Positions 1-64,000 of a stretch of 64,000 bases of DNA are shown here, in pieces. Source of the DNA: Metridium senile (taxonomy: Eukaryota > Cnidaria > Anthozoa > Actiniaria > Metridiidae). A program made the position numbers and the translations under genes. The notes below the pieces were generated by a model, which was not told the origin of the DNA, ran no database searches, and saw only the letters and a program-made list of their open reading frames with translations. The first letter of the stretch is position 1; every line of letters starts with the position of its first letter. The stretch is taken from contig OX459101.1 in NCBI GenBank assembly GCA_949775045.1, positions 12,636,347 to 12,700,346 of the forward strand, written 5' to 3'.

Positions 1-278
1 TTGTAATACTTACTTCAGGTCTGATTACATAAAATTGTAAGAATTTGGCGTCAAATTACACTTTAATTATGCAAATACTTTGTAAAGCCATAATTTATTT
101 TGGGCTTCCTGTGTTATCAATCAATTCAAAAATAAAAAAATAGCCACATATTATTATAAATTTTTATTAATTAGTTATGTAAATCATGACGACATACAGT
201 TTATTTAACATTCGTGGCATTTTTGGTACGATTTACTGCGGTTTTCATGACGATTTTCATACAATCGATTTTAAGACA
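1..278 (+). mobile_element. Right-hand tail of a preceding array unit (core positions 3656-3933)
   Basis: This stretch is identical to the 278 bases that follow the Rep start codon in the complete units. It begins on the last base of the reverse-complemented Rep start codon and ends with AAGACA at 273-278. It is the leader and promoter side of a Rep gene whose body lies outside the window. The array therefore continues to the left, or the scaffold begins here. Confidence 0.9.
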
Positions 279-528
279 ATCATGGACATAAATATTGGGA
301 CACAGCAGGTTATTAGTGGTTTTTCACATATAATTGTTCATTTTTCATCATATCCTCCCCCTCCCCCCCTATCTCAATGTTGATTTGACCAAGGAATGCC
401 TACCAATGACCCATGTAACTCATGAACGGTCAACATTGAATGGAGGGGGGAGGGGAGGGCTAAAAATGATGAAGGGTAACGTTTTTATTCGAATTGTTAA
501 TGTTGTCCCAAACAATATTGTCCGTGAT
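279..528 (+). repeat. 250-bp terminal palindrome, copy 1 (best described copy)
   Basis: An imperfect inverted repeat lies between the AAGACA end of one core and the TGTCTT start of the next. The outer arms (279-301 and 506-528) both read ATCAyGGACA inward and share a GGGACA block. A middle part of each arm does not pair. Then TTCATCAT, a C-rich strand (354-369) facing a G-rich strand (442-459), and a perfect 10-bp pair TCAATGTTGA (374-383) with its complement (430-439) pair again. The tip holds two small arms: AGG/CCT at 392-394 and 399-401, and CATG/CATG at 412-415 and 421-424. This gives a branched shape like a parvovirus terminal repeat. It also lies between the divergent start sites of Rep (left unit) and transposase (right unit), so it may carry both promoters. 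The terminal-repeat role is inferred. Confidence 0.85.
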
Positions 529-774
529 TGTCTTGTACAAGTAATTCATTAGAAAGTGTGATAATATCAGGTTTCGTCAATGTATATATTATTATAAATT
601 ACGGACAATGCAAGATAATGAATCATTTCAGTATACATGTTATTTTGTACATTTTTTGTGGTTGATTGGGTTAATTTTGTGTTTTTCATATGCTCGCGGA
701 CTGACGGGATTCCTGTGTAAACGTAATTATTATGTCATAGACTGCAAAATTTCATTTTTCTTGCACAATCAGAC

Positions 775-1881
775 ATGGTGGCAAAACTTAAGCCAACAAA
801 AGTAGCGTATGCTATTCTGTTACGCGAGAAAGAACGTTATTCATTCCGTATTATCGCAAAAAAGTGTAACATTTCCAAATCGTCGGCACATCGAATATGG
901 AAGTATCGTCAAAACTACCTTCGAAGTGAATGTAAAGAAAAGGCAATTGTGCATAGAAATAAGGGACGGAAACCTCGAATCAATGAAAGAGACAAGAGAG
1001 AAATGCTGAGAACACTCACAAGAATGAGAAAGAAAGATGTTAATCTAACCGTCATGTCGTTAGTTAGAGAGGCGGGAATAGATCCGACATTGGTGCATCG
1101 AAGGACATTTACAAGATACCTTAACAAATGGGGGTTTCACTTCCTTCAATCTCGAAAAAAGGGACTGTTAAGTGACAAGGACAAGGAATTGCGCTTAAAG
1201 TATGCAAAGAAGATGCGGAGTTTATTGAAGGACAATCCTACGTTTTACACTCATCACATAGCTTTCTACTTGGATGGAGTATCCTTTATACATAAGTACA
1301 ACCCCAAGAATGAAGCCTGTAGACCGAAATCTCGAGTTTGGAGGAAAAAGGGTGAGGGGTTATCAATAACGGCAAGAGGAACAAAAGAGCTGGCTGGTGG
1401 ACGAAGGCTTCACATTATGGTGGCCGTTGCATATGGCAAAGGCGTTGTATTATGCCAACCATATGAGAAGTTGAACGGTGAGTTCTTCGCCAACTTTATT
1501 CGGACGCATTTTAATTTAACGTTTGGAAAGGCAGGCCCGAAAGTAATGGGACAAAGACTATTTGTAATGGACAACGACCCAAGTCAAACAAGCTGTAAAG
1601 CAATGAGTGCATTAAGTGACATTGAGGCGACATTGCATCGCATCCCCAGCCGCACACAGGACCTAAATCCTCCAGAAAATGTTTTCCATATAGTTAAAAA
1701 GAGACTCGAACAAGAAGCTATAACTTTGAATTTGACGATGGAAACATTTGACAACTTTAAAGAACGGGTATTGAAATGCTTTCAAAGTATTGACAGTGAT
1801 TTAATTGATAAAACAATTGCGAGCTTACCAAAGCGCGTAGAAAACATTATCAGTCTCTGTGGAGGACGAACAAAATACTGA
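775..1881 (+). CDS. Tc1/mariner-type DD34E transposase, unit 1 (reference copy)
   Basis: A 368-residue protein of the IS630/Tc1/mariner superfamily, within that family's usual 340-370 range. Such enzymes cut and rejoin transposon ends with two metal ions held by a DDE triad. Residues 8-45 form a helix-turn-helix (FRIIAKKCNISKSSAHRIWK), and a basic stretch at 62-90 (NKGRKPRI) resembles the linker to the second DNA-binding domain. The triad is D167 (FYLDGVSF), D266 (FVMDNDPSQ) and E301 (DLNPPENVF), with 34 residues between the second D and E. Reading starts at an ATG in good context (AGACATGG). The gene is uninterrupted. An AATAAA lies at 2025-2030, 144 bases after the stop. It converges on Rep, which transposons of this family do not normally encode. 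Activity is likely but inferred from intact motifs. Confidence 0.93.
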   Translation: MVAKLKPTKVAYAILLREKERYSFRIIAKKCNISKSSAHRIWKYRQNYLRSECKEKAIVHRNKGRKPRINERDKREMLRTLTRMRKKDVNLTVMSLVREAGIDPTLVHRRTFTRYLNKWGFHFLQSRKKGLLSDKDKELRLKYAKKMRSLLKDNPTFYTHHIAFYLDGVSFIHKYNPKNEACRPKSRVWRKKGEGLSITARGTKELAGGRRLHIMVAVAYGKGVVLCQPYEKLNGEFFANFIRTHFNLTFGKAGPKVMGQRLFVMDNDPSQTSCKAMSALSDIEATLHRIPSRTQDLNPPENVFHIVKKRLEQEAITLNLTMETFDNFKERVLKCFQSIDSDLIDKTIASLPKRVENIISLCGGRTKY

Positions 1882-1936
1882 ATACCTATACTTAATTATT
1901 GATCATTAATTTTATCTGGAGGACGAACAAAATACT
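1861..1936 (+). repeat. Direct repeat straddling the transposase stop codon
   Basis: A 19-base block beginning GGAGGACGAACAAAATACT occurs at 1861-1879, overlapping the last codons and stop, and again at 1918-1936. Both copies are followed by related CCTATACTTA sequence. The start-to-start spacing is 57 bases. It is present in every unit. It may be a small tandem duplication or a protein-binding repeat. Confidence 0.8.
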
Positions 1937-2022
1937 ATACCGGGTGCCTATACTTATTGAACACATTCAAATGTAACCATAATCTATCATTTATTTGTCA
2001 ATAGAATGTTTATTACTATCTC

Positions 2023-2064
2023 TAAATAAACAGTAATATTCTACAAGATTCAGGTATTTATTTA
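2023..2064 (+). promoter_or_regulatory. AT-rich stem-loop with an NANTATTAC-type nonamer in its loop
   Basis: The 8-bp arms TAAATAAA (2023-2030) and TTTATTTA (2057-2064) enclose a 26-base loop. On the reverse strand the loop contains GAATATTAC (2033-2041), which fits the NANTATTAC consensus nicked by CRESS-DNA virus Rep proteins. The left arm also contains the likely transposase polyadenylation signal. The region is AT-rich, so chance is a serious alternative. Confidence 0.35.
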
Positions 2065-2187
2065 ATGATAATGATCACTAGTACAATATATTATAATATA
2101 AACCATGTTTTATAATTACAAACAATCAAGGATAATTATTATATCAAGTATCATGAACAATAGGCCGATCAGCATATTAAGTTACAA

Positions 2188-2586
2188 TACTCCATACTAC
2201 TCCACACGACCTTATGTGTTAAACAACAATATAAATCAGTATAATTTTGATAAATTATACTTGTCTTCTACGACAAATCAGTCATGTACACTTTCTAGAG
2301 CATGTACGTCTAATAATGTTCATGGCATGTTACGTATAATATGATAATCATCATTACTCCACTGTGATCTATATAAAAGTTGATAGTCTAATAGATTTAC
2401 TTAACATTCATATGGAGTAATGTGCGTTTAAATACAATATGTCAACATTTTCTGTTGATAAGGGGACTAAACCGTAGAAGACGACTTCATAGTCTTATAT
2501 AAAGCTAATTAAGATCCATATATTAAAATGAACAATCCTATTGTGTTATAATTATCAGTTAACATGATGGAGTATTGAGTGGAGTA
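2188..2586 (+). promoter_or_regulatory. Six heptamer iterons in mirror symmetry, candidate replication origin
   Basis: TACTCCA occurs at 2188-2194, 2198-2204 and 2355-2361. Its complement TGGAGTA occurs at 2413-2419, 2568-2574 and 2580-2586. The order is pair, single, then single, pair, and matching copies are centred on about 2386-2387 in all three cases. The inner two extend to a shared 10-mer, CATTACTCCA and its complement. I saw only one other copy in the unit, inside the transposase gene near 1275. Iterated short sites near a Rep gene are typical Rep-binding iterons, and that role is inferred here. A 79-codon open frame (2105-2344) overlaps the left half and is probably not a gene. Confidence 0.6.
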
Positions 2587-2656
2587 ATGTATAGCTTATT
2601 TCCTCGAATAAGCGCCGCGGCGCTTATTAAACTATTATCGTTTACACAGTCCCCTT
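2460..2656 (+). repeat. GC-rich perfect palindrome within a 9-bp inverted repeat
   Basis: Positions 2607-2628 form a perfect 22-bp palindrome, AATAAGCGCCG followed by its complement, in otherwise AT-rich DNA. AAGGGGACT (2460-2468) and its complement AGTCCCCTT (2648-2656) lie outside it. A related GCTTATTCGAG motif recurs at about 2836-2846. The palindrome could extrude as a cruciform for a nickase, or act as a transcription or replication boundary between the convergent genes. Confidence 0.7.
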
Positions 2657-2758
2657 CTTAATCAGAACTACGAATATCCGGTGGAGATAATTTAATGGAC
2701 GAGCGGTGAAATATAATTATTTTCAACTGAAAAATAACGCTTTTGATAAAAGTTTCCT

Positions 2759-2764
2759 TTTAAT
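2759..2764 (-). terminator. Candidate polyadenylation signal for Rep
   Basis: The reverse strand reads ATTAAA, a common variant of the animal polyadenylation signal, about 95 bases downstream of the Rep stop codon. No canonical AATAAA was seen closer. Confidence 0.4.
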
Positions 2765-2858
2765 GCTGTTATAGAGTAACATTATTGCGTTAAAATGCGG
2801 TCATTATACGAGAGTGGCGCTCATTCCAAAGCAGTGCTTATTCGAGTAAATACGGTGT

Positions 2859-4184
2859 TTAGAATAAGTTATCGATATCTTTATAATCAAGTACGAATTT
2901 TGCAAAGCAATGTTGACAAGGTGAAAGGGATTTCTGTTTATCCTGCGGTATTTGTTTCCAAAAATTAAATGTACGCCACCTAACCTGCATCATCTGGGTA
3001 TTTGCAGAATCTAATGACCCTCCTTTAACTAGGACCATAGGGGCATCGGCGGTAGCAAAGAATGGCGTATTTTTGTTGAATTCCACATCCTTGACACCAA
3101 AGTTTTTGGGCACAGGTAAATGGACAGTATCGCCCTCTAACAACTGAAGTAAATCTCCCCAAGCAATCACAGAGGGATGCCAGCGGAAGTCGTTCAACAC
3201 TACCACTTCAGCATCTTCAACACCAAGCCATGCAAATGTACCGGTAGCGGGGTTGGTGAAGGTTTTGTAGATGTTCTTTAAAGGAGATATGATAAAGGTT
3301 TTCCCCGTGTTAGCCGGACCGTATACATAAATGTTCCTATATTTCCCGCGTCCGTCCTTAAGCGCCTTGAAAATACCACTACAAAATGCTGACACAGACA
3401 ACTCGTTCTGTGACATGAGTGTAAGTGCCATTTCAAGCCACTGGCCATTACAATCAGTTACACAGCTTGCCCCATATGCTTCATTGAGAATGTCGATGCG
3501 ACTCATCTTAAGGCGTTGCATCTGCATTGGGGCTTCTACGAATTCCTTGGCCAACTCTAAGGCCTCATTCACCACTTTGGCACCTCTATTGGCAATGAAT
3601 TGGGCTAGTTGTGTTTTTCCTTCATTCTTTTGAACTACAGCTAAATTAACGAGTTCTAAACGTGTTTTGATGTTTTGTTCTTGTATGATTTGAACAACGT
3701 CAAATGTCGAATAGCGTTTTGCCTTTTTCTTATCGCCTTTATTTTTCGTAGATCTTTTTCTGTTGGCTGTTATAGCTTGCTCTGTTGAGGGTGGATCTGT
3801 TAAGATGGGATGATCTGCTGACTTGGCAAATTCTTTATCCTCCTTAATGACATACTGGTGGGCGCTGTAGTATGTGTTGTGATTACAACTGAAATTGACT
3901 CTAATGTCGTGATGATTCTGTATATACTGCCTAACCCTTGACCACCTTGATCTCTTGTTCAGCTTCAATGCCATGTGGTAATGTGTTGAGTTCTCTGACT
4001 CGGAGGTTTCAGCATGGCTTTCTTTACAAACAACCCAATGATTCACTTCAACTTGCGCCACTTGTTGGAATGCATTTGCAATAATCATCGCAAAAGTTTC
4101 CCTTGACGACACTTTATCTAAGTCTGCACGACTATACGTAATCAAATAGACAAGTGACTGATGCCGAGTGTTTGAAGAAGCCAT
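2859..4184 (-). CDS. Rep: HUH endonuclease and SF3 helicase, parvovirus NS1/CRESS type, unit 1 (reference copy)
   Basis: A 441-residue replication initiator. Known relatives nick one strand at an origin through a catalytic tyrosine and unwind DNA with a C-terminal ATPase. Residues 1-125 form the HUH domain: HYH at 68-70 (metal-binding HUH motif) and YVIK at 111-114 (YxxK motif, catalytic Y111). Residues 141-157 are basic and look like a nuclear localisation signal. Residues 280-400 form the superfamily 3 helicase: Walker A GPANTGKT (289-296), Walker B VVVLNDF (327-333) and motif C TPFFATADAP (373-382). A CxxC pair lies near the end (C423, C426). The length matches small Reps and is shorter than most parvovirus NS1. 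All key residues are present, so activity is plausible. It reads towards the transposase gene. Confidence 0.9.
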   Translation of the reverse strand: MASSNTRHQSLVYLITYSRADLDKVSSRETFAMIIANAFQQVAQVEVNHWVVCKESHAETSESENSTHYHMALKLNKRSRWSRVRQYIQNHHDIRVNFSCNHNTYYSAHQYVIKEDKEFAKSADHPILTDPPSTEQAITANRKRSTKNKGDKKKAKRYSTFDVVQIIQEQNIKTRLELVNLAVVQKNEGKTQLAQFIANRGAKVVNEALELAKEFVEAPMQMQRLKMSRIDILNEAYGASCVTDCNGQWLEMALTLMSQNELSVSAFCSGIFKALKDGRGKYRNIYVYGPANTGKTFIISPLKNIYKTFTNPATGTFAWLGVEDAEVVVLNDFRWHPSVIAWGDLLQLLEGDTVHLPVPKNFGVKDVEFNKNTPFFATADAPMVLVKGGSLDSANTQMMQVRWRTFNFWKQIPQDKQKSLSPCQHCFAKFVLDYKDIDNLF

Positions 4185-4461
4185 TGTAATACTTACTTCA
4201 GGTCTGATTACATAAAATTGTAAGAATTTGGCGTCAAATTACACTTTAATTATGCAAATACTTTGTAAAGCCATAATTTATTTTGGGCTTCCTGTGTTAT
4301 CAATCAATTCAAAAATAAAAAAATAGCCACATATTATTATAAATTTTTATTAATTAGTTATGTAAATCATGACGACATACAGTTTATTTAACATTCGTGG
4401 CATTTTTGGTACGATTTACTGCGGTTTTCATGACGATTTTCATACAATCGATTTTAAGACA
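4185..4461 (-). promoter_or_regulatory. Rep leader: splice-donor-like site, nonamer and octamer element
   Basis: Directly upstream of the Rep ATG the reverse strand reads AAGTATTAC (4186-4194), another NANTATTAC match. It overlaps GTAAGTAT, a perfect 5' splice-site core. A weak TGAAG/CTTCA stem could place the nonamer in a loop. ATGCAAAT, the canonical POU octamer, is at 4252-4259, about 70 bases upstream of the ATG. The same sequences recur beside every Rep copy. Their functions are inferred. Confidence 0.35.
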
Positions 4462-4707
4462 TGTCTTGTACAAGTAATTCATTAGAAAGTGTGATAATAT
4501 CAGGTTTCGTCAATGTATATATTATTATAAATTACGGACAATGCAAGATAATGAATCATTTCAGTATACATGTTATTTTGTACATTTTTTGTGGTTGATT
4601 GGGTTAATTTTGTGTTTTTCATATGCTCGCGGACTGACGGGATTCCTGTGTAAACGTAATTATTATGTCATAGACTGCAAAATTTCATTTTTCTTGCACA
4701 ATCAGAC

Positions 4708-5814
4708 ATGGTGGCAAAACTTAAGCCAACAAAAGTAGCGTATGCTATTCTGTTACGCGAGAAAGAACGTTATTCATTCCGTATTATCGCAAAAAAGTGT
4801 AACATTTCCAAATCGTCGGCACATCGAATATGGAAGTATCGTCAAAACTACCTTCGAAGTGAATGTAAAGAAAAGGCAATTGTGCATAGAAATAAGGGAC
4901 GGAAACCTCGAATCAATGAAAGAGACAAGAGAGAAATGCTGAGAACACTCACAAGAATGAGAAAGAAAGATGTTAATCTAACCGTCATGTCGTTAGTTAG
5001 AGAGGCGGGAATAGATCCGACATTGGTGCATCGAAGGACATTTACAAGATACCTTAACAAATGGGGGTTTCACTTCCTTCAATCTCGAAAAAAGGGACTG
5101 TTAAGTGACAAGGACAAGGAATTGCGCTTAAAGTATGCAAAGAAGATGCGGAGTTTATTGAAGGACAATCCTACGTTTTACACTCATCACATAGCTTTCT
5201 ACTTGGATGGAGTATCCTTTATACATAAGTACAACCCCAAGAATGAAGCCTGTAGACCGAAATCTCGAGTTTGGAGGAAAAAGGGTGAGGGGTTATCAAT
5301 AACGGCAAGAGGAACAAAAGAGCTGGCTGGTGGACGAAGGCTTCACATTATGGTGGCCGTTGCATATGGCAAAGGCGTTGTATTATGCCAACCATATGAG
5401 AAGTTGAACGGTGAGTTCTTCGCCAACTTTATTCGGACGCATTTTAATTTAACGTTTGGAAAGGCAGGCCCGAAAGTAATGGGACAAAGACTATTTGTAA
5501 TGGACAACGACCCAAGTCAAACAAGCTGTAAAGCAATGAGTGCATTAAGTGACATTGAGGCGACATTGCATCGCATCCCCAGCCGCACACAGGACCTAAA
5601 TCCTCCAGAAAATGTTTTCCATATAGTTAAAAAGAGACTCGAACAAGAAGCTATAACTTTGAATTTGACGATGGAAACATTTGACAACTTTAAAGAACGG
5701 GTATTGAAATGCTTTCAAAGTATTGACAGTGATTTAATTGATAAAACAATTGCGAGCTTACCAAAGCGCGTAGAAAACATTATCAGTCTCTGTGGAGGAC
5801 GAACAAAATACTGA
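4708..5814 (+). CDS. DD34E transposase, unit 2
   Basis: Full-length, 368 residues, identical in translation to the unit 1 enzyme with the DDE triad intact. Because the palindrome is missing, its upstream region runs directly into the Rep leader of unit 1. Any promoter in the palindrome would be absent here. Confidence 0.93.
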   Translation: MVAKLKPTKVAYAILLREKERYSFRIIAKKCNISKSSAHRIWKYRQNYLRSECKEKAIVHRNKGRKPRINERDKREMLRTLTRMRKKDVNLTVMSLVREAGIDPTLVHRRTFTRYLNKWGFHFLQSRKKGLLSDKDKELRLKYAKKMRSLLKDNPTFYTHHIAFYLDGVSFIHKYNPKNEACRPKSRVWRKKGEGLSITARGTKELAGGRRLHIMVAVAYGKGVVLCQPYEKLNGEFFANFIRTHFNLTFGKAGPKVMGQRLFVMDNDPSQTSCKAMSALSDIEATLHRIPSRTQDLNPPENVFHIVKKRLEQEAITLNLTMETFDNFKERVLKCFQSIDSDLIDKTIASLPKRVENIISLCGGRTKY

Positions 5815-6791
5815 ATACCTATACTTAATTATTGATCATTAATTTTATCTGGAGGACGAACAAAATACTATACCGGGTGCCTATACTTATTGAACACATT
5901 CAAATGTAACCATAATCTATCATTTATTTGTCAATAGAATGTTTATTACTATCTCTAAATAAACAGTAATATTCTACAAGATTCAGGTATTTATTTAATG
6001 ATAATGATCACTAGTACAATATATTATAATATAAACCATGTTTTATAATTACAAACAATCAAGGATAATTATTATATCAAGTATCATGAACAATAGGCCG
6101 ATCAGCATATTAAGTTACAATACTCCATACTACTCCACACGACCTTATGTGTTAAACAACAATATAAATCAGTATAATTTTGATAAATTATACTTGTCTT
6201 CTACGACAAATCAGTCATGTACACTTTCTAGAGCATGTACGTCTAATAATGTTCATGGCATGTTACGTATAATATGATAATCATCATTACTCCACTGTGA
6301 TCTATATAAAAGTTGATAGTCTAATAGATTTACTTAACATTCATATGGAGTAATGTGCGTTTAAATACAATATGTCAACATTTTCTGTTGATAAGGGGAC
6401 TAAACCGTAGAAGACGACTTCATAGTCTTATATAAAGCTAATTAAGATCCATATATTAAAATGAACAATCCTATTGTGTTATAATTATCAGTTAACATGA
6501 TGGAGTATTGAGTGGAGTAATGTATAGCTTATTTCCTCGAATAAGCGCCGCGGCGCTTATTAAACTATTATCGTTTACACAGTCCCCTTCTTAATCAGAA
6601 CTACGAATATCCGGTGGAGATAATTTAATGGACGAGCGGTGAAATATAATTATTTTCAACTGAAAAATAACGCTTTTGATAAAAGTTTCCTTTTAATGCT
6701 GTTATAGAGTAACATTATTGCGTTAAAATGCGGTCATTATACGAGAGTGGCGCTCATTCCAAAGCAGTGCTTATTCGAGTAAATACGGTGT

Positions 6792-8117
6792 TTAGAATAA
6801 GTTATCGATATCTTTATAATCAAGTACGAATTTTGCAAAGCAATGTTGACAAGGTGAAAGGGATTTCTGTTTATCCTGCGGTATTTGTTTCCAAAAATTA
6901 AATGTACGCCACCTAACCTGCATCATCTGGGTATTTGCAGAATCTAATGACCCTCCTTTAACTAGGACCATAGGGGCATCGGCGGTAGCAAAGAATGGCG
7001 TATTTTTGTTGAATTCCACATCCTTGACACCAAAGTTTTTGGGCACAGGTAAATGGACAGTATCGCCCTCTAACAACTGAAGTAAATCTCCCCAAGCAAT
7101 CACAGAGGGATGCCAGCGGAAGTCGTTCAACACTACCACTTCAGCATCTTCAACACCAAGCCATGCAAATGTACCGGTAGCGGGGTTGGTGAAGGTTTTG
7201 TAGATGTTCTTTAAAGGAGATATGATAAAGGTTTTCCCCGTGTTAGCCGGACCGTATACATAAATGTTCCTATATTTCCCGCGTCCGTCCTTAAGCGCCT
7301 TGAAAATACCACTACAAAATGCTGACACAGACAACTCGTTCTGTGACATGAGTGTAAGTGCCATTTCAAGCCACTGGCCATTACAATCAGTTACACAGCT
7401 TGCCCCATATGCTTCATTGAGAATGTCGATGCGACTCATCTTAAGGCGTTGCATCTGCATTGGGGCTTCTACGAATTCCTTGGCCAACTCTAAGGCCTCA
7501 TTCACCACTTTGGCACCTCTATTGGCAATGAATTGGGCTAGTTGTGTTTTTCCTTCATTCTTTTGAACTACAGCTAAATTAACGAGTTCTAAACGTGTTT
7601 TGATGTTTTGTTCTTGTATGATTTGAACAACGTCAAATGTCGAATAGCGTTTTGCCTTTTTCTTATCGCCTTTATTTTTCGTAGATCTTTTTCTGTTGGC
7701 TGTTATAGCTTGCTCTGTTGAGGGTGGATCTGTTAAGATGGGATGATCTGCTGACTTGGCAAATTCTTTATCCTCCTTAATGACATACTGGTGGGCGCTG
7801 TAGTATGTGTTGTGATTACAACTGAAATTGACTCTAATGTCGTGATGATTCTGTATATACTGCCTAACCCTTGACCACCTTGATCTCTTGTTCAGCTTCA
7901 ATGCCATGTGGTAATGTGTTGAGTTCTCTGACTCGGAGGTTTCAGCATGGCTTTCTTTACAAACAACCCAATGATTCACTTCAACTTGCGCCACTTGTTG
8001 GAATGCATTTGCAATAATCATCGCAAAAGTTTCCCTTGACGACACTTTATCTAAGTCTGCACGACTATACGTAATCAAATAGACAAGTGACTGATGCCGA
8101 GTGTTTGAAGAAGCCAT
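6792..8117 (-). CDS. Rep (HUH-SF3), unit 2
   Basis: Full-length, 441 residues, translation identical to unit 1, with HYH, YVIK and GPANTGKT all present. Its start faces the unit 3 transposase across a palindrome-free junction. Confidence 0.9.
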   Translation of the reverse strand: MASSNTRHQSLVYLITYSRADLDKVSSRETFAMIIANAFQQVAQVEVNHWVVCKESHAETSESENSTHYHMALKLNKRSRWSRVRQYIQNHHDIRVNFSCNHNTYYSAHQYVIKEDKEFAKSADHPILTDPPSTEQAITANRKRSTKNKGDKKKAKRYSTFDVVQIIQEQNIKTRLELVNLAVVQKNEGKTQLAQFIANRGAKVVNEALELAKEFVEAPMQMQRLKMSRIDILNEAYGASCVTDCNGQWLEMALTLMSQNELSVSAFCSGIFKALKDGRGKYRNIYVYGPANTGKTFIISPLKNIYKTFTNPATGTFAWLGVEDAEVVVLNDFRWHPSVIAWGDLLQLLEGDTVHLPVPKNFGVKDVEFNKNTPFFATADAPMVLVKGGSLDSANTQMMQVRWRTFNFWKQIPQDKQKSLSPCQHCFAKFVLDYKDIDNLF

Positions 8118-8640
8118 TGTAATACTTACTTCAGGTCTGATTACATAAAATTGTAAGAATTTGGCGTCAAATTACACTTTAATTATGCAAATACTTTGTA
8201 AAGCCATAATTTATTTTGGGCTTCCTGTGTTATCAATCAATTCAAAAATAAAAAAATAGCCACATATTATTATAAATTTTTATTAATTAGTTATGTAAAT
8301 CATGACGACATACAGTTTATTTAACATTCGTGGCATTTTTGGTACGATTTACTGCGGTTTTCATGACGATTTTCATACAATCGATTTTAAGACAAGTACT
8401 GTACAAGTAATTCATTAGAAAGTGTGATAATATCAGGTTTCGTCAATGTATATATTATTATAAATTACGGACAATGCAAGATAATGAATCATTTCAGTAT
8501 ACATGTTATTTTGTACATTTTTTGTGGTTGATTGGGTTAATTTTGTGTTTTTCATATGCTCGCGGACTGACGGGATTCCTGTGTAAACGTAATTATTATG
8601 TCATAGACTGCAAAATTTCATTTTTCTTGCACAATCAGAC

Positions 8641-9747
8641 ATGGTGGCAAAACTTAAGCCAACAAAAGTAGCGTATGCTATTCTGTTACGCGAGAAAGAA
8701 CGTTATTCATTCCGTATTATCGCAAAAAAGTGTAACATTTCCAAATCGTCGGCACATCGAATATGGAAGTATCGTCAAAACTACCTTCGAAGTGAATGTA
8801 AAGAAAAGGCAATTGTGCATAGAAATAAGGGACGGAAACCTCGAATCAATGAAAGAGACAAGAGAGAAATGCTGAGAACACTCACAAGAATGAGAAAGAA
8901 AGATGTTAATCTAACCGTCATGTCGTTAGTTAGAGAGGCGGGAATAGATCCGACATTGGTGCATCGAAGGACATTTACAAGATACCTTAACAAATGGGGG
9001 TTTCACTTCCTTCAATCTCGAAAAAAGGGACTGTTAAGTGACAAGGACAAGGAATTGCGCTTAAAGTATGCAAAGAAGATGCGGAGTTTATTGAAGGACA
9101 ATCCTACGTTTTACACTCATCACATAGCTTTCTACTTGGATGGAGTATCCTTTATACATAAGTACAACCCCAAGAATGAAGCCTGTAGACCGAAATCTCG
9201 AGTTTGGAGGAAAAAGGGTGAGGGGTTATCAATAACGGCAAGAGGAACAAAAGAGCTGGCTGGTGGACGAAGGCTTCACATTATGGTGGCCGTTGCATAT
9301 GGCAAAGGCGTTGTATTATGCCAACCATATGAGAAGTTGAACGGTGAGTTCTTCGCCAACTTTATTCGGACGCATTTTAATTTAACGTTTGGAAAGGCAG
9401 GCCCGAAAGTAATGGGACAAAGACTATTTGTAATGGACAACGACCCAAGTCAAACAAGCTGTAAAGCAATGAGTGCATTAAGTGACATTGAGGCGACATT
9501 GCATCGCATCCCCAGCCGCACACAGGACCTAAATCCTCCAGAAAATGTTTTCCATATAGTTAAAAAGAGACTCGAACAAGAAGCTATAACTTTGAATTTG
9601 ACGATGGAAACATTTGACAACTTTAAAGAACGGGTATTGAAATGCTTTCAAAGTATTGACAGTGATTTAATTGATAAAACAATTGCGAGCTTACCAAAGC
9701 GCGTAGAAAACATTATCAGTCTCTGTGGAGGACGAACAAAATACTGA
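8641..9747 (+). CDS. DD34E transposase, unit 3
   Basis: Full-length and identical in translation to the reference copy. The altered core end lies 241 bases upstream of its start codon and does not touch the gene. Confidence 0.93.
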   Translation: MVAKLKPTKVAYAILLREKERYSFRIIAKKCNISKSSAHRIWKYRQNYLRSECKEKAIVHRNKGRKPRINERDKREMLRTLTRMRKKDVNLTVMSLVREAGIDPTLVHRRTFTRYLNKWGFHFLQSRKKGLLSDKDKELRLKYAKKMRSLLKDNPTFYTHHIAFYLDGVSFIHKYNPKNEACRPKSRVWRKKGEGLSITARGTKELAGGRRLHIMVAVAYGKGVVLCQPYEKLNGEFFANFIRTHFNLTFGKAGPKVMGQRLFVMDNDPSQTSCKAMSALSDIEATLHRIPSRTQDLNPPENVFHIVKKRLEQEAITLNLTMETFDNFKERVLKCFQSIDSDLIDKTIASLPKRVENIISLCGGRTKY

Positions 9748-10724
9748 ATACCTATACTTAATTATTGATCATTAATTTTATCTGGAGGACGAACAAAATA
9801 CTATACCGGGTGCCTATACTTATTGAACACATTCAAATGTAACCATAATCTATCATTTATTTGTCAATAGAATGTTTATTACTATCTCTAAATAAACAGT
9901 AATATTCTACAAGATTCAGGTATTTATTTAATGATAATGATCACTAGTACAATATATTATAATATAAACCATGTTTTATAATTACAAACAATCAAGGATA
10001 ATTATTATATCAAGTATCATGAACAATAGGCCGATCAGCATATTAAGTTACAATACTCCATACTACTCCACACGACCTTATGTGTTAAACAACAATATAA
10101 ATCAGTATAATTTTGATAAATTATACTTGTCTTCTACGACAAATCAGTCATGTACACTTTCTAGAGCATGTACGTCTAATAATGTTCATGGCATGTTACG
10201 TATAATATGATAATCATCATTACTCCACTGTGATCTATATAAAAGTTGATAGTCTAATAGATTTACTTAACATTCATATGGAGTAATGTGCGTTTAAATA
10301 CAATATGTCAACATTTTCTGTTGATAAGGGGACTAAACCGTAGAAGACGACTTCATAGTCTTATATAAAGCTAATTAAGATCCATATATTAAAATGAACA
10401 ATCCTATTGTGTTATAATTATCAGTTAACATGATGGAGTATTGAGTGGAGTAATGTATAGCTTATTTCCTCGAATAAGCGCCGCGGCGCTTATTAAACTA
10501 TTATCGTTTACACAGTCCCCTTCTTAATCAGAACTACGAATATCCGGTGGAGATAATTTAATGGACGAGCGGTGAAATATAATTATTTTCAACTGAAAAA
10601 TAACGCTTTTGATAAAAGTTTCCTTTTAATGCTGTTATAGAGTAACATTATTGCGTTAAAATGCGGTCATTATACGAGAGTGGCGCTCATTCCAAAGCAG
10701 TGCTTATTCGAGTAAATACGGTGT

Positions 10725-12050
10725 TTAGAATAAGTTATCGATATCTTTATAATCAAGTACGAATTTTGCAAAGCAATGTTGACAAGGTGAAAGGGATTTC
10801 TGTTTATCCTGCGGTATTTGTTTCCAAAAATTAAATGTACGCCACCTAACCTGCATCATCTGGGTATTTGCAGAATCTAATGACCCTCCTTTAACTAGGA
10901 CCATAGGGGCATCGGCGGTAGCAAAGAATGGCGTATTTTTGTTGAATTCCACATCCTTGACACCAAAGTTTTTGGGCACAGGTAAATGGACAGTATCGCC
11001 CTCTAACAACTGAAGTAAATCTCCCCAAGCAATCACAGAGGGATGCCAGCGGAAGTCGTTCAACACTACCACTTCAGCATCTTCAACACCAAGCCATGCA
11101 AATGTACCGGTAGCGGGGTTGGTGAAGGTTTTGTAGATGTTCTTTAAAGGAGATATGATAAAGGTTTTCCCCGTGTTAGCCGGACCGTATACATAAATGT
11201 TCCTATATTTCCCGCGTCCGTCCTTAAGCGCCTTGAAAATACCACTACAAAATGCTGACACAGACAACTCGTTCTGTGACATGAGTGTAAGTGCCATTTC
11301 AAGCCACTGGCCATTACAATCAGTTACACAGCTTGCCCCATATGCTTCATTGAGAATGTCGATGCGACTCATCTTAAGGCGTTGCATCTGCATTGGGGCT
11401 TCTACGAATTCCTTGGCCAACTCTAAGGCCTCATTCACCACTTTGGCACCTCTATTGGCAATGAATTGGGCTAGTTGTGTTTTTCCTTCATTCTTTTGAA
11501 CTACAGCTAAATTAACGAGTTCTAAACGTGTTTTGATGTTTTGTTCTTGTATGATTTGAACAACGTCAAATGTCGAATAGCGTTTTGCCTTTTTCTTATC
11601 GCCTTTATTTTTCGTAGATCTTTTTCTGTTGGCTGTTATAGCTTGCTCTGTTGAGGGTGGATCTGTTAAGATGGGATGATCTGCTGACTTGGCAAATTCT
11701 TTATCCTCCTTAATGACATACTGGTGGGCGCTGTAGTATGTGTTGTGATTACAACTGAAATTGACTCTAATGTCGTGATGATTCTGTATATACTGCCTAA
11801 CCCTTGACCACCTTGATCTCTTGTTCAGCTTCAATGCCATGTGGTAATGTGTTGAGTTCTCTGACTCGGAGGTTTCAGCATGGCTTTCTTTACAAACAAC
11901 CCAATGATTCACTTCAACTTGCGCCACTTGTTGGAATGCATTTGCAATAATCATCGCAAAAGTTTCCCTTGACGACACTTTATCTAAGTCTGCACGACTA
12001 TACGTAATCAAATAGACAAGTGACTGATGCCGAGTGTTTGAAGAAGCCAT
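10725..12050 (-). CDS. Rep (HUH-SF3), unit 3
   Basis: Full-length, 441 residues, identical in translation to unit 1. A complete palindrome (12328-12577) lies upstream, so this copy has the standard promoter context. Confidence 0.9.
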   Translation of the reverse strand: MASSNTRHQSLVYLITYSRADLDKVSSRETFAMIIANAFQQVAQVEVNHWVVCKESHAETSESENSTHYHMALKLNKRSRWSRVRQYIQNHHDIRVNFSCNHNTYYSAHQYVIKEDKEFAKSADHPILTDPPSTEQAITANRKRSTKNKGDKKKAKRYSTFDVVQIIQEQNIKTRLELVNLAVVQKNEGKTQLAQFIANRGAKVVNEALELAKEFVEAPMQMQRLKMSRIDILNEAYGASCVTDCNGQWLEMALTLMSQNELSVSAFCSGIFKALKDGRGKYRNIYVYGPANTGKTFIISPLKNIYKTFTNPATGTFAWLGVEDAEVVVLNDFRWHPSVIAWGDLLQLLEGDTVHLPVPKNFGVKDVEFNKNTPFFATADAPMVLVKGGSLDSANTQMMQVRWRTFNFWKQIPQDKQKSLSPCQHCFAKFVLDYKDIDNLF

Positions 12051-12327
12051 TGTAATACTTACTTCAGGTCTGATTACATAAAATTGTAAGAATTTGGCGT
12101 CAAATTACACTTTAATTATGCAAATACTTTGTAAAGCCATAATTTATTTTGGGCTTCCTGTGTTATCAATCAATTCAAAAATAAAAAAATAGCCACATAT
12201 TATTATAAATTTTTATTAATTAGTTATGTAAATCATGACGACATACAGTTTATTTAACATTCGTGGCATTTTTGGTACGATTTACTGCGGTTTTCATGAC
12301 GATTTTCATACAATCGATTTTAAGACA

Positions 12328-12577
12328 ATCATGGACATAAATATTGGGACACAGCAGGTTATTAGTGGTTTTTCACATATAATTGTTCATTTTTCATCAT
12401 ATCCTCCCCCTCCCCCCCTATCTCAATGTTGATTTGACCAAGGAATGCCTACCAATGACCCATGTAACTCATGAACGGTCAACATTGAATGGAGGGGGGA
12501 GGGGAGGGCTAAAAATGATGAAGGGTAACGTTTTTATTCGAATTGTTAATGTTGTCCCAAACAATATTGTCCGTGAT
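12328..12577 (+). repeat. Terminal palindrome, copy 2
   Basis: Same 250-bp sequence and orientation as the copy at 279-528. It separates Rep of unit 3 from transposase of unit 4. Confidence 0.85.
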
Positions 12578-12823
12578 TGTCTTGTACAAGTAATTCATTA
12601 GAAAGTGTGATAATATCAGGTTTCGTCAATGTATATATTATTATAAATTACGGACAATGCAAGATAATGAATCATTTCAGTATACATGTTATTTTGTACA
12701 TTTTTTGTGGTTGATTGGGTTAATTTTGTGTTTTTCATATGCTCGCGGACTGACGGGATTCCTGTGTAAACGTAATTATTATGTCATAGACTGCAAAATT
12801 TCATTTTTCTTGCACAATCAGAC

Positions 12824-13930
12824 ATGGTGGCAAAACTTAAGCCAACAAAAGTAGCGTATGCTATTCTGTTACGCGAGAAAGAACGTTATTCATTCCGTAT
12901 TATCGCAAAAAAGTGTAACATTTCCAAATCGTCGGCACATCGAATATGGAAGTATCGTCAAAACTACCTTCGAAGTGAATGTAAAGAAAAGGCAATTGTG
13001 CATAGAAATAAGGGACGGAAACCTCGAATCAATGAAAGAGACAAGAGAGAAATGCTGAGAACACTCACAAGAATGAGAAAGAAAGATGTTAATCTAACCG
13101 TCATGTCGTTAGTTAGAGAGGCGGGAATAGATCCGACATTGGTGCATCGAAGGACATTTACAAGATACCTTAACAAATGGGGGTTTCACTTCCTTCAATC
13201 TCGAAAAAAGGGACTGTTAAGTGACAAGGACAAGGAATTGCGCTTAAAGTATGCAAAGAAGATGCGGAGTTTATTGAAGGACAATCCTACGTTTTACACT
13301 CATCACATAGCTTTCTACTTGGATGGAGTATCCTTTATACATAAGTACAACCCCAAGAATGAAGCCTGTAGACCGAAATCTCGAGTTTGGAGGAAAAAGG
13401 GTGAGGGGTTATCAATAACGGCAAGAGGAACAAAAGAGCTGGCTGGTGGACGAAGGCTTCACATTATGGTGGCCGTTGCATATGGCAAAGGCGTTGTATT
13501 ATGCCAACCATATGAGAAGTTGAACGGTGAGTTCTTCGCCAACTTTATTCGGACGCATTTTAATTTAACGTTTGGAAAGGCAGGCCCGAAAGTAATGGGA
13601 CAAAGACTATTTGTAATGGACAACGACCCAAGTCAAACAAGCTGTAAAGCAATGAGTGCATTAAGTGACATTGAGGCGACATTGCATCGCATCCCCAGCC
13701 GCACACAGGACCTAAATCCTCCAGAAAATGTTTTCCATATAGTTAAAAAGAGACTCGAACAAGAAGCTATAACTTTGAATTTGACGATGGAAACATTTGA
13801 CAACTTTAAAGAACGGGTATTGAAATGCTTTCAAAGTATTGACAGTGATTTAATTGATAAAACAATTGCGAGCTTACCAAAGCGCGTAGAAAACATTATC
13901 AGTCTCTGTGGAGGACGAACAAAATACTGA
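12824..13930 (+). CDS. DD34E transposase, unit 4
   Basis: Full-length and identical in translation to the reference copy. It is intact although the partner Rep in the same unit is frameshifted. Confidence 0.93.
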   Translation: MVAKLKPTKVAYAILLREKERYSFRIIAKKCNISKSSAHRIWKYRQNYLRSECKEKAIVHRNKGRKPRINERDKREMLRTLTRMRKKDVNLTVMSLVREAGIDPTLVHRRTFTRYLNKWGFHFLQSRKKGLLSDKDKELRLKYAKKMRSLLKDNPTFYTHHIAFYLDGVSFIHKYNPKNEACRPKSRVWRKKGEGLSITARGTKELAGGRRLHIMVAVAYGKGVVLCQPYEKLNGEFFANFIRTHFNLTFGKAGPKVMGQRLFVMDNDPSQTSCKAMSALSDIEATLHRIPSRTQDLNPPENVFHIVKKRLEQEAITLNLTMETFDNFKERVLKCFQSIDSDLIDKTIASLPKRVENIISLCGGRTKY

Positions 13931-14907
13931 ATACCTATACTTAATTATTGATCATTAATTTTATCTGGAGGACGAACAAAATACTATACCGGGTGCCTAT
14001 ACTTATTGAACACATTCAAATGTAACCATAATCTATCATTTATTTGTCAATAGAATGTTTATTACTATCTCTAAATAAACAGTAATATTCTACAAGATTC
14101 AGGTATTTATTTAATGATAATGATCACTAGTACAATATATTATAATATAAACCATGTTTTATAATTACAAACAATCAAGGATAATTATTATATCAAGTAT
14201 CATGAACAATAGGCCGATCAGCATATTAAGTTACAATACTCCATACTACTCCACACGACCTTATGTGTTAAACAACAATATAAATCAGTATAATTTTGAT
14301 AAATTATACTTGTCTTCTACGACAAATCAGTCATGTACACTTTCTAGAGCATGTACGTCTAATAATGTTCATGGCATGTTACGTATAATATGATAATCAT
14401 CATTACTCCACTGTGATCTATATAAAAGTTGATAGTCTAATAGATTTACTTAACATTCATATGGAGTAATGTGCGTTTAAATACAATATGTCAACATTTT
14501 CTGTTGATAAGGGGACTAAACCGTAGAAGACGACTTCATAGTCTTATATAAAGCTAATTAAGATCCATATATTAAAATGAACAATCCTATTGTGTTATAA
14601 TTATCAGTTAACATGATGGAGTATTGAGTGGAGTAATGTATAGCTTATTTCCTCGAATAAGCGCCGCGGCGCTTATTAAACTATTATCGTTTACACAGTC
14701 CCCTTCTTAATCAGAACTACGAATATCCGGTGGAGATAATTTAATGGACGAGCGGTGAAATATAATTATTTTCAACTGAAAAATAACGCTTTTGATAAAA
14801 GTTTCCTTTTAATGCTGTTATAGAGTAACATTATTGCGTTAAAATGCGGTCATTATACGAGAGTGGCGCTCATTCCAAAGCAGTGCTTATTCGAGTAAAT
14901 ACGGTGT

Positions 14908-16240
14908 TTAGAATAAGTTATCGATATCTTTATAATCAAGTACGAATTTTGCAAAGCAATGTTGACAAGGTGAAAGGGATTTCTGTTTATCCTGCGGTAT
15001 TTGTTTCCAAAAATTAAATGTACGCCACCTAACCTGCATCATCTGGGTATTTGCAGAATCTAATGACCCTCCTTTAACTAGGACCATAGGGGCATCGGCG
15101 GTAGCAAAGAATGGCGTATTTTTGTTGAATTCCACATCCTTGACACCAAAGTTTTTGGGCACAGGTAAATGGACAGTATCGCCCTCTAACAACTGAAGTA
15201 AATCTCCCCAAGCAATCACAGAGGGATGCCAGCGGAAGTCGTTCAACACTACCACTTCAGCATCTTCAACACCAAGCCATGCAAATGTACCGGTAGCGGG
15301 GTTGGTGAAGGTTTTGTAGATGTTCTTTAAAGGAGATATGATAAAGGTTTTCCCCGTGTTAGCCGGACCGTATACATAAATGTTCCTATATTTCCCGCGT
15401 CCGTCCTTAAGCGCCTTGAAAATACCACTACAAAATGCTGACACAGACAACTCGTTCTGTGACATGAGTGTAAGTGCCATTTCAAGCCACTGGCCATTAC
15501 AATCAGTTACACAGCTTGCCCCATATGCTTCATTGAGAATGTCGATGCGACTCATCTTAAGGCGTTGCATCTGCATTGGGGCTTCTACGAATTCCTTGGC
15601 CAACTCTAAGGCCTCATTCACCACTTTGGCACCTCTATTGGCAATGAATTGGGCTAGTTGTGTTTTTCCTTCATTCTTTTGAACTACAGCTAAATTAACG
15701 AGTTCTAAACGTGTTTTGATGTTTTGTTCTTGTATGATTTGAACAACGTCAAATGTCGAATAGCGTTTTGCCTTTTTCTTATCGCCTTTATTTTTCGTAG
15801 ATCTTTTTCTGTTGGCTGTTATAGCTTGCTCTGTTGAGGGTGGATCTGTTAAGATGGGATGATCTGCTGACTTGGCAAATTCTTTATCCTCCTTAATGAC
15901 ATACTGGTGGGCGCTGTAGTATGTGTTGTGATTACAACTGAAATTGACTCTAATGTCGTGATGATTCTGTATATACTGCCTAACCCTTGACCACCTTGAT
16001 CTCTTGTTCAGCTTCAATGCCATGTGGTAATGTGTTGAGTTCTCTGACTCGGAGGTTTCAGCATGGCTTTCTTTACAAACAACCCAATGATTCACTTCAA
16101 CTTGCGCCACGCGCCACTTGTTGGAATGCATTTGCAATAATCATCGCAAAAGTTTCCCTTGACGACACTTTATCTAAGTCTGCACGACTATACGTAATCA
16201 AATAGACAAGTGACTGATGCCGAGTGTTTGAAGAAGCCAT
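14908..16240 (-). pseudogene. Rep, unit 4, frameshifted near residue 43 by a 7-bp duplication
   Basis: The usual start codon is at 16238-16240. The GCGCCAC duplication shifts the frame after about 42 residues. An open frame from an internal ATG at 16137 still covers the HYH, YVIK and helicase motifs (409 residues), so a protein lacking the N-terminal strand could be made. This lies about 4.5 kb from the N gap. It may be a real mutation or an assembly error. Confidence 0.75.
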
Positions 16241-16517
16241 TGTAATACTTACTTCAGGTCTGATTACATAAAATTGTAAGAATTTGGCGTCAAATTACAC
16301 TTTAATTATGCAAATACTTTGTAAAGCCATAATTTATTTTGGGCTTCCTGTGTTATCAATCAATTCAAAAATAAAAAAATAGCCACATATTATTATAAAT
16401 TTTTATTAATTAGTTATGTAAATCATGACGACATACAGTTTATTTAACATTCGTGGCATTTTTGGTACGATTTACTGCGGTTTTCATGACGATTTTCATA
16501 CAATCGATTTTAAGACA

Positions 16518-16767
16518 ATCATGGACATAAATATTGGGACACAGCAGGTTATTAGTGGTTTTTCACATATAATTGTTCATTTTTCATCATATCCTCCCCC
16601 TCCCCCCCTATCTCAATGTTGATTTGACCAAGGAATGCCTACCAATGACCCATGTAACTCATGAACGGTCAACATTGAATGGAGGGGGGAGGGGAGGGCT
16701 AAAAATGATGAAGGGTAACGTTTTTATTCGAATTGTTAATGTTGTCCCAAACAATATTGTCCGTGAT
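16518..16767 (+). repeat. Terminal palindrome, copy 3
   Basis: Same 250 bp and orientation as copy 1, between units 4 and 5. Confidence 0.85.
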
Positions 16768-17013
16768 TGTCTTGTACAAGTAATTCATTAGAAAGTGTGA
16801 TAATATCAGGTTTCGTCAATGTATATATTATTATAAATTACGGACAATGCAAGATAATGAATCATTTCAGTATACATGTTATTTTGTACATTTTTTGTGG
16901 TTGATTGGGTTAATTTTGTGTTTTTCATATGCTCGCGGACTGACGGGATTCCTGTGTAAACGTAATTATTATGTCATAGACTGCAAAATTTCATTTTTCT
17001 TGCACAATCAGAC

Positions 17014-18120
17014 ATGGTGGCAAAACTTAAGCCAACAAAAGTAGCGTATGCTATTCTGTTACGCGAGAAAGAACGTTATTCATTCCGTATTATCGCAAAA
17101 AAGTGTAACATTTCCAAATCGTCGGCACATCGAATATGGAAGTATCGTCAAAACTACCTTCGAAGTGAATGTAAAGAAAAGGCAATTGTGCATAGAAATA
17201 AGGGACGGAAACCTCGAATCAATGAAAGAGACAAGAGAGAAATGCTGAGAACACTCACAAGAATGAGAAAGAAAGATGTTAATCTAACCGTCATGTCGTT
17301 AGTTAGAGAGGCGGGAATAGATCCGACATTGGTGCATCGAAGGACATTTACAAGATACCTTAACAAATGGGGGTTTCACTTCCTTCAATCTCGAAAAAAG
17401 GGACTGTTAAGTGACAAGGACAAGGAATTGCGCTTAAAGTATGCAAAGAAGATGCGGAGTTTATTGAAGGACAATCCTACGTTTTACACTCATCACATAG
17501 CTTTCTACTTGGATGGAGTATCCTTTATACATAAGTACAACCCCAAGAATGAAGCCTGTAGACCGAAATCTCGAGTTTGGAGGAAAAAGGGTGAGGGGTT
17601 ATCAATAACGGCAAGAGGAACAAAAGAGCTGGCTGGTGGACGAAGGCTTCACATTATGGTGGCCGTTGCATATGGCAAAGGCGTTGTATTATGCCAACCA
17701 TATGAGAAGTTGAACGGTGAGTTCTTCGCCAACTTTATTCGGACGCATTTTAATTTAACGTTTGGAAAGGCAGGCCCGAAAGTAATGGGACAAAGACTAT
17801 TTGTAATGGACAACGACCCAAGTCAAACAAGCTGTAAAGCAATGAGTGCATTAAGTGACATTGAGGCGACATTGCATCGCATCCCCAGCCGCACACAGGA
17901 CCTAAATCCTCCAGAAAATGTTTTCCATATAGTTAAAAAGAGACTCGAACAAGAAGCTATAACTTTGAATTTGACGATGGAAACATTTGACAACTTTAAA
18001 GAACGGGTATTGAAATGCTTTCAAAGTATTGACAGTGATTTAATTGATAAAACAATTGCGAGCTTACCAAAGCGCGTAGAAAACATTATCAGTCTCTGTG
18101 GAGGACGAACAAAATACTGA
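17014..18120 (+). CDS. DD34E transposase, unit 5
   Basis: Full-length and identical in translation to the reference copy. It lies outside the error-rich stretch that affects Rep of this unit. Confidence 0.93.
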   Translation: MVAKLKPTKVAYAILLREKERYSFRIIAKKCNISKSSAHRIWKYRQNYLRSECKEKAIVHRNKGRKPRINERDKREMLRTLTRMRKKDVNLTVMSLVREAGIDPTLVHRRTFTRYLNKWGFHFLQSRKKGLLSDKDKELRLKYAKKMRSLLKDNPTFYTHHIAFYLDGVSFIHKYNPKNEACRPKSRVWRKKGEGLSITARGTKELAGGRRLHIMVAVAYGKGVVLCQPYEKLNGEFFANFIRTHFNLTFGKAGPKVMGQRLFVMDNDPSQTSCKAMSALSDIEATLHRIPSRTQDLNPPENVFHIVKKRLEQEAITLNLTMETFDNFKERVLKCFQSIDSDLIDKTIASLPKRVENIISLCGGRTKY

Positions 18121-19097
18121 ATACCTATACTTAATTATTGATCATTAATTTTATCTGGAGGACGAACAAAATACTATACCGGGTGCCTATACTTATTGAA
18201 CACATTCAAATGTAACCATAATCTATCATTTATTTGTCAATAGAATGTTTATTACTATCTCTAAATAAACAGTAATATTCTACAAGATTCAGGTATTTAT
18301 TTAATGATAATGATCACTAGTACAATATATTATAATATAAACCATGTTTTATAATTACAAACAATCAAGGATAATTATTATATCAAGTATCATGAACAAT
18401 AGGCCGATCAGCATATTAAGTTACAATACTCCATACTACTCCACACGACCTTATGTGTTAAACAACAATATAAATCAGTATAATTTTGATAAATTATACT
18501 TGTCTTCTACGACAAATCAGTCATGTACACTTTCTAGAGCATGTACGTCTAATAATGTTCATGGCATGTTACGTATAATATGATAATCATCATTACTCCA
18601 CTGTGATCTATATAAAAGTTGATAGTCTAATAGATTTACTTAACATTCATATGGAGTAATGTGCGTTTAAATACAATATGTCAACATTTTCTGTTGATAA
18701 GGGGACTAAACCGTAGAAGACGACTTCATAGTCTTATATAAAGCTAATTAAGATCCATATATTAAAATGAACAATCCTATTGTGTTATAATTATCAGTTA
18801 ACATGATGGAGTATTGAGTGGAGTAATGTATAGCTTATTTCCTCGAATAAGCGCCGCGGCGCTTATTAAACTATTATCGTTTACACAGTCCCCTTCTTAA
18901 TCAGAACTACGAATATCCGGTGGAGATAATTTAATGGACGAGCGGTGAAATATAATTATTTTCAACTGAAAAATAACGCTTTTGATAAAAGTTTCCTTTT
19001 AATGCTGTTATAGAGTAACATTATTGCGTTAAAATGCGGTCATTATACGAGAGTGGCGCTCATTCCAAAGCAGTGCTTATTCGAGTAAATACGGTGT

Positions 19098-20419
19098 TTA
19101 GAATAAGTTATCGATATCTTTATAATCAAGTACGAATTTTGCAAAGCAATGTTGACAAGGTGAAAGGGATTTCTGTTTATCCTGCGGTATTTGTTTCCAA
19201 AAATTAAATGTACGCCACCTAACCTGCATCATCTGGGTATTTGCAGAATCTAATGACCCTCCTTTAACTAGGACCATAGGGGCATCGGCGGTAGCAAAGA
19301 ATGGCGTATTTTTGTTGAATTCCACATCCTTGACACCAAAGTTTTTGGGCACAGGTAAATGGACAGTATCGCCCTCTAACAACTGAAGTAAATCTCCCCA
19401 AGCAATCACAGAGGGATGCCAGCGGAAGTCGTTCAACACTACCACTTCAGCATCTTCAACACCAAGCCATGCAAATGTACCGGTAGCGGGGTGGTGAAGG
19501 TTTTGTAGATGTTCTTTAAAGGAGATATGATAAAGGTTTTCCCCGTGTTAGCCGGACCGTATACATAAATGTTCCTATATTTCCCGCGTCCGTCCTTAAG
19601 CGCCTTGAAAATACCACTACAAAATGCTGACACAGACAACTCGTTCTGTGACATGAGTGTAAGTGCCATTTCAAGCCACTGGCCATTACAATCAGTTACA
19701 CAGCTTGCCCCATATGCTTCATTGAGAATGTCGATGCGACTCATCTTAAGGCGTTGCATCTGCATTGGGGCTTCTACGAATTCCTTGGCCAACTCTAAGG
19801 CCTCATTCACCACTTTGGCACCTCTATTGGCAATGAATTGGGCTAGTTGTGTTTTTCCTTCATTCTTTTGAACTACAGCTAAATTAACGAGTTCTAAACG
19901 TGTTTTGATGTTTTGTTCTTGTATGATTTGAACAACGTCAAATGTCGAATAGCGTTTTGCCTTTTTCTTATCGCCTTTATTTTTCGTAGATCTTTTTCTG
20001 TTGGCTGTTATAGCTTGCTCTGTTGAGGGTGGATCTGTTAAGATGGGATGATCTGCTGACTTGGCAAATTCTTTATCCTCCTTAATGACATACTGGTGGG
20101 CGCTGTAGTATGTGTTGTGATTACAACTGAAATTGACTCTAATGTCGTGATGATTCTGTATATACTGCCTAACCCTTGACCACCTTGATCTCTTGTTCAG
20201 CTTCAATGCATGTGGTAATGTGTGAGTTCTCTGACTCGGAGGTTTCAGCATGGCTTTCTTTACAAACAACCCAATGATTCACTTCAACTTGCGCCACTTG
20301 TTGGAATGCATTTGCAATAATCATCGCAAAAGTTTCCCTTGACGACACTTTATCTAAGTCTGCACGACTATACGTAATCAAATAGACAAGTGACTGATGC
20401 CGAGTGTTTGAAGAAGCAT
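19098..20419 (-). pseudogene. Rep, unit 5, broken by several one-base deletions
   Basis: The start codon is at 20417-20419. Deletions in the second codon, near 20223, near 20210 and near 19492 break the frame into three pieces: an N-terminal fragment, a central 276-residue frame (19439-20269) with the YVIK and Walker A regions, and a C-terminal 115-residue frame (19098-19445). The clustering beside the assembly gap makes sequencing error more likely than decay. Confidence 0.75.
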
Positions 20420-20779
20420 TGTAATACTTACTTCAGGTCTGATTACATAAAATTGTAAGAATTTGGCGTCAAATTACACTTTAATTATGCAAATACTTTG
20501 TAAAGCCATAATTTATTTTGGGCTTCCTGTGTTATCAATCAATTCAAAAATAAAAAAATAGCACATATTATTATAAATTTTTATTAATTAGTTATGTAAA
20601 TCATGACGACATACAGTTTATTTAACATTCGTGGCATTTTTGGTACGATTTACTGCGGTTTTCATGACGATTTACATACAATCGATTTTAAGACATGTCT
20701 TGTACAAGTAATTCATTAGAAAGTGTGATAATATCAGGTTTCGTCAATGTATATATTATTATAAATTACGGACAATGCA

Positions 20780-20979
20780 NNNNNNNNNNNNNNNNNNNNN
20801 NNNNNNNNNNNNNNNNNNNNNNNNNNNNNNNNNNNNNNNNNNNNNNNNNNNNNNNNNNNNNNNNNNNNNNNNNNNNNNNNNNNNNNNNNNNNNNNNNNNN
20901 NNNNNNNNNNNNNNNNNNNNNNNNNNNNNNNNNNNNNNNNNNNNNNNNNNNNNNNNNNNNNNNNNNNNNNNNNNNNNNN
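20780..20979. other. Assembly gap, 200 N
   Basis: Unsequenced placeholder. It hides the transposase start region and residues 1-158 of unit 6. Confidence 0.99.
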
Positions 20980-21612
20980 ACTCATCACATAGCTTTCTAC
21001 TTGGATGGAGTATCCTTTATACATAAGTACAACCCCAAGAATGAAGCCTGTAGACCGAAATCTCGAGTTTGGAGGAAAAAGGGTGAGGGGTTATCAATAA
21101 CGGCAAGAGGAACAAAAGAGCTGGCTGGTGGACGAAGGCTTCACATTATGGTGGCCGTTGCATATGGCAAAGGCGTTGTATTATGCCAACCATATGAGAA
21201 GTTGAACGGTGAGTTCTTCGCCAACTTTATTCGGACGCATTTTAATTTAACGTTTGGAAAGGCAGGCCCGAAAGTAATGGGACAAAGACTATTTGTAATG
21301 GACAACGACCCAAGTCAAACAAGCTGTAAAGCAATGAGTGCATTAAGTGACATTGAGGCGACATTGCATCGCATCCCCAGCCGCACACAGGACCTAAATC
21401 CTCCAGAAAATGTTTTCCATATAGTTAAAAAGAGACTCGAACAAGAAGCTATAACTTTGAATTTGACGATGGAAACATTTGACAACTTTAAAGAACGGGT
21501 ATTGAAATGCTTTCAAAGTATTGACAGTGATTTAATTGATAAAACAATTGCGAGCTTACCAAAGCGCGTAGAAAACATTATCAGTCTCTGTGGAGGACGA
21601 ACAAAATACTGA
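20980..21612 (+). CDS. DD34E transposase, unit 6, 3' part only (residues 159-368 visible)
   Basis: Sequence resumes at T159, just before the first catalytic aspartate. From there to the stop the translation matches the reference, including D167, D266 and E301. The N-terminal DNA-binding half lies in the gap, so completeness cannot be judged. Confidence 0.88.
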   Translation, partial: THHIAFYLDGVSFIHKYNPKNEACRPKSRVWRKKGEGLSITARGTKELAGGRRLHIMVAVAYGKGVVLCQPYEKLNGEFFANFIRTHFNLTFGKAGPKVMGQRLFVMDNDPSQTSCKAMSALSDIEATLHRIPSRTQDLNPPENVFHIVKKRLEQEAITLNLTMETFDNFKERVLKCFQSIDSDLIDKTIASLPKRVENIISLCGGRTKY

Positions 21613-22589
21613 ATACCTATACTTAATTATTGATCATTAATTTTATCTGGAGGACGAACAAAATACTATACCGGGTGCCTATACTTATTGAACACATTCA
21701 AATGTAACCATAATCTATCATTTATTTGTCAATAGAATGTTTATTACTATCTCTAAATAAACAGTAATATTCTACAAGATTCAGGTATTTATTTAATGAT
21801 AATGATCACTAGTACAATATATTATAATATAAACCATGTTTTATAATTACAAACAATCAAGGATAATTATTATATCAAGTATCATGAACAATAGGCCGAT
21901 CAGCATATTAAGTTACAATACTCCATACTACTCCACACGACCTTATGTGTTAAACAACAATATAAATCAGTATAATTTTGATAAATTATACTTGTCTTCT
22001 ACGACAAATCAGTCATGTACACTTTCTAGAGCATGTACGTCTAATAATGTTCATGGCATGTTACGTATAATATGATAATCATCATTACTCCACTGTGATC
22101 TATATAAAAGTTGATAGTCTAATAGATTTACTTAACATTCATATGGAGTAATGTGCGTTTAAATACAATATGTCAACATTTTCTGTTGATAAGGGGACTA
22201 AACCGTAGAAGACGACTTCATAGTCTTATATAAAGCTAATTAAGATCCATATATTAAAATGAACAATCCTATTGTGTTATAATTATCAGTTAACATGATG
22301 GAGTATTGAGTGGAGTAATGTATAGCTTATTTCCTCGAATAAGCGCCGCGGCGCTTATTAAACTATTATCGTTTACACAGTCCCCTTCTTAATCAGAACT
22401 ACGAATATCCGGTGGAGATAATTTAATGGACGAGCGGTGAAATATAATTATTTTCAACTGAAAAATAACGCTTTTGATAAAAGTTTCCTTTTAATGCTGT
22501 TATAGAGTAACATTATTGCGTTAAAATGCGGTCATTATACGAGAGTGGCGCTCATTCCAAAGCAGTGCTTATTCGAGTAAATACGGTGT

Positions 22590-23917
22590 TTAGAATAAGT
22601 TATCGATATCTTTATAATCAAGTACGAATTTTGCAAAGCAATGTTGACAAGGTGAAAGGGATTTCTGTTTATCCTGCGGTATTTGTTTCCAAAAATTAAA
22701 TGTACGCCACCTAACCTGCATCATCTGGGTATTTGCAGAATCTAATGACCCTCCTTTAACTAGGACCATAGGGCATCGGCGGTAGCAAAGAATGGCGTAT
22801 TTTTGTTGAATTCCACATCCTTGACACCAAAGTTTTTGGGCACAGGTAAATGGACAGTATCGCCCTCTAACAACTGAAGTAAATCTCCCCAAGCAATCAC
22901 AGAGGGATGCCAGCGGAAGTCGTTCAACACTACCACTTCAGCATCTTCAACACCAAGCCATGCAAATGTACCGGTAGCGGGGTTGGTGAAGGTTTTGTAG
23001 ATGTTCTTTAAAGGAGATATGATAAAGGTTTTCCCCGTGTTAGCCGGACCGTATACATAAATGTTCCTATATTTCCCGCGTCCGTCCTTAAGCGCCTTGA
23101 AAATACCACTACAAAATGCTGACACAGACAACTCGTTCTGTGACATGAGTGTAAGTGCCATTTCAAGCCACTGGCCATTACAATCAGTTACACAGCTTGC
23201 CCCATATGCTTCATTGAGAATGTCGATGCGACTCATCTTAAGGCGTTGCATCTTGGCATATGGGGCTTCTACGAATTCCTTGGCCAACTCTAAGGCCTCA
23301 TTCACCACTTTGGCACCTCTATTGGCAATGAATTGGGCTAGTTGTGTTTTTCCTTCATTCTTTTGAACTACAGCTAAATTAACGAGTTCTAAACGTGTTT
23401 TGATGTTTTGTTCTTGTATGATTTGAACAACGTCAAATGTCGAATAGCGTTTTGCCTTTTTCTTATCGCCTTTATTTTTCGTAGATCTTTTTCTGTTGGC
23501 TGTTATAGCTTGCTCTGTTGAGGGTGGATCTGTTAAGATGGGATGATCTGCTGACTTGGCAAATTCTTTATCCTCCTTAATGACATACTGGTGGGCGCTG
23601 TAGTATGTGTTGTGATTACAACTGAAATTGACTCTAATGTCGTGATGATTCTGTATATACTGCCTAACCCTTGACCACCTTGATCTCTTGTTCAGCTTCA
23701 ATGCCATGTGGTAATGTGTTGAGTTCTCTGACTCGGAGGTTTCAGCATGGCTTTCTTTACAAACAACCCAATGATTCACTTCAACTTGCGCCACTTGTTG
23801 GAATGCATTTGCAATAATCATCGCAAAAGTTTCCCTTGACGACACTTTATCTAAGTCTGCACGACTATACGTAATCAAATAGACAAGTGACTGATGCCGA
23901 GTGTTTGAAGAAGCCAT
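22590..23917 (-). pseudogene. Rep, unit 6, frameshifted near its C terminus
   Basis: The frame runs from the normal start through the HUH motifs, Walker A, Walker B and most of motif C. It shifts where one G is missing at about 22772, giving a 385-residue product that loses the C-terminal 60 or so residues. A 3-bp insertion with local changes at about 23251-23263 alters two or three residues near position 220. Proximity to the gap favours consensus error. Confidence 0.75.
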
Positions 23918-24194
23918 TGTAATACTTACTTCAGGTCTGATTACATAAAATTGTAAGAATTTGGCGTCAAATTACACTTTAATTATGCAAATACTTTGTA
24001 AAGCCATAATTTATTTTGGGCTTCCTGTGTTATCAATCAATTCAAAAATAAAAAAATAGCCACATATTATTATAAATTTTTATTAATTAGTTATGTAAAT
24101 CATGACGACATACAGTTTATTTAACATTCGTGGCATTTTTGGTACGATTTACTGCGGTTTTCATGACGATTTTCATACAATCGATTTTAAGACA

Positions 24195-24444
24195 ATCATG
24201 GACATAAATATTGGGACACAGCAGGTTATTAGTGGTTTTTCACATATAATTGTTCATTTTTCATCATATCCTCCCCCTCCCCCCCTATCTCAATGTTGAT
24301 TTGACCAAGGAATGCCTACCAATGACCCATGTAACTCATGAACGGTCAACATTGAATGGAGGGGGGAGGGGAGGGCTAAAAATGATGAAGGGTAACGTTT
24401 TTATTCGAATTGTTAATGTTGTCCCAAACAATATTGTCCGTGAT
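24195..24444 (+). repeat. Terminal palindrome, copy 4
   Basis: Same 250 bp and orientation as copy 1, between units 6 and 7. Confidence 0.85.
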
Positions 24445-24690
24445 TGTCTTGTACAAGTAATTCATTAGAAAGTGTGATAATATCAGGTTTCGTCAATGTA
24501 TATATTATTATAAATTACGGACAATGCAAGATAATGAATCATTTCAGTATACATGTTATTTTGTACATTTTTTGTGGTTGATTGGGTTAATTTTGTGTTT
24601 TTCATATGCTCGCGGACTGACGGGATTCCTGTGTAAACGTAATTATTATGTCATAGACTGCAAAATTTCATTTTTCTTGCACAATCAGAC

Positions 24691-25797
24691 ATGGTGGCAA
24701 AACTTAAGCCAACAAAAGTAGCGTATGCTATTCTGTTACGCGAGAAAGAACGTTATTCATTCCGTATTATCGCAAAAAAGTGTAACATTTCCAAATCGTC
24801 GGCACATCGAATATGGAAGTATCGTCAAAACTACCTTCGAAGTGAATGTAAAGAAAAGGCAATTGTGCATAGAAATAAGGGACGGAAACCTCGAATCAAT
24901 GAAAGAGACAAGAGAGAAATGCTGAGAACACTCACAAGAATGAGAAAGAAAGATGTTAATCTAACCGTCATGTCGTTAGTTAGAGAGGCGGGAATAGATC
25001 CGACATTGGTGCATCGAAGGACATTTACAAGATACCTTAACAAATGGGGGTTTCACTTCCTTCAATCTCGAAAAAAGGGACTGTTAAGTGACAAGGACAA
25101 GGAATTGCGCTTAAAGTATGCAAAGAAGATGCGGAGTTTATTGAAGGACAATCCTACGTTTTACACTCATCACATAGCTTTCTACTTGGATGGAGTATCC
25201 TTTATACATAAGTACAACCCCAAGAATGAAGCCTGTAGACCGAAATCTCGAGTTTGGAGGAAAAAGGGTGAGGGGTTATCAATAACGGCAAGAGGAACAA
25301 AAGAGCTGGCTGGTGGACGAAGGCTTCACATTATGGTGGCCGTTGCATATGGCAAAGGCGTTGTATTATGCCAACCATATGAGAAGTTGAACGGTGAGTT
25401 CTTCGCCAACTTTATTCGGACGCATTTTAATTTAACGTTTGGAAAGGCAGGCCCGAAAGTAATGGGACAAAGACTATTTGTAATGGACAACGACCCAAGT
25501 CAAACAAGCTGTAAAGCAATGAGTGCATTAAGTGACATTGAGGCGACATTGCATCGCATCCCCAGCCGCACACAGGACCTAAATCCTCCAGAAAATGTTT
25601 TCCATATAGTTAAAAAGAGACTCGAACAAGAAGCTATAACTTTGAATTTGACGATGGAAACATTTGACAACTTTAAAGAACGGGTATTGAAATGCTTTCA
25701 AAGTATTGACAGTGATTTAATTGATAAAACAATTGCGAGCTTACCAAAGCGCGTAGAAAACATTATCAGTCTCTGTGGAGGACGAACAAAATACTGA
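24691..25797 (+). CDS. DD34E transposase, unit 7
   Basis: Full-length, 368 residues, identical in translation to the reference copy, with the full palindrome upstream. Confidence 0.93.
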   Translation: MVAKLKPTKVAYAILLREKERYSFRIIAKKCNISKSSAHRIWKYRQNYLRSECKEKAIVHRNKGRKPRINERDKREMLRTLTRMRKKDVNLTVMSLVREAGIDPTLVHRRTFTRYLNKWGFHFLQSRKKGLLSDKDKELRLKYAKKMRSLLKDNPTFYTHHIAFYLDGVSFIHKYNPKNEACRPKSRVWRKKGEGLSITARGTKELAGGRRLHIMVAVAYGKGVVLCQPYEKLNGEFFANFIRTHFNLTFGKAGPKVMGQRLFVMDNDPSQTSCKAMSALSDIEATLHRIPSRTQDLNPPENVFHIVKKRLEQEAITLNLTMETFDNFKERVLKCFQSIDSDLIDKTIASLPKRVENIISLCGGRTKY

Positions 25798-26774
25798 ATA
25801 CCTATACTTAATTATTGATCATTAATTTTATCTGGAGGACGAACAAAATACTATACCGGGTGCCTATACTTATTGAACACATTCAAATGTAACCATAATC
25901 TATCATTTATTTGTCAATAGAATGTTTATTACTATCTCTAAATAAACAGTAATATTCTACAAGATTCAGGTATTTATTTAATGATAATGATCACTAGTAC
26001 AATATATTATAATATAAACCATGTTTTATAATTACAAACAATCAAGGATAATTATTATATCAAGTATCATGAACAATAGGCCGATCAGCATATTAAGTTA
26101 CAATACTCCATACTACTCCACACGACCTTATGTGTTAAACAACAATATAAATCAGTATAATTTTGATAAATTATACTTGTCTTCTACGACAAATCAGTCA
26201 TGTACACTTTCTAGAGCATGTACGTCTAATAATGTTCATGGCATGTTACGTATAATATGATAATCATCATTACTCCACTGTGATCTATATAAAAGTTGAT
26301 AGTCTAATAGATTTACTTAACATTCATATGGAGTAATGTGCGTTTAAATACAATATGTCAACATTTTCTGTTGATAAGGGGACTAAACCGTAGAAGACGA
26401 CTTCATAGTCTTATATAAAGCTAATTAAGATCCATATATTAAAATGAACAATCCTATTGTGTTATAATTATCAGTTAACATGATGGAGTATTGAGTGGAG
26501 TAATGTATAGCTTATTTCCTCGAATAAGCGCCGCGGCGCTTATTAAACTATTATCGTTTACACAGTCCCCTTCTTAATCAGAACTACGAATATCCGGTGG
26601 AGATAATTTAATGGACGAGCGGTGAAATATAATTATTTTCAACTGAAAAATAACGCTTTTGATAAAAGTTTCCTTTTAATGCTGTTATAGAGTAACATTA
26701 TTGCGTTAAAATGCGGTCATTATACGAGAGTGGCGCTCATTCCAAAGCAGTGCTTATTCGAGTAAATACGGTGT

Positions 26775-28100
26775 TTAGAATAAGTTATCGATATCTTTAT
26801 AATCAAGTACGAATTTTGCAAAGCAATGTTGACAAGGTGAAAGGGATTTCTGTTTATCCTGCGGTATTTGTTTCCAAAAATTAAATGTACGCCACCTAAC
26901 CTGCATCATCTGGGTATTTGCAGAATCTAATGACCCTCCTTTAACTAGGACCATAGGGGCATCGGCGGTAGCAAAGAATGGCGTATTTTTGTTGAATTCC
27001 ACATCCTTGACACCAAAGTTTTTGGGCACAGGTAAATGGACAGTATCGCCCTCTAACAACTGAAGTAAATCTCCCCAAGCAATCACAGAGGGATGCCAGC
27101 GGAAGTCGTTCAACACTACCACTTCAGCATCTTCAACACCAAGCCATGCAAATGTACCGGTAGCGGGGTTGGTGAAGGTTTTGTAGATGTTCTTTAAAGG
27201 AGATATGATAAAGGTTTTCCCCGTGTTAGCCGGACCGTATACATAAATGTTCCTATATTTCCCGCGTCCGTCCTTAAGCGCCTTGAAAATACCACTACAA
27301 AATGCTGACACAGACAACTCGTTCTGTGACATGAGTGTAAGTGCCATTTCAAGCCACTGGCCATTACAATCAGTTACACAGCTTGCCCCATATGCTTCAT
27401 TGAGAATGTCGATGCGACTCATCTTAAGGCGTTGCATCTGCATTGGGGCTTCTACGAATTCCTTGGCCAACTCTAAGGCCTCATTCACCACTTTGGCACC
27501 TCTATTGGCAATGAATTGGGCTAGTTGTGTTTTTCCTTCATTCTTTTGAACTACAGCTAAATTAACGAGTTCTAAACGTGTTTTGATGTTTTGTTCTTGT
27601 ATGATTTGAACAACGTCAAATGTCGAATAGCGTTTTGCCTTTTTCTTATCGCCTTTATTTTTCGTAGATCTTTTTCTGTTGGCTGTTATAGCTTGCTCTG
27701 TTGAGGGTGGATCTGTTAAGATGGGATGATCTGCTGACTTGGCAAATTCTTTATCCTCCTTAATGACATACTGGTGGGCGCTGTAGTATGTGTTGTGATT
27801 ACAACTGAAATTGACTCTAATGTCGTGATGATTCTGTATATACTGCCTAACCCTTGACCACCTTGATCTCTTGTTCAGCTTCAATGCCATGTGGTAATGT
27901 GTTGAGTTCTCTGACTCGGAGGTTTCAGCATGGCTTTCTTTACAAACAACCCAATGATTCACTTCAACTTGCGCCACTTGTTGGAATGCATTTGCAATAA
28001 TCATCGCAAAAGTTTCCCTTGACGACACTTTATCTAAGTCTGCACGACTATACGTAATCAAATAGACAAGTGACTGATGCCGAGTGTTTGAAGAAGCCAT
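26775..28100 (-). CDS. Rep (HUH-SF3), unit 7
   Basis: Full-length, 441 residues, identical in translation to unit 1. The open frame resumes here after the three broken copies in units 4-6. Confidence 0.9.
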   Translation of the reverse strand: MASSNTRHQSLVYLITYSRADLDKVSSRETFAMIIANAFQQVAQVEVNHWVVCKESHAETSESENSTHYHMALKLNKRSRWSRVRQYIQNHHDIRVNFSCNHNTYYSAHQYVIKEDKEFAKSADHPILTDPPSTEQAITANRKRSTKNKGDKKKAKRYSTFDVVQIIQEQNIKTRLELVNLAVVQKNEGKTQLAQFIANRGAKVVNEALELAKEFVEAPMQMQRLKMSRIDILNEAYGASCVTDCNGQWLEMALTLMSQNELSVSAFCSGIFKALKDGRGKYRNIYVYGPANTGKTFIISPLKNIYKTFTNPATGTFAWLGVEDAEVVVLNDFRWHPSVIAWGDLLQLLEGDTVHLPVPKNFGVKDVEFNKNTPFFATADAPMVLVKGGSLDSANTQMMQVRWRTFNFWKQIPQDKQKSLSPCQHCFAKFVLDYKDIDNLF

Positions 28101-28377
28101 TGTAATACTTACTTCAGGTCTGATTACATAAAATTGTAAGAATTTGGCGTCAAATTACACTTTAATTATGCAAATACTTTGTAAAGCCATAATTTATTTT
28201 GGGCTTCCTGTGTTATCAATCAATTCAAAAATAAAAAAATAGCCACATATTATTATAAATTTTTATTAATTAGTTATGTAAATCATGACGACATACAGTT
28301 TATTTAACATTCGTGGCATTTTTGGTACGATTTACTGCGGTTTTCATGACGATTTTCATACAATCGATTTTAAGACA

Positions 28378-28627
28378 ATCATGGACATAAATATTGGGAC
28401 ACAGCAGGTTATTAGTGGTTTTTCACATATAATTGTTCATTTTTCATCATATCCTCCCCCTCCCCCCCTATCTCAATGTTGATTTGACCAAGGAATGCCT
28501 ACCAATGACCCATGTAACTCATGAACGGTCAACATTGAATGGAGGGGGGAGGGGAGGGCTAAAAATGATGAAGGGTAACGTTTTTATTCGAATTGTTAAT
28601 GTTGTCCCAAACAATATTGTCCGTGAT
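28378..28627 (+). repeat. Terminal palindrome, copy 5
   Basis: Same 250 bp and orientation as copy 1, between units 7 and 8. Confidence 0.85.
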
Positions 28628-28873
28628 TGTCTTGTACAAGTAATTCATTAGAAAGTGTGATAATATCAGGTTTCGTCAATGTATATATTATTATAAATTA
28701 CGGACAATGCAAGATAATGAATCATTTCAGTATACATGTTATTTTGTACATTTTTTGTGGTTGATTGGGTTAATTTTGTGTTTTTCATATGCTCGCGGAC
28801 TGACGGGATTCCTGTGTAAACGTAATTATTATGTCATAGACTGCAAAATTTCATTTTTCTTGCACAATCAGAC

Positions 28874-29980
28874 ATGGTGGCAAAACTTAAGCCAACAAAA
28901 GTAGCGTATGCTATTCTGTTACGCGAGAAAGAACGTTATTCATTCCGTATTATCGCAAAAAAGTGTAACATTTCCAAATCGTCGGCACATCGAATATGGA
29001 AGTATCGTCAAAACTACCTTCGAAGTGAATGTAAAGAAAAGGCAATTGTGCATAGAAATAAGGGACGGAAACCTCGAATCAATGAAAGAGACAAGAGAGA
29101 AATGCTGAGAACACTCACAAGAATGAGAAAGAAAGATGTTAATCTAACCGTCATGTCGTTAGTTAGAGAGGCGGGAATAGATCCGACATTGGTGCATCGA
29201 AGGACATTTACAAGATACCTTAACAAATGGGGGTTTCACTTCCTTCAATCTCGAAAAAAGGGACTGTTAAGTGACAAGGACAAGGAATTGCGCTTAAAGT
29301 ATGCAAAGAAGATGCGGAGTTTATTGAAGGACAATCCTACGTTTTACACTCATCACATAGCTTTCTACTTGGATGGAGTATCCTTTATACATAAGTACAA
29401 CCCCAAGAATGAAGCCTGTAGACCGAAATCTCGAGTTTGGAGGAAAAAGGGTGAGGGGTTATCAATAACGGCAAGAGGAACAAAAGAGCTGGCTGGTGGA
29501 CGAAGGCTTCACATTATGGTGGCCGTTGCATATGGCAAAGGCGTTGTATTATGCCAACCATATGAGAAGTTGAACGGTGAGTTCTTCGCCAACTTTATTC
29601 GGACGCATTTTAATTTAACGTTTGGAAAGGCAGGCCCGAAAGTAATGGGACAAAGACTATTTGTAATGGACAACGACCCAAGTCAAACAAGCTGTAAAGC
29701 AATGAGTGCATTAAGTGACATTGAGGCGACATTGCATCGCATCCCCAGCCGCACACAGGACCTAAATCCTCCAGAAAATGTTTTCCATATAGTTAAAAAG
29801 AGACTCGAACAAGAAGCTATAACTTTGAATTTGACGATGGAAACATTTGACAACTTTAAAGAACGGGTATTGAAATGCTTTCAAAGTATTGACAGTGATT
29901 TAATTGATAAAACAATTGCGAGCTTACCAAAGCGCGTAGAAAACATTATCAGTCTCTGTGGAGGACGAACAAAATACTGA
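28874..29980 (+). CDS. DD34E transposase, unit 8
   Basis: Full-length and identical in translation to the reference copy, in standard context. Confidence 0.93.
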   Translation: MVAKLKPTKVAYAILLREKERYSFRIIAKKCNISKSSAHRIWKYRQNYLRSECKEKAIVHRNKGRKPRINERDKREMLRTLTRMRKKDVNLTVMSLVREAGIDPTLVHRRTFTRYLNKWGFHFLQSRKKGLLSDKDKELRLKYAKKMRSLLKDNPTFYTHHIAFYLDGVSFIHKYNPKNEACRPKSRVWRKKGEGLSITARGTKELAGGRRLHIMVAVAYGKGVVLCQPYEKLNGEFFANFIRTHFNLTFGKAGPKVMGQRLFVMDNDPSQTSCKAMSALSDIEATLHRIPSRTQDLNPPENVFHIVKKRLEQEAITLNLTMETFDNFKERVLKCFQSIDSDLIDKTIASLPKRVENIISLCGGRTKY

Positions 29981-30957
29981 ATACCTATACTTAATTATTG
30001 ATCATTAATTTTATCTGGAGGACGAACAAAATACTATACCGGGTGCCTATACTTATTGAACACATTCAAATGTAACCATAATCTATCATTTATTTGTCAA
30101 TAGAATGTTTATTACTATCTCTAAATAAACAGTAATATTCTACAAGATTCAGGTATTTATTTAATGATAATGATCACTAGTACAATATATTATAATATAA
30201 ACCATGTTTTATAATTACAAACAATCAAGGATAATTATTATATCAAGTATCATGAACAATAGGCCGATCAGCATATTAAGTTACAATACTCCATACTACT
30301 CCACACGACCTTATGTGTTAAACAACAATATAAATCAGTATAATTTTGATAAATTATACTTGTCTTCTACGACAAATCAGTCATGTACACTTTCTAGAGC
30401 ATGTACGTCTAATAATGTTCATGGCATGTTACGTATAATATGATAATCATCATTACTCCACTGTGATCTATATAAAAGTTGATAGTCTAATAGATTTACT
30501 TAACATTCATATGGAGTAATGTGCGTTTAAATACAATATGTCAACATTTTCTGTTGATAAGGGGACTAAACCGTAGAAGACGACTTCATAGTCTTATATA
30601 AAGCTAATTAAGATCCATATATTAAAATGAACAATCCTATTGTGTTATAATTATCAGTTAACATGATGGAGTATTGAGTGGAGTAATGTATAGCTTATTT
30701 CCTCGAATAAGCGCCGCGGCGCTTATTAAACTATTATCGTTTACACAGTCCCCTTCTTAATCAGAACTACGAATATCCGGTGGAGATAATTTAATGGACG
30801 AGCGGTGAAATATAATTATTTTCAACTGAAAAATAACGCTTTTGATAAAAGTTTCCTTTTAATGCTGTTATAGAGTAACATTATTGCGTTAAAATGCGGT
30901 CATTATACGAGAGTGGCGCTCATTCCAAAGCAGTGCTTATTCGAGTAAATACGGTGT

Positions 30958-32283
30958 TTAGAATAAGTTATCGATATCTTTATAATCAAGTACGAATTTT
31001 GCAAAGCAATGTTGACAAGGTGAAAGGGATTTCTGTTTATCCTGCGGTATTTGTTTCCAAAAATTAAATGTACGCCACCTAACCTGCATCATCTGGGTAT
31101 TTGCAGAATCTAATGACCCTCCTTTAACTAGGACCATAGGGGCATCGGCGGTAGCAAAGAATGGCGTATTTTTGTTGAATTCCACATCCTTGACACCAAA
31201 GTTTTTGGGCACAGGTAAATGGACAGTATCGCCCTCTAACAACTGAAGTAAATCTCCCCAAGCAATCACAGAGGGATGCCAGCGGAAGTCGTTCAACACT
31301 ACCACTTCAGCATCTTCAACACCAAGCCATGCAAATGTACCGGTAGCGGGGTTGGTGAAGGTTTTGTAGATGTTCTTTAAAGGAGATATGATAAAGGTTT
31401 TCCCCGTGTTAGCCGGACCGTATACATAAATGTTCCTATATTTCCCGCGTCCGTCCTTAAGCGCCTTGAAAATACCACTACAAAATGCTGACACAGACAA
31501 CTCGTTCTGTGACATGAGTGTAAGTGCCATTTCAAGCCACTGGCCATTACAATCAGTTACACAGCTTGCCCCATATGCTTCATTGAGAATGTCGATGCGA
31601 CTCATCTTAAGGCGTTGCATCTGCATTGGGGCTTCTACGAATTCCTTGGCCAACTCTAAGGCCTCATTCACCACTTTGGCACCTCTATTGGCAATGAATT
31701 GGGCTAGTTGTGTTTTTCCTTCATTCTTTTGAACTACAGCTAAATTAACGAGTTCTAAACGTGTTTTGATGTTTTGTTCTTGTATGATTTGAACAACGTC
31801 AAATGTCGAATAGCGTTTTGCCTTTTTCTTATCGCCTTTATTTTTCGTAGATCTTTTTCTGTTGGCTGTTATAGCTTGCTCTGTTGAGGGTGGATCTGTT
31901 AAGATGGGATGATCTGCTGACTTGGCAAATTCTTTATCCTCCTTAATGACATACTGGTGGGCGCTGTAGTATGTGTTGTGATTACAACTGAAATTGACTC
32001 TAATGTCGTGATGATTCTGTATATACTGCCTAACCCTTGACCACCTTGATCTCTTGTTCAGCTTCAATGCCATGTGGTAATGTGTTGAGTTCTCTGACTC
32101 GGAGGTTTCAGCATGGCTTTCTTTACAAACAACCCAATGATTCACTTCAACTTGCGCCACTTGTTGGAATGCATTTGCAATAATCATCGCAAAAGTTTCC
32201 CTTGACGACACTTTATCTAAGTCTGCACGACTATACGTAATCAAATAGACAAGTGACTGATGCCGAGTGTTTGAAGAAGCCAT
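30958..32283 (-). CDS. Rep (HUH-SF3), unit 8
   Basis: Full-length and identical in translation to unit 1. Unlike other copies, its start faces another Rep start (unit 9) head to head, with the flipped palindrome between them. Confidence 0.9.
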   Translation of the reverse strand: MASSNTRHQSLVYLITYSRADLDKVSSRETFAMIIANAFQQVAQVEVNHWVVCKESHAETSESENSTHYHMALKLNKRSRWSRVRQYIQNHHDIRVNFSCNHNTYYSAHQYVIKEDKEFAKSADHPILTDPPSTEQAITANRKRSTKNKGDKKKAKRYSTFDVVQIIQEQNIKTRLELVNLAVVQKNEGKTQLAQFIANRGAKVVNEALELAKEFVEAPMQMQRLKMSRIDILNEAYGASCVTDCNGQWLEMALTLMSQNELSVSAFCSGIFKALKDGRGKYRNIYVYGPANTGKTFIISPLKNIYKTFTNPATGTFAWLGVEDAEVVVLNDFRWHPSVIAWGDLLQLLEGDTVHLPVPKNFGVKDVEFNKNTPFFATADAPMVLVKGGSLDSANTQMMQVRWRTFNFWKQIPQDKQKSLSPCQHCFAKFVLDYKDIDNLF

Positions 32284-32560
32284 TGTAATACTTACTTCAG
32301 GTCTGATTACATAAAATTGTAAGAATTTGGCGTCAAATTACACTTTAATTATGCAAATACTTTGTAAAGCCATAATTTATTTTGGGCTTCCTGTGTTATC
32401 AATCAATTCAAAAATAAAAAAATAGCCACATATTATTATAAATTTTTATTAATTAGTTATGTAAATCATGACGACATACAGTTTATTTAACATTCGTGGC
32501 ATTTTTGGTACGATTTACTGCGGTTTTCATGACGATTTTCATACAATCGATTTTAAGACA

Positions 32561-32810
32561 ATCACGGACAATATTGTTTGGGACAACATTAACAATTCGA
32601 ATAAAAACGTTACCCTTCATCATTTTTAGCCCTCCCCTCCCCCCTCCATTCAATGTTGACCGTTCATGAGTTACATGGGTCATTGGTAGGCATTCCTTGG
32701 TCAAATCAACATTGAGATAGGGGGGGAGGGGGAGGATATGATGAAAAATGAACAATTATATGTGAAAAACCACTAATAACCTGCTGTGTCCCAATATTTA
32801 TGTCCATGAT
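32561..32810 (-). repeat. Terminal palindrome, copy 6, flipped orientation
   Basis: It begins ATCACGG and ends CCATGAT, the reverse of the direct copies. It lies between two Rep-side core ends, AAGACA on the left and TGTCTTAAAATC on the right, the latter being the inverted Rep end. Confidence 0.85.
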
Positions 32811-33087
32811 TGTCTTAAAATCGATTGTATGAAAATCGTCATGAAAACCGCAGTAAATCGTACCAAAAATGCCACGAATGTTAAATAAACTGTATGTCGT
32901 CATGATTTACATAACTAATTAATAAAAATTTATAATAATATGTGGCTATTTTTTTATTTTTGAATTGATTGATAACACAGGAAGCCCAAAATAAATTATG
33001 GCTTTACAAAGTATTTGCATAATTAAAGTGTAATTTGACGCCAAATTCTTACAATTTTATGTAATCAGACCTGAAGTAAGTATTACA

Positions 33088-34413
33088 ATGGCTTCTTCAA
33101 ACACTCGGCATCAGTCACTTGTCTATTTGATTACGTATAGTCGTGCAGACTTAGATAAAGTGTCGTCAAGGGAAACTTTTGCGATGATTATTGCAAATGC
33201 ATTCCAACAAGTGGCGCAAGTTGAAGTGAATCATTGGGTTGTTTGTAAAGAAAGCCATGCTGAAACCTCCGAGTCAGAGAACTCAACACATTACCACATG
33301 GCATTGAAGCTGAACAAGAGATCAAGGTGGTCAAGGGTTAGGCAGTATATACAGAATCATCACGACATTAGAGTCAATTTCAGTTGTAATCACAACACAT
33401 ACTACAGCGCCCACCAGTATGTCATTAAGGAGGATAAAGAATTTGCCAAGTCAGCAGATCATCCCATCTTAACAGATCCACCCTCAACAGAGCAAGCTAT
33501 AACAGCCAACAGAAAAAGATCTACGAAAAATAAAGGCGATAAGAAAAAGGCAAAACGCTATTCGACATTTGACGTTGTTCAAATCATACAAGAACAAAAC
33601 ATCAAAACACGTTTAGAACTCGTTAATTTAGCTGTAGTTCAAAAGAATGAAGGAAAAACACAACTAGCCCAATTCATTGCCAATAGAGGTGCCAAAGTGG
33701 TGAATGAGGCCTTAGAGTTGGCCAAGGAATTCGTAGAAGCCCCAATGCAGATGCAACGCCTTAAGATGAGTCGCATCGACATTCTCAATGAAGCATATGG
33801 GGCAAGCTGTGTAACTGATTGTAATGGCCAGTGGCTTGAAATGGCACTTACACTCATGTCACAGAACGAGTTGTCTGTGTCAGCATTTTGTAGTGGTATT
33901 TTCAAGGCGCTTAAGGACGGACGCGGGAAATATAGGAACATTTATGTATACGGTCCGGCTAACACGGGGAAAACCTTTATCATATCTCCTTTAAAGAACA
34001 TCTACAAAACCTTCACCAACCCCGCTACCGGTACATTTGCATGGCTTGGTGTTGAAGATGCTGAAGTGGTAGTGTTGAACGACTTCCGCTGGCATCCCTC
34101 TGTGATTGCTTGGGGAGATTTACTTCAGTTGTTAGAGGGCGATACTGTCCATTTACCTGTGCCCAAAAACTTTGGTGTCAAGGATGTGGAATTCAACAAA
34201 AATACGCCATTCTTTGCTACCGCCGATGCCCCTATGGTCCTAGTTAAAGGAGGGTCATTAGATTCTGCAAATACCCAGATGATGCAGGTTAGGTGGCGTA
34301 CATTTAATTTTTGGAAACAAATACCGCAGGATAAACAGAAATCCCTTTCACCTTGTCAACATTGCTTTGCAAAATTCGTACTTGATTATAAAGATATCGA
34401 TAACTTATTCTAA
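33088..34413 (+). CDS. Rep (HUH-SF3), unit 9, forward strand
   Basis: Full-length, 441 residues, identical in translation to unit 1 but on the forward strand because the unit is inverted. Confidence 0.9.
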   Translation: MASSNTRHQSLVYLITYSRADLDKVSSRETFAMIIANAFQQVAQVEVNHWVVCKESHAETSESENSTHYHMALKLNKRSRWSRVRQYIQNHHDIRVNFSCNHNTYYSAHQYVIKEDKEFAKSADHPILTDPPSTEQAITANRKRSTKNKGDKKKAKRYSTFDVVQIIQEQNIKTRLELVNLAVVQKNEGKTQLAQFIANRGAKVVNEALELAKEFVEAPMQMQRLKMSRIDILNEAYGASCVTDCNGQWLEMALTLMSQNELSVSAFCSGIFKALKDGRGKYRNIYVYGPANTGKTFIISPLKNIYKTFTNPATGTFAWLGVEDAEVVVLNDFRWHPSVIAWGDLLQLLEGDTVHLPVPKNFGVKDVEFNKNTPFFATADAPMVLVKGGSLDSANTQMMQVRWRTFNFWKQIPQDKQKSLSPCQHCFAKFVLDYKDIDNLF

Positions 34414-35390
34414 ACACCGTATTTACTCGAATAAGCACTGCTTTGGAATGAGCGCCACTCTCGTATAATGACCGCATTTTAACGCAATAATGTTACTCTA
34501 TAACAGCATTAAAAGGAAACTTTTATCAAAAGCGTTATTTTTCAGTTGAAAATAATTATATTTCACCGCTCGTCCATTAAATTATCTCCACCGGATATTC
34601 GTAGTTCTGATTAAGAAGGGGACTGTGTAAACGATAATAGTTTAATAAGCGCCGCGGCGCTTATTCGAGGAAATAAGCTATACATTACTCCACTCAATAC
34701 TCCATCATGTTAACTGATAATTATAACACAATAGGATTGTTCATTTTAATATATGGATCTTAATTAGCTTTATATAAGACTATGAAGTCGTCTTCTACGG
34801 TTTAGTCCCCTTATCAACAGAAAATGTTGACATATTGTATTTAAACGCACATTACTCCATATGAATGTTAAGTAAATCTATTAGACTATCAACTTTTATA
34901 TAGATCACAGTGGAGTAATGATGATTATCATATTATACGTAACATGCCATGAACATTATTAGACGTACATGCTCTAGAAAGTGTACATGACTGATTTGTC
35001 GTAGAAGACAAGTATAATTTATCAAAATTATACTGATTTATATTGTTGTTTAACACATAAGGTCGTGTGGAGTAGTATGGAGTATTGTAACTTAATATGC
35101 TGATCGGCCTATTGTTCATGATACTTGATATAATAATTATCCTTGATTGTTTGTAATTATAAAACATGGTTTATATTATAATATATTGTACTAGTGATCA
35201 TTATCATTAAATAAATACCTGAATCTTGTAGAATATTACTGTTTATTTAGAGATAGTAATAAACATTCTATTGACAAATAAATGATAGATTATGGTTACA
35301 TTTGAATGTGTTCAATAAGTATAGGCACCCGGTATAGTATTTTGTTCGTCCTCCAGATAAAATTAATGATCAATAATTAAGTATAGGTAT

Positions 35391-36497
35391 TCAGTATTTT
35401 GTTCGTCCTCCACAGAGACTGATAATGTTTTCTACGCGCTTTGGTAAGCTCGCAATTGTTTTATCAATTAAATCACTGTCAATACTTTGAAAGCATTTCA
35501 ATACCCGTTCTTTAAAGTTGTCAAATGTTTCCATCGTCAAATTCAAAGTTATAGCTTCTTGTTCGAGTCTCTTTTTAACTATATGGAAAACATTTTCTGG
35601 AGGATTTAGGTCCTGTGTGCGGCTGGGGATGCGATGCAATGTCGCCTCAATGTCACTTAATGCACTCATTGCTTTACAGCTTGTTTGACTTGGGTCGTTG
35701 TCCATTACAAATAGTCTTTGTCCCATTACTTTCGGGCCTGCCTTTCCAAACGTTAAATTAAAATGCGTCCGAATAAAGTTGGCGAAGAACTCACCGTTCA
35801 ACTTCTCATATGGTTGGCATAATACAACGCCTTTGCCATATGCAACGGCCACCATAATGTGAAGCCTTCGTCCACCAGCCAGCTCTTTTGTTCCTCTTGC
35901 CGTTATTGATAACCCCTCACCCTTTTTCCTCCAAACTCGAGATTTCGGTCTACAGGCTTCATTCTTGGGGTTGTACTTATGTATAAAGGATACTCCATCC
36001 AAGTAGAAAGCTATGTGATGAGTGTAAAACGTAGGATTGTCCTTCAATAAACTCCGCATCTTCTTTGCATACTTTAAGCGCAATTCCTTGTCCTTGTCAC
36101 TTAACAGTCCCTTTTTTCGAGATTGAAGGAAGTGAAACCCCCATTTGTTAAGGTATCTTGTAAATGTCCTTCGATGCACCAATGTCGGATCTATTCCCGC
36201 CTCTCTAACTAACGACATGACGGTTAGATTAACATCTTTCTTTCTCATTCTTGTGAGTGTTCTCAGCATTTCTCTCTTGTCTCTTTCATTGATTCGAGGT
36301 TTCCGTCCCTTATTTCTATGCACAATTGCCTTTTCTTTACATTCACTTCGAAGGTAGTTTTGACGATACTTCCATATTCGATGTGCCGACGATTTGGAAA
36401 TGTTACACTTTTTTGCGATAATACGGAATGAATAACGTTCTTTCTCGCGTAACAGAATAGCATACGCTACTTTTGTTGGCTTAAGTTTTGCCACCAT
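35391..36497 (-). CDS. DD34E transposase, unit 9, reverse strand
   Basis: Full-length, 368 residues, identical in translation to the reference copy. It diverges from the unit 10 transposase across the flipped palindrome at 36744-36993. Confidence 0.93.
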   Translation of the reverse strand: MVAKLKPTKVAYAILLREKERYSFRIIAKKCNISKSSAHRIWKYRQNYLRSECKEKAIVHRNKGRKPRINERDKREMLRTLTRMRKKDVNLTVMSLVREAGIDPTLVHRRTFTRYLNKWGFHFLQSRKKGLLSDKDKELRLKYAKKMRSLLKDNPTFYTHHIAFYLDGVSFIHKYNPKNEACRPKSRVWRKKGEGLSITARGTKELAGGRRLHIMVAVAYGKGVVLCQPYEKLNGEFFANFIRTHFNLTFGKAGPKVMGQRLFVMDNDPSQTSCKAMSALSDIEATLHRIPSRTQDLNPPENVFHIVKKRLEQEAITLNLTMETFDNFKERVLKCFQSIDSDLIDKTIASLPKRVENIISLCGGRTKY

Positions 36498-36743
36498 GTC
36501 TGATTGTGCAAGAAAAATGAAATTTTGCAGTCTATGACATAATAATTACGTTTACACAGGAATCCCGTCAGTCCGCGAGCATATGAAAAACACAAAATTA
36601 ACCCAATCAACCACAAAAAATGTACAAAATAACATGTATACTGAAATGATTCATTATCTTGCATTGTCCGTAATTTATAATAATATATACATTGACGAAA
36701 CCTGATATTATCACACTTTCTAATGAATTACTTGTACAAGACA

Positions 36744-36993
36744 ATCACGGACAATATTGTTTGGGACAACATTAACAATTCGAATAAAAACGTTACCCTT
36801 CATCATTTTTAGCCCTCCCCTCCCCCCTCCATTCAATGTTGACCGTTCATGAGTTACATGGGTCATTGGTAGGCATTCCTTGGTCAAATCAACATTGAGA
36901 TAGGGGGGGAGGGGGAGGATATGATGAAAAATGAACAATTATATGTGAAAAACCACTAATAACCTGCTGTGTCCCAATATTTATGTCCATGAT
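36744..36993 (-). repeat. Terminal palindrome, copy 7, flipped orientation
   Basis: It reads ATCACGG to CCATGAT and joins two transposase-side core ends, CTTGTACAAGACA on the left and TGTCTTGTACAAG on the right. It closes the inverted segment. Confidence 0.85.
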
Positions 36994-37239
36994 TGTCTTG
37001 TACAAGTAATTCATTAGAAAGTGTGATAATATCAGGTTTCGTCAATGTATATATTATTATAAATTACGGACAATGCAAGATAATGAATCATTTCAGTATA
37101 CATGTTATTTTGTACATTTTTTGTGGTTGATTGGGTTAATTTTGTGTTTTTCATATGCTCGCGGACTGACGGGATTCCTGTGTAAACGTAATTATTATGT
37201 CATAGACTGCAAAATTTCATTTTTCTTGCACAATCAGAC

Positions 37240-38346
37240 ATGGTGGCAAAACTTAAGCCAACAAAAGTAGCGTATGCTATTCTGTTACGCGAGAAAGAAC
37301 GTTATTCATTCCGTATTATCGCAAAAAAGTGTAACATTTCCAAATCGTCGGCACATCGAATATGGAAGTATCGTCAAAACTACCTTCGAAGTGAATGTAA
37401 AGAAAAGGCAATTGTGCATAGAAATAAGGGACGGAAACCTCGAATCAATGAAAGAGACAAGAGAGAAATGCTGAGAACACTCACAAGAATGAGAAAGAAA
37501 GATGTTAATCTAACCGTCATGTCGTTAGTTAGAGAGGCGGGAATAGATCCGACATTGGTGCATCGAAGGACATTTACAAGATACCTTAACAAATGGGGGT
37601 TTCACTTCCTTCAATCTCGAAAAAAGGGACTGTTAAGTGACAAGGACAAGGAATTGCGCTTAAAGTATGCAAAGAAGATGCGGAGTTTATTGAAGGACAA
37701 TCCTACGTTTTACACTCATCACATAGCTTTCTACTTGGATGGAGTATCCTTTATACATAAGTACAACCCCAAGAATGAAGCCTGTAGACCGAAATCTCGA
37801 GTTTGGAGGAAAAAGGGTGAGGGGTTATCAATAACGGCAAGAGGAACAAAAGAGCTGGCTGGTGGACGAAGGCTTCACATTATGGTGGCCGTTGCATATG
37901 GCAAAGGCGTTGTATTATGCCAACCATATGAGAAGTTGAACGGTGAGTTCTTCGCCAACTTTATTCGGACGCATTTTAATTTAACGTTTGGAAAGGCAGG
38001 CCCGAAAGTAATGGGACAAAGACTATTTGTAATGGACAACGACCCAAGTCAAACAAGCTGTAAAGCAATGAGTGCATTAAGTGACATTGAGGCGACATTG
38101 CATCGCATCCCCAGCCGCACACAGGACCTAAATCCTCCAGAAAATGTTTTCCATATAGTTAAAAAGAGACTCGAACAAGAAGCTATAACTTTGAATTTGA
38201 CGATGGAAACATTTGACAACTTTAAAGAACGGGTATTGAAATGCTTTCAAAGTATTGACAGTGATTTAATTGATAAAACAATTGCGAGCTTACCAAAGCG
38301 CGTAGAAAACATTATCAGTCTCTGTGGAGGACGAACAAAATACTGA
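37240..38346 (+). CDS. DD34E transposase, unit 10
   Basis: Full-length and identical in translation to the reference copy. It diverges from the inverted unit 9 copy. Confidence 0.93.
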   Translation: MVAKLKPTKVAYAILLREKERYSFRIIAKKCNISKSSAHRIWKYRQNYLRSECKEKAIVHRNKGRKPRINERDKREMLRTLTRMRKKDVNLTVMSLVREAGIDPTLVHRRTFTRYLNKWGFHFLQSRKKGLLSDKDKELRLKYAKKMRSLLKDNPTFYTHHIAFYLDGVSFIHKYNPKNEACRPKSRVWRKKGEGLSITARGTKELAGGRRLHIMVAVAYGKGVVLCQPYEKLNGEFFANFIRTHFNLTFGKAGPKVMGQRLFVMDNDPSQTSCKAMSALSDIEATLHRIPSRTQDLNPPENVFHIVKKRLEQEAITLNLTMETFDNFKERVLKCFQSIDSDLIDKTIASLPKRVENIISLCGGRTKY

Positions 38347-39323
38347 ATACCTATACTTAATTATTGATCATTAATTTTATCTGGAGGACGAACAAAATAC
38401 TATACCGGGTGCCTATACTTATTGAACACATTCAAATGTAACCATAATCTATCATTTATTTGTCAATAGAATGTTTATTACTATCTCTAAATAAACAGTA
38501 ATATTCTACAAGATTCAGGTATTTATTTAATGATAATGATCACTAGTACAATATATTATAATATAAACCATGTTTTATAATTACAAACAATCAAGGATAA
38601 TTATTATATCAAGTATCATGAACAATAGGCCGATCAGCATATTAAGTTACAATACTCCATACTACTCCACACGACCTTATGTGTTAAACAACAATATAAA
38701 TCAGTATAATTTTGATAAATTATACTTGTCTTCTACGACAAATCAGTCATGTACACTTTCTAGAGCATGTACGTCTAATAATGTTCATGGCATGTTACGT
38801 ATAATATGATAATCATCATTACTCCACTGTGATCTATATAAAAGTTGATAGTCTAATAGATTTACTTAACATTCATATGGAGTAATGTGCGTTTAAATAC
38901 AATATGTCAACATTTTCTGTTGATAAGGGGACTAAACCGTAGAAGACGACTTCATAGTCTTATATAAAGCTAATTAAGATCCATATATTAAAATGAACAA
39001 TCCTATTGTGTTATAATTATCAGTTAACATGATGGAGTATTGAGTGGAGTAATGTATAGCTTATTTCCTCGAATAAGCGCCGCGGCGCTTATTAAACTAT
39101 TATCGTTTACACAGTCCCCTTCTTAATCAGAACTACGAATATCCGGTGGAGATAATTTAATGGACGAGCGGTGAAATATAATTATTTTCAACTGAAAAAT
39201 AACGCTTTTGATAAAAGTTTCCTTTTAATGCTGTTATAGAGTAACATTATTGCGTTAAAATGCGGTCATTATACGAGAGTGGCGCTCATTCCAAAGCAGT
39301 GCTTATTCGAGTAAATACGGTGT

Positions 39324-40649
39324 TTAGAATAAGTTATCGATATCTTTATAATCAAGTACGAATTTTGCAAAGCAATGTTGACAAGGTGAAAGGGATTTCT
39401 GTTTATCCTGCGGTATTTGTTTCCAAAAATTAAATGTACGCCACCTAACCTGCATCATCTGGGTATTTGCAGAATCTAATGACCCTCCTTTAACTAGGAC
39501 CATAGGGGCATCGGCGGTAGCAAAGAATGGCGTATTTTTGTTGAATTCCACATCCTTGACACCAAAGTTTTTGGGCACAGGTAAATGGACAGTATCGCCC
39601 TCTAACAACTGAAGTAAATCTCCCCAAGCAATCACAGAGGGATGCCAGCGGAAGTCGTTCAACACTACCACTTCAGCATCTTCAACACCAAGCCATGCAA
39701 ATGTACCGGTAGCGGGGTTGGTGAAGGTTTTGTAGATGTTCTTTAAAGGAGATATGATAAAGGTTTTCCCCGTGTTAGCCGGACCGTATACATAAATGTT
39801 CCTATATTTCCCGCGTCCGTCCTTAAGCGCCTTGAAAATACCACTACAAAATGCTGACACAGACAACTCGTTCTGTGACATGAGTGTAAGTGCCATTTCA
39901 AGCCACTGGCCATTACAATCAGTTACACAGCTTGCCCCATATGCTTCATTGAGAATGTCGATGCGACTCATCTTAAGGCGTTGCATCTGCATTGGGGCTT
40001 CTACGAATTCCTTGGCCAACTCTAAGGCCTCATTCACCACTTTGGCACCTCTATTGGCAATGAATTGGGCTAGTTGTGTTTTTCCTTCATTCTTTTGAAC
40101 TACAGCTAAATTAACGAGTTCTAAACGTGTTTTGATGTTTTGTTCTTGTATGATTTGAACAACGTCAAATGTCGAATAGCGTTTTGCCTTTTTCTTATCG
40201 CCTTTATTTTTCGTAGATCTTTTTCTGTTGGCTGTTATAGCTTGCTCTGTTGAGGGTGGATCTGTTAAGATGGGATGATCTGCTGACTTGGCAAATTCTT
40301 TATCCTCCTTAATGACATACTGGTGGGCGCTGTAGTATGTGTTGTGATTACAACTGAAATTGACTCTAATGTCGTGATGATTCTGTATATACTGCCTAAC
40401 CCTTGACCACCTTGATCTCTTGTTCAGCTTCAATGCCATGTGGTAATGTGTTGAGTTCTCTGACTCGGAGGTTTCAGCATGGCTTTCTTTACAAACAACC
40501 CAATGATTCACTTCAACTTGCGCCACTTGTTGGAATGCATTTGCAATAATCATCGCAAAAGTTTCCCTTGACGACACTTTATCTAAGTCTGCACGACTAT
40601 ACGTAATCAAATAGACAAGTGACTGATGCCGAGTGTTTGAAGAAGCCAT
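39324..40649 (-). CDS. Rep (HUH-SF3), unit 10
   Basis: Full-length, 441 residues, identical in translation to unit 1, with a standard palindrome upstream. Confidence 0.9.
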   Translation of the reverse strand: MASSNTRHQSLVYLITYSRADLDKVSSRETFAMIIANAFQQVAQVEVNHWVVCKESHAETSESENSTHYHMALKLNKRSRWSRVRQYIQNHHDIRVNFSCNHNTYYSAHQYVIKEDKEFAKSADHPILTDPPSTEQAITANRKRSTKNKGDKKKAKRYSTFDVVQIIQEQNIKTRLELVNLAVVQKNEGKTQLAQFIANRGAKVVNEALELAKEFVEAPMQMQRLKMSRIDILNEAYGASCVTDCNGQWLEMALTLMSQNELSVSAFCSGIFKALKDGRGKYRNIYVYGPANTGKTFIISPLKNIYKTFTNPATGTFAWLGVEDAEVVVLNDFRWHPSVIAWGDLLQLLEGDTVHLPVPKNFGVKDVEFNKNTPFFATADAPMVLVKGGSLDSANTQMMQVRWRTFNFWKQIPQDKQKSLSPCQHCFAKFVLDYKDIDNLF

Positions 40650-40926
40650 TGTAATACTTACTTCAGGTCTGATTACATAAAATTGTAAGAATTTGGCGTC
40701 AAATTACACTTTAATTATGCAAATACTTTGTAAAGCCATAATTTATTTTGGGCTTCCTGTGTTATCAATCAATTCAAAAATAAAAAAATAGCCACATATT
40801 ATTATAAATTTTTATTAATTAGTTATGTAAATCATGACGACATACAGTTTATTTAACATTCGTGGCATTTTTGGTACGATTTACTGCGGTTTTCATGACG
40901 ATTTTCATACAATCGATTTTAAGACA

Positions 40927-41176
40927 ATCATGGACATAAATATTGGGACACAGCAGGTTATTAGTGGTTTTTCACATATAATTGTTCATTTTTCATCATA
41001 TCCTCCCCCTCCCCCCCTATCTCAATGTTGATTTGACCAAGGAATGCCTACCAATGACCCATGTAACTCATGAACGGTCAACATTGAATGGAGGGGGGAG
41101 GGGAGGGCTAAAAATGATGAAGGGTAACGTTTTTATTCGAATTGTTAATGTTGTCCCAAACAATATTGTCCGTGAT
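40927..41176 (+). repeat. Terminal palindrome, copy 8
   Basis: Same 250 bp and orientation as copy 1, between units 10 and 11. Confidence 0.85.
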
Positions 41177-41422
41177 TGTCTTGTACAAGTAATTCATTAG
41201 AAAGTGTGATAATATCAGGTTTCGTCAATGTATATATTATTATAAATTACGGACAATGCAAGATAATGAATCATTTCAGTATACATGTTATTTTGTACAT
41301 TTTTTGTGGTTGATTGGGTTAATTTTGTGTTTTTCATATGCTCGCGGACTGACGGGATTCCTGTGTAAACGTAATTATTATGTCATAGACTGCAAAATTT
41401 CATTTTTCTTGCACAATCAGAC

Positions 41423-42529
41423 ATGGTGGCAAAACTTAAGCCAACAAAAGTAGCGTATGCTATTCTGTTACGCGAGAAAGAACGTTATTCATTCCGTATT
41501 ATCGCAAAAAAGTGTAACATTTCCAAATCGTCGGCACATCGAATATGGAAGTATCGTCAAAACTACCTTCGAAGTGAATGTAAAGAAAAGGCAATTGTGC
41601 ATAGAAATAAGGGACGGAAACCTCGAATCAATGAAAGAGACAAGAGAGAAATGCTGAGAACACTCACAAGAATGAGAAAGAAAGATGTTAATCTAACCGT
41701 CATGTCGTTAGTTAGAGAGGCGGGAATAGATCCGACATTGGTGCATCGAAGGACATTTACAAGATACCTTAACAAATGGGGGTTTCACTTCCTTCAATCT
41801 CGAAAAAAGGGACTGTTAAGTGACAAGGACAAGGAATTGCGCTTAAAGTATGCAAAGAAGATGCGGAGTTTATTGAAGGACAATCCTACGTTTTACACTC
41901 ATCACATAGCTTTCTACTTGGATGGAGTATCCTTTATACATAAGTACAACCCCAAGAATGAAGCCTGTAGACCGAAATCTCGAGTTTGGAGGAAAAAGGG
42001 TGAGGGGTTATCAATAACGGCAAGAGGAACAAAAGAGCTGGCTGGTGGACGAAGGCTTCACATTATGGTGGCCGTTGCATATGGCAAAGGCGTTGTATTA
42101 TGCCAACCATATGAGAAGTTGAACGGTGAGTTCTTCGCCAACTTTATTCGGACGCATTTTAATTTAACGTTTGGAAAGGCAGGCCCGAAAGTAATGGGAC
42201 AAAGACTATTTGTAATGGACAACGACCCAAGTCAAACAAGCTGTAAAGCAATGAGTGCATTAAGTGACATTGAGGCGACATTGCATCGCATCCCCAGCCG
42301 CACACAGGACCTAAATCCTCCAGAAAATGTTTTCCATATAGTTAAAAAGAGACTCGAACAAGAAGCTATAACTTTGAATTTGACGATGGAAACATTTGAC
42401 AACTTTAAAGAACGGGTATTGAAATGCTTTCAAAGTATTGACAGTGATTTAATTGATAAAACAATTGCGAGCTTACCAAAGCGCGTAGAAAACATTATCA
42501 GTCTCTGTGGAGGACGAACAAAATACTGA
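41423..42529 (+). CDS. DD34E transposase, unit 11
   Basis: Full-length and identical in translation to the reference copy, in standard context. Confidence 0.93.
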   Translation: MVAKLKPTKVAYAILLREKERYSFRIIAKKCNISKSSAHRIWKYRQNYLRSECKEKAIVHRNKGRKPRINERDKREMLRTLTRMRKKDVNLTVMSLVREAGIDPTLVHRRTFTRYLNKWGFHFLQSRKKGLLSDKDKELRLKYAKKMRSLLKDNPTFYTHHIAFYLDGVSFIHKYNPKNEACRPKSRVWRKKGEGLSITARGTKELAGGRRLHIMVAVAYGKGVVLCQPYEKLNGEFFANFIRTHFNLTFGKAGPKVMGQRLFVMDNDPSQTSCKAMSALSDIEATLHRIPSRTQDLNPPENVFHIVKKRLEQEAITLNLTMETFDNFKERVLKCFQSIDSDLIDKTIASLPKRVENIISLCGGRTKY

Positions 42530-43506
42530 ATACCTATACTTAATTATTGATCATTAATTTTATCTGGAGGACGAACAAAATACTATACCGGGTGCCTATA
42601 CTTATTGAACACATTCAAATGTAACCATAATCTATCATTTATTTGTCAATAGAATGTTTATTACTATCTCTAAATAAACAGTAATATTCTACAAGATTCA
42701 GGTATTTATTTAATGATAATGATCACTAGTACAATATATTATAATATAAACCATGTTTTATAATTACAAACAATCAAGGATAATTATTATATCAAGTATC
42801 ATGAACAATAGGCCGATCAGCATATTAAGTTACAATACTCCATACTACTCCACACGACCTTATGTGTTAAACAACAATATAAATCAGTATAATTTTGATA
42901 AATTATACTTGTCTTCTACGACAAATCAGTCATGTACACTTTCTAGAGCATGTACGTCTAATAATGTTCATGGCATGTTACGTATAATATGATAATCATC
43001 ATTACTCCACTGTGATCTATATAAAAGTTGATAGTCTAATAGATTTACTTAACATTCATATGGAGTAATGTGCGTTTAAATACAATATGTCAACATTTTC
43101 TGTTGATAAGGGGACTAAACCGTAGAAGACGACTTCATAGTCTTATATAAAGCTAATTAAGATCCATATATTAAAATGAACAATCCTATTGTGTTATAAT
43201 TATCAGTTAACATGATGGAGTATTGAGTGGAGTAATGTATAGCTTATTTCCTCGAATAAGCGCCGCGGCGCTTATTAAACTATTATCGTTTACACAGTCC
43301 CCTTCTTAATCAGAACTACGAATATCCGGTGGAGATAATTTAATGGACGAGCGGTGAAATATAATTATTTTCAACTGAAAAATAACGCTTTTGATAAAAG
43401 TTTCCTTTTAATGCTGTTATAGAGTAACATTATTGCGTTAAAATGCGGTCATTATACGAGAGTGGCGCTCATTCCAAAGCAGTGCTTATTCGAGTAAATA
43501 CGGTGT

Positions 43507-44832
43507 TTAGAATAAGTTATCGATATCTTTATAATCAAGTACGAATTTTGCAAAGCAATGTTGACAAGGTGAAAGGGATTTCTGTTTATCCTGCGGTATT
43601 TGTTTCCAAAAATTAAATGTACGCCACCTAACCTGCATCATCTGGGTATTTGCAGAATCTAATGACCCTCCTTTAACTAGGACCATAGGGGCATCGGCGG
43701 TAGCAAAGAATGGCGTATTTTTGTTGAATTCCACATCCTTGACACCAAAGTTTTTGGGCACAGGTAAATGGACAGTATCGCCCTCTAACAACTGAAGTAA
43801 ATCTCCCCAAGCAATCACAGAGGGATGCCAGCGGAAGTCGTTCAACACTACCACTTCAGCATCTTCAACACCAAGCCATGCAAATGTACCGGTAGCGGGG
43901 TTGGTGAAGGTTTTGTAGATGTTCTTTAAAGGAGATATGATAAAGGTTTTCCCCGTGTTAGCCGGACCGTATACATAAATGTTCCTATATTTCCCGCGTC
44001 CGTCCTTAAGCGCCTTGAAAATACCACTACAAAATGCTGACACAGACAACTCGTTCTGTGACATGAGTGTAAGTGCCATTTCAAGCCACTGGCCATTACA
44101 ATCAGTTACACAGCTTGCCCCATATGCTTCATTGAGAATGTCGATGCGACTCATCTTAAGGCGTTGCATCTGCATTGGGGCTTCTACGAATTCCTTGGCC
44201 AACTCTAAGGCCTCATTCACCACTTTGGCACCTCTATTGGCAATGAATTGGGCTAGTTGTGTTTTTCCTTCATTCTTTTGAACTACAGCTAAATTAACGA
44301 GTTCTAAACGTGTTTTGATGTTTTGTTCTTGTATGATTTGAACAACGTCAAATGTCGAATAGCGTTTTGCCTTTTTCTTATCGCCTTTATTTTTCGTAGA
44401 TCTTTTTCTGTTGGCTGTTATAGCTTGCTCTGTTGAGGGTGGATCTGTTAAGATGGGATGATCTGCTGACTTGGCAAATTCTTTATCCTCCTTAATGACA
44501 TACTGGTGGGCGCTGTAGTATGTGTTGTGATTACAACTGAAATTGACTCTAATGTCGTGATGATTCTGTATATACTGCCTAACCCTTGACCACCTTGATC
44601 TCTTGTTCAGCTTCAATGCCATGTGGTAATGTGTTGAGTTCTCTGACTCGGAGGTTTCAGCATGGCTTTCTTTACAAACAACCCAATGATTCACTTCAAC
44701 TTGCGCCACTTGTTGGAATGCATTTGCAATAATCATCGCAAAAGTTTCCCTTGACGACACTTTATCTAAGTCTGCACGACTATACGTAATCAAATAGACA
44801 AGTGACTGATGCCGAGTGTTTGAAGAAGCCAT
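43507..44832 (-). CDS. Rep (HUH-SF3), unit 11
   Basis: Full-length, 441 residues, identical in translation to unit 1. Its upstream side meets unit 12 through the one-base (C) junction. Confidence 0.9.
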   Translation of the reverse strand: MASSNTRHQSLVYLITYSRADLDKVSSRETFAMIIANAFQQVAQVEVNHWVVCKESHAETSESENSTHYHMALKLNKRSRWSRVRQYIQNHHDIRVNFSCNHNTYYSAHQYVIKEDKEFAKSADHPILTDPPSTEQAITANRKRSTKNKGDKKKAKRYSTFDVVQIIQEQNIKTRLELVNLAVVQKNEGKTQLAQFIANRGAKVVNEALELAKEFVEAPMQMQRLKMSRIDILNEAYGASCVTDCNGQWLEMALTLMSQNELSVSAFCSGIFKALKDGRGKYRNIYVYGPANTGKTFIISPLKNIYKTFTNPATGTFAWLGVEDAEVVVLNDFRWHPSVIAWGDLLQLLEGDTVHLPVPKNFGVKDVEFNKNTPFFATADAPMVLVKGGSLDSANTQMMQVRWRTFNFWKQIPQDKQKSLSPCQHCFAKFVLDYKDIDNLF

Positions 44833-45356
44833 TGTAATACTTACTTCAGGTCTGATTACATAAAATTGTAAGAATTTGGCGTCAAATTACACTTTAATTA
44901 TGCAAATACTTTGTAAAGCCATAATTTATTTTGGGCTTCCTGTGTTATCAATCAATTCAAAAATAAAAAAATAGCCACATATTATTATAAATTTTTATTA
45001 ATTAGTTATGTAAATCATGACGACATACAGTTTATTTAACATTCGTGGCATTTTTGGTACGATTTACTGCGGTTTTCATGACGATTTTCATACAATCGAT
45101 TTTAAGACACTGTCTTGTACAAGTAATTCATTAGAAAGTGTGATAATATCAGGTTTCGTCAATGTATATATTATTATAAATTACGGACAATGCAAGATAA
45201 TGAATCATTTCAGTATACATGTTATTTTGTACATTTTTTGTGGTTGATTGGGTTAATTTTGTGTTTTTCATATGCTCGCGGACTGACGGGATTCCTGTGT
45301 AAACGTAATTATTATGTCATAGACTGCAAAATTTCATTTTTCTTGCACAATCAGAC

Positions 45357-46463
45357 ATGGTGGCAAAACTTAAGCCAACAAAAGTAGCGTATGCTATTCT
45401 GTTACGCGAGAAAGAACGTTATTCATTCCGTATTATCGCAAAAAAGTGTAACATTTCCAAATCGTCGGCACATCGAATATGGAAGTATCGTCAAAACTAC
45501 CTTCGAAGTGAATGTAAAGAAAAGGCAATTGTGCATAGAAATAAGGGACGGAAACCTCGAATCAATGAAAGAGACAAGAGAGAAATGCTGAGAACACTCA
45601 CAAGAATGAGAAAGAAAGATGTTAATCTAACCGTCATGTCGTTAGTTAGAGAGGCGGGAATAGATCCGACATTGGTGCATCGAAGGACATTTACAAGATA
45701 CCTTAACAAATGGGGGTTTCACTTCCTTCAATCTCGAAAAAAGGGACTGTTAAGTGACAAGGACAAGGAATTGCGCTTAAAGTATGCAAAGAAGATGCGG
45801 AGTTTATTGAAGGACAATCCTACGTTTTACACTCATCACATAGCTTTCTACTTGGATGGAGTATCCTTTATACATAAGTACAACCCCAAGAATGAAGCCT
45901 GTAGACCGAAATCTCGAGTTTGGAGGAAAAAGGGTGAGGGGTTATCAATAACGGCAAGAGGAACAAAAGAGCTGGCTGGTGGACGAAGGCTTCACATTAT
46001 GGTGGCCGTTGCATATGGCAAAGGCGTTGTATTATGCCAACCATATGAGAAGTTGAACGGTGAGTTCTTCGCCAACTTTATTCGGACGCATTTTAATTTA
46101 ACGTTTGGAAAGGCAGGCCCGAAAGTAATGGGACAAAGACTATTTGTAATGGACAACGACCCAAGTCAAACAAGCTGTAAAGCAATGAGTGCATTAAGTG
46201 ACATTGAGGCGACATTGCATCGCATCCCCAGCCGCACACAGGACCTAAATCCTCCAGAAAATGTTTTCCATATAGTTAAAAAGAGACTCGAACAAGAAGC
46301 TATAACTTTGAATTTGACGATGGAAACATTTGACAACTTTAAAGAACGGGTATTGAAATGCTTTCAAAGTATTGACAGTGATTTAATTGATAAAACAATT
46401 GCGAGCTTACCAAAGCGCGTAGAAAACATTATCAGTCTCTGTGGAGGACGAACAAAATACTGA
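45357..46463 (+). CDS. DD34E transposase, unit 12
   Basis: Full-length and identical in translation to the reference copy. No palindrome lies upstream. Confidence 0.93.
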   Translation: MVAKLKPTKVAYAILLREKERYSFRIIAKKCNISKSSAHRIWKYRQNYLRSECKEKAIVHRNKGRKPRINERDKREMLRTLTRMRKKDVNLTVMSLVREAGIDPTLVHRRTFTRYLNKWGFHFLQSRKKGLLSDKDKELRLKYAKKMRSLLKDNPTFYTHHIAFYLDGVSFIHKYNPKNEACRPKSRVWRKKGEGLSITARGTKELAGGRRLHIMVAVAYGKGVVLCQPYEKLNGEFFANFIRTHFNLTFGKAGPKVMGQRLFVMDNDPSQTSCKAMSALSDIEATLHRIPSRTQDLNPPENVFHIVKKRLEQEAITLNLTMETFDNFKERVLKCFQSIDSDLIDKTIASLPKRVENIISLCGGRTKY

Positions 46464-47440
46464 ATACCTATACTTAATTATTGATCATTAATTTTATCTG
46501 GAGGACGAACAAAATACTATACCGGGTGCCTATACTTATTGAACACATTCAAATGTAACCATAATCTATCATTTATTTGTCAATAGAATGTTTATTACTA
46601 TCTCTAAATAAACAGTAATATTCTACAAGATTCAGGTATTTATTTAATGATAATGATCACTAGTACAATATATTATAATATAAACCATGTTTTATAATTA
46701 CAAACAATCAAGGATAATTATTATATCAAGTATCATGAACAATAGGCCGATCAGCATATTAAGTTACAATACTCCATACTACTCCACACGACCTTATGTG
46801 TTAAACAACAATATAAATCAGTATAATTTTGATAAATTATACTTGTCTTCTACGACAAATCAGTCATGTACACTTTCTAGAGCATGTACGTCTAATAATG
46901 TTCATGGCATGTTACGTATAATATGATAATCATCATTACTCCACTGTGATCTATATAAAAGTTGATAGTCTAATAGATTTACTTAACATTCATATGGAGT
47001 AATGTGCGTTTAAATACAATATGTCAACATTTTCTGTTGATAAGGGGACTAAACCGTAGAAGACGACTTCATAGTCTTATATAAAGCTAATTAAGATCCA
47101 TATATTAAAATGAACAATCCTATTGTGTTATAATTATCAGTTAACATGATGGAGTATTGAGTGGAGTAATGTATAGCTTATTTCCTCGAATAAGCGCCGC
47201 GGCGCTTATTAAACTATTATCGTTTACACAGTCCCCTTCTTAATCAGAACTACGAATATCCGGTGGAGATAATTTAATGGACGAGCGGTGAAATATAATT
47301 ATTTTCAACTGAAAAATAACGCTTTTGATAAAAGTTTCCTTTTAATGCTGTTATAGAGTAACATTATTGCGTTAAAATGCGGTCATTATACGAGAGTGGC
47401 GCTCATTCCAAAGCAGTGCTTATTCGAGTAAATACGGTGT

Positions 47441-48766
47441 TTAGAATAAGTTATCGATATCTTTATAATCAAGTACGAATTTTGCAAAGCAATGTTGACA
47501 AGGTGAAAGGGATTTCTGTTTATCCTGCGGTATTTGTTTCCAAAAATTAAATGTACGCCACCTAACCTGCATCATCTGGGTATTTGCAGAATCTAATGAC
47601 CCTCCTTTAACTAGGACCATAGGGGCATCGGCGGTAGCAAAGAATGGCGTATTTTTGTTGAATTCCACATCCTTGACACCAAAGTTTTTGGGCACAGGTA
47701 AATGGACAGTATCGCCCTCTAACAACTGAAGTAAATCTCCCCAAGCAATCACAGAGGGATGCCAGCGGAAGTCGTTCAACACTACCACTTCAGCATCTTC
47801 AACACCAAGCCATGCAAATGTACCGGTAGCGGGGTTGGTGAAGGTTTTGTAGATGTTCTTTAAAGGAGATATGATAAAGGTTTTCCCCGTGTTAGCCGGA
47901 CCGTATACATAAATGTTCCTATATTTCCCGCGTCCGTCCTTAAGCGCCTTGAAAATACCACTACAAAATGCTGACACAGACAACTCGTTCTGTGACATGA
48001 GTGTAAGTGCCATTTCAAGCCACTGGCCATTACAATCAGTTACACAGCTTGCCCCATATGCTTCATTGAGAATGTCGATGCGACTCATCTTAAGGCGTTG
48101 CATCTGCATTGGGGCTTCTACGAATTCCTTGGCCAACTCTAAGGCCTCATTCACCACTTTGGCACCTCTATTGGCAATGAATTGGGCTAGTTGTGTTTTT
48201 CCTTCATTCTTTTGAACTACAGCTAAATTAACGAGTTCTAAACGTGTTTTGATGTTTTGTTCTTGTATGATTTGAACAACGTCAAATGTCGAATAGCGTT
48301 TTGCCTTTTTCTTATCGCCTTTATTTTTCGTAGATCTTTTTCTGTTGGCTGTTATAGCTTGCTCTGTTGAGGGTGGATCTGTTAAGATGGGATGATCTGC
48401 TGACTTGGCAAATTCTTTATCCTCCTTAATGACATACTGGTGGGCGCTGTAGTATGTGTTGTGATTACAACTGAAATTGACTCTAATGTCGTGATGATTC
48501 TGTATATACTGCCTAACCCTTGACCACCTTGATCTCTTGTTCAGCTTCAATGCCATGTGGTAATGTGTTGAGTTCTCTGACTCGGAGGTTTCAGCATGGC
48601 TTTCTTTACAAACAACCCAATGATTCACTTCAACTTGCGCCACTTGTTGGAATGCATTTGCAATAATCATCGCAAAAGTTTCCCTTGACGACACTTTATC
48701 TAAGTCTGCACGACTATACGTAATCAAATAGACAAGTGACTGATGCCGAGTGTTTGAAGAAGCCAT
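47441..48766 (-). CDS. Rep (HUH-SF3), unit 12
   Basis: Full-length, 441 residues, identical in translation to unit 1. It is the only Rep whose upstream region leads, through one palindrome, into host DNA. Confidence 0.9.
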   Translation of the reverse strand: MASSNTRHQSLVYLITYSRADLDKVSSRETFAMIIANAFQQVAQVEVNHWVVCKESHAETSESENSTHYHMALKLNKRSRWSRVRQYIQNHHDIRVNFSCNHNTYYSAHQYVIKEDKEFAKSADHPILTDPPSTEQAITANRKRSTKNKGDKKKAKRYSTFDVVQIIQEQNIKTRLELVNLAVVQKNEGKTQLAQFIANRGAKVVNEALELAKEFVEAPMQMQRLKMSRIDILNEAYGASCVTDCNGQWLEMALTLMSQNELSVSAFCSGIFKALKDGRGKYRNIYVYGPANTGKTFIISPLKNIYKTFTNPATGTFAWLGVEDAEVVVLNDFRWHPSVIAWGDLLQLLEGDTVHLPVPKNFGVKDVEFNKNTPFFATADAPMVLVKGGSLDSANTQMMQVRWRTFNFWKQIPQDKQKSLSPCQHCFAKFVLDYKDIDNLF

Positions 48767-49043
48767 TGTAATACTTACTTCAGGTCTGATTACATAAAAT
48801 TGTAAGAATTTGGCGTCAAATTACACTTTAATTATGCAAATACTTTGTAAAGCCATAATTTATTTTGGGCTTCCTGTGTTATCAATCAATTCAAAAATAA
48901 AAAAATAGCCACATATTATTATAAATTTTTATTAATTAGTTATGTAAATCATGACGACATACAGTTTATTTAACATTCGTGGCATTTTTGGTACGATTTA
49001 CTGCGGTTTTCATGACGATTTTCATACAATCGATTTTAAGACA

Positions 49044-49293
49044 ATCATGGACATAAATATTGGGACACAGCAGGTTATTAGTGGTTTTTCACATATAATT
49101 GTTCATTTTTCATCATATCCTCCCCCTCCCCCCCTATCTCAATGTTGATTTGACCAAGGAATGCCTACCAATGACCCATGTAACTCATGAACGGTCAACA
49201 TTGAATGGAGGGGGGAGGGGAGGGCTAAAAATGATGAAGGGTAACGTTTTTATTCGAATTGTTAATGTTGTCCCAAACAATATTGTCCGTGAT
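49044..49293 (+). repeat. Terminal palindrome, copy 9, right edge of the array
   Basis: A complete standard-orientation palindrome. Its last bases GTCCGTGAT are followed by TGAAGCT and unrelated host sequence instead of another core. The array thus ends exactly with a whole palindrome, which marks the palindrome as the element's true end. Confidence 0.85.
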
Positions 49294-49716
49294 TGAAGCT
49301 TGTCTTGTTCAAACTGTTTTTTTTTTTTTTCCTCAGTGAATAAATTGCTGTCAGTCGGCTCGGCTTTCACTACTCAAATAAAATTCAATTTCGCTTGAAT
49401 TGCTGTATATATGCCAGTCTCCTGCAAGAGTTCAGCTAAAGGTTTTTGTTTTTAGGTACAGAAGTAAGCCATATCTATGTTTTAACGGTTTTTTTCAATA
49501 AAATTCCTTTTTTTCAGCTAGCAAAAAAAAACCGGTAAGAAAATGAACAACACCTTGGTCACTTTTTGGTCAGGATTGCTCAATAGTACACTGATTACGA
49601 TTGGTTCATTTGCCAGTGGTGTTAGTTTTGAGAATTGCAATTTTAATCAGCAAATAAAACTATGTTTTTACGGGAAAACCTGCATTGCTATATTATAAAA
49701 GCAATAGAAGCCAGTT
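49294..49716. other. Host sequence flanking the array, no gene seen
   Basis: AT-rich DNA with a 14-base T run (49317-49330) directly after the array. TGTCTTGTTCAA at 49301-49312 closely resembles the transposase-side core end TGTCTTGTACAAG. No coding signal was seen. Confidence 0.6.
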
Positions 49717-49872
49717 CCTATATGACTCTACAAGTGAAATAGAGCACTTGGGATGTTGTTAGAAACACTCGAAAAAGTTATAAAATCACTCGCTTTCAGC
49801 TCGTGATTTTATAACTTTTCTCGTGTTTTTCCCAACATCCCACGTGCTCTATTTCACCGGTAGAGTCATAGG
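49717..49872. repeat. Foldback MITE-like palindrome, about 155 bp
   Basis: Two arms, from CCTATATGACTCTAC at the left to its near-complement ending GAGTCATAGG at the right, pair along almost their whole length. They include GAAATAGAGCAC, GGGATGTTG and AAGTTATAAAATCAC blocks and leave a short loop near 49788-49800. No coding capacity. Non-autonomous foldback elements of this type are common in cnidarian genomes. Confidence 0.8.
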
Positions 49873-52479
49873 ATAACATAATATTAATTACAATGAACTG
49901 AAATTACCATAAAATATAAAATATAAAATTAAATCCAATAATATGAAATATGATAATATTAAATTACTTCAACACCGGGAAGTATATGCTCGTGCCCTCA
50001 TTATCAGTGAAAGAAAACGGTTTCGATTGGTCCAAAAATGTACAATTAGTATATTTATAATTTAAAAAAAATCAAGTATGTAAAGTTGTAAACGAACATA
50101 ATAATCTTTCTTTCTTGACACTTGCCGCTTTTTTCAGATTCAATAGAAATATGTTCAGTTAAGATGGTTACTTACTGCGTAAGACACTACAATAAAATGT
50201 ACACAAAGTGTACACCTTTTACGCTTTCATTAAATCACGGGTTAGTGAATCCTAAAACCACACTTAGTGCATAGTACGGAACTTCATTACGTGCTAATGC
50301 AAACAACTCTGATTTGTTTTCAGTCCAGTGAAATGTCATTTTCGACGAAATACATTGTGAATACGGCCGTATTCTAAGACCGTTAGCTAATGAACGCGGG
50401 ATAACTACAATAGTAGGGAGTTTAAGTAACCACTACGGCAACGTCGTCGAAAACGGCATATAACAATAAACCTAATGAGATACAATAGTAACGTGAAAAT
50501 GTGCAGAGCTGTAAAGATATTTATTCTGCAAAACTACAACGTGAAAAAACTCATTTTTTTTACTTTTTTTTTACTCTTTTTTATTTTTTCTTTCTTTCTT
50601 TTTTTTTTTCCCCCTTTTTTCCCTGTTTAATTTTTTAATTTTATAAATATTAACTTTTCCGGGGTTTTCCGATCCGGGGTGTTCCGGGTACGTTCCGGGT
50701 GTTCCGGGTACGTTCCAGGTTTTACAGACAACCCAGTTCTTGCGAAAGAATGTCTCTAGGTATTTTTGCTTTACATCAGCTTTTCTAAAGTTCCACTTAT
50801 TGATCATATTTCTCAAGCCAGGTATCCTTTTGCTGCAAAGCTTCAATTTTAATTTTTTCAGAACAATCGTCGAATGTTTTCTTAAATCCCTTGTATATTT
50901 CACTCTTGATTCGAGCCTGGTATTTGATGCTGCTTTCTTTTTTCCTTTGAATCAATCTCGGTATCTCCCTTGCTAATTCTAACGCGGCAATTCTAGCAAA
51001 ACCATACGTGATGGGGGATAAAAATGTCCCAGTCATTTCAGATCAGCCTCTAGCAACAGGACCCACAAATTAAAGTACAGAAAAAAAAACACCACTTAAA
51101 AAGCGCTATTATAAAATGTTATATAAAAAATGTATTTTAAAGAAAAGAATTGCAAATAACTACTTGTCAATGAAAACGAACTACAAATTAGAAAAATCTC
51201 CACTCCAATTTAGAGATTATACCGAACATCCCCCCCCCCCCCCCGGAATTCCCTTTAGTATTTTTGTATAAATCAAGGCTAAACTGTCTTTAAAACAATA
51301 TTCTAGAGTTGATTTTACACAACTATTAGCAGTGAAAAGGCAAAATAGAGCAACTTCCGGTTTGGAGCCTCGTTTTCATGTCGGTACAAAACCTACCACG
51401 AAAAGAAAGGCGTTTTTTAGGATGTTCCCCTGCATAGATTCAATATGATTTTTAATATGTTGTTCTAGATGCTATTCCAGGTCAGATTGTGAAGAAAAAC
51501 CTTATGTTGCAATTAGTGATGGGTCAATCCGTACAATGACTGGACTATTTGTCTATTCGTCGATTAAATCCCATTTTACAACAGTAGATAATGCTGTATT
51601 ACAAACAATTGAATGAAAATACTGTTAAGTATATAAATTGTCTATATATTAATGATTCTAATTATTAAAAATGTCTATATGAAATACGAAAAAAATGTCA
51701 TGTGTTGCTTAAATTTATCTCGTCTATACTATTCTATGAAATATTTGATATAAATCGCGCGCTCTGATTGGCTGAGAAGCGTTGTCTACAACTCAATAGA
51801 GCAGGTGACGTCTATTCGTTTGATTTTAACTGACTGAATATTTTATAAAAGAAATAGAAAAACTCAGCAGCAGTGCTGACGGCTTCAACATTGCCATTTA
51901 ACAAAATCGAACGGATGTTGAAGCAAATGTTAAAGCTGGGTCCCAGAGCTTATTTGCTACTTGCTTTAGTATTTATAAATCTGCATGACGACACAGACGT
52001 CCACATGACTGCACATGATAAGGGGGCTTTTATCTATTAGTGTTATTTGAGGGGGGGGGGGGGGGGGGGGGCAAAATCACCTGGTTTTTTTTAAATACAT
52101 ACTAATAAATGAAAGCTCCCTAAATGCAAATACTAGATCAAGAAACCCTCTGTTTCATGCAGGGTACCGGCCTTATTACTGGTTTTCTATTTCTTCAATA
52201 TTAATATATTATAGATTTTATTCCGTATCAAGTTAAAAATGCTTTTTTTGTGTTGTTTTTGTATAACAATATGCTTTTGTATTTACGATAAAAAATATCG
52301 ACAATATATCAATGACTGTATAATTTACCATGGTTACTGCTTGCATATTAAAATGGATTTTTAAAAAACCTGGCTATATTTTAGCATATTGCCACTTGTA
52401 ATTCAAATTAATTTGAAATTAAAATTGTCGTTTTTCTTATAAATTTTAGTGGATTGTTATTTCATAAAAGAAAATGATA
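49873..52479. other. Intergenic, low-complexity DNA with one unexplained open frame
   Basis: It contains T-rich tracts (about 50555-50615), a short GTTCCGGGTAC tandem repeat (about 50657-50719), a 15-base C run (51230-51244) and a 21-base G run (52051-52071). An open frame on the reverse strand at 50797-51036 (79 residues, charged, helix-like composition) overlaps another in a different frame (50571-50903). I recognise neither. They may be remnants of a gene or exon, or chance. The remainder shows nothing I can support. Confidence 0.5.
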
Positions 52480-53904
52480 TCATTCGAAAGTAGTTTTTGG
52501 ATTTCTGAGTGAGTTGACGATATCATGTGCAGCTCTCTGTCCACTTAGATAAGCGCCATGAACATATCCATTGTACAATTCATGCATCGCTTCCCCAGCG
52601 AAATAGACTGACTGTGCTGGTCGTTGTAGATCGTGGTAGTCGTTTGATGACATTCCAATTGGGACATTAGCCCATGTACCCAAAAACATATCATCAAGGG
52701 CCCATCTAGGTGCAAACATATCAATCATTTCTGGGATATGCTCGCCGTAAACCCGTCTCAGAACTTTCATGATTTCGTTTTTGGTAATTTGATCATCCTG
52801 GTATTCGATTCTTTGGGCCTCTTCTTGTGTGACGGTTATAAGAAGGATGTTTGTCCCTTTGGGTAGCCTAGAATCAGCTTCCAGGTTTTGCCAAATTGGA
52901 TAGTAGCCGCGACGTTCTGAGGCATAATATATGTACTCATTATCATCCCAGAATTTGTAAGGAAATTTGAGAAAAATCTTAGTGTAAATGACCATGTTGA
53001 GCATGAAAATTGCTTCAGTTTTCCATGATGGAAGAGCAGGAATGAACTTAACGGAGCCGCTTTTGAGGACCCCGATGCTGAATGTTACCAACGCGCGTCT
53101 TGCGGTGAAGTTGCGACCGGTATCCGTTATGACAGTAACACCGTTATCGCCATACATGATGGATTTAACTCGACAATTCAGTTTCAGTCTGCTGTCATTT
53201 CTCGTCATGAATTGATCAGCTATTTCGTGAACGAGAAAAACAAAACCTCTCTGGTCAGTAATAAACATCTGTTGTTTTGAATCGGTTGAATTAATGCTTG
53301 TGGTCGTGTTCATCTCTGTTCTGATTGAGATGTATTTTGGAGGGACTGCGTATTCAAAATCCAACATGTAATATTCCATCGCAGTTTCCTCGGGGCTCCG
53401 TGGTCGCCATTCAGCCAAGCGTAAACCAACTCGATAAGATATATCTTCCATTTTCTTTTTCCTTCTCTCTCTCCTCATGAGCTCCATTCTATCAAGAGCT
53501 TGATTATAAAGTTTTTTATCGCCTTTTTCAGTTACATCAGTACCTGTTGCATTACGAATAACATACGAACTAGTTTCAACCTTCCCTTTCAATCCATATT
53601 TCTTCGCTAGAGCAATCAACGGGTTGTTTTTGACTCCTTGGATCCAGTTAGCACCAAGCTCTATCGTCGTTCCGTGGAAACTCATGTTTTTCATTCTCCC
53701 TCCTATTCTATCTTTCCCTTCGATAAGAAGAAAGTTGTTTATCCCAGATTCGCTCAAGACCTGAGCGGCTGCAACGCCTGCCATTCCAGCTCCTAAAATC
53801 AATACGTCTGCATCATAATCTTTCGAATCTACCACACAGAACACGAACCATATTACCTGGCACAACACAAACACAAGGGAAAGTAGTCTCGTCGCTTTTG
53901 ACAT
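52480..53904 (-). CDS. Secreted flavin polyamine oxidase, amine oxidase family, intronless
   Basis: A 474-residue FAD-dependent amine oxidase, most like plant-type and invertebrate polyamine oxidases that oxidise spermine or spermidine and release hydrogen peroxide. Residues 1-26 form a hydrophobic signal peptide, so the enzyme probably enters the secretory pathway. The Rossmann FAD motif GAGMAG is at 38-43, followed by E61 and the GGRM motif (67-70). ELGANWIQG (81-89) matches the substrate-pocket glutamate region. K312 in LKFPYKFW matches the conserved active-site lysine. FAGE (434-437) and YNGYVHGAYLSG near the end form the C-terminal FAD contact. Length fits the family (about 470-500). The frame is unbroken and has no introns, while nearby RPL7 and TBL3 are split. 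Substrate choice is inferred from family resemblance only. Confidence 0.88.
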   Translation of the reverse strand: MSKATRLLSLVFVLCQVIWFVFCVVDSKDYDADVLILGAGMAGVAAAQVLSESGINNFLLIEGKDRIGGRMKNMSFHGTTIELGANWIQGVKNNPLIALAKKYGLKGKVETSSYVIRNATGTDVTEKGDKKLYNQALDRMELMRRERRKKKMEDISYRVGLRLAEWRPRSPEETAMEYYMLDFEYAVPPKYISIRTEMNTTTSINSTDSKQQMFITDQRGFVFLVHEIADQFMTRNDSRLKLNCRVKSIMYGDNGVTVITDTGRNFTARRALVTFSIGVLKSGSVKFIPALPSWKTEAIFMLNMVIYTKIFLKFPYKFWDDNEYIYYASERRGYYPIWQNLEADSRLPKGTNILLITVTQEEAQRIEYQDDQITKNEIMKVLRRVYGEHIPEMIDMFAPRWALDDMFLGTWANVPIGMSSNDYHDLQRPAQSVYFAGEAMHELYNGYVHGAYLSGQRAAHDIVNSLRNPKTTFE

Positions 53905-54254
53905 GTTTTACGTGGACTCTAGAAAATTTAAACTAAAATTCAAAACAACAGCTTTGTTTTGAACCGTATGTAAATCAAGTCATTTGTATCTGAGCGTCGA
54001 TTGGCCGTTTGCTTGTAAGCACAATCATGTGATTGCACAAGGAAACCCATCACGTATAAATAATAATGCTCCCTTCTTTATTTTATTGTGTATTTCGTCT
54101 GACTTTATTAGATTGTTCATTAATACTTCTTTTTAAGTTTTTTTTTTTTTTATTGCGACAAAAGCAAAACTGACAAAAACATGTTATACTATACCTTTGC
54201 GTGACTTTAGCCGATATTGATGATAGCTGAATATTGATATTTGAGAGGGTGGAT

Positions 54255-54337
54255 AGCTCGTGTACAGCCTACCCACCCCTCCCCCTCCCCCTACGTTTCT
54301 CCCCGTAGGGGAGGGGAGGGGTGGCTGTACACAAGCT
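54255..54337. repeat. C-rich/G-rich foldback, 83 bp
   Basis: AGCTCGTGTACAGCC with a C-rich run pairs with a G-rich run ending GGCTGTACACAAGCT, leaving a loop of about 11 bases. It is a compact hairpin with strong strand asymmetry, possibly a MITE remnant. Confidence 0.75.
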
Positions 54338-54699
54338 AAGGATGGGCTGATTCTAAGCTTGTTTGCTATTCTATTTTGCTCCCTCAAGTGAATTGCACAC
54401 TATTTTTTTTTTTGCTGATATTTTTGTGCCATTTTGGAACTTGCACAATACGTTTTTTCAGGATCACGAGATCGCTCGATATTTATTCCATTCAGCCCAC
54501 CCCACCATCAAATATCAACGGGTCCGTCCCTTAGCACTAAAAACAGTAAAATTGGCTGTAGACCAAGTTTGCAAAAATTTCATATTGTTGCGACCTTCAG
54601 CAGCTTGAATTCATATCATCCATAGTGCATTTCGGGCTTGGTATGCAACATGCAACAAAACCTTTGCCAACTTTGTGACCTTGTCAAATAAATTCCAAG

Positions 54700-54896
54700 G
54701 CTACGTTTACACGGTACTGGACGAATTTTTGACCGGTCCTAAAACATCCACTAAAGGTTCTGTTCACACAGGACCGCGCTAAACGTGCAATAATTTGGAC
54801 AAACCGGTCAAATATTGCGATGGTCTTCTCTGAACAAAAATGTCCAGGTCGATCTTTAGACTGGTCATAAATTTGTCCGGTACCATGTAAACCTTA
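54700..54896. repeat. MITE-like inverted-repeat element, about 197 bp
   Basis: The terminal arms read CTACGTTTACACGGTAC at the left and, in reverse complement, CTAAGGTTTACATGGTAC at the right. Pairing continues through GGACRAATTT and GACCGGTC-type blocks. No coding capacity. Confidence 0.78.
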
Positions 54897-55020
54897 GTAG
54901 CAAACACAAAGTAGCTTAAGTTTTTGATCTAGCTTCTCAAACAAATCAATAATTCATTTAACTTTTTCTCAATAATTGGCGACCTATGAGGAAAACATCA
55001 ACCCAAAACTGTCAATTAAT

Positions 55021-55095
55021 TCATCATTAGCTTAGTTGGTAATGCACTAGAATTTCATGCAAGAGGTTCCTGGTTTGAGTCACAGGTCATCCAAG
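55021..55095 (+). repeat. tRNA-derived SINE head
   Basis: A pol III A-box-like TAGCTTAGTTGG (from 55028) and a B-box-like GGTTTGAGTC (55072-55081) lie at tRNA spacing, but no intact tRNA cloverleaf forms. It is a tRNA-derived repeat rather than a working tRNA. Confidence 0.5.
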
Positions 55096-55407
55096 AAAAT
55101 AAAATGTTGGGCAAGTAGTTAAGTAAGTAGGCAAATAAACAGGCAAGTCAGGTAAAAAAGGAGAAAGTGGAGGGGAATTAAGAAAAAAAAGAGAGTGTAA
55201 TGGAATGAATGAGAATTGCTTTTATGCTAGTTTATACAGTGTCTTCATTGGTGTATCAAAAGTCCTATGCACGCGTCTGAAATACAAAGTTGTAATTGGT
55301 CGCTGAGATAATGAATTATTAACGGGTTTGAGAAGGGTTCTTCCAAGAAGTAAAACTTTGCTCGACTATTCAACACAAGACAACTACATTTTACAGGATG
55401 GAATTTC

Positions 55408-55413
55408 TTTATT
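55408..55413 (-). terminator. RPL7 polyadenylation signal
   Basis: AATAAA on the reverse strand, 22 bases after the RPL7 stop codon. This gives the very short 3' untranslated region typical of ribosomal protein mRNAs. Confidence 0.75.
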
Positions 55414-55435
55414 TCAGTCAAGATTTTACAGGCTC

Positions 55436-58400
55436 TTAATTCATTTTGCGCACCAAGGCATTGACCTTGTCCTCGCGGTTGCCAAAGTCACCACCCTCAA
55501 CAAAGTGTGTGGTCTTCTTACGGAAGCCACCGGTTGGGGTGTTTAGCTTGAATGGCCACAAGAAGTTGTTGGCTTCTTTGAAGTTTTCGCCGACGGTGAA
55601 GATCTCGTGGATAAGGTCCTCAACACAGATAATGCCATACTTGCCAAGGTCTTTCTCAATGATGGCATTGTCTGACAGAGCTACTCTCTGACCAGCAACT
55701 TTGCCATAGCCTCGTTTGTAGATGAGCTCACGGACTGTTTTCAAGTTGGGATAACTATGAGTAAAATAAGTAAATGTTTAGAAAATGAAACCAGAAAAAT
55801 AATATTTTCAAAAAAGGAGAGTTGAAGAAAGAAAATAGAAAATATGAAAGCAAATGTACATTGCATGGTTTATCTCCCTAGTCATTGCCACATAGTGACT
55901 CTAGAAAGCACAAGGAATATGCATTGCACCACACCAAACCAGAGAAATCTCTAGGGGTGGATTTGCTCTCCAACGTCATGGCAGTGGAATAGACATCAAG
56001 AAAATGTGTTCTAGACACTCAGCTCCTGTGCCATTTAGGCAGAGCCAATAGGGGCCAACCCATTGGATACCACGTTGGATAGTCAGTTATTTCAATTACT
56101 CACACACACAAAAAAGAAAGAAAGAAAAAACAAAATAAAAGCAAAAGTTAAGATAATAAAAAATAATTCCTAATTTGGCAGGATGTTTTTAAGACCATCC
56201 ATTTGATTTTTCACTCAAAAAGCAACAAACATTTGATTTTGCTCACAAAGAACTTTGAGTAATCTAGAAGGTTGTTACCATAGTTGTTACATACCCATAA
56301 GCAATGTATGGTTGTACAATCCTCAGCATGTTTAATGAAGCCTTGTTAAGACGAATGAACACACCATTATTGATCTGGAGAAGACGAAGAAGCTGTAGAA
56401 TCTTACGGACCTTGGGGCTTACACCATTGATACTGTAACAGACAAAAGATATGACATTATTAACACATACAACACCAGGCTCCTCCTCTGTGTACGGTGC
56501 ACAGTCTACATAATTCAATAGAAACACAAAACACTCCAAGTTAAACAATGAATGGAGCTAACAAAGAATACAATAGGTTTTCAGTACACAACAGAGAAAT
56601 AAAGTCAAGTCAAGTAAAGCAACCTTATTTAATGACAGTAACTTGTGACAGTTGTATTGCATGAATGATAAACTTGAGGCCAATGTTGTGCTCATTTCCC
56701 CCCCTCTCTCCATCAGTGCTCCCCCTCTCTCCATCAGTGCTCCGTTCTACGGGTATTTAAAGCTAATTACTATGAAAATCACTAGTGGTAAAATGTCTGT
56801 TGAAAATTTGGCCTTTGGGGTGTGTCTTTTTGTACCACATGACCAATTTTGAGCAAAATGATTGGCCAGAAGCGATTACATGGTACAAAAACGAGACAGA
56901 ATTTCAAACAAGCATTTTACCACTCTAGTGATTTCGATAGTAAAGCTACACGGAAAGGAGAGAAGTCGAAACAAGGATGTGAGGTCACTGGGAATCAAAC
57001 TTGGGGCCTCTTGCACACTAATCAACTGTGCCATCCTTGCTTTGTCCAATACCATAGCACTAATAGTTTTGATAAAATGATGATAGTGACAATCATTAAG
57101 TGTTCTCCAGAAGTGCCACTTACTGGAGTTTTCCCCCACTACTCACTCCCAAACCACCAGATAATTATTTTAACATGAACAAAAGATTATTGTACGAGTT
57201 TTGATAAAAAAAAAACTTGCAGCTGTGTTGTATTGGCTATACATTCACACTCCTTCAAATTGTGATTGTATCGGCCAATACAAAATAGCCATGAATGTTG
57301 TAAATATTACAAACAATTTTTCTTTTAATGCCCAATGACTTGTGGTGAATAATAACCTTATCGTTGTCTAGGCTATAAATCCTTGGTATAGGCGAGTGTA
57401 GTGTTTATTATCTTGGTATGTACAATCCATAGGTCATTTGCACAATGATACCACTTTACTCAGGGTTCATGCTGATGTCAGTAAACAAAATCTAAGGAGT
57501 TTTCAAGGACCAAAAAGTAACTTTTAAGCACTTTTTGTGACAACTTTGATATACAAAAATTTAAGAATTTACAAAAACGGTGTGCAATACTAGAATTTTT
57601 ACTTTACTTTAATTTGCAATTTTTACCCTACTTTAGCTAGAATTAAGGAGTTTTTAAGGAGTTTTAGCTGATTTTCTAAAATTCAAGGGCTTTTCAAGTG
57701 CCCTTAAAAACGTAAATCAAATCTAAGGAGTTTAAGGAGTAGCACGAACCCTGTTTACTACAAGTACCAGAATGCTTTACAATTTTTCTTTCTTATTCAG
57801 ATTATTATTGAGAATACAAGAATGAACACTAATTATTCCATAAAAGAAAGTAGGCTAAGCATTCTGGTACTGGTAGTACATAATGCAAATAGTTTATATG
57901 TAGAACCATTGTTGGGCTCAAAATCATAGCACATAGCAGCTAAGACATCTAGGTTGCATTGGTAGGTCGTAATTTAGCACAGTGTTATCAACTCAGATGA
58001 AAAAAACCATTTTGGATGTTTATCCAAAGAAGTTCTCTCTCTAATTCTTGACTACGTATACTCAAGAAACACAATGCAAATAAGGCATGTTATTTGACTA
58101 ATTTAACATTTTCCCAGGTATCTGAGTGGTCTTTTGTGTTCTATGATTTTGAACCTGACAATACTTTAATATTTGTTACTATACAACTTACAAACTGAGA
58201 ATTAAAAGCTTACATACGAAATAAATATAATGTTCATTGCATGGTTTATCTCCCTAGTCATTGCCACATAGTGACTCTAGGAAGCACAAGGAATATGCAT
58301 TGCACCACACCAAACCAGAGAAATCCCTAGGGGTGGATTTGCTCTCCAACGCCATGGCAGTGGAATAGACATCAAGAAAATGTGTTCAAGACACTCAGCT

Positions 58401-60447
58401 CCTGTGCCATTTAGGCAGAGCCAATAGGGGCCAACCCATTGGATGCCACGTTGGGTTAAATTTAAATTAAGTGAATTTAAATAGTTAAAAACTGTGTCTC
58501 AACTAAAAAAACACTTGCTTACCCTCTGATTCTGATAACGAAAGCTAGTCTGGCTTCTGGAGGAACATAGAAGTTACCATGTTGTTTGGACATTTTCTTC
58601 ATCCTACATTCATCTTGTTCCCTTTGACGGTACTCCTTGACATATTGCTCAGCTCTTTTGAAGATTATCTTTCTTTTCTTGTGCTGAGCCTATAAGTACA
58701 AATAATATAATTTAATTGATGAGTAGAAAATACCATTTTGCAGCTTTGCAACTCTGTGCTAATAACACAAAGGAACTTATTTCAAACAAAAATTAAATTA
58801 ATTTACAAAAATTTATTTTCAAACAAAAATTAAATTAATTTACAAAATAGAAAATATGAAAGCTAATGTTCATTGCATGGTTTATCTCCCTAGTCATTGC
58901 CACAGAGTGACTCTAGAAAGCACAAGGAATATGCATTGCACCACACCAAACCAGAAAAATCTCCAGGGGTGGATTTGCTCTCCAACGTCATGGCAGTGGA
59001 ATAGACATCAAGAAAATGTGTTCAAGACACTCAGCTCCTTTGCCATCGAGGCAGAGCCAATAGGGGCCAACCCATTGGATACCACGTTGGATAAAAAATT
59101 ATCTAAATAAAATTACACACAGTACACACACACATAATAATAAGACCTATAATGTGGGTTATGGTTTCGCTAATTGGAACATTTGCATCAGCTTTTCAAA
59201 AGTCACTTTTTCATCTCTCTAAATACTTGTTTTATATGCCAATGTCACTATTTTTTGACATTTCAATGCTGTATGTCAGCTGTTTTTGAGGCCTTGTGGC
59301 ATGTCCCAAGTTTTTGAGCCATGTGGCATGTCCCCAGCACAGGCCTCAATAATTTTAAGAAATGCTATTAAGAGAGAAAATTTACCTTTTTCTGTGTAGC
59401 CCTGGCAGCCTCACGTGCAGCTTTAACTTTCTCAAGACTCTTTCTCTTCTTGAGAAGAGTTTCAGGGACTCGTGGAACCTTCTCCCTGCAAAATAACAAG
59501 CATGTTAACACAGTCTACTTATTGCCTGACGAAGACTAGCAGTAGCAGTCAAACTGCGCAGTCCAACTCTTCGACATTCGTGAGGCAAATGAATAGCATA
59601 CTATTTATCTCATATCCACGATGAATAATCTTTTACTTTGAGTTAACACAATGACGATGACTAGTGTTTTTGTATTTTGGTATTTCTAAGGAAACAACTG
59701 AAGTATACTTGTACGATTCCTTGTGGTTAAAATAGTGTGGACTATAGCAGTATTTCTAAGGATACAACTTGAGTAAAATAGTATGATAACTAGCATTTAA
59801 ACTAGTGGGTTCTGCATTGTGCAACTGCTTTGAACATTAATCCTCCTTCTAGGTAAAAAAGATGGACCCATTTCAAACAAATTATAAGCCTTACAACGCT
59901 CTCCATTTATAATGTTAACAAAACTTATGAAATATAAATAGATTATCACAATAATCAAACAAAACAAAAACAAAAAATACAAATGTGAACATACTAGAGA
60001 AACATTTTGCCAACAAATATCAACAGTATTCGGAATTAGAAGCACTCACATGTAGTGGCCAATGTGATGTACAATGTCTTAATTTTCAACTAAAACTACT
60101 TTTAAACTGAATATTCAACGAGCAAACGAGGAGGAATGTTGAAAGGAGCACTAAATGCGGCTAGTATATAACTTAAATGATTTGTATATTGCTGTAATCG
60201 TAAATCTACGCTCGATATTTTCAAAATGGATGACTGGAGTCTGTATACATGTTGTGCGGCAGCCACACTAAAGTTCACTTTTACATCCGAAGTTTACAAT
60301 AAACTCACAAAATACAACCACTAGTTGAAAATTGAAGGTTCAAATTATATGTCGAGCGTGAGGATGGTGTAAATTAGTAGTGTTTTCATGTCGGATTGCT
60401 TGGATTTAAACATGGTTTTATTTTTCCACCAACCTTTCGAGAGCCAT
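55436..60447 (-). CDS. RPL7: Ribosomal protein L7 (uL30), five exons
   Basis: A large-subunit ribosomal protein. On the reverse strand the coding exons are 60434-60447, 59386-59485, 58523-58689, 56295-56432 and 55436-55754. They total 738 bases (245 residues plus stop), against about 248 in human RPL7. All junctions are GT-AG and keep frame. The protein starts [16 protein letters not shown]. Diagnostic stretches are [83 protein letters not shown] and [15 protein letters not shown], ending RKMN. Introns 2, 3 and 4 each hold a U17 snoRNA on the same strand. The start sits just inside a pyrimidine-rich leader and is divergent from TBL3. Confidence 0.96.
55852..56079 (-). ncRNA. U17: U17/snR30 H/ACA snoRNA, copy in RPL7 intron 4
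   Basis: About 228 nt on the RPL7 sense strand, close to the length of animal U17. The 5' end reads TCCAACGTGG like vertebrate U17. An AGAGCA H box follows the first hairpin. The conserved 3' part has GCATATTCC, AGAGTCAC, CAATGACTAGGGAGA and AAACCATGCA. An ACA box lies three bases from the 3' end. U17/snR30 guides pre-rRNA cleavage for 18S formation, not pseudouridylation. The 3' end lies about 97 bases from the intron's acceptor. Made by processing of the spliced intron (inferred). Confidence 0.92.
56761..56947. repeat. MITE-like foldback element in RPL7 intron 3
   Basis: The arms AGCTAATTACTATG and, in reverse complement, AGCTTTACTATCG extend through AAATCACTAG, TGGTAAAATG and TTTTTGTACCA blocks, leaving a loop around 56845-56870. 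No coding capacity. Confidence 0.75.
57461..57753. repeat. hAT-like non-autonomous element in RPL7 intron 3
   Basis: The 293-bp element has terminal repeats CAGGGTTCATGCT and, in reverse complement, CAGGGTTCGTGCT. It is flanked on both sides by TTTACT (57455-57460 and 57754-57759). CAGGG-type ends are common in hAT elements, though hAT target duplications are usually 8 bp, so the family is tentative. The interior repeats AAATCTAAGGAGTTT-type segments and has no open frame. Confidence 0.65.
58228..58455 (-). ncRNA. U17: U17/snR30 H/ACA snoRNA, copy in RPL7 intron 3
   Basis: Same architecture as the intron 4 copy: CCAACGTGG start, AGAGCA H box, GCATATTCC, CAATGACTAGG, AAACCATGCA and a terminal ACA. 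It differs by a handful of substitutions, for example GGCGTTGG where the others have GACGTTGG. Its 5' end is about 67 bases from the intron donor. The rest of this long intron is filled with mobile elements. Confidence 0.92.
58864..59091 (-). ncRNA. U17: U17/snR30 H/ACA snoRNA, copy in RPL7 intron 2
   Basis: Third copy with all conserved U17 blocks and H and ACA boxes. It has a substitution (CTCTGTGG) in the stem before CAATGACTAGG, which makes it closer to vertebrate U17 there. It shares about 20 bases of 3'-flanking sequence (AATAGAAAATATGAAAGC on the forward strand) with the intron 4 copy, so the two copies descend from a duplication that included intron flank. Confidence 0.92.
59486..60433 (-). 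other. RPL7 intron 1
   Basis: A 948-base intron between the 14-base coding exon 1 and exon 2, with GT-AG ends. No U17 copy was seen and no box C/D or other H/ACA snoRNA could be supported. Near 59524-59570 is a GCCTGACGAAGAC/GCAGTAGCAGTC-type sequence that looks like a dispersed repeat. Confidence 0.6.
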
Positions 60448-60992
60448 TTTCCAAGGTAAAAGAGAAAGAGCATCATGGGAGCAGGGACTAAGTAACCGCG
60501 CTAGCTCATGAAAGACTGGGTCTAGAAATAGCGCAAAAGTTAAAAATCGAAAAATAGGACAAAAAATTTAAAAATAATGCTTTTGAAAATTATTTTCTTA
60601 CAAAACAAAATTGATATTAAAGATAATTTTGATTAAAGAATGATTGTAAATTGATGCATTAAATATTTTTATATATATTTCGTTTTATTTCGTTGCAAGT
60701 GAATAATATCGATTCAATACGTTATATGAATTTAATTTAGTTACTCATTTATCAAATACAAACCTTTTTGTGAAATTATCAAAATAAACAAATAAATAAA
60801 TAAAAATAAACAAAGTGAAAAAGCTTTTGAGATGGACTTCCTGTGGTGTTCAAATCCGATAGGGACTGAACCCACGTGGTGCAAAATCATAAAATGGCGG
60901 AAGAAAATACAAAATAGAATTGTATTTCACTGATTTTCTCCTTCAATAACTATTGTAAAAAGACTTAAACGGTACAAATATCATACAAAAGT
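60448..60992. promoter_or_regulatory. Divergent promoter region between RPL7 and TBL3
   Basis: 545 bp separate the two start codons. On the RPL7 side, CTCTTTCTCTTTTACC (reverse strand, 60455-60470) is a terminal oligopyrimidine tract of the kind that puts ribosomal protein mRNAs under TOR control. On the TBL3 side there is a CACGTG E-box (60873-60878), a possible Myc/Max site. An AAAATGGCGGAAG motif (60891-60903) resembles a YY1 site. Its ATG opens a short upstream frame (60894-60917). No clear TATA box was found for either gene. The roles are inferred from motif identity and position. Confidence 0.65.
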
Positions 60993-63867
60993 ATGGCTTC
61001 GTCTTCGGAGGTACTCCTGAAGTCAAAGTAAGTCAGAAAAAGCTGTGATTTGAGGTTAATTTAGACGTTTGATTTAGAAAGTGTCGAAAGATAAGTTTCG
61101 AAGTCCATCACAAACAACACAACAATTTATGTAAAATCAAAGTATGATTTTGATATTTTGTGTACATTTTTAGTTATGAAGTCAGTTCAAAGATTGAAGC
61201 ATTCTACACTGGTGGAAAGATTCAGGTACGCATTACAAAACTACCGATTGATAGTGTCGACTATAAATTGTTTATTTCTGAACTACTGTATTTCATCATT
61301 GTATTTTCTATATTTCTACTGTCTTTGCAGTCTGCTTTTTATAACTAAAAATATATATCTTCTATTTCATTGTGTTGTAGCATTCTTCAGATGAACAGTA
61401 CATTTTCTCTCTCTGTACTGAGAAAGTTCAAGTTGTGGATGTTGACAGTGGAAAGATCTGCCATTCTTTGGAAGAGGTGAGGCATGCATTACAGTAGGTT
61501 TAAAACCCACAAAAATAAACATGTGATTTCCGTTTCAGGCTGAAGTGGTTTTACAATAATAAAATGTATGTCAGATTGTGTATGATGATGATCGTTGCGG
61601 AATAGTAAGCAATCAAAGAATTAAATATTTGCAATAAAGAATCTCTCAAAAACATTTTGGGACTTCAATGGGATTTGAACCCATGACCTTTGCAGAACCT
61701 GGTGCATCTACCAACTGAGCTATGAAGCCACATATGCTGGTATATATAGGAGGCTTTATTTCCTTCCCCTCCACACCAGTTCCCGGCCTAATTAATCAAT
61801 ATTTCCGATAATCGATGTTAATCGACTAATCAATACTAATCGATATTAATAAATTGATTGATATTGGAAATCGATGACTAATCGATGACCAAGATCATTG
61901 TGACCTTTTATCGATTAATAATCGATCATCGATTATCATCGATCGACTAATATTGATTAACATCGATTAACATCGATTAAATTAGCGAAATAGCTATAGG
62001 TATTCGTTACCTATTTAGTGGTTTTATTTCTTATACTCTTGAGACTAGAGCGGATTTCGTATGACTGTACAACGTACGGTTCCGTGCCGTGACCGTGCCG
62101 TAATTTGTATAAGAAGATTCGAAGTTTCTGCCGTGACCATGTCTGTGCCGTAGTTTCTATAAAAACATTCGAAAAAACTGCCGTAACCAATCCGTAGCGT
62201 TTTGTTACTAGGCACACGAAAAACTCTCTCAATTTAGTTTGTACCATGCCGTGCCGTGTCCGTGCTGTTTGCACAGTCATAAGAAATTCGCTCTATTTAT
62301 ATACTATTAAATACTATTTTGTAAAAAAAACTAGTGTGTCAATTAAACAATCGCAAATAAAGCAATTTGTAATATGTCCACTATTTTGTCAGAAACTTTT
62401 TTCACCGATAAACTAGTGAATGCACGATTAGACTACTCTTTGTCTCAGGCTTGTTTTCGCAAAAAAACCCGATGTCAATCGATGTCAATCGATACTAATC
62501 GATGTACATGTAATTAGTGGCCGAACTTTGTGTGACTATCGATTAATCATCGATCAACCGATGCTAATTGATATCAATAAGGTAATTTCATCGATTAATA
62601 TCGATTTTTCGATTAGTTTTCGATGATTGATTGTCATCGATTAATTAGGCCGGGACCAGTTGTACCTTAATTTAGGTTCTGAATCTCAAAATAGTCTTTC
62701 TTTAAGGAATATAAGATGGCGTGCCTGGTTATATACTGTGATTTAAACACGGTGGGAGCTGTTAAGCAAGAGGGAATTTGCTAAGAAACACAAGGAGTAC
62801 AAGAATGTTTCTTTGACTTCTCGAGTGCTCTACAGCTACCAGAGTGTTTATTTCACAGTATATAGACATAAGTAGATGCTTTATATTGCTTTTATAACAT
62901 ATTTTTGCACATTTTATGTGGCTGAGTGTGACTCTGTCCTCTGATATAAACATTGTAGCCAGCCAATCAGAGCATGTGTAGTATTTGAAATATTTTATAA
63001 TCTCCAATAAATGCGTTGTGATTGTTTTTAGGAAGGAGATGAGATATCATGCTTTGCAGCTTCTCCCGATGACAAGGTAACAGTTTATAGAAATTAACAA
63101 GAGGAATGTTCTAGATACCTTATTCATACTAATTGTCGCAAGTCTTTAATTTGGCGATTGTCGTGATTTCTAAATAATTGTGAAATAAAAGACAAAAAAT
63201 AAAACAATTTAATGCCCTTCAATTTATTTTTCCGGCAAAAATGCGAAAAAATTAATGCCCGCGAAATATGCCTATTCGAAATTAAGTGCCTGCGAAAATT
63301 AGTACTAATAAGGTGCATTCTTACATTACATGTTGTTAATAATTCTCTTAATGACAGGTAGATGGCCACTGTTTTAATCACTATTTTTTACATCAACTGA
63401 AGATATGTGGAGTTGTTACCAAAGGATTTCTAGCTAAAATCCTACGCACTCACAATCACTGACATTAATTGTGTACTAATGTGGTAAAACCCCTGTTAAT
63501 TATGCATCTACATTAACATGTTACTCTATTTTGATTGGCTGAATGATTGTGGATTTTTTTCTTACTCTGTGCAATAAATTAATTGCACTGTGCAATAGAC
63601 CTTTTCAGCGGTTTTCGTCCTCAACCTCAGCCTCAATAGCGTGTGATATATATTATTTTAGCAATTTACAAATTATCAAACAATTGAAACATTTCAAAAT
63701 TCCAAACAGTGGTATTTCCTGCAATATACTAATTTCTCATTTTTTTATCATCAATTTAATTTTATTGTAATCTGTGTTGTGATGTTTAGTTTGTAGTGAC
63801 TGCAAGTAAAAGTTTACTGTTGAGACAGTGGGACTGGAAAACTGGAAAACAGACCAAAACATGGAAG
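60993..63867 (+). CDS. TBL3: TBL3/UTP13, WD40 protein of the small-subunit processome, 5' five exons only
   Basis: Transducin beta-like 3 (yeast Utp13) is a nucleolar double beta-propeller scaffold of the U3 snoRNP/SSU processome, needed for 18S rRNA maturation. Coding exons on the forward strand are 60993-61027, 61174-61225, 61381-61476, 63032-63076 and 63790-63867. All have GT-AG junctions and continuous frame, giving 102 codons before the window ends in intron 5. The protein starts MASSSEVLLKSNYEVSSKIE. Family-diagnostic stretches are FYTGGKIQ, YIFSLCTEKVQVVDVDSGK, ISCFAASPDDKFVVTASKSL and LLRQWDWKTGKQTKTWK, the first WD40 blades. Intron 3 (61477-63031) is enlarged by nested transposons. 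It is divergent from RPL7, which suggests shared regulation. The 3' end is beyond the window. Confidence 0.92.
61660..61729 (-). repeat. tRNA-derived repeat (degenerate tRNA-like sequence) in TBL3 intron 3
   Basis: On the reverse strand GGCTTCA pairs with TGAAGTC as an acceptor stem. TAGCTCAGTTGGTAGA is an A box and GGTTCAAATCC a B box with a proper T arm. The 3' half of the anticodon stem is missing, so no functional tRNA folds. It is best read as a tRNA-derived SINE or tRNA pseudogene. Confidence 0.7.
61781..62655. repeat. 875-bp inverted-repeat transposon in TBL3 intron 3
   Basis: The perfect 17-bp terminal repeats TCCCGGCCTAATTAATC and its complement are flanked on both sides by CCAGT (61776-61780 and 62656-62660), a likely target duplication. 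Subterminal regions are dense in ATCGATTA and AATCGATG-type repeats in both orientations. No transposase is encoded. The interior is occupied by a second element at 62046-62295. I do not recognise the family. Confidence 0.78.
62046..62295. repeat. 250-bp MITE nested inside the 875-bp element
   Basis: The ends read TAGAGCGGATTTCGTATGACTGT and, in reverse complement, TAGAGCGAATTTCTTATGACTGT. TA at both edges may be a Tc1/mariner-type target duplication. The interior repeats GTGCCGTGACCGTGCCG-like and CCGTAGTTT-like segments. No coding capacity. Confidence 0.7.
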
Positions 63868-64000
63868 GTATGAATAAAAATATTGAAACTAGGGAGTAAA
63901 CTAGTATAGGTTGATAGGTTACAATATAATTAATGTTGACTTAACTTTACTGACGTTTCGAGCTTTAGCCCTTCGTCGGAGTAAAAGAGTTAGACTAAGA
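63868..64000. other. TBL3 intron 5, start, with part of a dispersed repeat
   Basis: After the GTATGA donor, the last 50 bases contain GACGTTTCGAGC and CCCTTCGTCGGAG. This resembles a repeat I recall as widespread in cnidarian genomes. The window ends inside it. Confidence 0.4.

What the first reader, a model, noticed from the sequence alone, without database searches (positions are those of the whole stretch)
529..4461. A two-gene element joining a Tc1/mariner DDE transposase to a virus-type HUH-SF3 Rep
Each unit encodes a complete DD34E transposase (D167, D266, E301) and a complete Rep with HYH, YVIK, Walker A, Walker B and motif C. Tc1/mariner elements normally encode only the transposase, and parvovirus-like or CRESS replicons normally pair Rep with a capsid gene. 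Here the transposase occupies the capsid position. As a linear unit both genes read inward from terminal palindromes, as in ambisense densoviruses; as a circle they diverge from a stem-loop region. Integration by DDE chemistry combined with amplification by rolling-circle or rolling-hairpin replication would be a distinct life cycle. The motifs are seen; the joint mechanism is inferred, and I cannot exclude that the family has been named elsewhere.
Basis: partly seen in the sequence, partly recalled or inferred. Interest (0 to 1): 0.95.

Follow-up and report, generated by a model that had tools for sequence, protein, structure and literature searches.

The report
Transposase-plus-Rep element in animal DNA array
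A stretch of what is probably an animal chromosome holds twelve nearly identical copies of a small element that carries both a cut-and-paste transposase gene and a virus-type replication gene, joined through a hairpin-forming sequence, a pairing with only loose precedents.

Summary
Window 1-49295 is an array of 12 units (11 in one orientation, one inverted) plus the end of a thirteenth. Each 3,933-bp core has a 368-aa Tc1/mariner DD34E transposase and, convergent to it, a 441-aa Rep with HUH, YxxK and superfamily 3 helicase motifs. A 250-bp imperfect palindrome sits at 8 of 12 unit-to-unit junctions and at the host boundary; four junctions lack it, each broken at or within six bases of the same two points. 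I found no convincing TA-flanked ends around the transposase gene, so it does not look like a nested Tc1 copy; there is no third ORF of 150 aa or more. I read this as a capsid-less, virus-type Rep replicon, amplified head-to-tail from the palindrome as origin, that carries a mariner-family transposase. All copies stem from one amplification, so independent co-occurrence is untested; genome search was unreachable. Nearest precedents: a truffle geminivirus-like element with transposase ORFs, and Teratorn.

The parts
775..1881 (+). Transposase gene, 368 aa, Tc1/mariner (IS630) family, DD34E (D167, D266, E301)
2859..4184 (-). Rep gene, 441 aa: N-terminal HUH nuclease motifs (HYH 68, YVIK 111), C-terminal SF3 helicase motifs (Walker A 289, Walker B about 327, motif C about 375)
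529..4461 (+). 3,933-bp core of unit 1, from TGTCTT to AAGACA (6-bp inverted ends)
273..534 (+). 262-bp imperfect palindrome (250 bp between AAGACA and TGTCTT) between divergent Rep and transposase genes of neighbouring units; proposed origin or terminal hairpin
   Evidence: 268-535 folded as DNA: z-score -5.4, 0 of 200 shuffles as good; arm alignment score 62 against a maximum of 23 in 300 shuffles
1..49295 (.). Array: end of a thirteenth unit (1-278) and 12 units, the unit at 32811-36743 inverted, part of the sixth hidden by a 200-N gap; left end of the array lies outside the window
4456..4467 (+). Junction without the palindrome, AAGACA joined directly to TGTCTT
8389..8400 (+). Junction without the palindrome, AAGACA followed by a hexamer that differs from TGTCTT at 3 of 6 bases
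20690..20701 (+). Junction without the palindrome, AAGACA joined directly to TGTCTT
45104..45116 (+). Junction without the palindrome, one extra base between AAGACA and TGTCTT
49039..49295 (+). Palindrome at the right end of the array; identity to the unit ends 2 bp beyond the 250-bp part, then host DNA
49296..49312 (+). Host flank with TTGTCTTGT (49300-49308), the 9-mer that spans the same cut point at the unit's left end, beginning 5 bp past the boundary

Best explanation
A capsid-less mobile replicon in which a virus-type HUH-SF3 Rep and a Tc1/mariner-family transposase are genes of one unit. Shown: the unit, both intact genes, the palindrome between the divergent 5' ends, the mostly head-to-tail array, and shared breakpoints at the palindrome base. 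Inferred: Rep nicks at the palindrome base (GAT/TGTCTT, present on both strands because the arms are inverted), replicates a circular form by rolling circle, and releases head-to-tail concatemers that integrate; paired nicks at the two bases, loss of the single-stranded palindrome and end joining give the palindrome-less junctions. Inferred with less support: the transposase is kept because it helps the element to leave or enter chromosomes.
For: Both proteins complete with family matches. Same gene order in 12 of 12 units, the sixth partly hidden by the N gap. Inverted ends around the transposase no better than shuffles in 10 of 12 tests. 11 of 12 units in one orientation, P about 0.006 if orientation were random. 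Palindrome in one orientation at the 6 head-to-tail junctions that hold it. Four palindrome-less junctions: Rep side ends exactly at AAGACA in 4 of 4; transposase side starts exactly with TGTCTT in 3 of 4, one of these after one extra base. Host boundary 2 bp from the same point, beside a 9-mer shared with the unit's left end (about 6e-5 by base composition for 10 offsets, noticed after the fact).
Against: All units derive from one recent amplification, so the pairing is one independent observation. The nicking enzyme at the palindrome base is not identified; the transposase could make those cuts. One unit is inverted. The same 9-mer occurs once more in the host flank (minus strand, about 55375). 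No circular molecule, transcript or related locus was seen; five viral-contig scans found no relative. The Parvo_NS1 match is marginal. In two of 12 tests the inverted ends were reached by only 2 and 4 of 60 shuffles. The array crosses a scaffold gap and has not been checked with reads.
Confidence: 0.6

Rival explanations
1. A parvovirus-like endogenous element or satellite whose capsid gene was replaced by a chance Tc1 insertion; the transposase is a passenger with decayed ends and takes no part in mobility.
For: Convergent two-gene layout and palindromic ends resemble ambisense densoviruses (their layout recalled). Host boundary shows no TA. Only one independent pairing is seen.
Against: The transposase ORF is complete with all catalytic residues although no convincing inverted ends remain; a passenger would be expected to lose the ORF as well (inference).
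Confidence: 0.2
2. A transposase-driven composite: the DDE transposase itself cuts at the palindrome bases, excises the core and circularises it; Rep only amplifies.
For: Palindrome-less joints are two direct joins, one with an extra base and one with an altered hexamer, as end-joined excision products might be; core ends are inverted (TGTCTT/AAGACA).
Against: Inverted ends are only 6 bp, there is no TA at the core ends or the host boundary, and the palindrome stays at 8 of 12 junctions.
Confidence: 0.15
3. Assembly product: extrachromosomal concatemers of a replicon joined by the assembler to a host contig.
For: Eight further cores are 100% identical to unit 1, and there is a 200-N gap with small differences around it.
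Against: A sharp boundary at the palindrome base, three types of palindrome-less junction and one inverted unit are not what simple repeat collapse gives. Even if true, the two-gene unit would stand.
Confidence: 0.12

Closest known systems
Geminivirus-like transposable element of Tuber melanosporum (Liu et al. 2011, PMC3198968; abstract, passages and section 8 seen)
   Same: Rep-like ORF and transposase ORFs in one repeated element of a eukaryote
   Different: There the Rep is geminivirus-like and interrupted, two transposase ORFs are interrupted or truncated, and 37-bp terminal inverted repeats are given; the section does not name the transposase family. Here both genes are intact, Rep's best Pfam match is Parvo_NS1, the host is probably an animal, and the units form an array
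Parvovirus-like repeats of acorn worm, DENSOV_HM of Hydra, PIVE of planarian (same paper, section 8)
   Same: Parvovirus NS1-like genes as repeats in invertebrate genomes; a 5'-terminal palindrome in the acorn worm element
   Different: The acorn worm element pairs NS1 with a coat-protein ORF; section 8 describes no transposase for any of the three
Teratorn, piggyBac-herpesvirus fusion (PMC5601938 abstract and passages; PMC10175614 passages)
   Same: A cut-and-paste transposase fused with viral genes
   Different: 180 kb, herpesvirus, piggyBac, transposition activity retained. Here 4 kb, Rep and Tc1/mariner, activity not shown
Bidnaviridae (PMC4061559 abstract)
   Same: Parvovirus-derived genes combined with genes of a transposon
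   Different: Polinton polymerase and terminal repeats gained in place of the replication endonuclease, capsid kept
CRESS-DNA replicons and parvoviruses (PMC6668415 passages)
   Same: HUH-SF3 Rep; palindrome between divergent genes as in circular CRESS genomes (layout recalled)
   Different: No third ORF of capsid size; a DDE transposase is present

Membership tests
Tc1/mariner element | DDE/D transposase with DD34D/E spacing and N-terminal HTH | tested here: met
   HTH_Tnp_Tc3_2 just under its cut-off (30.2 against 31.5 bits); IS630 model 2.4e-16 but under its own cut-off (60 against 100 bits)
Tc1/mariner element | Terminal inverted repeats flanked by TA around the transposase | tested here: not met
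   of 12 tests, the best ungapped match was reached by 14 to 58 of 60 shuffles in 10 and by 2 and 4 of 60 in two AT-rich 28-nt tests of the layout with Rep inside; right host boundary has no TA. Gapped ends were not tested; the left host boundary lies outside the window
Parvoviridae | NS1-type Rep with HUH nuclease and SF3 helicase | tested here: met
   Parvo_NS1 21.2 bits, cut-off 20; motifs. Marginal, and no phylogeny could be made
Parvoviridae | Capsid (VP) gene | tested here: not met
   24 ORFs of 150 aa or more in the array, all transposase or Rep frames (unspliced, closed ORFs only; the shorter ORFs were not scanned)
Parvoviridae | Linear genome with terminal hairpins, often in both orientations (recalled) | tested here: inconclusive
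   Imperfect palindrome present but one orientation at 6 of 6 head-to-tail junctions that hold it
CRESS-DNA replicon | HUH-SF3 Rep and stem-loop origin between divergent genes | tested here: inconclusive
   Layout and palindrome fit; no origin activity or circular molecule tested; fold matches to Rep nucleases tied with unrelated folds
ssDNA-virus-like transposable element with transposase | Rep and transposase in one repeated element | tested here: met
   12 of 12 units, one partly hidden by the N gap
ssDNA-virus-like transposable element with transposase | Dispersed copies at independent loci | not tested
   The genome search unanswered

The most novel reading that the evidence does not exclude
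A new kind of two-engine mobile element in animals: Rep amplifies a small circle from a palindromic origin and resolves it at the palindrome base, while a mariner-family transposase, with the palindrome base instead of TA-flanked repeats as its substrate, moves it into and out of chromosomes; the transposase has taken the place of the capsid, turning a virus into a chromosome-dwelling replicon.
Probability: 0.25. Interest if true: 0.92.

Novelty: new variant of a known kind. Interest (0 to 1): 0.72.

Why it matters
[quoted passage not shown] A 4-kb two-gene element with both genes intact would be a far smaller and testable case of a virus turning into a transposon, and would show how a rolling-circle Rep and a DDE transposase can share one element. 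The near-identical copies suggest that it has been active recently (inference).

Tried and rejected
Nested Tc1 copy: searched for inverted ends, with and without TA, inside the unit, with Rep inside, and with the palindrome included; nothing clearly above shuffles. The two AT-rich 28-nt matches with 2 and 4 of 60 shuffles (Rep-inside layout) are told in the membership test; I took them for chance among 12 tests.

Palindrome as an independent MITE: rejected, since its flanks are inverted (AAGACA/TGTCTT) and not a target duplication, and the direct joint leaves no duplication. Palindrome as two abutted transposon ends: disfavoured, since the array's last unit carries the whole 250 bp before host DNA.

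Rolling-hairpin concatemers: disfavoured by 10 of 12 head-to-tail junctions. Random end joining of linear monomers: disfavoured by orientation.

Relatives: five scans of viral contigs (four for Rep or its parts, one for the transposase) and tblastn of Rep in phages and plasmids at E 0.01 found none. PHROGs gave only weak hits; NCBIfam gave IS630 for the transposase and a weak hit for Rep. One search listed 30 of 923; searches listed none. The library lacks preprints and most subscription journals; Repbase and Dfam were not available.
Full report
What is there. The first 49,295 bases of the window are an array. Twelve cores of about 3,933 bp start at 529, 4462, about 8395, 12578, 16768, 20696, 24445, 28628, 32811 (inverted), 36994, 41177 and 45111, preceded by the end of another unit at 1-278. 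Eight further cores match unit 1 at 100%, one of them from position 6 of the core on because of its junction; the other three lie around a 200-N scaffold gap (20780-20979), show a few small differences, and one of them lacks a stretch at the gap. Eleven units keep the 368-aa ORF and nine the 441-aa ORF.

The two genes. The transposase matches DDE_3 (2.9e-12), the IS630 model (2.4e-16, below that model's own cut-off) and Sleeping Beauty (4.5e-9 over residues 126-368), with D167, D266 and E301 in DD34E spacing. Rep has HYH at 68, YVIK at 111, GPANTGKT at 289 and plausible Walker B and motif C; Pfam Parvo_NS1 just passes its cut-off (21.2 against 20 bits), RNA_helicase is just under its own (19.4 against 21.5), and the HUH part finds SIRV1 ORF119, 2x3g (1.4e-4), which a passage of PMC6668415 describes as the rudiviral Rep with the HUH fold. 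A single-sequence model of residues 1-128 (pLDDT 70.2) is compatible with HUH Reps, but the ranking does not separate these from ribosomal S6-like folds. So 'virus-type HUH-SF3 Rep' is well supported; 'parvoviral' is the best family match but marginal, and no tree was possible.

One element or two. Inverted ends around the transposase were sought in three layouts, two lengths, with and without TA, against 60 dinucleotide shuffles each; in 10 of 12 tests 14 to 58 shuffles did as well, in two AT-rich tests of the Rep-inside layout 2 and 4 did. I conclude that the transposase is not a recognisable nested Tc1 copy. Its complete ORF without ends of its own suggests that it is kept as part of the unit (inference). 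All units come from one amplification, so this is one independent case of the pairing.

The junctions. Between the Rep-side end (..AAGACA) and the transposase-side end (TGTCTT..) lies a 250-bp imperfect palindrome at 8 of 12 unit-to-unit junctions and at the right host boundary. It folds much better than shuffles (z -5.4, 0 of 200), its arms aligning with 93 identities in 147 columns. Four junctions lack it: two join AAGACA to TGTCTT directly, one has an extra base, one has a second hexamer that differs at 3 of 6 bases. The Rep side thus ends at the same base in 4 of 4, and the other side starts at the same base in 3 of 4. The array's identity to the unit ends 2 bp past the same point at the host boundary, and the host sequence there has TTGTCTTGT, as at the unit's left end, from 5 bp on; by composition this has a chance of about 6e-5 for 10 offsets, but it was noticed afterwards, and the 9-mer occurs once more in the host flank on the minus strand. 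Together these mark a preferred cut point at the palindrome base.

Mechanism. Ten of 12 junctions are head-to-tail, and the palindrome has one orientation at the 6 head-to-tail junctions that hold it; the two junctions of the inverted unit are head-to-head and tail-to-tail and cannot tell. Rolling-hairpin replication would give alternating head-to-head and tail-to-tail joints and often both hairpin orientations (knowledge of parvoviruses, recalled). Rolling-circle replication of a circle with the palindrome as origin between two divergent genes fits better. Symmetric nicks at both palindrome bases, with loss of the strand between, would give the four palindrome-less joints. That Rep makes the nicks is inference; the transposase could.

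Known relatives. Liu and others 2011 describe a truffle repeat with a geminivirus-like Rep ORF and two damaged transposase ORFs, and parvovirus-like repeats in acorn worm, Hydra and planarian (section 8 read). [quoted passage not shown] Bidnaviruses combine parvovirus and Polinton genes (abstract). Ten searches of the paper library listed no Tc1/mariner-Rep element (one search listed 30 of 923); that library is partial. Hence a new variant of a known kind, not categorically new.

Limits. The left array boundary, the rest of the genome, reads, and animal databases were out of reach. The host is probably metazoan by its flank (three SNORA73 matches, a family I recall as animal; an amine-oxidase ORF that I read as polyamine-oxidase-like); cnidarian is not tested.

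Noticed in passing
window 55852-56078, 58228-58454, 58864-59090 (-): Three SNORA73 (U17) snoRNA matches on one strand, 104 to 107 bits, perhaps in introns of one host gene.
   Followed up: no
window 52480-53904 (-): Single-ORF flavin amine oxidase, 474 aa, polyamine-oxidase-like by my reading, with an N-terminal hydrophobic stretch.
   Followed up: no
window 2597-2852: In the 977-bp spacer between the two genes' 3' ends, a 22-bp GC-rich palindrome (2607-2628) and a 22-nt inverted repeat (2597-2618 with 2831-2852, 86%). The stretch 2520-2720 folds no better than shuffles (z -0.65).
   Followed up: partly
window 1861-1936: The last bases of the transposase gene (GGAGGACGAACAAAATACT) occur again 57 bp downstream.
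   Followed up: no
window 61660-61729 (-): tRNA match, 35 bits.
   Followed up: no
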